Positions 1-64,000 of a stretch of 64,000 nt of DNA are shown in pieces (positions within the stretch are counted from its first letter, which is position 1; each line of letters opens with the position of its first letter). The notes beneath the pieces are model-generated. The model was not told where the DNA came from. It made no database searches and worked only from the letters and a program-made list of their open reading frames with translations. Position numbers and translations under genes: made by a program. The stretch is taken from the NCBI GenBank assembly GCA_021234155.1, contig JAJEKV010000003.1, positions 27,635,166 to 27,699,165 on the forward strand, written 5' to 3'. The DNA comes from Isoetes taiwanensis. Taxonomy: Eukaryota > Streptophyta > Lycopodiopsida > Isoetales > Isoetaceae.

Positions 1-3000
1 CGCTATTGTCACCCTTGGCCTTAGCAATATCATATTCCTCGTCGACGGCATGGATATCATAATAAAGATCACATGTGCCATCTTCCGTTACGTCAAGTGA
101 CTCATTATCCTTAACATCATATATTAGGCATCCCTCCCTAATAACTTTGAGGCACTCCGGATCATGAGCAGCAGATAGTGCATGCAGATGTGACTCACAC
201 CAAGGACAAACGATGACAATAGTGAAGGACCTCGGTTGTCAATCCTATACACCTGGTAAAGAAGCTCTTGTAGTCCTTACGGTTCATGCCCATATCTCCT
301 CTCCCACCCCCTGGCTGTCCAACACAAAGAGTGATATATTTTTAAGGCGAAGTTGAATCGGCAAGAGACCTTTGTACCCAATGGAGACTGAATCTTGGGA
401 TGATTGTCGTCTTCTCGATAATCTTCTTCACAAGGGCCACTTTTCTTCTCAACTCGCCCAATTACCTTAGGGGTAGAGTCTCCTTATGTTTTGTATTTTT
501 AGCCTTCCAATTCTTTAGGAAGTCCTTTGACCGAATACAAACTTCTTGATGTCATCATTCTTGAATTTGTCCGGCAATCCAATTTCGGATAATGCCACAT
601 CCCCCGATAGCCTTTGTAACTCGGCTCCCTACAATTTGTGACTTCATTGTAATTACATCCTTTACATGGCTGCGGCACTCAACGAAGGACATCCTATCCT
701 TGGTGAAAGCACCCTTCTTGTATAAGACTTCCTTCTTTAAAGCGGTCTAAAACCCAAATGGTCTCGCGTCGTCTAGCCCCCGAAGTCTTTCTCATCTCTG
801 TCACATTCAAGTCAAAGATGCTTACATCAGCGGGGAGGCACCCTACCCATAGTATCGGCAGACTTCCCTTGTGCATAAAGCGTCCCGAATTCATTCCACT
901 TGAGCCATCTTGCCTCCTTACAAAACACAATCTTATCTGAGCACGTTGGTCCCGACTTCTTTGGATGAGCTTCGGAAGGACCCGCAATGTCATCACCACC
1001 TTTTTTCTTTGATTTTCTTGCGGTCTTCTTCTTCTCAGTATAATTTATGCGGCAGTCCGCTCCAGCGGCTTGAATGCCTCGGACTTTGACCCGCATGCGG
1101 TGGGCAATGGGCAGCCATATTCCACCCACTGTTGTTGGGGCGTGGCGCGGTTTTGTTCAACGTATGGATTTGCAATAGTACGGACATTGAATCAGTAACA
1201 TAGAATAGAAACACGCCGGGTGCGATTTGAATAGAATTGATCAAGAGAAAAATCACGCCTGGCGTGAAATGAATAAAGTTACTAATGCAATTCCACGCCC
1301 GGTGCTTTCAAATCAAACCAATTCACGCGGTGTTTTCAAATCAATCAATTCCGCCCGGGCGTGTTTTCAAATCAATTGGTTGACTTGAAAACACCGGCGT
1401 GAATTCGATTGATTTGAAAACACGCCTGGCGTGAATTGGTTTGATTTGAAAGCACGCCTTATGAAACCAGGTTGATTACCTTTTGTATAGAAATGTCTTC
1501 CCCATTTCATTCAAAGTTGCACTAATCTCACCAAATCTGCGAGGTGAAGTATTGGCATCCAAGATCGACACCTCCTATACGATAGTGATTGTAGAACACT
1601 TTTTGGCCTGTTTGTTACGCTTTGATGATGATCGCCTTTTGTGCCTCAACGGAATGTTGCCCGCCGATGATGACATATTTAATATCATCACTTGATAATA
1701 GCTCACGGGACGTTCGGCCCACACAAAGAAGCTTGTTCGAGATCATATCCCAAGGTAGCACATCCGCTGGCATAGGCATTTGACCTGGATTACTAATCAT
1801 GCTCACGAACAATCTCCATGGCATGTGCTGGATCATATCTTCTGCTAACATAAATGGAGCTTGGTGAACGGATGAGGGACTTCACATGGATCGCAAAAGT
1901 TTTCTTAAGACCCAATGGATAATGGTCAGAGTATTTATTCAGCTTGTTCATGGCCTCTAGCTGCGCCACTCTGGCCCTCCGTTCATTCTCAAAACGAAGC
2001 CTCCATGCCTTCGGACAACCTGCAGTTGAACATCCTTCCCTAGATCTAGGACCCTCTTAGAAGCTTTCAAGTCAGCTAATTCCCTAGCTTGCTGCAAATA
2101 GTGACTTGGTGTCGGTTTAGTGAACATGCCTCTACGCACAGCTGTAACCCTTGGCAAATAGATATTGGCGTAACTGCTACATTGGTTGGCCAACCATACT
2201 TAAAACATGTCTCACCGTTCACATCCGTCTTCATGAACGTATTCTTGTATGCATGAGCTCTACAATGAGTAAGTCCGAAAGCGCAGATCTTTCTTACGCT
2301 ACGTGTAATCTCCAAGAGCAATTTGCGGTTGGTGTCATCCTCTTCCTCACAAGAGATTAGGATCCCTTGTTTGGCCATCTTGTTCCGCTTCCTTTTTTCC
2401 TCGAGAAGAGAGTTAAGTCGAGCTTGCCATTTGTCTTGGCAAGGTCAACGTACTCACTCGGCACCCTCGCCCATTTCCTCTTCGAGGCGGCGAGGTCAAT
2501 TGGTTGCTATAAGAATCGGCCCTTCATCATCTAAGGTGAGATCATATGGTATGCGCATCCGGTCGCGTCTACCCTTGCTTTCTTGGCAGGATTAGAACCC
2601 GAATTATTAGGGGTTTTCTTCCTCTTGAGCACTGCAATGAAGATGAGCACTTTTTAGAGTACTTTTCAGAACAAGAGATCACGCCACGTGCATTTAAACC
2701 TAAATTAGTACAAATCACGCTTGGCGTGTTGGTATCTCCTATTATTGACCATGCTATGCGTTAATTTGAAACTAAATTATTTTGCATCCACATTTTAAGC
2801 TACATACCCTTCATGAATCCATATTTCACACTATTTAACCTCATTGAACATTGCTATCTCCAACTGTCTAACACCGCTATATTCTATATAAAAAGCGAGC
2901 AAAATTATGTTCTCTGAGCGGACAATCGAAAGCATTGGCCGATGTTAATATTTTAAAATTCATGCAAAGCATAATAACTCAAACTCATGCAAAGCATATT

Positions 3001-3207
3001 AAGTGAAAGGAAATATCTCAAATTCATGCAAGCATAATACTCTCTCCACAAAGTGTATTCTCGTGGCAAATTAAATACCTTGAATAGGGTTACGCGGTAT
3101 TCTCGATCAACGCCCCTCGAAGCTTGAGAAGAGCCGGGTTTAGAGATTCCTCTTCCACCGCTTCCTCTGCCCCATCCGCCTCGACCTCGATTCGCTTTAG
3201 AAGACAT
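1..3207 (-). pseudogene. Element A multi-exon gene (RGG N-terminus, ParB/DGQHR-like segment), copy 1, decayed and partial
   Basis: Exon 1 is 3,079-3,207 and begins MSSKANRGRGGWGRG, an RGG-type RNA/DNA-binding or nuclear tail. It ends at a good donor (CAAG/GTATTT). Exon 2 is about 1,480-2,631, with acceptor TTGCAG at 2,632-2,637 and donor AAAAG/GTAATC. It holds a KRKK basic patch, an acidic 'LTLDDEGPI' stretch, 'KYGWPTNVAVTPI', and near its end 'YVIIGGQHSVEAQKAI'. Exon 3 runs from about 1,170 toward 1 and contains 'KIVFCKEARWLKWN'. Its acceptor has decayed here (GCAA instead of GCAG). Several frameshifts separate the blocks, so this copy is non-functional. The GGQHS motif resembles the DGQHR/ParB-type GxxR/H loop; that is inference. 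The function is unknown. Confidence 0.65.
1170..1479. repeat. Intron with a cluster of CACGCCNGGCGTG-type palindromes, copy 1
   Basis: The second intron of the multi-exon gene is built from alternating copies of a 13-bp palindrome (clean at 1,254-1,266 and 1,421-1,433, degenerate copies between) and short spacers of the type TTGATTTGAAA. The spacers are themselves inverted around the centre near 1,380, so the whole intron can fold back. The same arrangement is in copy 2 at 36,572-36,892. Confidence 0.8.
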
Positions 3208-3299
3208 CTCCGGAGTCGCCTAGTAACAGAGTCGGAAGGTCGCCGGATCTGGCTTTCGAGCTGCTTTCAAGAAATAGCTTTTTCTACTGTCACGAGAAA

Positions 3300-3590
3300 T
3301 AGAGAAATTTGAATTTCAAGAAAACACAAAATGCGGTTTGAAATATTCTTGACACATACAAATAATAATGACGAAGACCCGTCCGCTGACTTCTTTCATT
3401 AAGTTTTTAAAAACCAATCTACCCAAAAAGTATCCCGCCAAATTTATCCCGCCTAAACGTAGTTAACCTAATCTTTCTTCTAATTCGAATTTTTCCCGAC
3501 CGCCGGAGTTTCCATAGCCTTGACTTCTCAAATCAGCCTTCGAGACTCAAATCAGCTTCTCAAGAATGGCTGTGCATTCGGTACTCATCT
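3300..3590. other. Upstream region of the multi-exon gene, copy 1
   Basis: No coding signal is seen here. The stretch separates the start of the minus-strand multi-exon gene (3,207) from the plus-strand conserved exon that follows. The same spacer occurs in copy 2 (about 34,420-34,840). It may act as a bidirectional promoter, but I find no clear TATA box. Confidence 0.4.
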
Positions 3591-3619
3591 CATTCCAATA
3601 GCTTGAACATTAATTTCCA

Positions 3620-3900
3620 ATAGTAGGTGTTCGAATAGCAATTTTTCTGCAAAGGTCGAAGATGAATGTTTCATGTTAACTACAAATCGAGAAAAAAGGA
3701 AAGTAGGATTATGCAAGATCGACTCCATCGATCCGACTGTAAACTGTCATGGAATTCCGCTCGGGGATAAGTATGTCCGAGTTACAGTGATTAACTGCTG
3801 CACTATGGATGAAGCTTTACCTCGCAGACACCCCGGTGGGGATACGGTTGGAGAAAGTGTTGGAACATTTGTTGCATGGCCAAGAAACCGCTTAAAAAAG
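3620..3900 (+). pseudogene. Conserved exon on the transposase strand of element A, copy 1
   Basis: A reading frame containing 'VGLCKIDSID' and 'HGIPLGDKYVRVT' ends in a textbook donor (AAAAAAG/GTATGT at 3,900/3,901). The matching minus-strand stretch of copy 2 (34,153-34,420) preserves 'VGLCKIDSIDP' and adds 'ALWMKLYLADTPVG', so the two copies together support real coding sequence. Copy 1 has frameshifts after the GDKYVRVT block. I do not recognise the family. It could be a 5' exon of a gene on the same strand as the transposase-like gene or a small gene of its own. Confidence 0.45.
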
Positions 3901-3929
3901 GTATGTAACATGTATTACATTGTAGAAAT

Positions 3930-4681
3930 ATAGAAGTAGACAAAATTTGTTGTATTCATTGGAAAAAGATTACAATTGTATATAATCTGGATAAACTGGA
4001 TAAACCAGACAAAATCCCGTGACTCTTGTTTCAAGCCCGGGCCTCTTGAGTAGCCTGGGCTATCGATCTCCCATTTCCATTGCGGGGCATAGTGAATTCT
4101 TACGGTAAAACCCCAAAGAAAAACACGGGCTCTAGCTCCACCACCCCCTTTGCTCCACCTCCACCTCCTGCTCCTGCTCTGCTCGCTTTGCTCCATTGGT
4201 TGAACCTCCAATGCATCATTATAGCGCCCTGCGGTAGTGGTTCCATTGGTTGAGCCATCTCCATTGCATCATTATACCGCCTGCGTGGTAGTGGTTCGTG
4301 TTGGGGCATCCGGGCATAGAGGCTAACCACTAAGAAACGCGGCTCCTCATTTTGAATCTCGGTGACGGATGCGAGATTCACTCTCGATCAATGCATGTCT
4401 TGCATTCTCGAAGTGATTAGATAAGAGGGCCAGCCTCGGTGCGATTGCAAGGGCCCCGAGCCCAGATCTATCATTGCCCTGGCGCTCTGGCGCCGCCATC
4501 ATCATTACTTGATCCAAGTACTCCGGGGTTGCAAGGCGGTGCTCAGTAGGGACTGGTGCTGGGCCGCGGTTCAACCGGAGTGGAAACTGGAGCCGAAACC
4601 GAGTCAAACGTGTGATTGCTGGCCCAAATGTAATTCCAATGCATCTTCGTCACCAACCGGGTGATTAATGTAACTTGGCAT
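3930..4681 (-). pseudogene. Element A coiled-coil protein gene, copy 1, frameshifted
   Basis: Reading starts at the ATG at 4,681 (MPSYINHPVGDEDALEL). After a Pro/Val-rich linker comes a segment containing 'PEYLDQVMMMAAPE', then a leucine-rich helix 'RLALLSNHFENA...ALIESESRIR' with heptad spacing typical of a coiled coil. Short repeats of the type 'AMEMAQPMEPLPQ' and a Gly-rich tail follow. Frameshifts near 4,600 and 4,370 break the frame, whereas copy 2 retains one 127-residue block. The family is unknown. It is plausibly an oligomeric DNA- or protein-binding accessory factor, an inference from the coiled coil only. Confidence 0.5.
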
Positions 4682-4714
4682 CTATCAATAGGAAGTGAGC
4701 GGAGTATCAGTATT

Positions 4715-4870
4715 CACGCCTGGCGTGTTATATTTATTTATTTATTTATAAACTTAGAAACTAAGAGACACGCCCGGCGTGTTTAGCGTAAAGTTGAAAG
4801 TAGGGATACAATTGTTTGCACGCTCAGTGTAAAACCGCCTATATAGGAAAAACTATACACGCCGGGCGTG
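4715..4870. repeat. Cluster of CACGCCNGGCGTG palindromes, copy 1
   Basis: Clean palindromes lie at 4,715-4,727, 4,769-4,781 and 4,858-4,870, with a degenerate copy near 4,819. They lie just upstream of the coiled-coil gene start (4,681, minus strand). Counterparts in copy 2 are at 33,237-33,349. Confidence 0.85.
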
Positions 4871-4878
4871 CATTCCAT

Positions 4879-5007
4879 GAGGTAGAAAAAAAAAACACAT
4901 CTGGATAGATAAGTAAATAGATAAAGGCCGGGCAATTATTGGCGTGTAAATAATTGCCACGGCCTTTATCTATTTACTTATCTATCCTGCATGTTTTTTT
5001 CTACCTC
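4879..5007. repeat. 129-nt perfect-type hairpin with a palindromic remnant at its tip, copy 1
   Basis: Arms GAGGTAGAAAAA...CTGGATAGATAAGTAAATAG and its complement pair over roughly 58 bases around a short loop GGCGTG, the remnant of a CACGCNNNGCGTG palindrome. Copy 2 has the same hairpin (33,068-33,176) with the full palindrome CACGCTAAGCGTG at the tip. Conservation of both arms in two separate insertions argues that the structure existed in the parent element. Confidence 0.85.
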
Positions 5008-5612
5008 TGATGAGTGCACGCCCGAATGTATTCATGTTGAAGGCTAAAGGTTACCATAAAACACGCTTTAGCGTGTTTCAAATATTATCTTTCAGATTTT
5101 TCTAATGCTTTCTACTACACTTATTCATAATAGAAACTTGCATGCAATAGCATGATTAATTCAGGAAGAGAAACTCAAGAATTTACTCGAAACAAAAAGA
5201 AGCAGATGAAGTTTATAAAAACTATTCGGTTTTCATAAACATCATCGCTTCCTCTCGCCGAAAGCAAATGCAAAAGCTTGTCTTCTTGGATTAAACGCCA
5301 TTGAGATGCAACTTAAAACTAAATGAAAACTAACCTTGAGTTTGTGAGGTGGAAGGATTCAAGAACGGAGGACTATGCTTGTGGTTTTAATTAGGTTTTT
5401 CGATTCGCGAGACCTTAGTCCCGCTACAGATGCTCGAGAACTAAAAGGCTGAGTCTTTTAGTAAGTTAGGAATTGCCGAAACCAAACATCTAACATTCTT
5501 TGAATATAAATCGCTCACTAAGATTTCAGGACGGCGGATCCAAACACAGCAGCAGCGCAACCGGCAAATCGTATGAAGGAAGGAAGAAAATGTAGGAACT
5601 TTGAGAGCGTAA
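5008..5612. other. Non-coding leader region between hairpin and second promoter, copy 1
   Basis: There is no supported reading frame. The stretch has a degenerate palindrome CACGCTTTAGCGTG at 5,062-5,075 and a stem-loop at about 5,200-5,255 (arms GAAGC..ATGAAGTTTATAAAAA and complement). On the minus strand it sits downstream of the TATA promoter at about 5,620, so it is probably transcribed 5' leader or intron of the coiled-coil gene. Confidence 0.45.
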
Positions 5613-5700
5613 AATGGATTTATATAGGCATAATTAGAAATAAGTTAGCGTGAATAATTGATTGCTTGAATTAACACGCTGGCGTCACGGTCTTTCCCGC
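5613..5700 (-). promoter_or_regulatory. Promoter module 2 of element A, copy 1 (TATA plus palindrome)
   Basis: On the minus strand a CTATATAAATCC TATA element near 5,617-5,628 is preceded about 50 bp upstream by a CACGC(C)GGCGT palindrome near 5,674-5,684. The same arrangement occurs 1.2 kb away at 6,845-6,920, with the motif TTCACGCTAA between the two elements in both. It probably drives the coiled-coil gene. Confidence 0.6.
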
Positions 5701-6303
5701 ATGGACATGACATGTATATGGTATATATGGAGAATATTGCATTTCATGCAATAAATTCTCACGGCATTTTATTCCATTTATTGCATTCGAAAAAATAGAA
5801 TTTAGAAATTTTATATAGGCTAACTTAAAAATGATTTTAAAGGCAAAGTTATCAATGCTAAAAAATGACTTGTAAGGTTGGGGAATTGTTTTAGGTCGTA
5901 TAGGAAAATTTCCTATGGTTACTGTGATGCATCAAAGATTTCTCATGTGGTTGATTTATAGTGTTCCCGAGACTTTGTTGAGACAAAATTTGCAGATACA
6001 AAATTTTAGAGAGACACAATTTTAGAGAAAACAGCTTGGAGCCAAAATAATTGGAGAATACAGTTTGATTTTATCCAAAAAATTTTATGTACAGAAAAAC
6101 TGTTTGAAGAAAACTGTTTGAAGACAAAGTTTATGAAGAAAACTGTTTGATTTCATTAAAAACAGTTGTATGTAGAGATGCCCGAAGGCTTGGAAGCAGT
6201 TGCCCGAAGGCTTTTCACACAATTTACAGAAAAAAAATGCCCGGAGGCGTGTCCAAAACTTCTGTAAGAATGGAAACAAAAAATGGGCCGCCCGGGATCT
6301 GCA
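5701..6303. other. AT-rich spacer between acidic-protein gene and promoter module 2, copy 1
   Basis: I see no gene. The sequence is AT-rich, with several short repeats of the type AAACTGTTTGAAGA around 6,090-6,170. Open frames crossing it are read-through of the acidic gene's intron and 3' flank. Confidence 0.4.
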
Positions 6304-6797
6304 TCACTCTTCTTCCACGCCTGCAACAAAGAAGAAAGAAAGGTGTTAGAAAAGAAAGAAAGGTGCAAAAACAAAAAACAAAAAGAAATCACATGCAAAC
6401 CTGGTTCATCTCTTAACCACTCCAAAAACTGGTCGAATTGTCGGCCTTCCTCCTCCTCCTCCTCCTCCTCCTCCTCCTCCGAGATTTCATTCTCTGTTTC
6501 AGGGTCAAGCCAACCCTGAAGCAGAGCGGCCATGTGCTCTTGGGAGGACATCTCCTCCTCTTCCTCCAACTCCTCCTCTTCCTCCTCTTCCTCATCTTCA
6601 GAATCAGAGGAATCAGAGGAGCTCAACTCCTCCTCTTCCATGTCGAAATCAGAATCATCCTCTGAATCGGAATCAGAGGAGAATTGGGAAAGAAAATCAA
6701 TGAGGGGGGGGAATTGAGCGGGTTCTTCAACCCGACGTCTCTTTGAGGAGACCTCGGGTTCTTCATGAACGTCGAGCGCTGAGGCTGAACGCTTCAT
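6304..6797 (-). CDS. Small acidic nuclear protein of element A, copy 1 (two exons)
   Basis: Exon 1 is 6,401-6,797 and exon 2 is 6,304-6,320. The intron runs from CCAG/GTTTGC to TTGCAG/GC, and splicing gives a protein of about 137 residues ending 'EPGVEEE'. Residues 1-30 hold a basic nuclear signal (SSKRRRVEEP). Most of the rest is Ser/Asp/Glu runs (DSDSEDDSDFD, then long Glu tracts), ending with 'FLEWLRDEPG'. This composition is typical of histone chaperones and acidic activation domains, but no family-specific motif is present, so the role is unknown. It is divergently transcribed from the transposase-like gene, with the starts about 445 bp apart. This copy appears open, while copy 2 is frameshifted. 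The Glu tract is a GAG/GAA microsatellite and may vary in length. Confidence 0.65.
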
Positions 6798-6844
6798 GGC
6801 GGGCAGAAAAAAAATTGGGACAGAATGGAAGTCTTGAGAGTGTG

Positions 6845-6920
6845 AACCGGATTTATATAGGGTTAATTAGAAATTAGCGTGAATAATTTATTGCCTCAAA
6901 TAACACGCCAGGCGTACGAA
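6845..6920 (-). promoter_or_regulatory. Promoter module 1 of element A, copy 1
   Basis: On the minus strand, TATA element CTATATAAATCC (about 6,847-6,858) lies about 50 bp upstream of the acidic gene's ATG at 6,797. The palindrome ACGCCTGGCGTG (6,904-6,916) lies about 50 bp further upstream. It is almost the same module as at 5,613-5,700. Confidence 0.7.
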
Positions 6921-7242
6921 ATTCCCGCCAGCTATATCATCTAGGGTATATTATTATGGATAATAAATTCTCACGTCTATTAGTTATATGTCTTTTCGTA
7001 ATCATATATCCAAATTTTCGATAATTAAAATTTGGATATATTTATATAAATGTCATTTCCTTGTTGATTTCGTTTACGCCCATTGTTATTATTATATTAA
7101 ACCTATTTCCAAGGAATTTCTTGCTTTTAAAAAAATTTGATTTACCTCTACATATTCCATAAATGTACGTAGTTTTTTTATCTTATGGTGTAATAATTTT
7201 TTCCTACTCATTGACTAAAAAGGGTGCAATTTGCCTAGGTCA
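6921..7242. promoter_or_regulatory. Divergent intergenic region between acidic gene and transposase-like gene, copy 1
   Basis: There is no coding potential. The stretch holds an AT-rich stem-loop around 7,000-7,045 (ATATCCAAATTTT and complement). It must contain the promoter of the plus-strand transposase-like gene, but no clear TATA box could be chosen. Confidence 0.4.
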
Positions 7243-10132
7243 ATGGTGCCTCTCCAACTCAAGATGATGTGCAACATATTGAAAAGAGCAATATCAATGA
7301 AAAACCAACTCCTAGCAAGAATGTTGAAGAAAAACAATTAGTCCTCTATAGTAGGGTGCAATGGAGGAACAAGAAGGTGAGAATCATGCACAAGTGCAAC
7401 AAGGAAATAGTAGGCCAAGGAGTCATTGTGCTAGCAGATCCTGGTCAAGCTGTTAATGATGAAAGGCTAGGGGAAGACAATATTGGTATTGCAATTTCGA
7501 TGTTGGAAGACAACTGGAAAGGTAAAGGTTTGGGTGACAAGGAATGTTTTGGTTGTGTCAAGCAGGAGGTTCCTTGCATCATGGCATGGCCTATAAGTAG
7601 TGTTCAATTTGTGGAGGATTATATTTTTCCAGAGCCTGAGGTTGTTGGGGACAATGATTGTCTTGATATTGATCCATTGGCAGTTGGAACTCTAAACCTA
7701 GGCAAAAAGGGGAGAAGTATCGGTTGCCGACATTATCCTAGCAAAAGAGCCAAGTTGATTAGTGACACCAAACGTGAGACAATGGTGAAGGTTAGGGGCT
7801 CAGATTGTTGTTGGAGTGATTGTATGCAATTCTTCACAATAGAACAATTGGTGGAAGCAAGAGCCACTTTTCAAGAGTACACTGTTGATGAGAGGAGGAC
7901 CTACATGTACACAATCTTCGAGCATACACTTCAAGATGAAAGAAACCCAAAGAAAAAAAGATACCCTTTGCTAGGCAAATGGATATGTGCAAAAGCATGG
8001 CAGAGTATCCATGCAATTCCAACTTCTTCATGGCATAATTGGCCAAAAAAACAGGCAGAGGGGAACAGGATTGCTTTACATGGAAATAATGGTTTGTTAA
8101 GACCAACAGCTAGGACCTTGGCTGCCAGGGAGATATTTGAAAAATATATTGATTTCAATGCAGAGTCTATGCCACACAAAAGCAGAAGGGATGAAAAGGG
8201 AAGAGCAGTTGTTGAGAAAAGGTTGCCATCACATTGTACTCAAAAGAGTATTTTGGAAGAAGTGAATTCCCTACTTCGAGAATTGGGAATTCTTCCAATA
8301 TCCCAACCTAGCTTTAGTAGGTTATGGAAGAAGCATTTCAATCATGTCACCATAGCAACTTCAAACAACTTTGCAAAGTGCAATTTATGTGCTAAGTTGA
8401 AGGAGACTCTTGATAAGGCGTGCAACCTAGTCAAAGGGCTAGGATAAGGGGAGCATATGAAGGACCATATGGTGACCAACTATCATGTAGATCATGTTAT
8501 TGGATGTGGAGGACTTTATCTGCATTGGAACCCAATAACTATTTATGTATTATACATGACAAGATGGACCAGCAAAAGACTTGTCTTCCACAATTCAAGT
8601 ACATACCAAAGTCATGTGGAAGATCATACCCTTCTGAGATCTCAATGATGGGGCAATCTTGCATGGGCGTAATCAAACCTACTATGGCCATTTTAGTTTG
8701 GAGTTGTGGAGTGATGGTCAGATTTTCATATTGGGAGTATCATGAGGTGTTTGAGAAACTATGAAAATGGATACAATGGTCACCTCGGGGACCTTCTGAC
8801 TAGCCGGGCACTACATAGAGCATTGTTAGATGGAAACCCTAACAATATTGAAAAGTTCAGCAAGGCAAGGTTTAGGAAGCATGGGTCTAATGAACATGTT
8901 GGAGCTTCAACTTCACGTGCTAAACCTCAATATCTACCCAAAAGGTTTCTCTTGCAACTTGATAATTGTCTTTGGCCAAAATAAGAACAGGTGGATGTTT
9001 TCTTTCCTATCCTACTTAACAGCTGTGGGGATATTTGAAAGAGTTAATTTAGGGTTTCTTATGCCCGGGCATACCCATGAGGATGTGGATGCATTATTTG
9101 GCAAATATAGTTGTATCTTGAAGCAAACAAACAAAGTGACCAACTTTCCTAGGCTAATGGAAATCTTGCATGAATGCACTACTCCAAACCCTATAGCTTC
9201 TCTCATAGAAGAAGTGCCCGATTGGAAGAGCTTTGTGGATGGTTATACATTGGATCTTGAAGGTCATTCCAGGCCTCTGCAGTTCACTTTTTGGGTGAGA
9301 GATGGGATTCCAATCTTCCAATGGAAGATGAGACCTTCAGGAGGATGAGTGGGAGAGGAGGGGAGGAAATATGGCGTAGAGATGAGAATGGCAAGCCTAT
9401 GATACCTCTAGGTCAACCAAAAGCTTTAAAACCTACTGAAGAAGTGAAGCAATTGGGATTGACTAAGGAAGGAATCCAAGACTATATAAAGCATTGGCAA
9501 ACCAATCCGGATGACACCAACGAGTGCCTTGGTGGCTTACTTTGGAAGAAGGTGATTAACTTTGTTGGGGAGATAGACACATCCTCGGATGAATTGAAAG
9601 AAGGGTGGTTGCCTAAAACTAGGTGGAAGACCTTAGCAGGGTCTTTGAGGATGTTGATGACACCTTGTAAGTAGCATTTAAGCAATATGCTCCTCCTCCT
9701 TCCCGACAAACACTATGTTGGTCCTAAGAACAATAGGCCAAAGTTTCTAGGCATGGATGCTTATGAACCTTCCACTGACTTGGAATGCCACCAATTTGTG
9801 GTAGTAAAGCCATCAGATTTAGATACATATCCAGTGTGGTTGGGGTTCACTATCTCTGATATTTGCAAAGAAGAAGGTAATATTAACTTCAACCATGTGC
9901 GGGTGGAATGGTGGTGTCCAGTACCAACGTATCGGATAAAGAAAGGTACTCAGATTGTTGGACAAAGAGATGGAGGAGAAATCCGAGTGATCCTGATCTT
10001 TGGCTAGACTATGAAAGTGTTTTGTACTCATGGACTCCAAACACTATTCCAGCTAGAAATGCGAGAATTACAATACCTCAGGATGTCAGGAAGAAGGCTA
10101 TGATATCATTGGGGGTGCTTGAAGAAAGTTGA
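7243..10132 (+). pseudogene. DDE-type transposase-like gene of element A (DUF7869-like), copy 1, frameshifted
   Basis: The start is ATG at 7,243, as supported by copy 2 (MVPPTQDGVQHIEK). Copy 1 has a 2-base insertion near 7,252, so its open part begins at 7,269. In order: a basic N-terminus; a Cys-containing block with 'WISDCMQFF'-type sequence; 'RYPLLGKWICAKAW'; 'LGILPISQPSFSRLWKKHF'; a zinc-like 'KCNLCAKLK'; then 'IIHDKMDQQKT' (first acidic centre), 'LLQLDN' (second) and 'GFLMPGHTHEDVDALFGK' (third). This is the pattern of RNase H-fold integrases/transposases annotated as DUF7869. The C-terminus contains 'YPVWLGFTISD' and 'VRVEWW', a BAH/Tudor-like look. Frameshifts lie near 8,420, 8,950, 9,340, 9,660 and 9,950. 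The expected protein is about 950 residues. Confidence 0.75.
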
Positions 10133-10332
10133 ATAACTATGTAAATTTTTGTTATCACGTTTTTATGATATGGTGCTGTATTGTGAAATATTGACTATTT
10201 TGTAAATAACATGATATTACGTTTTCATAATTTTGAGGTGAAATGTGTGAATTTGAATATGCTACTAAAAACATGCAATATGAAATTTGTCCCAAAATTA
10301 AGACATAAACCTAATTTAATTGAATGATGGTT
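10133..10332. repeat. Terminal region and inverted repeat of element A, copy 1
   Basis: About 200 bp of AT-rich 3' flank follow the transposase-like gene and end with the terminal inverted repeat at 10,302-10,332 (minus strand AACCATCATTCAATTAAATT). It matches the end at 27,724 almost base for base. Confidence 0.9.
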
Positions 10333-11785
10333 AGTACATATCTACCAAGTATTCTCCACATAGACGACCAAGTTGGATGAATCGGTCTTCATGGAGCAAT
10401 CTGGTCCTATACCATTGCAATTGTATAAGACCATATTCGTTCCCAAGTCCCCAACCAATTGTACCATGCGGGAATATGAGAGGATATTGCAATGGCTCAT
10501 ACATAGGATCAAGTATGTTCACAAAGGTTGGTTCACCTTCGTTTCGCACCCAAAAACCAGCCACTCTAGGTGCAATGTCAGCTGTATTGTTAACATCCAC
10601 GATAGCTGCGATATCATCACTAGCAGTTGCTCCTTGTACAGTTATATATGCGGACGGCATGCGCATGCTTCCCATCGGTCGAAGGTTTCGAATAAAGGGA
10701 TTTACTTGATCAAGAACTGAACCTACGATACCGATCCATTGAAATGGCACACCTTGACCTCGAGCTTGTGTGTACCTCTCTGACTCATCATATATGTACC
10801 AATGTATTGGATGGCCGGGTTCCCCACTAGGGCGTAGTCGATGATATGTTCGACATGTTATGGTTACGGATGAAGGAAAGTCTAAATCTACAAATTTACC
10901 ACTTACTCCAAGTACACTAAAGCAGAATAATCTATTCACCTTTCTTGCTAGTTTTGCAAATTCTGGTATGTTGTAGAGATTATATAGTGCTGCAGGAATA
11001 GGAGGCAATGGCGGCAAAATCCATCTTCCTTCATTGCAACAGAAGCCATTTCTTTCAACATTTAACAATGGAATTTGACAATAGGTGCATCTCTTATTCC
11101 ATATACACATAGCATATGCACGATTTATTGCCAAGTTCATGCGATGTGCACAAGCTCGCCAATGTGTGGAAGGACTTTCTCCTCTGATCATTGGACCTTC
11201 TTCATTAGGTGTGCGCATCGTGTTCATGTTTGAGCAGTTTGAGTCCAAAATCTCAAGAGTCTGTGATTGTAGAAGACCTTGTTCGCGTACTTCTACATTT
11301 GAAACTAAGCAAATAGCCTCTAATTGCTCTTCTCCAACCCGAGTAGAATGCAATATTCTTGCACGTTCTCTTGCTTTTTGCCTTAAATGTTGCTTAATAT
11401 TTCTCATAGCCAATGGGTTTTCAAGCGTTTGAGAGTTTCTAATAGGAGAGACAATGGATGGCTCACCATGGGCTGGTTCCATAATTAATTGGTTTAGCTG
11501 ATGCATATTTTCTTCGGGGTTTTGAATACGACATTCATTCATACAACTTCTGTTCTCTTCGGCTACATTTCCATCACTTGCAACTAGGGACCGGTTATCT
11601 ACAATGGAGCTCACGTTCCTTCTCTCTATTTCTCTAAATCGATGTTGCCTATAACGTTCTCTTCTTCTTTCTCGATGCCTTTCCATGTCTTCCACACTCC
11701 GACTTGCATGGCGTTGTCTATCCCTCTCTTGTATTCTCTCCCTATGTTCCTCACTTACACTCGAGAATCCTTGTCTACGAGGCAT
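10333..11785 (-). pseudogene. Helitron Rep/helicase gene, N-terminal part only
   Basis: One open frame of about 484 residues starts at MPRRQGFSSVSEEHRERIQ. It has an Arg/Glu-rich N-terminus, a CTYCQ...CCNEGRW zinc-like motif around residues 235-255, and the Helitron_like_N domain: 'DLDFPSSVTITCRTYHRLRP', 'PMYEPLQYPLIFPHG', 'LLQWYRTRLLHEDRFIQLGRL'. It stops after '.EYLVDMY' exactly where element A copy 1 begins. The HUH Rep and helicase domains would lie beyond and are not in the window. The remaining frame is undamaged, so the gene was cut recently by the element A insertion rather than by slow decay. Confidence 0.85.
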
Positions 11786-13167
11786 TGCGATTGTACTAAA
11801 AATAAAATGTGGCAACGTGCAAGACACTTACTTCCTTTTTGTCCTCCAGTTTTGGCACCCCGTCAAGTTTTTGTTTTCCATCTTGTCGGCGACCAGAGAT
11901 AAGCCTTACATACATGCGAGAATACGATTAACCTCCAAAAGGAAAGCATTATGTATATGTATATATATAGGATTAGATTATATAAACAACACCATCATTC
12001 GAGAAGACTAAGCCATACTCAAAGACTTCCTTTATAAATCGAGCTACTTCAAGTTCACATTGGTTTTTTGTCTTGAAAATAAGAACGAAAGCATGTAGGT
12101 TTCAATTTGTATGATTAGCCTCCTCACACCCCGTGCAAGAGAACCTTCTAAAACCTACCCAACCCTACTATCATGTTGGGCCGATACAAATGATAGAAAA
12201 TGCACAAGTCTTACAACGGAAAGCAGCTGAGAATTCACATTAAAAAAATGATCGCTACTTGCAAAAATTCCCTATTCCGACAGTACAGTATAGTTGTCGA
12301 TAGAATGCTACAGATACCCTTCAAATACTAGAGTTAAGTCCTGCTGGCAATAATGTTACATCCTAATTGTCCTGGCTAGCAGAGATAGTAGAACTTGTGT
12401 ATATTGGGGCATTGTCTATTTTCTATACAATAATGCTCGATCACCTGTTCTCTCTTATTTGTATACATCTAATCAAATTTTTTGTTATCGTAAGTGAGTG
12501 TTGGTATACTATTGGCTTTTACTACTGTTGCCAAACGTGTTCTTCTAGTAAGATACCTACCACCTATTGCCGACCATTTTAATGAAGGCCAGAATAACAC
12601 AAGATCACTACTTTCATCAAATTTTGGTACAAATTATTCAATAAAATTTGTATCCAAATTGTTATTTTGGAATATGTTTGTATGCTTGCTCTCTCTTTTC
12701 TTCAATCTCAAAAAATAACTTCATTTACTCGAAAAGATGAAAAGAATGTTTCAATCTGCCATTGGCAACAGCATGACCTATACATAAAAATGTACCAAGA
12801 TATCATGGATGGTAAACAACATCTAAGCCTTGCATATATGAGCTTATATTCCATCCGTTTAGGCCATTGATTCTTTGATGCATGTAAGTTATAAGCCAAA
12901 GGTGTTTTATCCCTATTGGTGGAACCGATGTTTGAAAATATGATGCAAAACATATTTTTGCTTTTACTTGACACACTTCAAATGCCCAAATGCTAACAAT
13001 AACAAGATGTTGTCGTGGGAGAAGACAATGGAGTTACGAATCACTGTCGGGGATCCACAACGTAGGAGATGTGGGCGAGGGGGATGGGGGTGTCCAAGTT
13101 GTGGGGGAGGGGTCAATTGGCAGGCAGATGAGAGACTCAACTACCACACTTATCCACATAAGGAAAA
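11786..13167. other. Unannotated region upstream of the Helitron gene
   Basis: I see no supported gene. It probably includes the 5' flank of the Helitron gene and other decayed DNA. I could not find a convincing Helitron 5' terminus (TC start on the minus strand). Confidence 0.4.
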
Positions 13168-13180
13168 GGAAGTTGCGAAG
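13168..13180. repeat. Target site duplication (left) of LINE 1
   Basis: GGAAGTTGCGAAG here matches GGAAGTTGCAAAG at 16,443-16,455, directly after the poly-A tail, with one mismatch in 13 bases. It defines the LINE insertion. Confidence 0.8.
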
Positions 13181-16100
13181 ATGAGATTTTCAAGGTTCTC
13201 AAATCCTTTGGCAGAGGCAAGTCCCCTGGTCCTGATGGCCTTCCTAGTGAATTCTATGTTCACTTTTGGGATATTCTCAAACATGATATAATTTCCATGG
13301 TTTCAGGTTTTTGGGGGGCCAATTTCTTACATCCTTCAATCTCTGCTGGTTTTATCTCCCTCATACCTAAAGTGGATAACCCATCTACTTTCTCAGATTG
13401 GAGGCCGATCTCTTTAACCAATACCTCTTATAAGATATGTGCCAAGATAATTGCAAATAGAATCAATGCATTTCTGCTTGAGAAGAACATATCTCTCTAT
13501 CGGTCGACCTTTCTTCCTAATAGATTTATCTTGGACAACTATATCTTTGCTATGGAAGGTCTTCACTGGAATAGCATCTCCAAACAAAATTGTGTGCTCC
13601 TCAAACTTGATTTTAAGAGAGCATTTGATACAGTGAGATGGGATTTTCTTGATCTTGCTCTCTCAAAGTTTGGGTTTCATCCTAAATTAAGGCTTCTTAT
13701 TCATGGTTTGAATTCTTTCTCTAATTCTGCTGTCATTATCAATGGCTCCCCCACCCAATTCTTTCCTCTTGCTAGAGGAGTCAGACAAGGTTGCCCCCTA
13801 GCCCCCTACTTATTCTTGATAGTAGCTGAAATGCTCACAAAGGCTGTTCTTCATTTCAAAGAGCTTGGGATGATTAAAGGTCTCAAATTGCCAAATAGTG
13901 ATGAGTCCCTAACTCTATCCCAGTATGCTGATGATACCTTTGCCTTTTTAGATGCTGATATATCTAACATTGACTTCTTTCTTGACATTATCAAGCAATT
14001 TTCACCGCTACGGGGTCCAACTAAACTTGGCTAAATGTGTGATCATTGGTGATAATATTCAGCCAAACTTTGCTAATCTCAAGGTTGTTAATACTCATCA
14101 TGCCTCTACTCTTTTAGGTATGCCTTTGTCTCTCAATCCTAATCTCAAAGGCCTCGGTGACCTATAATTGTGAGAATAAGGAAAAAGCTAAATAATTTGA
14201 GAGGTGGTTTGTCCTTTCTTTGGTAGATCTATTATTGCAAACTCTGTCCTGGCCAGCACTCACATTTACTTTTCCTCTGCTTTAGTGGCCCCTAAGTCTA
14301 TCTATTCCGAGATTGAAAAGATTATCAGAAAGTTCATTTGGAAAGGCTCCCATCTAGTTGGATGGAATTATGTTTCAGTGCCTAAAAAACATGGTGGTCT
14401 TGGGCTGCAAGGATCTTTATTTGCAAGCCTGTGCTCTGGCTGGCAAATACATTTGGAAATCCTTCATGAATAGTGCTGGTCCATCCTCTCATTTTATCAG
14501 ATACTGGCTTTCTTGCTCTCACCTGGTTGGCCATCCTACAATTGAGCATATTTTACCTGATTCCTGTTTTAATGTTCTTCAGGCTGGTGCAAATACTTCC
14601 CCTCTTATGAGAAACTTCATTATGGCTTGGAATAAGGTGCAATCTGCCTATGTATATGAGGATCCTCATGATCTTAACTTGCAAATGACTATTTTCTGGA
14701 ATCCAATTCTGAAGAATCATCCTAGTAAGACTCTTGCCTTGAGACATCCTAGAATTTATAAGAAATGGTCTGACTATGGCCTCCTTTTCCTTGGTGACCT
14801 ATATATGAACAACAAACTCATCTCTTGGACCAATCTGAAAAACTTAGTTCATGGCACTTCTAGTGATAAAAAGATCTATTTGCATATTAAGTCTATCCTT
14901 CCTCAGACTTGGTTAAATAATATTGTCCCCAAGGCAACCAATTGGAGCATTGCAGGTAAGTGTTTATATAAGGTCAGTCAAATCTATTCTGCTATTAGCA
15001 ATTTTGACAATCATTCCAAAGCTGGTCTCAAATGGTCTATCTCTATGGAGGAGGCCAAATCTCTATTTCATAATGTCTGGAACTCCTATTGCTTCCCCAA
15101 GGTCAACTTCTTTATCTGGTTGTTAGCCAATAAAAGCATTCCCAATTTACAACTTCTCTCCCTCGGGGAATGACAACATCTCGCCTTGTGCGGCTTCATT
15201 GTAGTCCGGAGGAAGATCTTGAACACATCTTTATCTGCCCTAAGCTTAATTCTTTTTGGTCTTGGTTTGATGATAAGCTGGGTCAGTTTTTTCCCAACAG
15301 GATCTGTGGAAATTTGCTGTCTTATGTCCAAAATGATTGCACTTTTGCTAATACTATCATGTTTATTGCTCTTTGGAATATCTGGAAGGCAAGAAATAGA
15401 GTAGTTTATGGCAAAAAGAATTTCTCGATTTTTTGGATCAAATTGCATTTTCAACTAGATGTTCAGTCTACTGCTACAACTCACAAAAGGAAGCAACCTG
15501 ATAAATATGACAGAAAATGGGATTTGGTTGGTCATTTCAGGGGGTCTTTTGATTTATTTGTAGCTAACTTCAATGTTATAAATTCTAATGCTGCTTTTGG
15601 GGATGATGTTAGCCTACTTGGAGAAATGCAAGAAGAGCATGGGTGATTTGGAGGATAATCTGCTCAAAAGGGAAGCTGATCTTGATCTGAAACTATTCTT
15701 CAACAAACTCTCTGAAAATGAAGAAAAATTGGACACGACTATTGCAAGAATGTTTTGCAGAGAAGTGGTGCAAGTCTACACTATGTTTGATTTCCTCTCC
15801 ATGTACCACAGATACATGACTGAGGAACAATTCTCAAGATTCAGAGAGCAGTACTACACTCACAGACTGCTGGCTGATTTGTTTGGTTCCTTGCTTTGTT
15901 TGACCGGATCTGACCTATCTTGCATGGATAGAATTGCTGAGAAGACTACTGGTAGTTACACCTTTGGATCTGCTGACTCTTTCTATGCCTTCTTCAACTC
16001 TAAGCTTGACTCCCTCTCATTTCAGACCCAGTAGCCTCATCCTTCTATCTGACTTCCAATCCAAGTCTGCTAAGACATTTTGCTCAATGGTATCTCCTAA

Positions 16101-16401
16101 TCTTGCAGAATTTTGGTTGATGTTACTTTCAGGTTTTAACATTAATTACTGGTTGGGGTCGCGATCTCCACACATTTTTGAAGACTATCTTATTTTTGGA
16201 AGACTATTTCTACTCAACAAGTATCTTTTGGCCAATTCACATCACCTCATGGTCTAATTTCTGCTACATACTCTTCATACTACACATCACAACATTTTGA
16301 TGGGCGTTTATGTATAAAGATCTTTGATATGCTTTAATCTGGCTGATCAAAGCGGATCTATGTCTTGTGTTTCTTGATTAATGGAAAAACTTACTCTTAC
16401 T

Positions 16402-16442
<41 letters not shown>
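13181..16442 (+). mobile_element. 5'-truncated L1-type LINE with poly-A tail
   Basis: The insertion is bounded by a 13-bp target duplication. It starts inside ORF2 just before the reverse transcriptase domain and ends in about 38 A residues (16,405-16,440). The 5' truncation at the RT domain is the usual result of incomplete target-primed reverse transcription. Confidence 0.9.
13183..16034 (+). pseudogene. LINE ORF2: reverse transcriptase and zf-RVT, frameshifted
   Basis: The frame opens with 'GKSPGPDGLPSEFY' and 'LIPKVDNPSTFSDWRPISL' (RT motifs 0-1), 'LLKLDFKRAFDTVRWDFL' (motif A, catalytic D), 'GVRQGCPLAPYLF' (motif B) and 'LSQYADDTFAF' (motif C, YADD near 13,925). Frameshifts near 14,000, 14,170, 14,390 and 15,170 break it. 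The zf-RVT region (about 15,060-15,260) has 'FIWLLANKSIPNL', then 'CSPEEDLEHIFICP'. A further helical stretch of about 140 residues (15,600-16,034, 'NLLKREADLDLKLFFNKL') follows, which I do not recognise as a usual LINE domain. The endonuclease and ORF1 are missing. Confidence 0.9.
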
Positions 16443-16444
<2 letters not shown>

Positions 16445-16999
16445 AAGTTGCAAAGGAGGGAGGGGGGGGATAAAAAAAGACAAAGGAAAAAGGTTCGCCT
16501 TGGAGGGTCCTCAATCCCTGTCGAGGCCCATACCCGACGCACACGTCAGCAAATATTCACCCAACCACATCCCGCCAGCTCAGCCCGGTCCAGGGGGTGC
16601 ATTTCATTAGCTCTGCACCCTCCACGTAAGCAGGACATTGACGGCGCCAGCTGGTCAAGGACAAAGACAGCACTCGACCTCCGGTATTGGGAAACTGCGC
16701 CCCTTTTACCTGCCGGAAGCAAAATTAAATTTTACTATATTTTTCGGCATTGACGTTGAGGGCCATTATTGGGCGGCTCGTTAAGTACAGCCCTTGGCTA
16801 GCTAAGAATACCCTGAAGAATTTGTGTAGCAGGCATAGATCTTGCTTCGATTCTTGCCTTTTCACCCCTTTTTTAAGCGCCAAGCATTTTTTTACGCCTT
16901 ACATTGCTCTAATTTGAGTTTCTTTTGCAATTCCAGCATCGCCCATCACCGGATTACGCTTTTCCTTGGCCTTCCCTCACCCAGCAGCTAGAAAAAAAA
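16443..16999. other. 5' flank of the orphan LOG exon
   Basis: The stretch begins with the right-hand target duplication of the LINE, then a purine-rich and GC-richer stretch that could be the former promoter and leader of a LOG gene. No open reading frame is supported. Before the LINE inserted, this DNA joined 13,167. Confidence 0.4.
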
Positions 17000-17118
17000 A
17001 TGGGTGAAATCAACGGAAAAACCCTCTAGATTCAAAAGAATCTGTGTTTTCTGTGGTAGTAGCAGCGGCCGGAAGAGCAGCTATAGCAACGCTGCTATTG
17101 AACTTGGCAAGGAAATGG
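17000..17118 (+). pseudogene. Orphan first exon of a LOG (LONELY GUY) cytokinin-activating enzyme gene
   Basis: LOG enzymes release active cytokinin bases from their riboside 5'-monophosphates. ATG at 17,000 is followed by 'GEINGK', then after a +1 shift by '[19 protein letters not shown]' and 'AAIELGKEM', the conserved N-terminus of plant LOG proteins, ending at a good donor (GTATGT at 17,119). I find no second exon and no PGGxGTxxE catalytic motif in the following 5 kb. The frameshift and missing exons make it a gene fragment, probably carried by a transposon or left by rearrangement. Confidence 0.75.
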
Positions 17119-18610
17119 TATGTTCTTAGCTTTCTTTTCCTCTGTGTATCAATCCGATCCCGTTATTTTTTTTTCTTTCAATTCGTTCCTTCTTATTGCT
17201 AACAGAATCTATTGTGGGTTGTAATCAGCTAATGTGATCGGGCTCTTTAGCATAGTATCATATTAGTTAGAGTTGGGCAAAAAATTTCTCAATAGAGCAA
17301 AACCCAGAAACAATCTCTGAGCAATTTAAGCTTCTGGGTTTCTGATAGATTGATCAAATCCATAGGTTAAAATCTGAATTAGATATGTGTTGTATAAAAG
17401 TCTTGAAAACGAGTAGTGTAAGAAGCTGAGAATGGAGAGAACACATTGGATGTAATTACAGAAAGAAAAAGGACGGAGATGGTCCGGAGGTCGTATGAGT
17501 GGTACTGCCATAGCCAAAAAATTGCGAAGCTTAAATGGGGGGGCTTTAGCCCTTTTAACTAAGATTATATAGATCTAAGAATTGAAAGCAACAGTGTGCC
17601 TTCAACCTAAACTACAGAATTGAAATCATTTCTGAAAGCTTGCATCAAAAACTACGGAATTGAAATGATTTCTGAGAAGTCTTATGTATGACTAAGAACT
17701 TAGCAGAAAGAGGAACCGCAAGAACTCGGATTTTAGACGTACCTTCTTCGCCCTTGAATTCAATCCGGTGATTAAAGGAACCTATTTATGCATGTCCTAA
17801 ACCATTCCCAAGCTGCCAAATATTCCACAGATGTCTCCATATACAAAAATCACCCTGAAACGCGTCGATGTTTGGATATCTGTTTCGCTAATTTAACCTT
17901 ATCCGGTTTAGCCTCTTGAGCCTCTTGTCGATTATTCGGTGGCCGTGAGTCTCTGCCCATCGTTTACAGCCACACCCGCCGTACCTCTGGCCTGGCATTT
18001 GACCCTTATCCTTATTTTTTTTCCCCCTTTTTTTATTCCTCACGACCCATTCACGAAGCCGGAAACCAAACGTTACGGGGTTCCTGGATCAGACACGTGT
18101 TACCCAAATCACGTTGAAATATAGTTATATATGTCTTGATAACTTAGCCAAACTTAGGCTTAAGGCCATTTCCACATGGCCTCAACCTAGTGGGCACCCA
18201 CCACATGGAAGCACCCATTGGAGCCACATGGCAGAGACATGGAACGCTAATCTACAATTGCCCTAAACCTAACCCTAGGCCACTTTTTGGCTCCACCTGC
18301 CTTGTGACCTGCTCTTCGCGCGGAACTCCCGTTTCGAACACCTTTCGTTGTAGCGTAGCTCAGATCGACAACCCCAAGGCAGTGCGCTCATCAGAAGGAG
18401 GAGGAATCACTCGACTCATCATCAAGTCATGGAGACCCCAGGAGTTGGAGGAAGTTCGTCTGAAGCAGGTATTCATAGTAGCTTCATAGGTAGATCATTT
18501 GGAACCTAAGATTCCAGATGACCTAGTATCTTATCTTGCTAGTAGAGCCTTCAAAGAGCCCCTAATCTAGGTTTGGAACCCTAATCAATGAACCATAACT
18601 GTAAGTTAGA
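17119..18610. other. Region without recognised genes
   Basis: The first part is probably former LOG intron. A short imperfect direct repeat (AAACTACRGAATTGAAAT) lies at about 17,612 and 17,649. An open frame at 18,190-18,489 has no recognisable family. The stretch ends at the Helitron terminus at 18,611. Confidence 0.35.
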
Positions 18611-18640
18611 CTAGTAACAGTGCCCAGCGTTGCTGGGCAT
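18611..18640 (-). mobile_element. Helitron 3' terminus (element extends to the right)
   Basis: On the minus strand the sequence reads GCCCAGC-AAC-GCTGGGC hairpin, about 7 bases, then CTAG at 18,614-18,611 and a host T. That is the canonical Helitron 3' end. The 5' end was not located, so the extent to the right is unknown. The laccase-like exon at 20,531 could be captured cargo. Confidence 0.75.
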
Positions 18641-18809
18641 ATGTTGAGGATTTGTAAATGATAAGATAGCAATGATACTAAGGTGCCGCTCATCACTCTG
18701 TACATTATCCTTTCATTCAGTCTCTACCTTGCTTTCCAATTTGCCCCTCTCTTAGAAGCCTCTGCATACATGTTCCTGAGCCTAGAACAGCTTGATGCAT
18801 TGACAAAGT

Positions 18810-18902
18810 TTCTTAATGTCTTCCATCCTCACTTACCCTTAACAGAGGCTGGGAAGCTTCTTAATGTCTTCCATGTTTGCTTACTCTTAATGGAAGCTGG
18901 TG
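18810..18902. repeat. Imperfect 45-49-bp tandem duplication
   Basis: Two copies of a unit containing CTTCTTAATGTCTTCCAT and AATGGAAGCTGG-type sequence are adjacent. Confidence 0.6.
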
Positions 18903-18940
18903 AGCAACCTCGGGTGACTGGTTGCTAGGCTTTCGTAGAA

Positions 18941-19308
18941 AAGATATTCCATATAAAAGGCATATAAATGTTTGGTGGCTCTTAAAATACCATATACATT
19001 AATATTTTATTGGGCATTTGGAGTTGGTATATTATAAGAAGTACATCATCCTTAACTTAAGGCTAAATATTTCGGTTGGTGTTAAAAGTAGAGCAAACTT
19101 GAAAAGAAGCAACCCCAAAGATAATAAAAAAATGTGCTAGCAAAGCTAATGGTTGCATAAATTAATGGTTCATTCGTTGGTTATTGTTAGTGGGATAACT
19201 AAATGCTTCTAAAGCCAAATTCTCATACTGTTTTTGCGGCGAGAGATAATTATATCATGTATTGCAATAGTGCACAACCTGCTTTACATTGACTACCAAA
19301 ACCAAACG
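18941..19308. other. AT-rich stretch without gene
   Basis: I see nothing supported. It is probably the interior of the Helitron that ends at 18,611. Confidence 0.35.
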
Positions 19309-19815
19309 AAACCAAGACTACCACTTACAAAGTTCAATGCAAAAATGTTGACAAAACAATAGCAGATAATCAATGATTACTTTAACGCTATGCCTTTTAT
19401 ACAATGGTAAATTAAGATGTAGAATCTGCAAATATATAGTTTACCAAGACAACATGTGTTCTCTAAATCTACAACCAATTGAAGCTTGGTATGATACATT
19501 TTCTGAGATTCTCATAGTTTCAGAGCCGCAACATCTTCCTACATGTAGGAAAAACAAAACCAAGACTACCACTTACAAAGTTCAATGCAAAAACGTTGAC
19601 AAAACAATAGCAGATAATCAATGATTACTTTAACGCTATGCCTGGCAGTTTATACTATGGTATAATGTGCATGGAGTGCTAAATTAAGATGTAGAATCTG
19701 CAAATATATAGTTTACCAAGACAACATGTGTTCTCTAAATCTACAACCAATTGAAGCTTCGACCACTTGAAGAAATTATGATACATTTTCTGAGATTCTC
19801 ATAGTTTCAGAGCCG
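19309..19815. repeat. Tandem duplication of about 250 bp
   Basis: Both units begin AACCAAGACTACCACTTACA (19,309 and 19,558) and run to TTTCAGAGCCG (about 19,527 and 19,815). They are nearly identical apart from short insertions, such as CTGGCAG and the ATAATGTGCATGGAG stretch in the second unit. Confidence 0.8.
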
Positions 19816-20530
19816 TCTCAGTGATATTTCCCAACCTAGCACAATTGGAACATTACTTTTCTGAGCGTGTCAAATAATTTGGCAAACAGAATTTTTCAAC
19901 ACAATGTACCATAAGTTTTGGCATAAAAATTTTGAAAAGGCTTGCCTAATCATAATGACTTTTCTGCAACAAAAGATGCTTCGCTAGACTCCATGTACAT
20001 TGTAAAGATTTGCATAACTGCAATCAAATTGGTCATGAAGCGCAAGTACATTAACACGCAATATATATCAATCTAACTTTGCAAGCTTCAATCTACTGGT
20101 GAAGTTTCTGGGTACAATGCAATGATACATCTCTATAGGATAAAAACCAATAAAGGAAAACAAAATACATACCATTTTCAATGCAAATATTGCTGAATAT
20201 GGTGCTCCTGTATACACATGGCATCCTCCTACTCACAGCAATATTTCCTGCCAGCAATGAAGCTTGAGTGTAAGATTCCCTAATTCCTACTTTTTATCTT
20301 CAGAAGCTTACAATCATTTGTAAATGCGGAAACTCATGCCCCTGCAGATTACAACGGGCGCAACTAAACAACTAATAACCTAACCCAGCTAGTCATATCA
20401 TTAAAACCAGATGAAAATATGTACAATATAAGAGTTTTCTTGCAAGTCCATCTCTGAATCATGCATCTATTGCCATTATATCAGATGTAACAGTTACAGA
20501 GTACATATAGACTTTTACTGGGTTTTGCAG
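19816..20530. other. AT-rich region without gene
   Basis: No coding signal is seen. It ends in a good acceptor site (GGGTTTTGCAG) before the laccase-like exon, so its 3' part could be a captured intron. Confidence 0.35.
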
Positions 20531-20642
20531 GATATAGAGGATATAGAGAACCAAGAAGTGTTGAATGGTGTAGCCCCTGCTTTATCAAATGCGTACCTCA
20601 TCAATGGGCATCCAGGACTGCTTTTCAACTGCAGATATAGAG
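20531..20642 (+). pseudogene. Orphan laccase (multicopper oxidase)-like exon
   Basis: The frame reads 'APALSNAYLINGHPGLLFNC', preceded by 'DIEDIENQEVLNGV'. This matches the shape of the plant laccase segment 'APNVSDAYTINGxPGxLYxC'. The acceptor TTTTGCAG lies immediately before and a GTAATA donor immediately after, so it looks like a complete exon. No other laccase exon and no His-X-His copper site is nearby. It lies inside the span to the right of the 18,611 Helitron end and is plausibly a captured fragment. The similarity is short and judged by eye. Confidence 0.5.
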
Positions 20643-21699
20643 GTAATACATGTGGTGCAGAACAAAAAGTACCTTCTGAGAGTAATCAACAAATCCATCT
20701 ACAACTCGAATTTATCCAAGCAACGTGCCACTTAAAAACGAAAGCACCTTCTTTTACCAATCCCAAAGACAGATTAAGTGCCTAAATTCAAAAGCATATC
20801 CTGCCTGGGAGCCAGAGTGCGCAAATTTTGATCCTTCAAAGAGGGAAAACTGTGGTTCTTTCTGCAAATCGAAATTCTACCTACATCAACATTCTGTGGC
20901 TTTTGCATCTGCCCGCAAAGCAACAAAGGGAGGTCTGCCATCATGCATCACCTGTAGTAGCAACTACTCCAGTTTCGCCAATGGGCCACCTGTAGTTTAT
21001 CCCCATTTTTTGCAGATCTGACCTTACTAAAAAGCTCGTTTAAATTCCGCATATCTAAGCTCGGGATTCATGTGAATAAATCTTCTGATGTCCTAACCCA
21101 TTCCTTGATTGGCGTTTCCTTTGCTTTGTCAAGCAAAACCTGATAAACATGACAGTTGCATTATCGCAATGGGCAGACCTACCAGAAGCAGCGCCAGGCA
21201 GATCCGAGATACGGCACCATAGCAAACCCTGCACCGAATCTACCAAGCCCTGCACCGAATCTGCTTTATCTTTCTCAGACTTTTTACTCTTCTTGCATGC
21301 AAATTTTGAAAAATACCTGTACCCAAACAGTCTAACTATTCTCTGGCTCCAACAAACGGCTTCAAACGGGGATAGCTGCGGAACAATAAAATCATATATC
21401 CTGTTCAAAAATCAAAAGCTAAGAAATAAGTCAGAGTTGAGCTGAACGGGGTGCAACTCCGCCAAAAGCCACCAAGAGCCGGGGGGTCACCAAGAGCCGT
21501 CAGAGTTGATAGATTTTTCTACCATTCTTGGATGCTGCTAGGAAAGAAGAAGTCGTCGGAACTTTTAACGAACCCTAAAAAAAATGCACATCAAATCTCG
21601 ACCATAAGATCGAGGCCATTGATTTCATCAAATCTGGGCCGTCGAAAGTTTTAGGGTTTTATGCACGACATACACTAAAACTTTATAATAAAGGATGTA
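20643..21699. other. Region without recognised genes
   Basis: Open frames here are short and unsupported. A direct repeat (CCTGCACCGAATCTAC / CCTGCACCGAATCTGC) lies at about 21,228-21,262. The right edge runs into the LTR. Confidence 0.35.
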
Positions 21700-22331
21700 T
21701 GTGATTAGGCTTAGATGGATCTTCATTATTTATCATGTTATGTTGACGTACGATATTGGTTGATCTTATATTTGCACCTCTTGTGTATTGGGAAGGGGGG
21801 TAGAGACTTAGTGGCTATTATCTAGATGATGCTTCTAGTTTAGACCCCTTAATTCCTATTATTATGGGGCCTATGCATAGGAACCCACCCGGCTACGGGG
21901 GCTATGGAGTGACTTAGCACCATACAACGAGGCTAGTAGCAAAACGTTGAGCGTGGCTACTGGGGACCCATAGTGGGCTAGGCCTATAGTCGGTCACTTC
22001 GTGTGAGCCGGGTATGGGTCCGACACTTCCTGGGTCAATGGTGTCGCCCTGACCCTCAGGAGTTGCAGGTGTTGGCCTGGCTCTTGTTTTGAGGAGTTCA
22101 GTCGTCGCATTAGCAGCACTTGGGATGATTTTAGGTACGAATCATGTGTCGCCACGATCATCTAGTCGCCCATGGAACCATTAGACCCGTCAAGGCACCT
22201 CCGTGTCTCCTTCCCGCACTGAGATACCTTGGGTGTGGGATAGATGGAGGGCCCATGTAGCCAGAGGGCTGGATGGGGGATTTCCTACAAGATGTACGAC
22301 CGGGCATCGTATATTTAGTAGGGAGCATCAC
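21700..22331 (+). repeat. 5' LTR (left border uncertain)
   Basis: A GC-richer block without coding capacity ends just before a tRNA primer-binding site (22,334). The right border is near 22,330-22,332. The left border is only estimated, as I cannot find a matching 3' LTR in the window. Confidence 0.5.
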
Positions 22332-22333
22332 AA

Positions 22334-22346
22334 TGGTATCAGAGCA
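22334..22346 (+). promoter_or_regulatory. Primer-binding site, initiator tRNA-Met type
   Basis: TGGTATCAGAGCA is complementary to the 3' end of plant initiator tRNA-Met and marks the start of an LTR retrotransposon's internal region. Confidence 0.85.
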
Positions 22347-22846
22347 ATGTTCTTGGTTAACTAAGAGCTAGCACTGATTAAGTAGTCTAACCGGCCTAAT
22401 AGAGCATGGAATGGAAATTCCAGCATTGAACCTCGAAAAATGGGAGAAAAATGTCCTCCTAGGTAGTGGGGTCATAAAGTTAGGCTAAATTATAAATGCA
22501 GAAAAACAAGATGAGTCAAATTAACGTTCTAGTAAAATTTCACCCAAAATGGGTCGAAGAATCATCTCAATCCGCACAAATCCATTATTGACACACCAAA
22601 CTATTAGGAAAGATTCAAATTTTAATAATAATATTATAATAAGGAAATAACTATATATAGTAGGAATATTTAATTTGGGGGGGGGGGCTAAGTAATAGGG
22701 GTATTAATGGTGAGGAAATATTCCTAGCCCTAATAGCATCTTTCCCTTTTTAAATATCATTTTAGAGTCCCACTCTCCCTAAGACACCTTAAACCTCTTT
22801 TTCTTGATCTCCACCTTAAGCTAATCCATTTCCTTGACCATAAGAT
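22347..22846. other. Untranslated leader of the LTR retrotransposon
   Basis: This is AT-rich leader DNA between the primer-binding site and the first ATG, with a run of 13 G near 22,675-22,687. No gene is seen. Confidence 0.5.
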
Positions 22847-25130
22847 ATGGCTCGCACTAAACGCACCGCCAGGAAATATAGGAGCTCAAGACAGAGGCCC
22901 ATCATGGCGGAGATGGCAACAGGAAGTGGCAAGAAGATCCCGAAGCACCTCAGGCCCAGAAGGGAGGAGGAAGAGCAGCACGATTCGTCCGGCTTCATGG
23001 ACGAAACCTTCCACTCTTTCTATGAGCAGGCGCCTAGCATCTCGTCAGAGGCCATAGAACAAACAGGTGAAACGGTCATGCTCGGCACACCCTCGCCCAG
23101 CCAAAAGGAGCAGCAGACTCGCCAGAAGCAGCATGAGAAAGAGGAGCAATAAGGCAGGCAGCAGCAGGAGGAGGAGCGCCAGCAAGAAGAGGTCGGCCCC
23201 AGCAAAAAGACGGGGAAAGAGAAAGTAGCAGAATGGTCAGAGGATAGGGCAGCAAGAAAGAAGAGGGAGAGAGAGAAGGAAGCAAGAAGGAGGGACAAGA
23301 GATCCAAGAGGGACGAAGATCGACCCAGGGGGACCGTCCACATCGAGGAACCTTGTTGGGAGGCAACCGACGAGGAGGAAGAGGTCGAAGAAGGCGGTGG
23401 GGAGGGGAGGAAGAGCTCGAAGGGGACGTCGGCGAAACCTCCAATCCTGATGCCCAACCACCTTATCCGAAGTCGCCCAAGCCACCTAAGGTGGTAAAGA
23501 AGGAAAAAGCGGGAGAGCGCGAGTTCATGCTGGAATAGGACCGCGAGTTCGAACGCAAAACAAGGTGACGGTGCAAACGCACTAATGACCTGTGGTGCAA
23601 TTGCAGATTCCTTTTTCAAAAACACATAAATTCGACAGTTTTGACCATTTAAAAAAAAAACAACTACCAAAAAATAAAGTCGCATTCCAAATATGGGCAA
23701 TTTTAAAAGCGGGCGACAGATTTTGTGTTAAGACACACTAAGAAGATGCACTTTCTTACGGCACAAAAATACAAAGGAAAGGAAGAATGTCTATGCGCGC
23801 ATAGACAACAAAGTTATATTCAATAATTCAGTACAATAATATAGGCACTTAAAAAAATGTTCTCCACATTAAATATCAAGAGGAGGTAGGTGTTTACTTC
23901 AACAAACGCAAATATGAATTCCTTGCTTTGCTTGTAAGTTTTAATTGGTGTACAAGCATTACCAAGTTGAATTTGCCACATCGTTGCAAATAAAAGTATT
24001 TTCCAAATTCATAAACTATTAAACAAAGGAAGAATAAGAAACCAAAGCATAAAAGCTCATAGAGTAGTCATAGAGTAGACACAGACATGCCTATGCGTGC
24101 ATAGAAACAATGAAGAAGCCTATGCGTGCATAGAAACAATGAAGAAAACTAGATACCTGTCTATGCGTGCATGGCCAGGAGTTTCTAAAGAGTACGTCCA
24201 GTCTATGAGCACATGGGCAAGCACCTACTTTTATAAAACGTCTATCCTATGTGTTCATAGGCTAGAGGTTTAAAGTATATCATTTGCCTATGCGCGCATA
24301 GACAAGCAACAAATGTTGAAAGCTCTTGCCTATGCACGCATAGACAAGCAACAAAATTTAAACAACAGTTAAATTCTTAGCAACAAATTTTAAAAGCTTT
24401 CATTTATGCGTAAGTAGACAATAGATAATCTATTTATGCGTAAATAGACAATAGATAATCTTTTAATTCCGACGGAATGGTACAGATTTAAAATAGCTAC
24501 TACAGAAGAAAAATCTTTGAGAGACATGACAAAGTTTTAAAAAGCCCTCGTGGTCTTTCAAAGCTTCAAGAAATAATTGAAGTCTTGAGATCCTTCTAAA
24601 TTGTAACAACATCATAACAACCTGTCTTGAGCATGGATGGAATCTACCAAAATAGAAGAAAATGCATCCAATCTTGATTAGTTCTCAGCAACAAAGGGTT
24701 TTAACTGCAATTTCTGAAAACCAGAATCATAATAACGAACAAAGGGTGGAAAACGACCTTAAATCACTTGCAGAATTATCATAACTTAATTGCAGAATTG
24801 AACAAAAACATTGGCCTATTTTCATAAAAACCTGTGTTGTGGCCTAAAACACTTCGATTCAAGAAAAACAATTGCAGCCTGCAACCGAGATAATAGAGTA
24901 AACAGCTGAAAGTAGCAAAGAAGCTTAGTGAACCTGCCAAAAAATGATCTTACCTACTGGAAATAGACGCTTCCATATTAGCACAGCCATTAACCTGCTT
25001 AAAAATTTTCTGTATCAAACCAGAAGAAAAAGAGAAGGCCAAAACTAGAGCAGACATGAAACAAATTTGGGCTTCCAGTTCACGACCTGACAAAGAAGCT
25101 TACCTGGTGAGAAGTCGACCTTATGAAATA

Positions 25131-25248
25131 GGGTTTGATGAGATGATCCGGCCTGATGGCTGCAATTCGGCATGGCGCTGATGATTCTACAGGGTTTGGT
25201 GAGACGATCCGGCCTGATGGCTGCAATCCGGCATGGCGCTGAAGATCA
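25131..25248. repeat. 61-bp tandem duplication in element B
   Basis: Two adjacent units contain GATCCGGCCTGATGGCTGCA and GGCATGGCGCTGA (first about 25,132-25,192, second from 25,193), differing at a few bases. Confidence 0.75.
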
Positions 25249-25278
25249 AGCCGATTTCTAGAACAAGAAAAAAAAAAA

Positions 25279-25390
25279 GGGAAAAACTACAATATACCCC
25301 TAGCTTTTTGCAAAATTCACAGTATTTTCTAAAAGTTAGGGGTATGTTGTGAATTTTGCAAAAAGTTAGGGGTATATTGTAGTTTTTCCC
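25279..25390. mobile_element. 112-bp foldback MITE nested in element B
   Basis: GGGAAAAACTACAATATACC at the left pairs with its complement at the right end, and the arms extend about 45 bases around a short centre. The element is almost entirely stem. Confidence 0.75.
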
Positions 25391-26571
25391 AAAAAAAAAC
25401 ACCAAACAAAAAAAGTATCTTCTTATGGGTGCATAGCACAGCCCGAAAGTTTTGCCCATGCGCGCATGGGCACTACCTACCAAGTTATTTTTCTACCTGC
25501 CTATTTTTTTCACAACCTACTGGTTTTGGTTTTGTTTCCGACCTGTCCATGTCCATATGTGGCACTACCTACTAGGTTCCTTTCCTACCCGCCCATTTTT
25601 TTCCACAACCTACTAGTTTTGGTTCCGACCTTGTACTTGTCCATACATGAACTTTTCTTGAACCCGTGATATTTTATGATTGATATGACGTCTTGCTATT
25701 TACCTTTGTATCTATTTTGCATCAATAAAAAAATTGTCATGCCATGCGCGCATAGCTTGAGAACCTTTTTTCTTCTAGGTGGCTATATGCACATAACATG
25801 CTCTGCTTGCATGCTCAATAACATTTGTGTTACTCAGTTATGGATATATATGCACAATGCAAATTTTGTTTTAGTTGTGTGTTATAATTTTGTAGCTTGC
25901 ATATGCGCGCATAGCATGTTGTCGTTCTCCTTGAGCAATATGAAATGCATACGGCTTTATTTCCACGTTTCAGTCTTCATTATTCGTCAACATTCTGATG
26001 GTTCTTTCATTTTCCCACTTTCCATGTGTGTCCCAAAACCACCTAAATTAGATTTTTATTTTATACTTAAATTAGGGATGTCAAATTAACAGGACGCCAA
26101 ATTTTTTGTAATTTTGGCCCCTAAAATGGCACATGCAATTGTAAATTTAGGGTCATTTTTTTAAGTGACCCCCCAAAAGTGGCAGAATTTAAGGGTATTT
26201 TAGGGAATCTTTGAAAGATTCCTTTTTGTGGTGCAAACGCAGGTCATTAGTGCGTTTGCACCGTCACCTTGTTGCAAGAAGAAAGCATACCAAGAGTACC
26301 TTCGTAAAAGGTAACAATGATTGGTATTGCAAGCAAAATGTACAGAAGTATGTTAAGGGCGGCAGACCAAGGAACCAGCCGTAGCTGCAACCACCTCGGC
26401 CAGAAGCCTCGAAGAAGGTCCATCATGGACACAATTCGAAGCCCGCCCGAGTTTTCCGGGAGATTAGGCACTTCCAACAGTGAACTAATCTCCGGATCCG
26501 GAAGGCGCCGTTTGAACGACCCGTCCGTGAGATTTGTTGAAGTTCATCACATAGTTATGCAAGGTAGGTAA

Positions 26572-27127
26572 ATTGTACATGCATAAGTTGTATAGTTCAA
26601 AATAAATCTTTACCCTAATGGTCAAGTTGAGCCAAAGGCGTCAAAGGGTAATGTATATAAGATAAATTTCAAAGGTTATATTATACTATTTAATGGTTAA
26701 TGGTTGGCTCCATGTTTTCGAGCCAACTGAATTTTTAAATAGAAACATGTAAGGTGGCTCGCAACCGATTGCAAAACCATCGAAGATCAGAGATTAAATG
26801 CGGTGCTATGCAATGCAGATTATACAGTGGTACTCTGGAGGTGATCGGCTACAATGCTAATGGTCTAATACATCCATTAGATCAATTCGAGTTCAAATGA
26901 AATAGCTACAGTGTTTATCTCAGTCCCATATGAACAGTAAGTTTTATATGAGTTTATTACCTTTGAAACAAGGTTGCTATTTGAATTTAAATATGAAGGA
27001 GATTGTTTTTAATGGCTGAAAATTAACTAGATTGCAATTTGATCTAGTTGACTTTGTGTTAGCACATTGTGTTGAAGTTGAATAATTGCATAGATTATTC
27101 CTATATTAGTGGCTTGATTCTAACATT
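26572..27127 (+). repeat. Probable copia LTR remnant (borders uncertain)
   Basis: This is AT-rich, non-coding DNA immediately upstream of a second primer-binding site. Its right end, TTCTAACA, lies three bases from the PBS, as in plant copia elements. The left border is not defined. Confidence 0.45.
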
Positions 27128-27140
27128 TGGTATCAGAGCC
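27128..27140 (+). promoter_or_regulatory. Primer-binding site, initiator tRNA-Met type (copia remnant)
   Basis: TGGTATCAGAGCC, an exact plant tRNA-iMet primer-binding site, is followed at once by ATGTCTAGCAGATTTGG, the usual copia arrangement with the gag ATG close to the PBS. Confidence 0.85.
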
Positions 27141-27675
27141 ATGTCTAGCAGATTTGGTGCAGGGTTATTGAGCGAAGTAGAGGTCTACAAAGGTGGATCA
27201 GGCTTCCAAGTTTGAAAGGATGCCATAAAACATATTTTAGAGGTGGAAGACCTTTGGGATCTTGTTGATCCCTCTGGAGAATTTGATGGCCAGGATAGTT
27301 CTGCTACAAGTGCAAATGTAAGAGTTGGAACAAGAGGTAACTCTAATACTAATGTTGCAGCAATAAGTATAGGAGATGCAAGTTCAGGACAAACTACTGC
27401 CTGCTCAAGTTGAACCAGGAAGGAGTCCATTTGCAAGATCAAAGGAGGCACAAGGCATTATTACCTCAAAGGTCAGTCCTCCTATAAGACTGAAATTGAG
27501 AAACATGACTGCTAAAGAAATGTGAATTTACTTGCTAAAACATTATGAAGAAAAAATATCCTCTCAAATATACATTCTTGAAAAGGAATTGAGAAAGTTA
27601 AAATTAAAGGGTAAAGATGATGTCTCAGAGTTTTTTAACAAATTTGATAATATTGTAGCAGACTTAAGTGGGGCA
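27141..27675 (+). pseudogene. Ty1/copia gag remnant
   Basis: From 27,141 the sequence encodes MSSRFGAGLL, then in shifted frames 'HILEVEDLWDLVDPSGEFDG' and further on 'DVSEFFNKFDNIVADLSGAG', which follow the copia gag pattern (W-K-x-x-M...DLW, then a spaced F-x-x-I helix). Many stops and frameshifts are present. The gag ends abruptly at about 27,675, where gypsy sequence begins. Confidence 0.65.
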
Positions 27676-27723
27676 GGTGTGAATAAGATTCAAGCAGTAA
27701 TCGAATAGCCATCGCCGAAGAAT
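27676..27723 (+). pseudogene. Ty3/gypsy pol fragment, left half (interrupted by element A copy 2)
   Basis: 'KIQAVIE*PSPKN' lies just left of element A. It joins 'VHEVRSFLGLAGF' at 40,078, reconstituting the gypsy RT/RNase H junction motif (W replaced by a stop). It is fused to copia gag on its left. Confidence 0.85.
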
Positions 27724-27923
27724 AACCATCATTCAATTAAATTGGGTTTATGTCTTAATTTTGGGACAAATTTCATATTGCATGTTTTTAGTAGCATATT
27801 CAAATTCACACATTTCACCTCAAAATTATGAAAACGTAATATCATGTTATTTACAAAATAGTCAATATTTCACAATATAGCACCATATCATAAAAACGTG
27901 ATAACAAAAATTTACATAGTTAT

Positions 27924-30818
27924 TCAACTTTCTTCAAGCACCCCCAATGATATCATAGCCTTCTTCCTGACATCCTGGGGTATTGTAATTCTCGCATTTC
28001 AAGCTGGAATAGTGTTTGGAGTCCATGAGTACAAAACACTTTCATAGTCTAGCCAAAGATCAGGATCACTCGGATTTCTCCTCCATCTCTTTGTCCAACA
28101 ATCGAAGTACCTTTCTTTTTATCCGACACGTTGGTCAACCGATGCCTTTGGACACCACCATTCCACCCGCACATGGTTGAAGTTAATATTACCTTCTTCT
28201 TTGCAAATATCAGAGATAGTGAACCCCAACCACACTGGATATGTATCTAAATCTGATGGCTTTACTACCACAAATTGGTGGCATTCCAAGTCAGTGGAAG
28301 GTTCATAAGCATCCATGCCTAGAAACTTTGGCCTATTGTTCTTAGGACCAACATAGTGTTTGTCAGAAGGAGGAGGAGCATATTGCTTGTGAATGCTACT
28401 TACAGTGTCATCAACATCCTCAGCACCTGCTAAGGTCTTCCACCTAGTTTTAGGCAACCACCCTTCTTTCAATTCATCTGAGGATGTGTCTATCTCCCCC
28501 AACAGGTTAATCACCTTCTTCCAGTAAGCCACCAAGGCACGGTTGGTGTCATCTGGATTGGTTTGCCAATGCTTTATATAGTCTTGGATTCCTTCCTTAG
28601 TCAATCCCAATTGCTTCACTTCTTCAGTAGGTTTTAAAGCTTTTGGTTGACCTAGAGGTATCATAGGTTTGCCATTCTCATCTCTATGCCATATTTCCTC
28701 CCCTCCTCTCCACTCATCCTCTGAAGGTCTCATCTTCCATTGGAAGATTGGAATCCCATCTCTCACCCAAAAAGTGAACTGCAGAGGCCTGGAATGACCT
28801 TCAAGATCCAATGTATAACCATCCACAAAGCTCTTCCAATCGGGCACTTCTTCTATGAGAGAAGCTATAGGGTTTGGAGTAGTGCATTCATGCAAGATTT
28901 CCATTAGCCTAGGAAAGTTGGTCCTTTGTTTTCTTTGCTTCAGTATACAACTATATTTGCCAAATAATGCATCTACATCCTCATGGGTATGCGGGGCATA
29001 AGAAACCCTAAATTAACTCTTTCAAATATCCCCACGCTGTTAAGTAGGATAGGAAAGAAAACATCCACCTGTTCTTATTTGGCCAAAGCACAATTATCAA
29101 GTTGCAAGAGAAACCTTTTGGGTACATCTTGAGGTTTATACGTGAAGTTGAAGCTCCAACATGTTCATTAGACCCATGCTTCCTAAACCTTGCCTTGCTG
29201 AACTTTTCAATATTGTTAGGGTTTCCATCTAACAATGCTCTATGTAGTGTCCGGCTAGTGTAAGGTCACGGAGGTGACCATTGTATCCATTTTCATAGTT
29301 TCTCAAACACCTCATGATACTCCCAATATGAAAATCTGGACCATCACTCCACAACTCCAAACTAAAATGGCCATAGTAGGTTTGATTCGCCCATGCAAGA
29401 TTGCCCCAGTCATTGAGATCTGTAAAGGGTATGATCTTCCACATGACTTTGGTATGTACTTGAATTGTGGAAGACAAGTCTTTTGCTGGTCCATCTTGTC
29501 ATGTATAATACATAAATAGTTATTGGGTTCCAATGCGGATAAAGTCCTCCACATCCAATAACATGATCTACATGATAGTTGGTCAGTCATATGGTCCTTC
29601 ATATGCTCCCTTATCCTAGCCCTTTGACTAGGTTGCACAGTCTTATCAAGAGTCTCCTTCAACTTAGCACATAAATTGCACTTTGCAAAGTTGTTTGAAG
29701 TTGCTATGGTGACATGATTGAAATGCTTCTTCCATAACCTACTAAAGCTAGGTTGGGATATTGGAAGAATTCCCAATTCTCGAAGTAGGGAATTCACTTC
29801 TTCAAAATACTCTTTTGAGTACAATGTGATGGCAACCTTTTCTCAACAACCTGCTCTTCCCTTTTCATCCCTTACGCTTTTTTGTGTGGCATAGACTCTG
29901 CATTGAAATCAATATATTTTTCAAATATCTCCCGGCAGCCAAGGTCCTAGTTGTTGGTCTCAACAAACCATTATTTCCATGTAAAGCAATCCTGTTCCCC
30001 CCACACTTTTTTTTTTGCCAATTATGCCATGAAGAAGTTGGAATTGCATGGATACTCTGCCATGCTTTTGCACATATCCATTTGCCTAGCAAAGGGTATC
30101 TTTTTGTTTGGGTTTCTTTCATCTTGAAGTGCATGCTCGAAGATTGTGTACATGTAGGTCCTCCTCTCATCAGCGATTGTACTCTTGAAAAGTGGCTCTT
30201 GCTTTCCACCAATTGTTCTATTGTGAAGAATTGCATACAATCACTCAACAACAATCGGAGCCCCTAACCTTCACCATTGTCTCACGTTTGGTGTCACTAA
30301 TCAACTTGGCTCTTTTGCTAGGATAATGTCGGCAAACCGATACTTCTCCCCTTTTGCCTAGGTTTAGAGTTCCAACTGCCAATGGATCAATATCAAGACA
30401 ATCATTGTCCCCAACAACCTCGGGGCTCTGGAAAAATATAATCCTCCACAAATTGAGCACTACTTATAGGCCATGCCATGATGCAAGGAACCTCCAATTG
30501 CTTGACACAACTAAAACATTCCTTGTCACCCAAACCTTTACCTTTCCAGTTGTCTTCCAACATCGAAATTGCAATACCAATATTGTCTTCCCCTAGCCTT
30601 TCATCATTAATGACTTGACCGGGATCTGCTAGCACAATGACTCCTTGGCCTACTATTTCCTTGTTGCACTTGTGCATGATTCTCACCTTCTTGTTCCTCC
30701 ATTGCACCCTACTATAGAGGACTAATTGTTTTTCTTCAACATTCTTGCTAGGAGTTGGTTTTTCATTGATATTGCTCTTTTCAATATGTTGCACACCATC
30801 TTGAGTTGGAGGCACCAT
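27924..30818 (-). pseudogene. DDE-type transposase-like gene of element A (DUF7869-like), copy 2, frameshifted
   Basis: The start is ATG at 30,818 (MVPPTQDGVQHIEK) and the stop TCA/TGA at 27,924-27,926. The N-terminal third is open ('LVLYSRVQWRNKKVRIMHKC'). Frameshifts at about 30,410, 30,250, 29,860, 29,240 and 29,010 separate the later blocks. Preserved are 'LGILPISQPSFSRLWKKHF', 'IIHDKMDQQKT', 'LIIVLWPNKNRW' (decayed LDN site) and a long open C-terminal part (28,119-28,904). The GHTHEDVD block is damaged near 28,985 (GHTHE to APHTHE). Comparison with copy 1 lets each frameshift be placed. The role is inferred: cut-and-paste transposition of the element. Confidence 0.75.
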
Positions 30819-31263
30819 TGACCTAGGCAAATTGCACCCTTTTTTAGTCAATGAGTAGGAAAAATTATTACACCATAAGATAAAAAACTACATTACATTT
30901 ATGGAATATGTAGAGGTAAATGAAATTTTTTAAAAGCAAGAAATTCCTTGGAAATAGGTTTAATATAATAATAACAATGGGCATTAAACGAAATCAACAA
31001 GGAAATGACATTTATATAAATATATCCAAATTTTAATTATCGAAAATTTGGATATATGATTACGAAAAGACATATAACTAATAGACGTGAGAATTTATTA
31101 TCCATAATAATATACCCTAGATGATATAGCTGGCGGGAATTTCGTACGCCTGGCGTGTTATTTGAGGCAATAAATTATTCACGCTAATTTCTAATTAACC
31201 CTATATAAATCCGGTTCACGCTCTCAAGACCTCCATTCTGTCCCAATTTTTTTTTTCGCCGCC
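30819..31263. promoter_or_regulatory. Divergent promoter region between transposase-like and acidic genes, copy 2
   Basis: On the plus strand it holds palindrome TACGCCTGGCGTG (31,145-31,157), about 42 bp of AT-rich DNA with TTCACGCTAA, TATA element CTATATAAATCC (about 31,201-31,212), then the ATG at 31,264. The AT-rich stem-loop TCCAAATTTT...AAAATTTGGA is at about 31,023-31,055. It has the same layout as copy 1. Confidence 0.65.
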
Positions 31264-31742
31264 ATGAAGGCGTTGACCTCGGCTTTCGGCGTTCATGAAG
31301 AACCCGAGGTCTCCTCAAAGAGGCGTCGGGTTGAAGAACCGCTCAATTCCCCCCTCATTGATTTTCTTTCCCAATTCTCCTCTGATTCCGATTCAGAGGA
31401 TGATTCTGATTTCGACATGGAAGAGGAGGAGTTGAGCTCCTCTGATTCCTCTGATTCTGAAGAGGAGGAAGAGGAGGAAGAGGAGGAGATGTCCTCCCAA
31501 GAGCACATGACCGCTCTGCGCCCGGGGTTGGCTTGACCCTCAAAGCGAGAGAATGAAATCTCGAGGAGGAGGAGGAGGAGGGAGGAGGAGGAGGAGGAGG
31601 AGGTCGACAACCGACCCGGTTTTTGGAGTGGTTAAGAGATGAACCAGGTTTGCATGTGATTTCTTTTTGTTTTTGTTTTGCACCTTTCTTTCTTTTCTAA
31701 AACCTTTCTTTCTTCTTTGTTGCAGGCATGGAAGAAGAGTGA
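31264..31742 (+). pseudogene. Small acidic nuclear protein gene of element A, copy 2, frameshifted
   Basis: It starts with MKALTSAFGVHEEPEVSSKR (NLS SSKRRRVEEP preserved) and acidic DSDSEDDSDFD runs, then shifts frame near 31,515 ('EHMTALRPGLA' stop). The intron CCAG/GTTTGC...TTGCAG/GC is intact (31,648-31,725) and the original stop is TGA at 31,740-31,742. The Glu tract is shorter than in copy 1 through loss of GAG repeats. Confidence 0.65.
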
Positions 31743-31744
31743 TC

Positions 31745-32339
31745 ACGAGATCGGGCGGCCCATTTTTGTTTCCATTCTTCTGAAGTTTTGGACCGCCTCC
31801 AGCATTTTTTTTTTCAGTAAATTGTGTGAAAAGCCTTGAACAAGCTGCTTCCAAGCCTTCAGGGCATCTGTACATACAAGCTTTTTTAATGAAATCAAAC
31901 AGTTTTCTTCATAAACTTTGTCTTCAAGCAGTTTTTTCTTCAAACAGTTTTTACGTACATAAAATTTTTGGATAAAATCAAAAGCAGTATTCTCCAATTA
32001 TTTTGGCTCCAAGCTGTTTTTCTCTAAAATTGTGTCTCTCTAAAATTTTGTATACGCAAATTTTGTCTCAACAAAGTCTCGTGAACACTATAAATCAACC
32101 ACATGAGAAATCTCGATGCATCCACGGTAACCATAGGAAATTTTTCTATCGACCTAAAACAATTCCCCAACCTTACAAGTCATTTTTTAGCATTGATAAC
32201 TTTGCCTTTAAAATCATTTGTAAGTTAGCCTATATAAAATTTCTAAATTCTATTTTTTGAATGCAATAAATGGAATAAAATGTCTTGGAGAATTTATTGC
32301 ATGAAATGCAATATTCTCCATATATACCATATACATGTC
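31745..32339. other. AT-rich spacer between acidic gene and promoter module 2, copy 2
   Basis: I see no gene. Matches the spacer at 5,701-6,303 of copy 1. Confidence 0.4.
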
Positions 32340-32430
32340 ATGTCTGGCGGGAAGACCGTACGCCAGGCGTGTTAATTCAAGCAATCAATTATTCACGCTA
32401 ACTTATTTCTAATTATGCCTATATAAATCC
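32340..32430 (+). promoter_or_regulatory. Promoter module 2 of element A, copy 2
   Basis: Palindrome TACGCCAGGCGTG (32,359-32,371) is followed by ATTATTCACGCTAA and, about 50 bp on, by the TATA element CTATATAAATCC. The module is a near duplicate of 31,140-31,212. It probably drives the coiled-coil gene. Confidence 0.65.
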
Positions 32431-33067
32431 ATTTTACGCTCTCAAAGTTCCTACATTTTCTTCCTTCCTTCATATGATTTTGCGGTTCTTGGCTGCTTCT
32501 TTGTGTTTGGATCCATGATCACGAAATCTTGGTGAGCGATTTATATTCAGCAATGTTAGATGTTTGGTTTCGGCAATTCTAACTTACTAAAAGACTCGCC
32601 TTTTAGTTTACAGTAGCATCTCATGTAGAGAGGACTAAGGTCTGCGAATCGAAAAAAGCCTCGGAATTAAAACCACAAGCATAGTCCTCCGTTCTTGAAT
32701 CCTTCCGACCTCACAACTCAAGGTTAGTTTTCATTTAGTTTTTAAGTTGCATCTCAATGGCGGGTTTAATCCAAGAAGACAAGCTTTTGCATTTGCTCGA
32801 GGCGAGAGGAAGCGGAGATGATGTTTATGAAAACCGAATAGTTTTTATAAACTTCATCCGCTTCTTTGTTTCAGTAAATTCTTGAGTTTCTCTTCTGAAT
32901 TAATCATGCTATTGCATGCAAGTTTCTATTATGAATAAGTGTAGTAGAAAGCATTAGAAAAATCTGAAAGATAATATTTGAAACATGCTAAAAGCGTGTT
33001 TTATGGTAACCTTAGCCTTCAACATGAATACGCTTCGTGCACTTTCAGTGAGAGAGGTAGAAAAAAA
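32431..33067 (+). other. Leader/intron region of the coiled-coil gene, copy 2
   Basis: There is no coding signal. A stem-loop lies at about 32,810-32,866 (arms GAAGCGGAGATGATGTTTAT and complement), followed by TTTCAG. This could be a spliced 5' leader starting at promoter module 2. Confidence 0.45.
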
Positions 33068-33176
33068 GCATGCGAGATAGATAAGTAAATATATAAAGGC
33101 CAGGCAATTATTTACACGCTAAGCGTGTAAATAATTGCCTCGCCTTTATCTATTTACTTATCTATCTATCTGCATG
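33068..33176. repeat. 109-nt hairpin tipped by CACGCTAAGCGTG, copy 2
   Basis: GATAGATAAGTAAATA...CAATTATTTA pairs with its complement, with the 13-bp palindrome (33,115-33,127) forming the tip. It is the undamaged version of the hairpin at 4,879-5,007. Confidence 0.85.
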
Positions 33177-33236
33177 TTTTTTCCCTCTAGCGGGAATACA
33201 TAGCGGCGTGTATAGTTTTTCCTATATAGCAGTTTA

Positions 33237-33349
33237 CACGCTGAGCGTGCAAACAATTGTATCCCTACTTTCAACTTTACGCTAAACACGTCGGGCGTGT
33301 CTCTTAGTTTCTAAGTTTATAAATAAATAAATATAACACACCAGGCGTG
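33237..33349. repeat. Cluster of CACGCCNGGCGTG palindromes, copy 2
   Basis: CACGCTGAGCGTG (33,237-33,249), CACGTCGGGCGTG (33,287-33,299) and CACACCAGGCGTG (33,337-33,349) are spaced 50 bp apart, just upstream of the coiled-coil gene ATG (33,383). The regular 50-bp spacing is notable. Confidence 0.85.
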
Positions 33350-33382
33350 AATACTGATACTCCGCTCACTTCCTATTGATAG

Positions 33383-33915
33383 ATGCCAAGTTACATTAAT
33401 CACCCGGTTGGTGACGAAGATGCATTAGAATTACATTTGGGCCAGTAATCACACAGCCCAGCTCCAGTTTCGGCTCCAGTTTCCACTCCGGTTGAACCCA
33501 GCCGAGCACTAGTCCGGTTGGAGCACCAGTCTTGCAACCCCTGGAGTACTTGGATCAAGTAATGATGATGGCAGCAGAGCGCAGGGCAATGATAGATCTG
33601 GGCTCTGGGGCCCTTGCAATCGCACGGAGGCTGGCCCTCTTATCTAATCACTTCGAGAATGCAGTACATGCATTGATCGAGAGTGAATCTCGCATCCGTC
33701 AGCTCGAGATTCAAAATGAGGAGCTGCGTTTCTTAGTGCGGATGCCCCAACACGAACCACTACCACAGGCGGTATACGATGCAATGGAGATGGCTCAACC
33801 AATCGAACCACTACCGCAGGCGCTATACGATGCATTGGAGGTTCAACCAATGGAGCGGCGGAGGCGGGAGCAGGAGCGGGGAGGTGGAGGTGGAGCAAAG
33901 GGGTGGTGGAGCTAG
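33383..33915 (+). pseudogene. Element A coiled-coil protein gene, copy 2, frameshifted
   Basis: The start is MPSYINHPVGDEDALEL at 33,383, with an early in-frame stop (CAG to TAG, near 33,446) and a shift before 33,530. The downstream block is open to 33,915: 'EYLDQVMMMAAERRAMIDLG', the heptad helix 'LALLSNHFENAVHALIESE', then 'IRQLEIQNEELRFLV' (second helix), two 'AMEMAQPIEPLPQ'-type repeats and a Gly/Arg-rich tail. It probably encodes a protein of about 180 residues that oligomerises through the coiled coil. The family is unknown. Confidence 0.5.
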
Positions 33916-34152
33916 AGCACGGTGTTTTTTTCTTTGGGGTTTTACGAGGAAGAATTCACTATGCCTGCAATGGAAATGGGAGTATCGATAGCCCGGCTAC
34001 TCAGTAGACTGGGCTTGAAACAATAGATGCAGGATTTTGTCCGGTTTATCCGGTTTATCAGATTATATACAATTGTAATCTTTTTCCAATGAATACAACA
34101 AATTTTGTCTACTTCTATATTTCTACAATGTAATACATGTTACATACCTTTT

Positions 34153-34420
34153 TTAAGCGGTTTCTTGGCCATGCAACAAATGTTCCAACACTTTCTCCAA
34201 CCGTATCCCCACCGGGGTGTCTGCGAGGTAAAGCTTCATCCATAGCGCATGATTAATCAACGTAACTTCGGACATACTTATCCCCGGCGGAATTCCATGG
34301 CGGTTTCTGATCGGATCGATGGAGTCGATCTTGCATAATCCTACTTTCCTTTTTCGATTTGTAGTTAACATGAAACATTCATCTTGACACTCGAGGAAAA
34401 TTGCTATTGAGACACCTACT
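34153..34420 (-). pseudogene. Conserved exon on the transposase strand of element A, copy 2
   Basis: Contains 'RKVGLCKIDSIDPIRNRHGI' and 'ALWMKLYLADTPVG...LEKVLEHLLHGQETA', matching the plus-strand stretch 3,620-3,900 of copy 1. A GTATGT-type donor follows at about 34,148. A shift sits near the PPGDKY block. The family is unknown. Confidence 0.45.
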
Positions 34421-34840
34421 ATTGGAAATTAATGTTCAAGCTATTGGAATGAGATGAGTACGTTAATTTTGTAGCCATTCTTGAGAAGCTGATTTGAGTC
34501 TCTGAAGGCTGATTTGAGAAGTTGAAGGCGCTATGGAAACTCTGGCGGTCGGGGAAAATTGAATTAGAAGAAAGATTAGGTTAACTACGTTTAAGGCGGG
34601 ATAAATTTGGCGGGATACTTTTTGGGTAGATTGGTTTTAAAACTTAATGAAAGAAGTCGTACGGACGGGTCTTTCGTCATTATTATTTGTATATGTCAAG
34701 AATATTTCAAAGCGCATTTTGTGTTTTCTTGAAATTCAAATTTCTCTATTTCTCGTCTGGTAGAAAAAGCTATTCCTTCGAAAGCTTCGGCTTCGGCCAG
34801 ATCCGGCGACCTTCCGACTCTGTTACTAGGCGACTGGGAG

Positions 34841-37800
34841 ATGTCTTCTAAAGTTTAATCGAGGTCGAGGAGGGATCGGGTGAAGGAAGCGGTGGAAGAG
34901 GAATCTCTAAACCCGGCTCTTCTCAAGCTTCAGAGGACGTTGATCAGAATACACAGAATACACAGAACCCTATTCAAGGTATTTAATTTGCCACAGAATA
35001 CACACTGTGTGGAGAGTATTATGCTTGCATGAATTTGAGATATTTCCTTTCACTTAATATGCTTTGCATGAGTTTGAGTTATTATGCTTTGCATGAATTT
35101 TAAGTATTAACATCAGTTAATGCTCTGATTGTCCGTTCTGTAGAACATAATTTTGCTCTGTTTTATATATAGAATATAGCGGTGTTAGACAGTTGGAGAT
35201 AGCAATGTTCAATGAGGTTAAATAGTGTGAAATATGGATTCATGAAGGGTATGTAGCTTAAATGTGGATGCAAAATAATTTAGTTTCAAATTAACGCATA
35301 ACATGGTCAATAATAGGAGATACCAACACGCCAAGCGTGATTTGTACTAATTTAGGTTTAAATGCACGCCAAGCGTGATCTCTTGTTACGAAAAGTCTTT
35401 GTAAAAAGTGCTCATCTTCATTTGCGATTGCTCAAGAGGAAGAAAACCCCTAATAATTGGGGTTCTAATCACGCCAAGAAAGCAAGGGCAGACGACCCAG
35501 ATGCGGTACCATATGATCTCACCTTAGATGATGAAGGGCCGATTCTTATAGCAACCACTGACCCTGCCTGGCCTGAAGAGGAAATGGACGAGGGTGCCGA
35601 GTGGTACGTTGACCTTGCCAAGACAAATGGCAAGCTCGACTTAACTCTCTTCTCGAGGAAAAAGGAAGCAGACAAGATGGCCAAACAAGGGATCCTAATC
35701 TCTTGTGAGGAAGAGGATGACACCAAGCGCAAATTGCTCTTGGAGATTACGAAGCGAGAAGAAAGATCCGCCGGACTTACTCCTTTGTAGAGCTCGCATA
35801 CAAGGATACGTTCATGAAGACGGATGTGAGCGGTGAGACATGTTTTTAAGTATGGTTGGCCAACCAATGTAGCGATTACGCCAATATCTATTTGCCAAGG
35901 GGTTACAGCTGTGCGTAGAGGCATGTTCACTAAACCGACACCAAGTCACTATTTGCAGCAAGCTAGGGAATTAGCTGACTTGAAAGCTTCTAAGAGGGTC
36001 CTAGATCTAGGGAAGGATGTTCAACCTGCAGTTGTCGAAGGCATGGAGGCTTCTATTTTTGAGAATGAACAGACAATTAGTGGCGCAGCCTAGAGGCCAT
36101 GAACAGTTTGAATAAATACTCTGACCATTATCCATTGGGTCTTAAGGAAACTTTTGCGATCCATGTGAAGTCCCTCATCCGTTCACCAAGCTCCATTTAT
36201 GTTAGCAGAAGATATGATCCAGCACATGCCATGGAGATTGTTCAGAGCATGATTAGTAATCCAGGTCAAATGCCTATGCCGGATGTGCTACCTTGGGATA
36301 TGATCTCGAACAAACTTCTTTGTGTGTGGGATCTAACGCCCAGAGCTATTATCAAGTGATGATATTAAATATGTCATCATCGGCCGGGCAAAGATTCCGT
36401 TGAGGCACAAAAGGCGATCATCAGTGCCCGAGAACAAACAGGCCAAAAAGTGTTCTACAATCACTATGCGTATAGGAGGTGTCATATCTTGGATGCCAAT
36501 ACTTCACCTGCAGATTTGGCTGAGATTAGTGCAACTTTGAATGAAATGGGGAAGACATTTCTATACAAAAGGTAATCAACCTGGTTTCATAAATTGTATT
36601 CACGCCAGGCGTGCTTTCAAATCAAACCAGTTCACGCCGTGCGTGTTTTCAAATCAATCGAATTCCGCCCGCGTGTTTTCAAGTCAACCAATTGATTTGA
36701 AAAACGCCGGGCGGAATTGATTGATTTGAAAACACGCGGGCGTGAACCGGTTTGATTTGAAAGCACGCGCGTGAATTGCATTAGTAACTTTATTCATTTC
36801 ACGCCAGGCGTGATTTTTCTCTTGATCAATTCTATTCAAATCGCGGCGTGTTTCTATTCTATGATACTAATTCAATGTGCGTACTATTGCAGTCCATCGT
36901 TGAACAACCGCATGCGCCAGTCAACGATGGGTGGAATATGGCTGCCCATTGCCCACCGGGCATGGTCAAAGTCCGAGGCATTCAAGTTTCTTTGGAGCGG
37001 ACTCGCATGCATGAACAATTATCTGAGAGAAGAAGAAGGCGCAAGAAAATCAAAAGAAAAAGGTGGTGATGACATTGCAGATCCTTCTGAAAGCTCATCC
37101 AGCAGGTCAGGACCAACAGACTCGTATAAGATTGTGTTTTGTAAGGAGGCAGTATGGCTCAAGTGGAATGATCTCGGGACGCTTATGCACAAGGGAAGCT
37201 GCCAGATACTATGGGTAGGGTGCCTCCTGTTGATGTAAGCATCTTTGACTTGAATGTGACAGAGATGAGAAAGACTCGGGGGCTAGGCGACGAGAGACCA
37301 TTTGGGTTTTAGACCGTGCTTAAAGAAGGAAGTCTTATACAAGAAGGGTGCTTTCACCAAGGATAGGATGTCCTTCGTTGAGTGCTGCAGCCATGTAAAG
37401 GATGTACGTACAATGAAGTCAGCTGTAGGAGCTGAGTTACAAAGGCTATCGGGGGATGTGGCATTATCTGAAATTGGATTCTTTGGACAAATACAAGGTC
37501 ATGTAATGATGACATCAAGAAGTTTGTATTACGGTCAAAGGACTTCCTAAAGAATTGGAAGGCTAAAAATACAAAACATAAGGAGACTCTACCCCTAAGG
37601 TCTTGAGTTGAGTTGAGAAGAAAAGTGGCCCTTGTGAAGAAGATTCTTTGGAGAAGATGACACATCCCATATTGAGTCTCCATTGGGTACAAAGGTCTCT
37701 TGCCAGATTCAACTTCTGGCCTTAAAAATATATCACTCTTTGTGTTGGACAGCAGGGGTGGGAGAGGAGATATGGGCATGAACGGAAGGACTGATAGCTT

Positions 37801-38570
37801 CTTTACCGGTGTATAGGATTGACAACTGAGAGGTCCTTCACTATTGTCATCGTTTGTCCTTCAGGTGAGTCACATCTGCATGCACTATCTGCTGCTCATG
37901 ATCTGGAGTGCCTCAAAGTTATTAGGGAGGGATGCCTAATATATGATGTTAAGGATAATGAGTCTGAACGTAAGCGGAAGATGGCACATGTGATCTTTAT
38001 TATGATATCCATCTTTGTCCGGACGAGGAATATGATATTGCTAAGGCCAAGGGTGACAATAGCGGTGCATGGGAATGTTTTTCTTCTAGATGATCGGACT
38101 TAAGAACTATATTCTTTCATACGGATCGGGATCGGTAAGCGGGATGAGTCGAGAAGAGGATGAGGATCGGGACCCCCTCCTAAGTGGGGAAATCAAGTAC
38201 GAGCTACAAACTAAGGAGAAGGGTCCCTTAAATAAAAATGGATTTCCCCGTCTATGGTCGCTTACCTCGTCGAGGCATTTGCTCCAATTGATACAACTGC
38301 TTGGAGCTTCATGTTGGAGGTTATATTGCCCGAGAGGCTCTTATGGGTGCAAGAAGATGTCTTTGCTTTGTGAGTGATGAGCAGGCCAAAGACTTTCTTG
38401 AACCATTCCTCATGCATGTGCTTGCCAAGTCTCCTAAAGGCCCTTATGGCAACCTGAAATCATCAGCAATCAAAAGTCTCGTAGACTTGTCCAATTCGAA
38501 AGTGGGCGTTGCTTACGGAGTGGGAACTAGTAATCTGCGACCGATAAGGAAAGCGGTAATGAACAAATAG
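34841..38570 (+). pseudogene. Element A multi-exon gene (RGG N-terminus, ParB/DGQHR-like segment), copy 2, frameshifted
   Basis: Exon 1 starts at ATG 34,841 and is damaged early; its 3' end encodes 'EDVDQNTQNTQNPIQ' up to the CAAG/GTATTT donor. Exon 2 (about 35,434-36,571) has a weakened acceptor here. It contains 'RKKTPNNWGSNHAKKARADD', an acidic 'LTLDDEGPI' block, 'RKKEADKMAKQGILISCEE', 'FKYGWPTNVAITPISICQG', 'PTPSHYLQQARELADLK' and 'NSLNKYSDHYPLGLKETF'. In shifted frame it ends with 'IGG/GQ(H)SVEAQKAI' and 'YAYRRCHILDANTSPADLAE'. The intron 36,572-36,892 holds palindromes. Exon 3 starts at 36,893 (acceptor TATTGCAG) with 'KIVFCKEAVWLKWNDLGTL'. Further blocks reach 38,570 ('FLEPFLMHVLAKSPKGP'). 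It is probably one protein of more than 900 residues. The function is unknown. Confidence 0.6.
36572..36892. repeat. Intron with palindrome cluster, copy 2
   Basis: CACGCCAGGCGTG at 36,601-36,613 and 36,800-36,812, CACGCCGTGCGTG at 36,633-36,645, and decayed copies at about 36,667, 36,705, 36,733 and 36,763, alternate with TTTCAAATCAA / TTGATTTGAAA spacers inverted around the centre. The intron can fold into one long stem. Confidence 0.8.
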
Positions 38571-39114
38571 TTGCTAAACTGGTTGCTCAAAGAAACCGAT
38601 GATGGGCGAACTTAGGGAATATTTTTGCCCACATTGCGGGTGATGCAAGCAACAATAGAGTAGATTCACAAGTTAACAATGAACTAATTGACGGAAAAAC
38701 GAAAATGAAGGCAAGCGAAAGGCGGCTCTAGTGATTCACAGGTTTGCCAAATCAATAGTAAAATAATGTCGGTTGTGAAGGGCCGCGGAACTAATAGAAA
38801 ATAACAATTCTAACAAATCGAGAAGAAGGCGAAGATTAAGGGTGGCGAAGGGGAGAATGGCGCCGATGATGGCGTAAACGAAGATGATAGGTATGGCCTT
38901 GCCCACGAAATAGCGCCACGCAGCGTGATTTAATTTGTATTACCTTTGAATTAAATCGCGCCAAGCGTGCTTTGATTATTTTTCGTTGTCAAACTAAATC
39001 ACGTCGGAAAGCGATTTGGTTATGACTATTTCAAATCACGCTTGGCGGCGTTTGTATTGTTTGTGTTATCGTACCTTCTTTGACCCGGATACATGTTTGA
39101 TGTTTCACTTCCAT
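38571..39114. repeat. Non-coding stretch with palindromes before the phosphatase-like segment, copy 2
   Basis: After decayed coding-like DNA (38,571-38,890) come CACGCAGCGTG (38,919-38,929), CGCGCCAAGCGTG (38,957-38,969) and CACGCTTGGCGGCG (about 39,037), then an acceptor-like TTTCTAAG before 39,125. This is likely an intron of the same kind as 36,572-36,892. Confidence 0.6.
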
Positions 39115-39124
39115 TGCGTTTCTA

Positions 39125-39677
39125 AGAAGGTTGTGGTGTTCGACCTAAGCGGAGTCCTTTGCAAGACTTTTCGAAAAATAAAGTGGCTAGAGAACGGTTT
39201 CATCGGACACACGGTAGAATCAAACACCAAGTGGATCTATCCGGCGGACTTGAAGGAGATGCTAGGCGAGGCATTCAGGTTATTTCGAGTTGGTATTTGG
39301 TCATTCATGGAACTAAGGAACATCAAGGATACTTTGGAGCCACCGGGGAAATGCGTAGACATTGGTTGACCCTTTGGGATCGGAACAAATGTGTGAAGTT
39401 CACTAATCCCAAGGATCCAACAGGCAAGCCTATCTTCATCAAACACTTGAGTAACATGATGGACGAACTTGGTATCGAGAATAAGGATGATATAATCATA
39501 GTGGATGATGATGCTCTCAAATGCTTCTACAATCAAACACAGGCCCTGAATCCACCATCTTACGATCCAAAAAACTTTGCGACAGATGATTTTCTGGTGA
39601 AGTTTGTGTCTATTATGCATAATTTGGCTATGGGGATGACGGTGGGTGGTGTTAGATTCGTACCCAGAACTGGATAG
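39125..39677 (+). pseudogene. FCP1/NIF-like phosphatase-like segment of element A, copy 2
   Basis: The segment begins 'KKVVVFDLSGVLCKTF', matching the HAD/FCP1 motif I pattern (DxDGTL, plant variants DLNGxL). After a frameshift near 39,320 come 'LWDRNKCVKFTNPK', 'PIFIKHLSNMMDELG' and 'DIIIVDDDALKCFYNQTQAL', which follow the order of plant NIF-like proteins (W-D-x-x-x-C ... K-D-L ... LLVDDSPYK). The second catalytic Asp of motif I is Ser here, so phosphatase activity is doubtful even before the frameshift. The stop is at 39,675-39,677. It may be the last exon of the multi-exon gene or a separate gene. Similarity was judged by eye. Confidence 0.55.
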
Positions 39678-40073
39678 AACGGCGGACATGGAACCACACC
39701 TTGTTAAATACGTGGAAAAACATGGATTGATTCCTTAATGTTTTATTGGAATATATGATATTTTTGTATGATATTTGTGCCATGTATCGATAATTTCGAG
39801 TCTGGAATTGCCTCGCAAATAATGCAATTTGTTATTATCAAACCTAATATTATCATCTATCGAGCAAGCAATTTTTGTCTCATCTATGTTATCAACTTGC
39901 TCTTATTCTGCATATTTCAATTCGCATATGAAAAGTCACACGTGAATCGCAACCTTATGTTATTTTTGAAGTCCAAAAAAAAAGATTAAAAAAAACAAAA
40001 ACCCCCTAGAAGACAATAGCAGGTTGGCGTGATTTTGGAGTTGACATAATCCCAATTTAATTGGATGATGGTT
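39678..40073. repeat. 3' flank and right terminal inverted repeat of element A, copy 2
   Basis: AT-rich DNA without genes ends in TTGACATAATCCCAATTTAA...GATGGTT at 40,073, preceded by a half palindrome (TTGGCGTGATTTTGGAG, 40,024-40,040). Confidence 0.85.
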
Positions 40074-40520
40074 GAATGTGCATGAGGTGAGAAGCTTCTT
40101 GGGCTTAGCAGGATTTGTTCAAAACAATGACATGGTATGGAAATTAAACAAGGCAGTTTATGGCTTAAAACAAGCACCAAAGGGATTGGTCGCACTATGC
40201 AAGATACAACAAACCCAGCTGTCGGTACGGGATGCTGCTAGGGGACGAGCGGGTACGAGTGCACCACCTGGGGTTGGTCGCACTATGCAAGATACAACAA
40301 ATCCAGCTGTTGGTGAGTCTTCTGAAGGGACCTTGAATGGAATTTCTGAGGAAGAGATCAAGGCTCTTGAGAAGATGAAGATGCCAGAATTCGATGGAAC
40401 TGGTACGCTAGAGGATGCTATGCTATGGTTCGGTCACATGAAGTTATATTATGCGGCTACTAAGAAAAGCGATACAGCAAAGGTGTTGCATGCTTCTCTT
40501 AAGCTAAAATGTGTTGTTGC
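40074..40520 (+). pseudogene. Patchwork of retrotransposon fragments (gypsy RT/RH, copia RT, gypsy gag)
   Basis: One open frame joins 'NVHEVRSFLGLAGF' (Ty3/gypsy RT-RNase H junction), 'VWKLNKAVYGLKQAPKG' (Ty1/copia RT), a linker containing an 88-bp duplicated stretch (TTGGTCGCACTATGCAAGAT at 40,186 and 40,274), and 'KMKMPEFDGTGTLEDAMLWF', a gypsy-type gag up to 'HASLKLK'. The frame then runs on into the LINE inserted at 40,521, so the 426-residue reading frame as a whole is an accident of nesting. No single retrotransposon has this order. Confidence 0.75.
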
Positions 40521-41508
40521 GCGATGGGTTCTTGCAGGTGTGCGATGGGTTCTTGCAGGTGTTGTCTCTATTCAAGCATGGTATGAGGAGGGTCGCCTAC
40601 TGTCTTGGCCTGAATTTCAGGCAAAGTTCCTGCTCTCTCGTTGGGATGTATCTCTATGGGAGAAGGTCGCAGAAAATTTGCCTCTCATAGTGCAAGTTGG
40701 TGCTGCTGAAAGGGTGCCATGGGACTGTCATGAAAATATTCACAAAGGCAAGCAATTTGTCAGATCAGTATATCGCCTTCTTTTAGCACCACAACCCCTT
40801 CAGTTGCCAGATGGGTGGCACCTACATGTTCCACAGCCCACTTTGTGTCGTACATGGCGATGGCTTTGGGATAGGTTGCTCCACCCTAAAGTCTCTATAC
40901 TGTGGTGGCAGGTTATCCACAGGTGCCTGCGGGTTAATGCCTTTCGGCATCGCTATGATCCTCGCATATCTGCAGTATGCCCGCTCTGCCTCTCGGACGT
41001 TGAGACTCTTGAGCATTGTCTCTTTGATTGTCCTGAGGTTCAACCAGCATGGTCCTGGCTACAAGGTTTGTTTAACAGTACATTGGACTGCCGATGCATT
41101 CTTTTGGCGTCCTATCCCAACGCATGGCCTCCAGCTAAACAAAGGGCATTTCATCTTGGTTCCGGTTGGCTCCTATGGTCGATATGGGAGCGTCGCAGAC
41201 ACCACATCTTTCAGGGCATTTATTCGTCTGCACACAGTGTTATTATAGTGGCCCAGAAAAAGATATTGACAGCCTACGAGTGTTCTTCCCTTGACTCAGA
41301 ACTGGTGGAACGCATCTGGATTCAGTATCTTCGAATTGATTCTTATCATTAGTCTCCTATTCTGGAGTAAGTACATTGTGCTCCAGGCTCGTGCTCCTGT
41401 GGCATCTCTGTATGCTTACACAGTTAGATGAGACATGTAAATTTTGTACTTTTTCTCTGATTAATAAACTTTTTGGCTTTCGTCCTTCAAAAAAAAAAAA
41501 AAAAAAAG
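40521..41508 (+). mobile_element. 5'-truncated LINE with zf-RVT, poly-A and 10-bp target duplication
   Basis: GTGTTGTTGC at 40,511-40,520 repeats at 41,509-41,518, immediately after about 19 A residues. Removing the insert rejoins gypsy gag 'LKLKGVVASWW'. The insert begins with a 21-bp tandem duplication (GCGATGGGTTCTTGCAGGTGT, 40,521 and 40,542). Confidence 0.85.
40565..41352 (+). CDS. LINE ORF2 C-terminal part (zf-RVT domain)
   Basis: Open in one frame for about 260 residues. It has the plant zf-RVT pattern: 'WRWLWDRLLHPKVSILWWQV', 'RCLRVNAFRHR', then the zinc-binding 'CPLCLSDVETLEHCLFDC' (C-x2-C ... H-x4-C), followed by 'AWSWLQGLFN' and a terminal 'IWIQYLRIDSYH' before the stop at 41,350. 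The reverse transcriptase and endonuclease were lost by 5' truncation. It is from a different LINE family than the one at 13,181. Although open, it is not a complete gene. Confidence 0.8.
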
Positions 41509-41655
41509 GTGTTGTTGCTTCATGGTGGGCTATCCACACTGACAACATATGTTAAGAAGACTTCAAAATCAACAATGCCAAGAAAGCCACTGCCAAACTG
41601 GAAAGCATGATGGCCGGAAGGTCTAGATAGAAGAACCTGGAAGAGCAAGAAATGA
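41509..41655 (+). pseudogene. Gypsy gag fragment, continuation after the LINE
   Basis: 'GVVASWWAIHTDNIC', a stop, then 'KINNAKKATAKLESMMAGRS' continue the gag begun at about 40,340. Confidence 0.55.
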
Positions 41656-42009
41656 TTTTTCTTTGTCTGATCACCTAAAGCCACAGAAGAAATTGTGCCG
41701 AGAGGGAAAAACGATTATGGATTTGCATGTTTTTTCTTTTTTTTCTTTGCCGGACTGCAGAAGGTATCTAACAATAAATTTAATTCTTTCTTATTTTGAT
41801 TATGTGGGTTTGCACATATGTCGATGATTCTGACGGCTATGAATTTTTTGCATTCCTTGAAGGTCTTCAGTGCGGCCTTCTGACTTGGATCAGAAGCGGA
41901 AAGCTAGAAATATCATGCTTTCTTCGGAGTAGAGTTCTCTTCCCGTTGGATATGGAGATAAAAATCGAAGAACTAAGGTATGTAAACTACACCGAATGTC
42001 TTTGCAAGT
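41656..42009. other. Region without recognised genes
   Basis: No family is recognised. The open frame at 41,796-42,125 is not supported by anything else and runs into the tandem duplication. Confidence 0.3.
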
Positions 42010-42505
42010 CTCATTCCATTATTTTCTTAAGCCTACACTTTATACAAAACAATGAGAGAGATGACCAAAGCAAAAAAAGAATGAATTTTGGATGGCTAGA
42101 GTATTCAAATTACGGCCTTGTGTAGATATACCTATACTTTCTAAACTCAATAGTAATCATCTATGGGAATCTTCTCTTGTACCATATGAAACACCTCCAT
42201 AGCCTCTGCAATGTTTAATTTGAGATCATTTGGAGGCTCAATCAGATGTAAGACTTCATCCATTCCATTGTTTTCTTAAGCCTGCACTTTAGATAGAACA
42301 ATGAGAGAGATGAGCAAAGAAAAAATAGAATGAATTTTGGATGGCTAGAGTATTCAAATTATGGCCTTGTGTATATATGCCTATACTTTCTAAATTCAAC
42401 AATAATCATATACGTGAATCTTCTGTACTATATGAAACACCTCCATGGCCTCTGCAACCTTTGATTTGAGATCGCTTGGAGACTCAATAGGATGTAAGAC
42501 TTCAT
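42010..42505. repeat. Tandem duplication of about 245 bp
   Basis: The two units share TTTTGGATGGCTAGAGTATT, ATATGAAACACCTCCAT and GATGTAAGACTTCAT with about 90% similarity by eye. The units are about 42,010-42,257 and 42,258-42,505. Confidence 0.8.
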
Positions 42506-43130
42506 TCCAACCCAAGTACACTGACTTCACCAGCATGGATCCACCAAGGGATATGATTGCTCACGACATCTGACATAACTAAGGTATCGGAGCCGATTGT
42601 AAAACTCTACTGGCTTAACAAGCCACCCCGAAAGATGTGGCTGCATTGTATTTGGAAGAGTAGATGCAAGAGACGGATAGATCAGAGTGCAAATTGATTC
42701 TGATATATAATAGTCAGCATTATTTGTGTAGAAAATCTTATTATTTGTGATGGCTGACTATAAGACTCTTCTGGCAACCATCTGCTCACAGATCCAACCA
42801 TTTGCCCATTTAACCCACCTGACTATCTGCCCATTTCATCCACCTGATTCGTATCCATCAATAGCAATACAAATGAGATATTAACAACAAAATTTTCTAA
42901 ATACTTTGATTTGATTGAAGTGCAACTCATGCTAACATGCATATGCAGCAAGTCTTTGCTAAAATTCATAGAGAGGAATCGTATTAACAAACTTTATATC
43001 ATTACATTGTGTACCACATTTTTTTTGGCTTATGCCTTAGTTAATATACATGTGTCTTAGAAGCACCAGAGGTTTGGTAGTCTAATTTTCTATATTTCGA
43101 GTTTTTCCATGATGCATGTTAAAAAGAAAA
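42506..43130. other. Region without recognised genes
   Basis: AT-rich, no coding signal. A short direct repeat (CATTT...CCACCTGA) lies near 42,815-42,850. Confidence 0.35.
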
Positions 43131-45700
43131 AAGAAAAATGGAAACTATAACTTATGGAAACTATAACTTGCGGTGGACACGTACGGTAGACATGTACAGT
43201 AGACATGTATGTACCTAGCATGATGTCAGCATGGGGTTATGCATGAGCGTTCTTTCTGTTTTGTCAAGCGTATTATTTTGGACATGTATATTATGACATG
43301 GATAATTGTTGACATCTTTCTATTTCATGTCTCATATTGCATCAGGGTTTGTTATATGAATGTGATACGTTGGGTTTATGATTTTTCTTTTGGGTGGTAT
43401 ATTTCTTATCGGTGTTGCAATTGCATTATCACCAATGTGCCTTGTCAATTCTTTTATCACGTTTTTTCTCATGGAAACGATACCTTGTGGTCGGACTTGC
43501 ACGGATCTTATGTTATAGGCTTTAGGCATGATATCTGACATAGAGGTTATGTTCGTAGTATAGTCTGTTTTTTTTCTAGAGTGCTCACATTGCTTGAACT
43601 AACATTTTTTCATATGTTTAGCAGTAGTGATGTTGGACTCGTTTTTCCCTAGTTCTATGTGATTTGGTATTCCACTTTCCTATATTTCGAGTTTTAACAT
43701 GATGCATGTTTCTAGAACTCGCAAGTTGCATGATTTCTCATGGAAACTATAACTTATAGTAGATGTGTACGTTTTGAAGCTCTATTCTTCTTGTTTCTTT
43801 GTTGGGTTTTATTCTTTTATCTGATTAGTTTCATGCTTGGCTATTGTTTCACTTTGTCCTTACTCATGGTCCATTACTCCTCTTCCGGCCTTTTGTTTAC
43901 TTGTTCTATTAGCCATTGTTAGTCTTGTTTTCACGTTGTTTGGTCCATGTGGTTCATGTTATCCCTTTCATTGCAATCTCATTGCTCTATTCCTCTGCTG
44001 CGTTTGTTTCATTTACTATATGATCTCTGATCCCCTCCATCCCACTCAGTCCTTGAGTCTAGTTGGTCCCTAAGGTTAGCATGCCTCGTCAGTTTGTTGA
44101 TTGATCATCGTTTATTCATTTTTGGCTTCTATACTTTGAGTTTGACCAGTGGATATTTTCTAGAACTTCTTTTTCGCTTGATTTCTTAGGAGAACTATAA
44201 CTTACTGTAGTATGTCTTTTGTCGTTGTTACGGCTGCATTATAATCAATGTGCCCTGTCACTTCTTTTATCGCTTATTTTTTCTCATGGAAAATATAACT
44301 TGTGGTAGACTTGCACGTGTATGAGTATAGGCATGGAGGTTATGCCTGAGCATTCTATATCGATCATGCATTAAGATGTTTTCTTTAAGTGCAATTTTTT
44401 ACCTCATTCTACACCAGTGTTTGTTAATTGTGGGGGATCTGTTTAGTTCATGATGCATGGATATTTGTTTCATGTGATTGGTTTATCTTATTTTGTATGG
44501 GTCTCTGATGTAATATGGTTCTGGTTGATATAACAATTACCTTAAAATCAATGTGCTCCCATCATTTTCTTATCTCGGTTAATATTCTATTATCCTATCC
44601 ATTGTCTTCTCTTTGGGTCGATGGTCACGTCCTTTAGTTCTAGTTGTCCTTCATTGCTCCATTGTTCTGTAGTCTATGTGTCTTTTTAGTATTTGCCCTG
44701 GTTTCATACTTGTTCCATTGTCCCGTTTCTTCCTATGGGTTCTTGTAGTCCTACTTGTACTCCATTTGCTTCATTAGTTCTTGCTTTTGCCAATTTTGTT
44801 CATCTAAGTTGACACTTATGTCCTGTGTCTTTATGGGATCCTTCTTTGTCTTCTCTATTGCAACTTATTCATGTGTTCAATTGTCGAATTTGTTCCTCTC
44901 GCCCTTCTAGTTCTGGCGGTTTTCTATTGCCTTTATCCAATTTCCTCCTTTTGCTCCGCCTGTTCCATAGTTAGTGATCTCTTTAGTTCTATTGATGCTT
45001 TACACCCTGTTTTTTGCAGCGGCATTGCTTCAGGGCCTGATCACCAATTTGCCGCTTCATTTCTTCGATCTCGATGTTCCACTTCGTTATTCATTTTTCA
45101 TAGTGTCTGCCCTGATATTTGTTCTTGCTTCGGTCATCCTGTTTCTTCCTATGGACTCCTGCGCTCTTATTTGTGCTCCCTTGCTTCTATAGTTCTTGTT
45201 ACATTTTTCCCTATGCTTAGCCTATGTTTGGCACCATGTTTTTCCTTTATCTGCATGGTTCTTCTGCTTTCTCAGCTCCATTGCTCATACTATTGTTTTG
45301 GTTGATTCCTCATTTCTTGTAGTCTGACTGATCTATTTCGTTGCATTCGTTTTGGTTGCTCCATTTGCACTGTTTGTATTGGTTCATTGGGCCTCACGCT
45401 GCTTTTCTTCATTTTTCATGGTTGGCGTCCATTGCTTGTTTGGTGGTTATTACCGCACCTCCTTGTTGTCAAGTGCCTCATTGCCTCTATTGGCCCCTTT
45501 TTTGTTCAATTTACCATTAGTTACCCCCGTTGTCTTCTTCTTCTTGCCTTGTTCAAATTAACATTAGTTACCCCGTTGTCTTCTCCTTCTTGCCTTAATT
45601 GCCCTGTTGTTATATTGCTCCTTTGCTCCACAATGTCTGCTTTAATCTTTATCCATTTATCCCGGTCCTAGGGTAGTCTGCATATTTCAATGAATTTTCA
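43131..45700. repeat. Pyrimidine-rich region with degenerate dispersed repeats
   Basis: The plus strand is strongly T/C-rich (TTCTTGTTCCATTG-like runs). A unit of the type CATGGAAACTATAACTTATGG followed by TAGAC(A/T)TGTACG recurs near 43,138, 43,471, 43,738, 44,190 and 44,284. No reading frame is supported: long frames here are a by-product of the composition. It may be a decayed tandem array or the interior of an old LTR element. Confidence 0.45.
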
Positions 45701-45786
45701 GTGATCTTACTTGTTTTTGCTCGCAGTCTCGGTCTGTGATTGGAGGAGGTGGGTTCCTCTTTGTGTCGGATGTTATTGCTTTGCAA

Positions 45787-45849
45787 AGGACCTTTCCCTA
45801 GAATGCCATGATTCTCTTCTTATATAGAAGAGAACCATCATTCTGGGAA
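45787..45849. repeat. 63-nt imperfect hairpin
   Basis: CTTTCCCTAGAATGCCATGA and GATTCTCTTC pair with GAAGAGAACC and ATCATTCTGGGAAAAG across the loop TTATATA, with about 24 of 28 bases paired. It could be a small MITE or a small-RNA-producing foldback. Confidence 0.55.
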
Positions 45850-46244
45850 AAGGGAGTTTTGGCGTCACGCCATTTTGAGCGTCAGATCTATCTATATCCT
45901 GAGCCTTCTATGGCGCAAGCTTTCTTTGGCTCGGTTTACTATATATCCATATTGCCTGCTATCATTCCTCATTGGCGTTTCCTCTGAGCTGAATTCTGTT
46001 GGTTCTAAAGTTTCCCTCCCTCCCTCCTCTGAGTCTAGTCACCTGGAATCGGCTCGTCTTAACATCCGTTGATTTCTTCTCGTTCCACCTAGTGAGGGTT
46101 GTATCGACTCTTCTCTTCTATATCTTTGTGACTGGTGGCCTCTGCAATTTCCCAGCGTAGCACTTGTCACTTCTGGAGAGCACCTAGGGGCAAATCCCCG
46201 CGGTCCCTCTCTCTCTCTTGCGTTGGCCACATGCACGAAATTTT
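45850..46244. other. Region without recognised genes
   Basis: The segment CCCAGCGTAGCACTTGTCACTT (46,151-46,172) recurs in variant form at 48,072 and 48,140, so it belongs to a dispersed repeat. No gene is seen. Confidence 0.35.
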
Positions 46245-46249
46245 TTTAT

Positions 46250-46322
46250 CTCTCGTGCTATACGGCGAGAGACAATTTTTATACCGTATAGCACGAGAGG
46301 CAATGAGAGACAATAATCTCTC
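46250..46322. repeat. Foldback structure (TCTCTCGTGCTATACGG)
   Basis: TCTCTCGTGCTATACGG at 46,250 pairs with CCGTATAGCACGAGAGG at about 46,284-46,300. The outer motif GAGAGACAAT / ATTGTCTCTC-type pieces repeat nearby. It could be the end of a TIR element; no partner was found with confidence. Confidence 0.55.
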
Positions 46323-47189
46323 GTTGCCTAACTAAGTCGGTTAAGGGAAAAAATAAAAAACGGCCGAATTTTTCCTAACTAAATTTTTTCAGATATCGGA
46401 TTTTTTTGGGACCCCTGCTCACGGTGGCCGCATCCCCTGAGGTTGAATAGGCCGCATGCCCTGACGTTGAATAGGTTGAATTCTTTGTTTGCATCCAGCT
46501 CTGGAGTTTCGAAATTGAGGCATGGCCGTTTCTGGAGTTTCGGATTTGAAGCCATGTTTGCAGATTTCGTTGGAAAAGCAAGAAAAAGTAACAGGCTGAA
46601 TCTGTAGAAAAAGAATTCCCTGTACTTCTATTATGGAAATGGGGCTTATTGTGTCGTTTTGGGAGTCTGTTTTCTAGAACTAGAAGCCATCTGTTTTCTA
46701 CTCCAAGCTTGATGTGCAGATTGCAGGCGACATTTTTGAATATATGTTCATGTGGATTCCCTGTTCAGGATTCCTGTTGTTTCTTTGAGGCGCCCCTGTT
46801 TCGGCAGTTGCAGGATCTGCCTTAATAATATCTGCCAAATCGTTTGCTTAAGGGTATCATCCAGGCACTCGGCAGCCTGTTCTTGTTATATTGCTATATT
46901 TTATGCATAATGGGTTCTACATAAACATCTCTTGAATTGTTATTTCTTTCAAGAACATAGCAAAATAAAATCTGTAACAATCTCGAAACTAACAGTTAGA
47001 GCTGGAGCATGCATCTATTCTTGGAAAATGGGCAATCTGTTTCATGTAGTTAGCAAATAGAGGTTCCACAGCGGCGAAAATCTGTTTCCTTGTGCATGCC
47101 GTCAAGCTTCAGGATACTTCGATTCTACAAGGAAATATAAATGAAATCGCTTTTGTGGAAGCATCTGAGCTTCCTTCTTGCCAAGCAAC
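46323..47189. other. Region without recognised genes
   Basis: I see no coding signal or repeat of note. Confidence 0.3.
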
Positions 47190-47310
47190 AGCCCAGAAAA
47201 AAGGAGGAGCCGCAGCTATGGCAAAATCTGCCCAGAAGAAAGAAGGAGCTGCAGGAGCTATGGCAAGATTTGCCCAGAAGAAAGAAGGAGCCGCAGGAGC
47301 TAGAAGAGTT
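47190..47310 (+). repeat. Three 39-42-bp tandem repeats encoding AQKKEGAAGAMAR
   Basis: Units of the type GCCCAGAAGAAAGAAGGAGC are tandem and keep frame, giving about three copies of a Lys/Ala-rich unit within an open frame that starts at 47,092. A translated function is not supported by anything else. Confidence 0.55.
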
Positions 47311-47615
47311 TGATGCCATAGCCGTACTCTGAAGAAGGAGGCGCATATCCAGAAGAGTTCGACGCCATAGCCTTTTCATTTGCCGACAAGACAAGAAGCC
47401 CCAAAAACTTTCACGAGCACCCCCAAGAACTTTCACGAGCACCGAAACCAAAATGGAAACTTAATGGGTTATGTATAATGGAAACGTCCCTAACAGCAGT
47501 TAGGGGCAAATTGTCTCTCAAAGGGAGAGCCAAATTTTTTACTCTCCCTTCATCTCTTGCCATCTCCCATCTCTCCCCATCTCTCAAATTGTCTCTCAAC
47601 CCCCATGTGGCCAAC

Positions 47616-47799
<184 letters not shown>

Positions 47800-47897
47800 G
47801 TAAAGGTGGTTGGGGGCAGGGCCCAATCAAGCAATGTAGTGTGGTGTGTAGTCACACGTCCAGTTGGATGTTGCCTAGTGGCATGACGTTAAAACTA

Positions 47898-48062
<165 letters not shown>

Positions 48063-51000
48063 CTCCCCCCTCCCGGTGTAGCACTTGTCGCTTGGGTAGG
48101 CTCCAAAGGATTCTTCTATTGGATGTGCCTTTTTTCTCTTCCTGGCGTAGCTTTATGGCTTCCAGAGGGCACTGAGGGGAGGACCTCCGCGGTTGGCCTA
48201 GTGTATCTATATATTTTCTCTCTCAGCGTAGCAATGTCGCTTCCGAAGATTCTTTATAATTTTTCTATTCTATTATTTTTTCTCATCAGATTCTTGTGCT
48301 CTGCTTGCTTTTCGAGTGTGATGCATGCTTGGCTATAGGGCTCCTAACCTTTTCACATTAACCATCTGTGTGATTGTGTTTTGCAGTTCGGCGCGATCCT
48401 CTTTCTTGACACTGAGATGATAGCCAATTTTCAGCGGTTCCGAGGTGGTTGCAGTTGCAGTTTTCACTTCTACCCCTTCTTGTTGGGGTAGGGGTTGGGA
48501 GTCGATATTTGAGGATTGGGGGCCGAGGTGCAGTTTTGGTCTGGTCAATTCTGACTTGGACGGGCTTTGGATGCAGTTTTGGGTTTGGGAACTTTCTGGG
48601 TCCTGGGCCTAGTTATATGCTTTAAGCTAGTAATATGGCTGCGGTCATTATTGGATTTTTTTCACTCATATTCACTCATGTTGGGGCCTCATTGTTGGTA
48701 CCCCTATGGGTCATTGTATTTTCACTCATTCAGCTCAATGGAACTCCACTTCACTTGTTATTGCTTTGCAAAGGACCTTTCCCAGTTGCTCAGTTTCTTG
48801 CAATCTTTTAGTTGGTCATTGTTTACATCCTCTAGATCTATGAGACTCTCATGTGGCACGAGCTGAGCTGCCTGACATAGATGTCCTTATCTAGCTTCTC
48901 TAGTTGTTCACCATGCAGTTGTGCCACCTGGCTTGAGAAATAATATATGTTCTAACAGCTTATGCATGAATGACTTATACAAGATGATGTATGTTCCTTG
49001 AAGCACATGCCGACTCTGATATTTTGCTATCCTGCAGGACCAGATATTATATTTTACGATAACTATGTTCATTGTGATGACAATGAACATGCCAACTAGG
49101 TAGTGTTCCTTACCAACTAAATCCGGCATGCATATGCCACGATGAACAGAAAATCATTGAAAATCATTGAAGGATGATTTTGCCAAATAACAAAGCCGTC
49201 TGCTTCTCCTTGCCGTTGCGATTGAATGCATAGCTGCGATGCCGTTGCGATTCATTGGTCCAGCTTCTGTTCCTGATTTCGATGCCCATACTTAGGTAAT
49301 CTCCTATCTACTATCTATTTTCTCTCTGTTTGCTACTAGATCTTCGTCATGACTGCATCATATTTATGGATGTCTTTTGCTCAGATCCAAGGATGGAAAT
49401 ATTCAACTGTGATTCGGCTTCTATTTCATATATTCCATCATATTTGCATATTCAATCATCAGATCAAAGCTAGCCCTGTATAGATGACATCTTCTAGGCA
49501 GCATGTTCCCCTTCATAATTCATATCTTCATAGGTTTTTGTTTAGATATTAGAGATATGGGTCTCTCTGAGACGAGATTTATCATCAATCATCTTGAAAA
49601 TCTATATCAGCTTTAAAGATTTTATGTACTTTGTCAGGACGGAAGTGAAATGGATGTTTATTTTTAATAGTAGTGGTCTACTACAAAATCTAGGTATTAT
49701 TTCTTTTCTCTATTCATTCTATTTTGTAGACTTCATTGAGAGATTTGAGCTACTACATTCCCTAGATGAGGTGTATTCGATATGTTATTTGTGCTATACT
49801 TTTGCCATATTCTCTTTTTAAACTGCTTTTGCTTTCTTACAGGAACATGCATTCGTATCCATAGCACATGCTCCAACATCTTAGCTTAGTCTAGAAATTA
49901 CGTGCAGAATTGAGGCTAGATAGGAAGATTTGCAACCAATTCCACCAAAATTATATCTGGTAAATTTTTTTAACTACACTTGCTAAACTTTTTAGTTATG
50001 ACATTTTTATACATTTTCAAAAAAAAAAGAAAAGCTGCTTATGAGGTTCCTTGAGAAAATCCAGAAATCTGTTCCTTTAAACTTCTCTCTCCATTTTCTG
50101 TAAATTTACAGGTCACAATAAAAGAGGCATGTTCTTTTCTTGCAAATGCATGTGTGGGGGGCATATCATTTCTCGAGAGAACACGGTGGAATGAAGGTAT
50201 GGACAATTTGATTGCAATTGTTCAATATTAATGTGGGATGAGGTGACAACTATAGAACTGAAAATGGTTAGGTTCCTGTTTGAGCTAAATAGAGGAAAAA
50301 TTGAGTGTCTTTTGCAGGTCCTCATATTTTATTTGTGCTTCATATTTTGTGCTCCACATACACATTGTGCTATCTGCAACACCAAATAGGATATTTTGAT
50401 CAAAGAGCTTCTTTTCCTGTTGTCAAGCATAATTTTGGAGGCCACCAATTGGTGATCTACAGCAACAAATCAATTGCTCTATTTGATTGAAGCAAGAGAC
50501 ATTGAAAAAAATCCAGGTTTGGCCTCACACTTTCTTTGCCCGCTTTGCTCATCCATTCAGCTATTTTTAGTAGATATATACATAGGCAAGTGTATGTACA
50601 GTACAAATCACTACATACCAAAGCTTATTTCTCAAGAGCTTTGGCTAATTGGGATGCCAGGTGAGCTCCCATTTACATATTGAAAATTTTACACTTTGAT
50701 CTCCGCCTGTAAGCTGATATTATATTCGTTTCTGCTAGAAATGCTTGCACAACATTAGCTTCGAATATTGATTGAGGCCTAAAGTATAAATGGGTTGCAT
50801 GCAATTAGGGAACCTTCTTACAAAAGTGTAATATGGATTGAAGGAGACTGGTAGACATATGTTTTATCAATTTTTTATTGTTTACTATGGTTCTACTCAC
50901 AAATTGCTGCCCACTATTCTATTCTATTCTATTCTTTAGAATCATCATTGAATTTCATATACAAATGCTTCAAATAGCAACTCCTTGCAGATTTGCTTTC

Positions 51001-53741
51001 ATACAAGAAAAAGGCAACAAATGATTTTTGGAATGTGTAGGTACTACTCTAACATACAATTTTCACTCACTGCCTAGCTTATGATGCTACCTCTCAGGCA
51101 ATTCCTTTGTCTCAGGTAATTTCGTTTTTTGCCTTCTTGGTCTTAAAACCCAGTGTATTCCTCTGTCAATTTTAGAAATTGCTAAAGAGTGCAAAATGGA
51201 GTGCATCATCACTGCAATTTTCCTTTGCATAGTTATGATTTAACACTGTCAGATGTATAAGTATGGAGCAATAAGATACTAACTCAAAAAAGTGCATCCA
51301 GCAAACACCTACAATATGGCACATCTTCGCAGCCTCATCATGCAAGGTATGCCACTACCTTTTTTTGATCAATAGGCTAATATTCTAATATGATCGCCAT
51401 TTATTGAAGCTTCTATGGCCTTTAAGGCTGCGTAATTATGTATGCTAAAGAGTAGCCAAGAGTAACATCTTATTGATGCAAATTGCAAGGTATCATATTG
51501 CGTCAACAGGCATCGGGAAGCATTATAAATTATTTGTTGATTGGCTGCCTACACGTGCATGATCCACTAGCTATTGGCAGAAGGAATGTGTATAACTTCA
51601 GTAATGCGTGAGGTTGCCATAGTATATAAGGCAACTTTATAGCCTCTTCTTTAGTCTTTCTTTGAAGTTTGGTGTATCATAGCCTTGGAAAAGGTCAGTT
51701 GATTTTTTGAATGATGGAACTTTGTGTTAACATTGCTTATAATTTGAAGATATATACAGTGTATATTGCTGAATGTTTAGAAGGATACAAGCCATTGTGG
51801 TTGTATCAAAATGTATTGAAGATGCTATCCGTTCTAACGGCATCTGTAAATCTGATAAAATCTTTCTAAAATATCTGAGTTTTCCTAGGAAAGCAAGGTA
51901 AATCACAGGAGCACTAAACGTCTTCTGTCTGAAGCATGGTGAGGAAATGGACACCTGGAAGGTCTGTCTGCTTACATTACTAAGTTTCTATTTCAACAAT
52001 GTTCGAAGTTAAAAAGGCAGCTGTCTTAATACTAGGTAATTTACAGTTGCATATATATTGCCATTGGCATGATTCAATATGGAAGTATATTCGTATTGCA
52101 TGCATTACTATCTCTCTTTCTTGCTGTGCATATAGGGGCATCATATCTGTTTTGCAATTAAGGAATGAAAATTCACCATCACATTCTTGGCCTACATCAC
52201 TGCCAATACAGAGAATAGTAGAGCCATGAATCTAATTAATAAGTATCCTCTGTCCCACTTAAATACGCTAGATACTTGGTTCCTCTTTCCATCATCTTCT
52301 TTTCATACTGTGTTTCAGAAGGCAAATGTAACAAGGATATGGTCTTCTCTGCTTCTGTTGAGCATAAATTTCTGAGCAGTCGGGCTTTGCCAATGCAGCA
52401 GGGCAGCGATCATGATCAAGATGTTGCCTTTGTTAAAACAAATGTGCCAATAAAAGTAGGTATTGATATCGTTTGTTCTCTACATTTGGGTTGGCTACAG
52501 CTTCGTCATTCGAGCTTGCAATCCAAGTAGTATTTTACCATCCTAAATATGAGACGTAAACAATAGTTGTGTAAGTCGATAAGGAGGTTTTCACAATGTT
52601 TCGAAATATATTTCTACAACTTTTGTGTTCTCTATCTTATACAGGACTTTTCTCTCTGATTTGGTGCTATTCATGAGGTTCCATCTGCTTAAATATTGTT
52701 TCATATTCTTCACAGGTTTGGTTCTTGCATTCCCCACCTTCGTTATGGAATGTTCTTGGATATGGAGTAGCTCTCTCTGTAGACACTAGCATGCTTTTGT
52801 AAACAGCTATTGCTATAGTGTCATTTGAATGGTTTTGAAGTCATCAAGCACTGATGAGAGCCTTTCGTTTCCTATTGCCTTAGTGTAAAATAGTGCAAAG
52901 ATTTTTGTTCAAACATAAAATATGTGTATTATACTTTGTATTAGATTTTACACAAAGATTGTGCATAACGTGGACAAAATTACAATGGTTGGATATATTA
53001 AAAGTAGTACATGGCTTATACCTAACTTTACACATGTCTAAAAACTTCAAATTTATCGGTTCAATGATTTGTTAATATATTCACAAACATTAATGCACAT
53101 CTTAGCAAAATACAATCAATACTAGACAAAAGAACCGCAAATGATAAACAACATGAAAACAAAAATTGCATATGTATAAACTTTTGTTTATCCATCCAAA
53201 ACCACATGCTATGTATTCGAGATTTGATTAGAATCCCCTAACATTATTAAATTTTGACATGTCATTAGGCATTTTGCAAATCAGAACATTAGTGTACACC
53301 CTAACAAATTACATTATTAGCACTAGACAAAAAATCGCAAATGATGAAGAACGCAAGGTGAACAAAAAATGCATATACATAAACCTACCGTTCCCTATCC
53401 AAAACCACATGCTATTGCAGTGGTATCTCTTTGGCATACCATCAGAAAATATCTTAGACCACCACATTCAAATATATCTTATTGACGTTTAAAGCGGCCT
53501 CCATCGTAAACTTATAAAACAAATGCTTCATCTAGCAGTCTTCATGGCACATTTTTCAAAAAAAGAAACATGCATTTAGCATGCTTATGAACTCCTTCCT
53601 CTCAACTCACTTACAATGCCATATATTTCAACACAAATTGCCCAAAGCCCCACTTCAACTTCCTAATTGCCTACAATAGAATCATATTCATGTCCAGTAA
53701 CGCCAACAATCAAACAAGCGCCCCTTCAAATTGTTACTAAA
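48063..53741. other. 5.7 kb without recognised genes
   Basis: T-rich on the plus strand. It contains variant copies of GCGTAGCACTTGTC (48,072-48,240), a CTATT pentanucleotide run (50,920-50,940) and short unsupported frames. Position left of the Helitron 3' end at 53,769 suggests that at least its right part is Helitron interior. A frame at 50,474-50,683 carries 'RDIEKNPGL' (see findings). Confidence 0.35.
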
Positions 53742-53769
53742 GCCCGGCAACGCCGGGCACCATAACTAG
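53742..53769 (+). mobile_element. Helitron 3' terminus (element extends to the left)
   Basis: GCCCGGC-AAC-GCCGGGC forms a perfect 7-bp stem at 53,742-53,758, followed by ACCATAA, CTAG at 53,766-53,769 and a host T. This is a textbook Helitron 3' end. The 5' end was not located. Confidence 0.85.
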
Positions 53770-54257
53770 TACTTTAAAGAAAATGCGATGGCATCTGGCA
53801 TCAATCTTTGAAATTCCATTTCATTGCTTTAAGCAGTCAAAACCTCTTCCATAACACTTGGGAAAGAGGCACAGCTTACAACTTGTCAACATAGCACATG
53901 TAAATAAAAAAAAATATCTTACACAGTGGAGAGCGCAAGACAAAATTTCTTAAGGTTTAGACAATCCTTCCATGGTTCTTCTCTCTTTTTATTTTATATT
54001 TTATTTTAATATTGATATTTTATTCACCTTTTACACCAACCAACATTTGCTCGACTAACTAGATGATATTGATTCCATTATACAACTATATTGAAAGAAG
54101 ATGAATAAAATGTTTAAAGAAAGCTAGACTATGTGTAAAATTTATTTTAGTTGTATTTATGAAAATAGCATTCTTAATAGTTCTCAACTTATACAAGTTT
54201 GTGCCATTTAGACCTTCTAAATTTTAATTCGCCATCTTTATTAGCTTTTTAAACTTA
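53770..54257. other. AT-rich region without gene
   Basis: Nothing is recognised between the two Helitron-type ends. Confidence 0.35.
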
Positions 54258-54295
54258 TGCCTGACAAGCAGCAATGCTGGGCACTTTTTTTAGTA
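54258..54295 (+). mobile_element. Degenerate Helitron 3' end
   Basis: GCCTGACAAGCAGCAATGCT followed by GGGCAC and TTTTTTTAGTA resembles the hairpin-CTAGT end at 53,769 but with a broken stem and TTAGT instead of CTAGT. Confidence 0.45.
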
Positions 54296-54339
54296 TATAT
54301 GTAATGATGATATATGTGTAAAAACTTGCAATAGCAACC

Positions 54340-57155
54340 AGACGTAAGTTCCCAACTTCATCTTCAATTACTTGATCTTTTGGAAAGATACAAGAATGTG
54401 TTTCCTGAGGAGTTGCCTATAGGGCCACCTCCGACAAGGGAAGTGGAGCATGAGATTGACTCTTGAGCTTGGAACTAAACCAATAGCAAGAGTACCTTAT
54501 TGCTTGAGTCCTCTTGAGATAGAGGAAGTCAAAAAGCAAGTTAAGGAATTGCTTGAAAAGGGATTTATCCAGCCAAGTAAGTCTCCTTTTATGGCTCAGT
54601 GCTGCTAGTTAAAAAGAAACATGAAACGATGCACATGTGCATAGATTATCGTGCTCTTAACAAAGCAATAATTAAGGATAAATATCCTTTACCATGTGCA
54701 TAGATTATCGTGCTCTTAACAAAGCAATAATTAAGGATAAATATCCTTTACCACAGATTGATGATATCTTAGATTGTTTGGGTGGTGCAACTTGGTTCAT
54801 CAAAATTGATCTAAGGAGTGGATATCATCAAATTAAAATCCGTGAGGGTGACAAACTGAAGATTGTCTTTCGAACTCATCAAGGCCACTATGAGTTCTTA
54901 GTCATGCCATTTGGTCTCACCAATGCATCGGCTACATTCATGAGATTGATGAACTGAGTATTCGCTGATTACTTAGACAAATCAGTTGAAGTATCCTTGG
55001 ATGATATGCTTGTATACTCGAACTCATTGGAAGAATACTTTCAACATCTAGAGCAAGTGCTTAAAGTGTTGCGAGCCAATACGTTATATACCAAAATTTC
55101 TAAGTGTGATTTCCTTAAGCAAAGGGTTTCTTATTTGGGTCACATTCTGTCGGGGGAGGGAGTGTCTCCGGGCCGTAGCAAACTACGTGCAGTACAAGAA
55201 TGGATTCAATCTGAGAATGTTCATGAGTTGAGAAGTTTTCTTGGGTTGGCTACCTACTACCAAAACTTTGCGCCTAAGTTTTCAAAGGTAGTAGCCCCGC
55301 TCACCAACCTCTTGAGAAAAGATCAAGAGTATGTGTGGGGTCAAGCTCAACAAGAGATCTTTGAAAGGATTGTAAGTCTTTTGATGAGCAGTCCAGTACT
55401 AAAGGTACCTGACCTCAATGAGTCGTTTGAGGTATATATGGATGCTTGTGGACAAGCTCTGGGAGGTGCGCTTATTGGATATGAAAATCGTAAGCTTGAT
55501 CAAGTGGAATGGAATTATGCAACATATGAGCAAGAACTATTGGCATAGTTCATGCATTGAAGACGTGGTGGCACTGCCTGAGATGTATTACCAGTGTGGT
55601 ATATACTGACCACAAGCCTTTGAGATTCTTGCAAAGCCAAGTTGAGATTAGCCCTAGGCAAGCTAGGTGGCTTGACTTTTTGCACGAGTTCCATTTTAGT
55701 ATTCAGCATACTCCTAGAAAGAATAATCTAGTTGCAGATGCCTTATCTAGGATCAAGCATTTAAATACTTTGATGGTAGGGGAGAATGATCTCTTTCTTT
55801 CAAAGGATTAAAGAGGCGTATCAAGAAGATAAGCAATAACCTGCAGTAACCAAGTCAGGGGATTGGTGGACTGAACAAGATGAGGTGTACTTTTATAAAG
55901 CAAGGATTTATGTACCATTAATTGCGTGACCATCATGAAACCCCACAAGCTGGGCATGGGGGTGAGTGGAAGACCTACGAGTTGGTCAAGTGCCACTACT
56001 AGCAGACATGAAAGAACAAGTTAGGGACTTGGTTTTGCATTGTTTGACGTGTCAAGCTGTTAAAGCTGACCATGGACGTACCCTGTGACTATTGCAACCT
56101 TTACATATACCATTGCAAAGATGGGAGTGTATAAGTATGGACTTTATAGTCGCTTTGCCTAGGTCCACAAGGCAAAACACTCAGGTGTGGGTAATTCTTG
56201 ATTGTCTAACTAAGTACGCCAAATTTGTGATCTCACAGGGAGATGCTACTGGTCCTGATGTAGCAACCGTATACATGAGATATGCTTTCTCTATTTTTGG
56301 TTTTCCTTTATCTATCATAAGTGATAGGGATACCAAGTTTACAGGTCACTTTTGGAAGGACCTTATGAAAGGTCTCAAGGTACGACTGAAAATGAATAGT
56401 GGTAACCATTCACAAATGGATGGCCAAACTGAGTGAATCAACATGATCTTGGAGGATATGTTGAGAAGTTTTGTTCGTGAATGCCAAACTCGTTGGGAGG
56501 AGTATTTTGCCTTACCTAGAGTTTGCATATAACAACAACCATCATTCGGGAATTAAGATGACTCCCTTTGTTGCTATGATGAGGCAGAATCCTAGAACTT
56601 ATACCGATATGCATAAGTATCTAGAGATGGATGCCGCAATGAATATGTTGGATGTCATGAATGCAATTTTGCTTCAATGTCAACAAAAACTTGTGTAGAG
56701 TTCAAGATTGTGCTGAAGTTTATGCTAATAAGCCTAGACGTGATGTTACCAATGAGGAGAGTGACTATGTGTTTTTAAGGATTGTGTATCCTTCATCATT
56801 ACGAATCAACACCCTTAAACAGTTGGTTAAAGGGTGAGTGCCTAAGTTAACCCCGAGATATGCTGGAACTTTTAAGATTGTTAAAAGGTTGGGTACCACA
56901 GCATATGAGTTGGCGTTACCACAGGATATTGGGATCCATCCTGTATTTCATGTAAGCCAGCTTAAGCGAGCTATACTAGATACAGATAATGTTGTTAGTC
57001 CTGAGAGTATACCGCTAGTGCTGAACTCCGCTGTAACATCCAAATGGAATCTAGATACTCATGTTCGGCAGTTGCGCAATACAGATAGCGAGGACAGTCT
57101 CCTGCAGATGCCACTTGGGAGACGGATGAGTTTGTGCAACGTTTTCCTCATTTGA
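54340..57155 (+). pseudogene. Ty3/gypsy pol (RT, RNase H, integrase), heavily decayed and 5'-truncated
   Basis: RT: '[20 protein letters not shown]', '[19 protein letters not shown]', '[16 protein letters not shown]', 'VSLDDMLVYS' (catalytic DD kept). Then 'ENVHELRSFLGLATYYQNF' and RNase H 'EVYMDACGQALGGALIGY', 'YTDHKPLRFLQSQ', 'ADALSRIKHL'. Integrase: 'VLHCLTCQAVK' (zinc part), 'WECISMDFIVALPRS', 'IISDRDTKFTGHFWKDLMKG', 'NSGNHSQMDGQTE'. The C-terminal 'TPRYAGTFKIVKRLGTTAYE' is the usual gypsy tail, without a chromodomain. In-frame stops lie near 54,957, 55,547, 56,434, 56,697 and 56,836. Gag and protease are missing. Confidence 0.9.
54634..54751. repeat. 59-bp tandem duplication in gypsy RT
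   Basis: ATGTGCATAGATTATCGTGC at 54,635 recurs at 54,694, period 59. Not a multiple of three, so it also shifts the frame. Confidence 0.95.
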
Positions 57156-57180
57156 AACTCTAGACCTTGAGGATAAAGAC

Positions 57181-57970
57181 CTAAGGGGAGGGGAGAAAAT
57201 CGTTACGGTCCAAGGGCAAGTCGCACTTGTAGACCTTGGGACTAAGAGTTTGCCGTGGAAGTGTCATTGGGTGGCCTGGGAATGTTCCAAGAGCTAGTTA
57301 CTACCTAGGCGCAATGTTGTGGGAATTTATAATGGCAAAAGTTTCGTATAATAAAGTGCCTTTTTAAATAAATGTTAATGAACCATTGAAATAAGGGGTC
57401 CACGTGGCGGAACCCCGTTGGCTGGAAGTGTTCAAAGGGTAAATTTCTTGTCTCAGACCGCGGACGTCCTACGGGCCTTCTGGAATTGATCTGGGAGGTC
57501 GGGATCAACTTTAGGCTGGCTATTTGCGGCCAAAAAAGGCCCATATCCATAATATCCCCTATTCTTAGCATCCCTCTTATTATATAAGAGATCTGGACGT
57601 TTTCTGAAAAGGACACAGCGATTTAGGAGCAGACTTGAAGAATTCCAATTCAAGCTAAGAATCTTTGCTTCAGTGGAATTCTACGATGATTCTTCTTTTT
57701 GTGTTGTTTAGAGGCCATTTCGACCTCTTTGGGATTATTCCCAAAGCTTCTTTGATAGTTGGGAATTATCCATTGTGTTTGTGTTCTCTGCTCTAGTGTT
57801 GAGCAATACTGCAATAGCAGTATAAGTTCTTTCGATAAGAACTATTGAAGTTGGGCTTCAAGCTAATCCTGGGGATTAGCTGTTGTCGTGGGTGGGGAGT
57901 TCTGGGAACTCAAGGTTGAGGGGAACTCTGGGAGTTCTAGGTAGCACAACCAATCCTACCTTTTTAGGTC
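57181..57970 (+). repeat. Polypurine tract and 3' LTR of the gypsy element
   Basis: AAGGGGAGGGGAGAAAA (57,182-57,198) is a polypurine tract, followed by CGTTACGGTCCAAGG, which looks like a worn TGTTACGG LTR start. A TATA-type element TATTATATAAGAG lies at about 57,569-57,581. The LTR right border (about 57,970) is an estimate, as no 5' LTR is present. Confidence 0.7.
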
Positions 57971-60169
57971 TTGACATATATTAGAAATAGTGGTCCTATT
58001 TTCTAGACTTAGGGGTTTTGCCTGAAGTATAAGAAATGGATAAATTTAGTAAAGGAAAAAAATTAGGGCCAAAGTTCACTGTCAAACAATTCTTAAATGG
58101 TTACAGTTTAAACACCATTTGGAAAAGGTGAATACCATGTAAAAGGGTTATTGCAACTGATGCTCCATGCTGCAAAAAAGTCAGTGTTAAACAAGGCTTC
58201 TGGGCTCCTGAATAGGATGCTAACCTCCTCGCTTGCATTGCTCATTTGGAAAACCTTGCCTAAGAAAGCAGGTATTTAACAATAAAAAAAAGGAAAAAGA
58301 AAATCAGATTGCTTTTGTGTTCAAATGTAACAGGGGAACGCATAGGTTATACTCGGGGAAGTGGTTATTCTAGCCAAAAGCAATGGTCGGATTAACCATC
58401 GCTTTTATCCCAAATAAATCTAGAAATGTCCAAATTAGCCACTGCTTTTGGCCGTATTAACCACGCAATGAACTGCGTATGAGACTTTGTATCGACAGAC
58501 TGATCTTGGATAAGATCTTGGAAGCAGCTTCCTAAATGCTCTAATCAAGTTGAAAGATAATTTGGATCTTCTTCCCAGTCTCTAAGAAACCCATTCAATC
58601 ATCAAAGGAAGAGTTTAGAGCATAAACCAAGCCAGATTAGTGAAAAACAATAGAGATCATTGGCTTCTAGGCTTGAAACTTAACAGATCTATAATCTGAT
58701 TTACCATTGTGCCAGTGTAGGATCAATTAGATTAGAATTAGAAGTGTTTCCACAACACAGACCACGACAACTCCACACATCCAGCAGCTTGCATGGCATC
58801 AGCCAGGGCCATCCAATAATGCACAACCAAGCCTCCCCATGCTGCCACCACTTCAGCATAGGCTACAACCATTCCCCACCTACCACACACAACACCTACC
58901 ATGACAGCCAATATTGACCAGTAGAGAGCATTAGGAGCAAAGACGTAGGAGCCGCAATATAGTGGTGGATTGCTTGGCAAAAGAGGCAGGGGAGAACCCC
59001 TTTAGCTACTCCAGATGCTAATTTTTGCCCCGATGACGTTCCATACGCCTGTACATATCGTTAGGGCAAGCCGCCATGGAGCGTATACTCCATAAACGAG
59101 GATCACCGTCTAAGGTGCAAATTGAAACATAACAGCTCTCATTGCCCAGAGCCACCCTGCATGTGAATATGCACCCAAACAATTATCAAATTAGCTAATT
59201 TACCAAAAAATATCATGTACTTTTGGGATTCCTAAGATTTTAGTTTCATAAAAATAGCTAGAAGGATACGTCAAGGCACACAAGTTGTGCCACTGCTTCT
59301 TAAGTAAATCTAATTACATGGCAATAGAATATAAACTTCTAGATTATCTAATACCCTTGAATTATCTTCTGATAATAATAACGGGAAACATGGAAGTACA
59401 TCGACATCTAGCTAAAAATAAAGTGCATGCAATCTTTAATTGGCTTAATAATACTCCATAGAACAATGGATATAATCTTATAGTCATTGGGCAAGTGAAG
59501 TACAACAATCCTATAGGCAACATCCAAAGTTAAGTACCTACACATTTGCATTGGGGGGACTTTTGGCTTCTTTACCTCAAATGTATGAAACTTTTGCCTT
59601 TGTGCAATACAATTAACTTTTATGAGTGCTATCAGCTGAGATGTCTATCTTTGCTTTTCTGAATGGGACCATTATGGGGTTGATTGGGACAAAAATAAGA
59701 GCTTTCGATGGGTTGTTCTTTTCTAAGCATCTTAGTTATATGAGTGCAAAATGTGAACTTCCTTTTCTTCTACCATCTTTCATTATCAACCCTTAAAGCT
59801 GTCATATAACCCATCAACTAAATCTAAAAAGGAAGTGAACTTTATTAATGTTTATGTGCATTCTAAACTTTATTTTCGTTAGTATGTTTTGCTAAAACCA
59901 ACAGGCAGAACATATAAATGGATATGGGAGAGGGTAATAGAACTTAAACAAAGCACGTAACATTGCCAGGTGTCAGCAATTTTTGCCCCCTTTTATATTG
60001 CCTTTATCTTGCCTCCCATCAGTCAGTTTTTACACTTAAATCGCATATTGAATTGGAACTAATCTTTAGAATAGGATTTAGAAGAATACATAAGGTGCAT
60101 ATTGTGAAGTTTCCTTTGCTCAATGCAGAGTGACGTGTTAAAACTTCTTGACAAACGTGCAAGGAGCGG
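57971..60169. other. 2.2 kb without recognised genes
   Basis: Contains an imperfect inverted pair AGCCAAAAGCAATGG / CCACTGCTTTTGGC (58,373-58,463). A minus-strand hydrophobic frame of 80 residues at 58,738-58,980 (starts MPSNPPLYCGSYVFAP) has membrane-like segments but no family I recognise. Confidence 0.35.
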
Positions 60170-60173
60170 TTAA

Positions 60174-62038
60174 AACCAACATTCAATTATTTTAAGAATA
60201 TGTCTTAATTTTGGGAGTTTTTTTTTCACGCAGCTTCCGTCGCTTTTGCGTTTTTTTTCCTTTCGTCGCTTTTTTCCTCTTCCCGCCCGCCGGTCACTTT
60301 CTTAAAACTTTCCCCCTACTTTTCCCACTTTCTCCTTTTCGTTTTCCTCACTCCTTTTTTTTTTTCATTTTCTTTTACGCCCGCTCTTTTCTTCTCTTCT
60401 TTCTCTCCGCCCTGACTTCGAGCGGCGCCTTTCCTCCAGACTTCGAGCTACGGCTTCTTCTATGGCGCCTTCGAGCTATGGCGCCTTTCCTTCAGGCTAT
60501 GGCCTCCTCACGCTATGGCGCCTGCTTAGCCCATTTTAACTGAGGCAACAAAGGAGGCACATTCCAGCTGAGGATGACTAAGGAAGGATGAGGCAAGAGG
60601 CTTTCTTTTCTCTGAACATTCTTCATAGCCAGGCCTATGCCGACCTTTTTGCCATTCCGACTTTCCTTCCCATATATTTCCCTGCTTTCTTCATGGACAA
60701 ACCTATTTCGGCATTTTTTTTCCATTTCGTTCTTCATAGAAAGACCTGTTCCGACCTTCTTCATGCCAGGTGAGCTCGGTCTGCTCTTTCTACCATTTCG
60801 GATGCATCCATTCAAGCTATAGTGAGTATGGTTCGCCTTAGGTTCTCTTGCAATGGCTGTGTTTTCTGCAGGATCATATTTCAAATGACCAGGGCATGCA
60901 AGAGATAGAGGGACTGCCATATCTGCAGGTATTATTACCATCAAGTTTAGATCTCTCTATTTCGATTATGATAATCTATTATTTGGCCTTCAATTCCGAA
61001 TCAGAGTTTATGTACCAAGTTTGTGGGAATGTGTTCTTCAGTTCGTTGAGATCTTATTTGCTTCAATTTGGCGATGATACAGAAGCAAAAGGAACGATAT
61101 GAGATGAGAAGCTTTTATGAATATCTGGAAAGCACACTACACAGATGGGATTGCTTAGGATTTAATAGTTATTTTGCAGAAGATTTAGCCAAGACCCAAA
61201 TTCTTGCTCCCAATTACATTATATTTGTTTCCAAAGGCTTGTAGCAGCACAGATCATGTGATTCTTGTTCTGTTTTGCTTACAATTTGTTTGCAAAATTA
61301 ACTCAGTTCTGATTGTGTACTGGTGTTTTCGATGCTGCTGAAGGGAATAGATGCTGCTGAAGGGGATAGATCTTTTCGATATATGCATGGGCTCTATCAT
61401 TCTCAAAGAAGAGGATGAAAGATGGATTAATATTTACTGCGAAACTTAAACTTTTGGACCTTCAATCATCCAAGCTAAATCGCGCCAAGCGCGTTTTCCA
61501 TGTTTTCACATTCTAAAGTTTAAAGCGTGTAAACTGTAAAGCATGATTTTATTTACATATATGTTTTTATAAATCAAAAAGTAAATGTTTACGTACCTCA
61601 TTTTTTTGTTGTTCGTAGGCCCTTTGCAAATTAATGAGAGTGTATTTTTGAATAATTGTGTTGAATGTCAACTATAAGGTGTATTGTGTTTGTCTTGATT
61701 CTGTCTTCAAACGCTGGATATTGGGTTAACTTTTAATGTTGCTAAATATATATTACATGTATATTGACGCTATTTGCATGTCCTATAAATTATATTAGAA
61801 GATAAAACATGAAAAACAATAGCTATTCTCCATTATTCTACCTCAGAGAAATATCTCAATAATGCATGAATAAGTCTCCTTTTTATGGCATAATTTAAAT
61901 TAGACTAGTCAACAAGTGTTTTTGAGTGAGATTTTTGGTGAATTGGTTTAATGTAAAAACAACAATATTTGGCTTTTATAGGGCCAAACTGGCGCGCTTT
62001 TGGAACAGACATAATCCCAATTTAAATGAATGATGGTT
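60174..62038. mobile_element. Element C: 1,865-bp non-autonomous relative of element A
   Basis: The left end AACCAACATTCAATTATTTT followed by ATGTCTTAATTTTGGGA matches the left end of element A at 27,724. The right end (minus strand AACCATCATTCATTTAAATT, then GGGATTATGTC) matches A's right end at 40,073. TTAA flanks both sides (60,170-60,173 and 62,039-62,042). A CGCGCCAAGCGCG palindrome is at about 61,483-61,495, and CTGGCGCGC lies next to the right end, as in A. No transposase. The left half carries GC-rich degenerate repeats (TTCGAGCTATGGCGCC; CTTCATAG..AGACCT) that may be captured DNA. Confidence 0.85.
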
Positions 62039-62042
62039 TTAA

Positions 62043-63183
62043 GCAGAAACCTTGAAGGAGAGGTTGCAAGCTAGTGTGTCAAAGATCAAAGTCCAATATA
62101 AGGCCCTAAGTTAAAAACATAGGAAGAGCATATGGGAAACAAAAGTAGGGAAGTGATCGAAGCCGAAGGAGACACACTTCTCAGTTTACATAAGGTCACT
62201 GAGTTGCAAAGCCAAAGGAGACACATTTCTTAGCTTAACATAAGCTGGTGAGTTGCAATATAGGGGCAAATGAGCATAAATGGGGTGGAATTTGCTCGCA
62301 TATGTCCTATTGTTTACACGCAAGAAGTGAAAGAACCTTGAGGAGAATAATATAATTATACTTTTCTTCAGAAAAAACAATGTGCAACTCGAAATTTCGA
62401 ACAAGGGTCTCAGATAGGGGTTGATATCTAGGTTGCCCTTTCATCCCTCCTTTCCATCATAGCCCTTTGGAATAGTCCTTATGCATTGGCACATTCTGAT
62501 AACATTACTCTCCATCTTCTAATGCTATATTGAGCCTGGCTTTGCCTTCCCCGCCTCAAATATGCCTCCATCTTTATCGATTCTGTTCTGCCAGTTCTTG
62601 TTGGGCAAACCAAAAGTTTGCATCTTGGAATTCAGGGATTCTTCCTTTCTCCAGCAATAGCTAGTTTGGCCATTTTAGACCATACCAACAGGCCCTGCCT
62701 GTGGCATTTTCATGTAGAATAATAAGTATTATCTATGGCAAGAATCACCAGAAGAAGAAGAACGTCGACCCATATATAATGTATAAATCATTCCCCAGTT
62801 GTAATCATGTAGCTCCTTGGATTTTTTTGCACAAAAAATAAATCATTATTCATATGTCGAAACATGAAGCATGTACTACGAGTTATATGGAATGGAATGG
62901 AATGGAATGGAATGGAATGGAATGGAATGGAATGGAATGGAATAGAATAGAATAGAATGATTTTTATCGTCCAGGTTCCATAACAACATTGTAATGCACA
63001 AAATCACTAGCCCAACAAAGTTATAAGTTGGTAATCACATCAACCTTATTGTCCATCAAGGCATAAAGTTGTGTCAGTGATCTTTCGTTATATGAACATT
63101 CTACAATTTTTTAGATTTATCCGATAATCTTCTAGAATTATATTGCAATGATGAGGTGTAAATACAAGGCATTTAGTATACAA
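62043..63183. other. Region without recognised genes
   Basis: Only the pentanucleotide repeat below stands out. No gene is seen. Confidence 0.35.
62887..62960. repeat. (GGAAT)n then (AGAAT)n pentanucleotide repeat
   Basis: About 11 TGGAA units pass into TAGAA units. About 74 bp. Confidence 0.95.
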
Positions 63184-64000
63184 CTAGTAATGGTGCCCAG
63201 CGTTGCTAGGCATAAGTTGGTTGTATGTTGACTTCTTAAAAACTCTTGTATGAACGTCATGCTGCAACAAATGTTGAACATTATGAGGGGCGGTTAATCA
63301 TTGCTATGATCATTAAGTTACCTACAAAGTTTACGAAAATTGATGTGTATGGATTTGAATCTTTGTTTATTGCATATTTCATACATATTTTATAAACCCA
63401 TATGCAAAATTGTGACCAACAGTTAGGGTTTGAGATGTATGTGAAATGGGATACATATGAGATGTATGTGAAATGGGATACAATATGCCTAATAAGGTTA
63501 CCAATTTTAATGTAAGAGTGATGCACAACATCATAGTGATATGATGTTGGTAAAACTGAATCAGGAAATAAAGAGAGAAAAAAGCAACAATTTGGCGAAG
63601 TTCTATATTTAGTATAACCACGATTTATTTTCAAAAATGTGATAATACAATATTTGGGACGAAATTTTGTTGCCACTTCATCCATCGTACAATAGAATGT
63701 CAAAGGATAAAACTATTTTTTGAGGTCCTTTTTTGCATGCAACAAATTCCATCAAATCCAACGTCTCCAATATTCTATAAGCTTCTCTTAGTTATCTGAC
63801 AAAAACTACCTTAGAAGTATCTAGAACGTTGAACAGATGTTAGATGTTGGAAGTACTTTCCATGACATGGCCCCCCACTCGCGAAGAATAAGGTTGTGGC
63901 ATAAAACTCCTCCCTTCTCTGTTGGGTTGTTATTTGCACACAGATGCAAAGAAAGTAGAGTGTGTACATTCAGAGTGCCAAATATTAGCTGCCATTTCCA
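63184..64000 (-). mobile_element. Helitron 3' terminus at 63,184; element runs off the right edge
   Basis: On the minus strand the sequence reads GCCTAGC-AAC-GCTGGGC (one mismatch in the stem), CACCATTA, CTAG (63,187-63,184), host T. It is close to the terminus at 18,611 and related to that at 53,769. The rest of the window is AT-rich, with no gene supported. A 27-bp direct repeat (GAGATGTATGTGAAATGGGA) is at 63,430-63,483. Confidence 0.7.

Follow-up and report, generated by a model that had tools for sequence, protein, structure and literature searches.

A multi-gene DNA transposon of the lycophyte Isoetes taiwanensis with a DUF7869 protein as its likely transposase

Within a 64,000-nucleotide stretch of the Isoetes taiwanensis assembly (contig JAJEKV010000003.1; hereafter the window), positions 27724–40073 carry genes on both strands, raising the question of whether all of them belong to one mobile element, what kind of element that is and what the genes might do for it. 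The segment proves to be a single mobile unit, bounded by 31-bp inverted ends and flanked by a 4-bp duplication (Table 1). The original prediction of matching ends, with GAAT on both sides, is borne out: the 31-nt arms of the focal copy are 94% complementary, and the end pattern (up to three mismatches) matches four times in the window vs none in 100 shuffles, with no additional ends inside the focal copy. The joined flanks can be read by eye as P-S-P-K-N-V-H-E-V-R-S-F, as had been claimed for a restored gypsy frame, but a TAG codon lies directly ahead of this frame, so the insertion target was a decayed retroelement. In Pfam searches the right-hand flank ORF has zf-RVT above its cut-off, RVT_2 weakly and below cut-off, and no gypsy domain. 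An Rfam search of the window returned nothing at gathering scores.

Table 1. Features of the focal element, its flanks and related copies (window coordinates)
Feature	Position	Strand	Basis or remark
Target-site duplication GAAT, left	27720..27723		flank reading
Left 31-bp terminal inverted repeat	27724..27754	+	end alignment, pattern scan
Transposase gene, ~960 aa across frame breaks, DUF7869 (PF25273)	27927..30818	-	Pfam; ends by eye
Promoter-like cassette, TATATAA box and one palindrome	31096..31227	+	self-alignment; box read from letters
Gene A, short acidic protein with basic KRRR stretch	31264..31640	+	3′ end and possible second exon uncertain
Second promoter-like cassette, TATATAA and one palindrome, upstream of gene B	32312..32445	+	self-alignment; box read from letters
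Four palindromes (within 2 mismatches), upstream of gene B	33115..33349		motif scan
Gene B, ~200-aa protein, coiled-coil look in middle (by eye)	33383..33990	+	frame hand-pieced
Gene C exon 0, ATG, RG-rich N terminus	34841..34978	+	consensus gene model
Gene C intron 1, two palindromes	34979..35428	+	consensus gene model, motif scan
Gene C exon 1, DGQHR/DndB-like segment	35429..36571	+	22-copy consensus, Pfam
Gene C intron 2, three palindromes in focal copy	36572..36892	+	motif scan
Gene C exon 2, ~665 aa, without recognisable family	36893..38890	+	consensus gene model, searches
Gene C intron 3, one palindrome within 2 mismatches	38891..39107	+	motif scan
Gene C exon 3, FCP1/SCP-like HAD phosphatase domain, motif DLNGV	39108..39738	+	Pfam on consensus
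Right 31-bp terminal inverted repeat	40043..40073	-	end alignment, pattern scan
Target-site duplication GAAT, right	40074..40077		flank reading
Second copy of element	1..10332	-	TSD TACT; extends past window start
1,865-bp non-autonomous relative	60174..62038	+	both inverted ends, TSD TTAA, different interior

Ten further copies were fetched, the second copy of the window included, and eight of them retain both ends, with a perfect 4-bp target-site duplication (TSD; ATTG, ATAA, AGTA, TACT, GTAG, TATT, AATG and TACT). Copy C1027 is incomplete, apparently cut by the limits of the fetched stretch, and copy C1094a loses similarity after ~7.2 kb. With the focal copy this leaves nine complete copies of 12.24–12.41 kb, which align end to end at 90–95%, share the termini AACC...GGTT and have the same content, with the same four genes in identical order; the claim of a complete multi-gene DNA transposon thus stands. 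Neither a copy lacking the genes nor a gene with borders of its own, the two observations named beforehand as evidence against that claim, occurs among them. In a first look at copy number, which shows it to be high in Isoetes taiwanensis, the left 377 bp gave 1743 candidates, the right 948 bp 1433 and an internal 999 bp 825, of which only 40 were scored per probe. All 40 scored left ends, these being the best-scoring ones, are 99–100% identical, and the 5′ gene deviates from the majority by 0.4% at positions >20 bp from any CG/CWG, as befits a probably recent amplification.

The minus-strand gene, predicted to be transposase-like, matches DUF7869 at 47.5 bits in the focal ORF vs a gathering score of 26; one consensus piece reaches 23.5 bits, below that score, and the relative P0001 119.9 bits. 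In no complete copy (0/9) can the transposase be read without a frame break; uninterrupted stretches reach 140–402 aa in these copies and 423 aa overall, in C1027 (L047:128-1396). Residues 245–960 are homologous to P0004 (1e-98), a cluster of 647 sequences. DUF7869 relatives include proteins of Riccia sorocarpa (a liverwort) and Branchiostoma (amphioxus) and are 23–36% identical to the transposase, except P0001 at 78%; QLDN, KN and GHTHEDxD are invariant throughout. Among the invariant acidic residues, D437 or D440, D572 and E611/D612 are candidates for catalysis. The P0004 model places D195 in a strand, followed by two strands, a helix, D321 at a strand end, a helix, a strand and a helix from E360, an order that would be that of the RNase-H fold in a model with a mean pLDDT of 53 (58 around D195 and E360); a second, domain-only model has a pLDDT of 40. 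Foldseek found nothing in the PDB at E ≤ 0.001. In VIA-align, 44 of the 50 rows listed are Argonaute-type, integrase (7ouf) or SETMAR (3f2k) chains, which we take to have the RNase-H fold in common, at scores <8, and the two first-ranked rows match unrelated proteins over short helices. The invariant D, D, E/D residues stand alongside a fitting strand order and these modest fold matches, and the identification of the ~960-aa DUF7869 protein as a transposase with a predicted RNase-H-like core is well supported. A widespread ‘domain of unknown function’ thereby gains a likely function, that of a transposase.

The independent copies, the focal one and eight of the ten fetched, have inverted ends with a fixed 4-bp TSD, as TIR cut-and-paste elements do. 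The piggyBac and Kolobok target is TTAA, which is used by none of the nine complete large copies and only by the 1.9-kb relative. Chapaev elements have 4-bp TSDs, Mutator and VANDAL elements TSDs of ~9 bp and KDZ elements 8 bp; the 4-bp TSD rules out Mutator/VANDAL membership and, with no KDZ model among the Pfam matches, KDZ. CACTA elements have CACTA-like termini, and membership there is ruled out by those of the nine complete copies, and a Polinton-like reading by one end pair and one TSD per copy and by Pfam matches that include no virion-type gene. The original prediction could not place the element in a known family, and we judge it to be a cut-and-paste transposon whose superfamily we could not name, Sola having been compared by description only. 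That it belongs to Sola (plant Sola1 is known from Physcomitrella) with an acquired cargo, which alone would be new, is a live possibility, somewhat short of an even chance. Excerpts of the literature describe 4-bp TSDs for Sola2 (PMC3627910) and list Sola among plant superfamilies (PMC9033089), and the liverwort and amphioxus relatives fit an old, wide superfamily. Against this, the TSDs GAAT, GTAG, AGTA, ATTG, AATG and TACT differ from the AT-rich AWWT, ATAT, AAAT and ATTT given for Sola2 in the same excerpt (PMC3627910). The literature search found no paper with the term DUF7869, and hence no link to Sola in either direction.

At least three other transcription units had been predicted opposite the transposase. 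We read three plus-strand genes, A, B and C, the difference being that the FCP1-like and ParB/DGQHR-like parts are taken as one gene; the gene models were built from consensus sequences and from frames joined by hand. The promoter-like cassettes at 31096–31227 and 32312–32445 are 79% identical, and neither gene A nor gene B has a Pfam family above its cut-off. In the consensus sequence, three GT-AG introns join in phase, so the two parts are exons of one predicted four-exon gene, C. The consensus acceptor of exon 3 recurs in only four of the nine complete copies, and at exons 1 and 3 the focal copy departs from the consensus acceptors. The exon 1 segment reads IIDGQHSVEAQKAI in the 22-copy consensus, with DGQHSVEA exact in 7/22 copies, DGQRF in one and DGQDS in one; its DndB match (PF14072; E 0.0054, 16.3 bits) falls below the cut-off of 29.1, leaving the ParB/DGQHR-like label weak. 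The FCP1-like label fared better, as exon 3 of the 29-copy consensus matches NIF (PF03031) over residues 9–177 (3.1e-15, 56.7 bits vs a cut-off of 21.8), the raw focal ORF scoring 19.8 bits, below cut-off. The catalytic motif of FCP1/SCP phosphatases is DxDx(T/V), and neither DLNGV in the consensus nor DLSGV in the focal copy conforms to it. Exon 3 is open in three of the nine complete copies. Rebuilding a consensus, a check proposed at the outset, opens or nearly opens the frames of exons 1 and 3 and leaves breaks elsewhere, exon 2 being still broken in a 15-copy consensus. The 435-aa ORF of exon 2 from L032 yielded no relatives in a protein search at E ≤ 0.01, and searches do not support a by-eye idea that exon 2 is a methyltransferase.

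The focal copy has 12 occurrences of the palindrome CACGCCNGGCGTG vs 0.08 expected, and the window has none outside the focal and second copies. None of the 12 lies in an exon of the analyst's own models (p ~8e-6 assuming independent sites, which they are not because of tandem duplication). Intron 2 has six CACGC-N2/3-GCGTG sites in the nine-copy majority (three in the focal copy), carried by 32- and 29-bp tandem units with opposite orientations. The arrays thus occupy introns and upstream regions of the element, their specificity being judged within the window, and VANC21 sites likewise form tandem arrays in introns and upstream regions (excerpt of PMC5735166). This placement makes the anti-silencing idea more specific and testable.

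The cargo might instead be passenger DNA, captured Pack-type from host genes and functionless for the element. The FCP1-like domain lacks the second aspartate of its motif, FCP1/SCP domains are found in host genes, and the relative at 60174–62038 has a quite different interior, which suggests that this transposon family may pick up DNA. We nevertheless consider such an origin unlikely, as the same three plus-strand genes, introns included, are present in the nine complete copies, the frames of exons 1 and 3 are fully or almost open in the consensus, and palindromes found within the window only in the element sit in the cargo's promoters and introns.

Each copy differs from the majority by 184 to 282 indel events and carries many stops. 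If these were true decay after amplification, all copies would be dead and the element a relic, as might be read from breaks that persist even in consensus sequences and from the absence of a whole open transposase frame in the nine complete copies. Yet deviations from the majority run at 7–15% at CG/CWG positions vs 0.4–2% >20 bp away, and they include transversions and deletions, not C-to-T alone. According to an excerpt of PMC8566536, the assembly was built with ONT R9.4.1 reads. We regard a relic as quite improbable; because the deviations cluster at CG/CWG sites, nanopore miscalling of methylated cytosines is the probable cause of most frame breaks. That most of them look like assembly error had gone unmentioned in the original prediction. 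In nanopore plant assemblies, then, frame breaks can be methylation artefacts, and copies scored as dead may be intact. The error pattern also suggests that the copies are methylated in the sequenced plant, so any anti-silencing is not visibly winning there. That the unit consists of several nested insertions, each with borders of its own, for which the likeness of the two cassettes might speak, is scarcely credible and is refuted for the nine complete copies, which share 12.24–12.41 kb of content in one order with one end pair and one perfect TSD each, the focal copy being free of internal 31-bp ends.

A TIR-type DNA transposon with a DUF7869 transposase and a plus-strand control module that would read the element's own palindromes is what we hold to be the probable account. 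The transposase would make its cuts at the inverted ends and insert the element at target sites with a 4-bp stagger, and genes A, B and C would together act as a control module specific to the element. At least one of their proteins may bind CACGCCNGGCGTG in the element's promoters and introns and, so bound, could sustain expression of the element's genes in the face of methylation, as VANC proteins do in VANDAL elements. Such an arrangement of genes and palindromes may help the element to resist plant silencing. The wider proposal of a new DUF7869-defined superfamily of eukaryotic DNA transposons, with a lycophyte branch that has its own CACGCCNGGCGTG-reading control system including a DGQHR/DndB-like and FCP1-like fusion protein, is tentative and rather doubtful. 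If true, anti-silencing convergent on VANC would extend beyond Mutator elements and beyond flowering plants. The element shows in any case that one set of apparently regulatory genes can be maintained across the copies of a plant cut-and-paste transposon, and the motif, its positions and three candidate regulators offer a concrete test of anti-silencing beyond Arabidopsis VANDALs.

Among the titles and abstract beginnings of the literature matches listed, none has Isoetes nuclear transposons as its topic and this cargo is not evidently described, though it may be elsewhere; the excerpt of the review PMC6431247 does not mention it. The DUF7869 relatives are homologous across much of the element's transposase, whereas in Pfam DUF7869 is a domain of unknown function and the relatives are known here from proteins alone, without ends, TSDs or cargo. 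Sola shares TIRs and 4-bp TSDs with the element, a likeness by description only, and the Sola excerpts mention neither cargo nor palindrome arrays. DndB/DGQHR proteins have the IIDGQH(S) motif likewise seen in the gene C consensus, with its weak DndB match (16.3 vs 29.1), whereas gene C has a eukaryotic transposon setting. The PF03031 domain of FCP1/SCP (NIF) HAD phosphatases is also found in exon 3 of gene C, where DLNGV replaces DxDx(T/V) and the domain is preceded by the DGQHR-like segment and a 665-aa part of no recognisable family. A parallel to the putative regulatory module is, in our judgement, the layout of VANDAL21/VANC21, a Mutator-like element of Arabidopsis that, like the present one, combines a transposase and extra genes with tandem arrays of short element-specific motifs in introns and upstream regions (excerpt of PMC5735166); the Isoetes element differs in its 4-bp TSD and palindromic GC-rich motif, and the likeness is one of layout only.

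The original prediction of a complete transposon, with matching ends and GAAT on both sides, is borne out by direct observation: the 31-nt inverted ends of the focal unit are 94% complementary and GAAT flanks it on either side. The end pattern is matched four times in the window at up to 3 mismatches, against none in 100 shuffles, and the extra matches revealed copy 2 of the element and a shorter, non-autonomous relative (see table). The relative suggests that the family may mobilise or capture other DNA.

Features of the element and its surroundings (window positions)
Feature	Position	Strand	Remarks
Focal unit	27724-40073		
Copy 2	10332 to 1	minus	92% identity to focal copy over 10.5 kb
Non-autonomous relative	60174-62038		1,865 bp; same ends, TTAA duplication, different interior
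Arginine-rich ORF	10334-11827	minus	498 aa; immediately next to where copy 2 ends; Pfam at E 0.01 gave no family
Reverse transcriptase ORF	13162-15170		RVT_1 4.7e-29, then weak sub-cut-off zf-RVT match
Inverted repeat, upstream	33075-33167		near-perfect, 46 nt, 96%
Inverted repeat, intron	36609-36768		near-perfect, 30 nt, 97%
Gene C, consensus segment	35262-36610		22-copy consensus
Gene C, exon 3	39108-39738	plus	at its C-terminal end, behind the FCP1-like domain, a weak DUF433 match (0.0016, below cut-off)

The assembly searched for further copies comprises 1,658,258,908 bases in 1110 contigs; the published description of the Isoetes taiwanensis genome gives 1658.30 Mb, in 204 scaffolds and 909 contigs (PMC8566536). 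First-look candidates numbered 1743 for the left end, 1433 for the right end and 825 for an internal kilobase, with 40 scored per search, and on this basis the element probably exists in hundreds of copies. Ten copies were fetched, copy 2 included, and eight of these, like the focal copy, have both ends and a perfect 4-bp duplication. The left side of the fetched copy C1027 apparently lies outside the stretch retrieved, and C1094a loses similarity to the element beyond about 7.2 kb. The nine complete copies, of 12,240-12,405 bp, carry the duplications GAAT, ATTG, ATAA, AGTA, TACT (twice), GTAG, TATT and AATG. Two of them, C1080 and copy 2, lie at TACT targets with neighbouring letters alike on each side, and perhaps used the same repeat as insertion target. 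The original prediction had named copies lacking the extra genes, or genes with borders of their own, as grounds for its refutation; it withstood the comparison, as all nine complete copies can be aligned over their full length at 90-95% identity, and the observed gene content is thus a property of the family in these nine copies.

Relative to the majority sequence each complete copy shows 412-749 substitutions and 184-282 indel events (n=9). The deviations are not randomly placed. Deamination would raise transitions only. Among the copies, transversions reach 5.8% at CG and 7.1% at CHG but 1.5-1.6% at other positions, and deletions show a similar enrichment at CG/CHG, which favours miscalling over deamination. 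For CG/CWG positions, the element's two larger parts have a substitution rate of 15% and the 3′ end one of 6.7%; at distances above 20 bp from such sites the rate falls to 0.4% (5′ gene), 2% (middle) and 1.4% (3′ end). CWC/GWG sites, taken as controls, show deviations at 3.5%, compared with 17.5% at CWG. The published Isoetes taiwanensis assembly was built from ONT R9.4.1 reads, with racon and pilon used for polishing (PMC8566536). Most frame breaks are probably nanopore miscalls where cytosines are methylated, left standing in a repeat beyond the reach of short-read polishing, and such miscalls imply methylation of the copies at both CG and CHG. Breaks remain in the majority sequence because it was assembled from the same faulty copies. 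The pile-up of deviations at CG/CWG, seen in the focal unit and in copies L039-L058, may itself serve as a methylation footprint in a repeat.

On the plus strand, the product of gene A is short and acidic, that of gene B is coiled-coil-like, and no Pfam family was found for either. Two similar cassettes, each a TATATAA box plus palindrome (boxes read by eye), lie upstream of A and of B. The gene C consensus has four exons with GT-AG borders and in-phase joins E0 (ATG)-E1, E1-E2 and E2-E3. Exact donor motifs occur in 9/9 (E0), 8/9 (E1) and 9/9 (E2) complete copies, and exact acceptors in 8/9 (E1), a count that says little since the motif has only 7 bases, 6/9 (E2) and 4/9 (E3); the E1 and E3 acceptors of the focal copy depart from the consensus. 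The 22-copy consensus is open except for one shift and reads IIDGQHSVEAQKAI, with DGQHSVEA exact in seven of the 22 copies, variant in two and unreadable in the remainder. This DGQHR-like segment scores 16.3 bits against the DndB model, below the cut-off of 29.1, so a DGQHR/DndB-like identity is best taken as a lead. The frame of exon 2 is still broken in a 15-copy consensus, and a protein search with a 435-aa ORF of this exon found no relative at E <= 0.01. The 213-aa FCP1/SCP-like exon is open in the 29-copy 3′-end consensus (PF03031, 3.1e-15) and in three of the nine complete copies. The FCP1/SCP catalytic motif is DxDx(T/V); here it reads DLNGV, and the second catalytic aspartate is therefore absent.

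The motif arrays, too, are directly observed. At up to 2 mismatches the focal copy has 12 occurrences of CACGCCNGGCGTG, against 0.08 expected from 60 Markov shuffles of that copy, and the other eight complete copies have 2-17 each, counts probably lowered by miscalls; the rest of the window beyond the two copies has none at this threshold. The nine-copy majority contains 13 CACGC-N2/3-GCGTG sites (none in 200 simulations), and an 11-copy majority has eight sites within 2 mismatches of the 13-mer palindrome. All 12 focal-copy palindromes fall outside the drawn exon models (p about 8e-6 assuming independent sites, a significance overstated because sites have been tandemly duplicated). Those in gene C intron 2 are arranged in tandem, in units of 32 bp and 29 bp that point in opposite directions. 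The two near-perfect inverted repeats could possibly form hairpins.

The element would most likely move by cut and paste, driven by a transposase that cuts with a stagger of 4 bp, the minus-strand DUF7869 gene (PF25273) supplying the putative transposase activity, and an element-specific control module would operate alongside it, in which proteins of the element would bind the motif and may counteract silencing. A new superfamily, defined by this element and equipped with a control system of its own, is less likely than not. Among DUF7869 relatives, P0009 from Branchiostoma lanceolatum combines this domain with a protease domain of Ulp1 type (PF02902), a hint that relatives in animals carry other cargo, and the 90% cluster of P0004 contains 647 sequences, which suggests another host with a DUF7869 transposase at high copy.

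Going by the usual family features, piggyBac/Kolobok, CACTA, Mutator and KDZ are ruled out by target duplication or termini. Sola, as described in PMC3627910 and PMC9033089, shares the 4-bp duplication. Among working systems VANC21 comes closest; its binding regions are reported as tandem repeats in the VANC21 and VANB21 introns and upstream of VANA21 (PMC5735166). The likeness to the quillwort element is one of layout. The VANC motif is non-palindromic and arrayed in a single orientation, whereas the quillwort motif is a palindrome.
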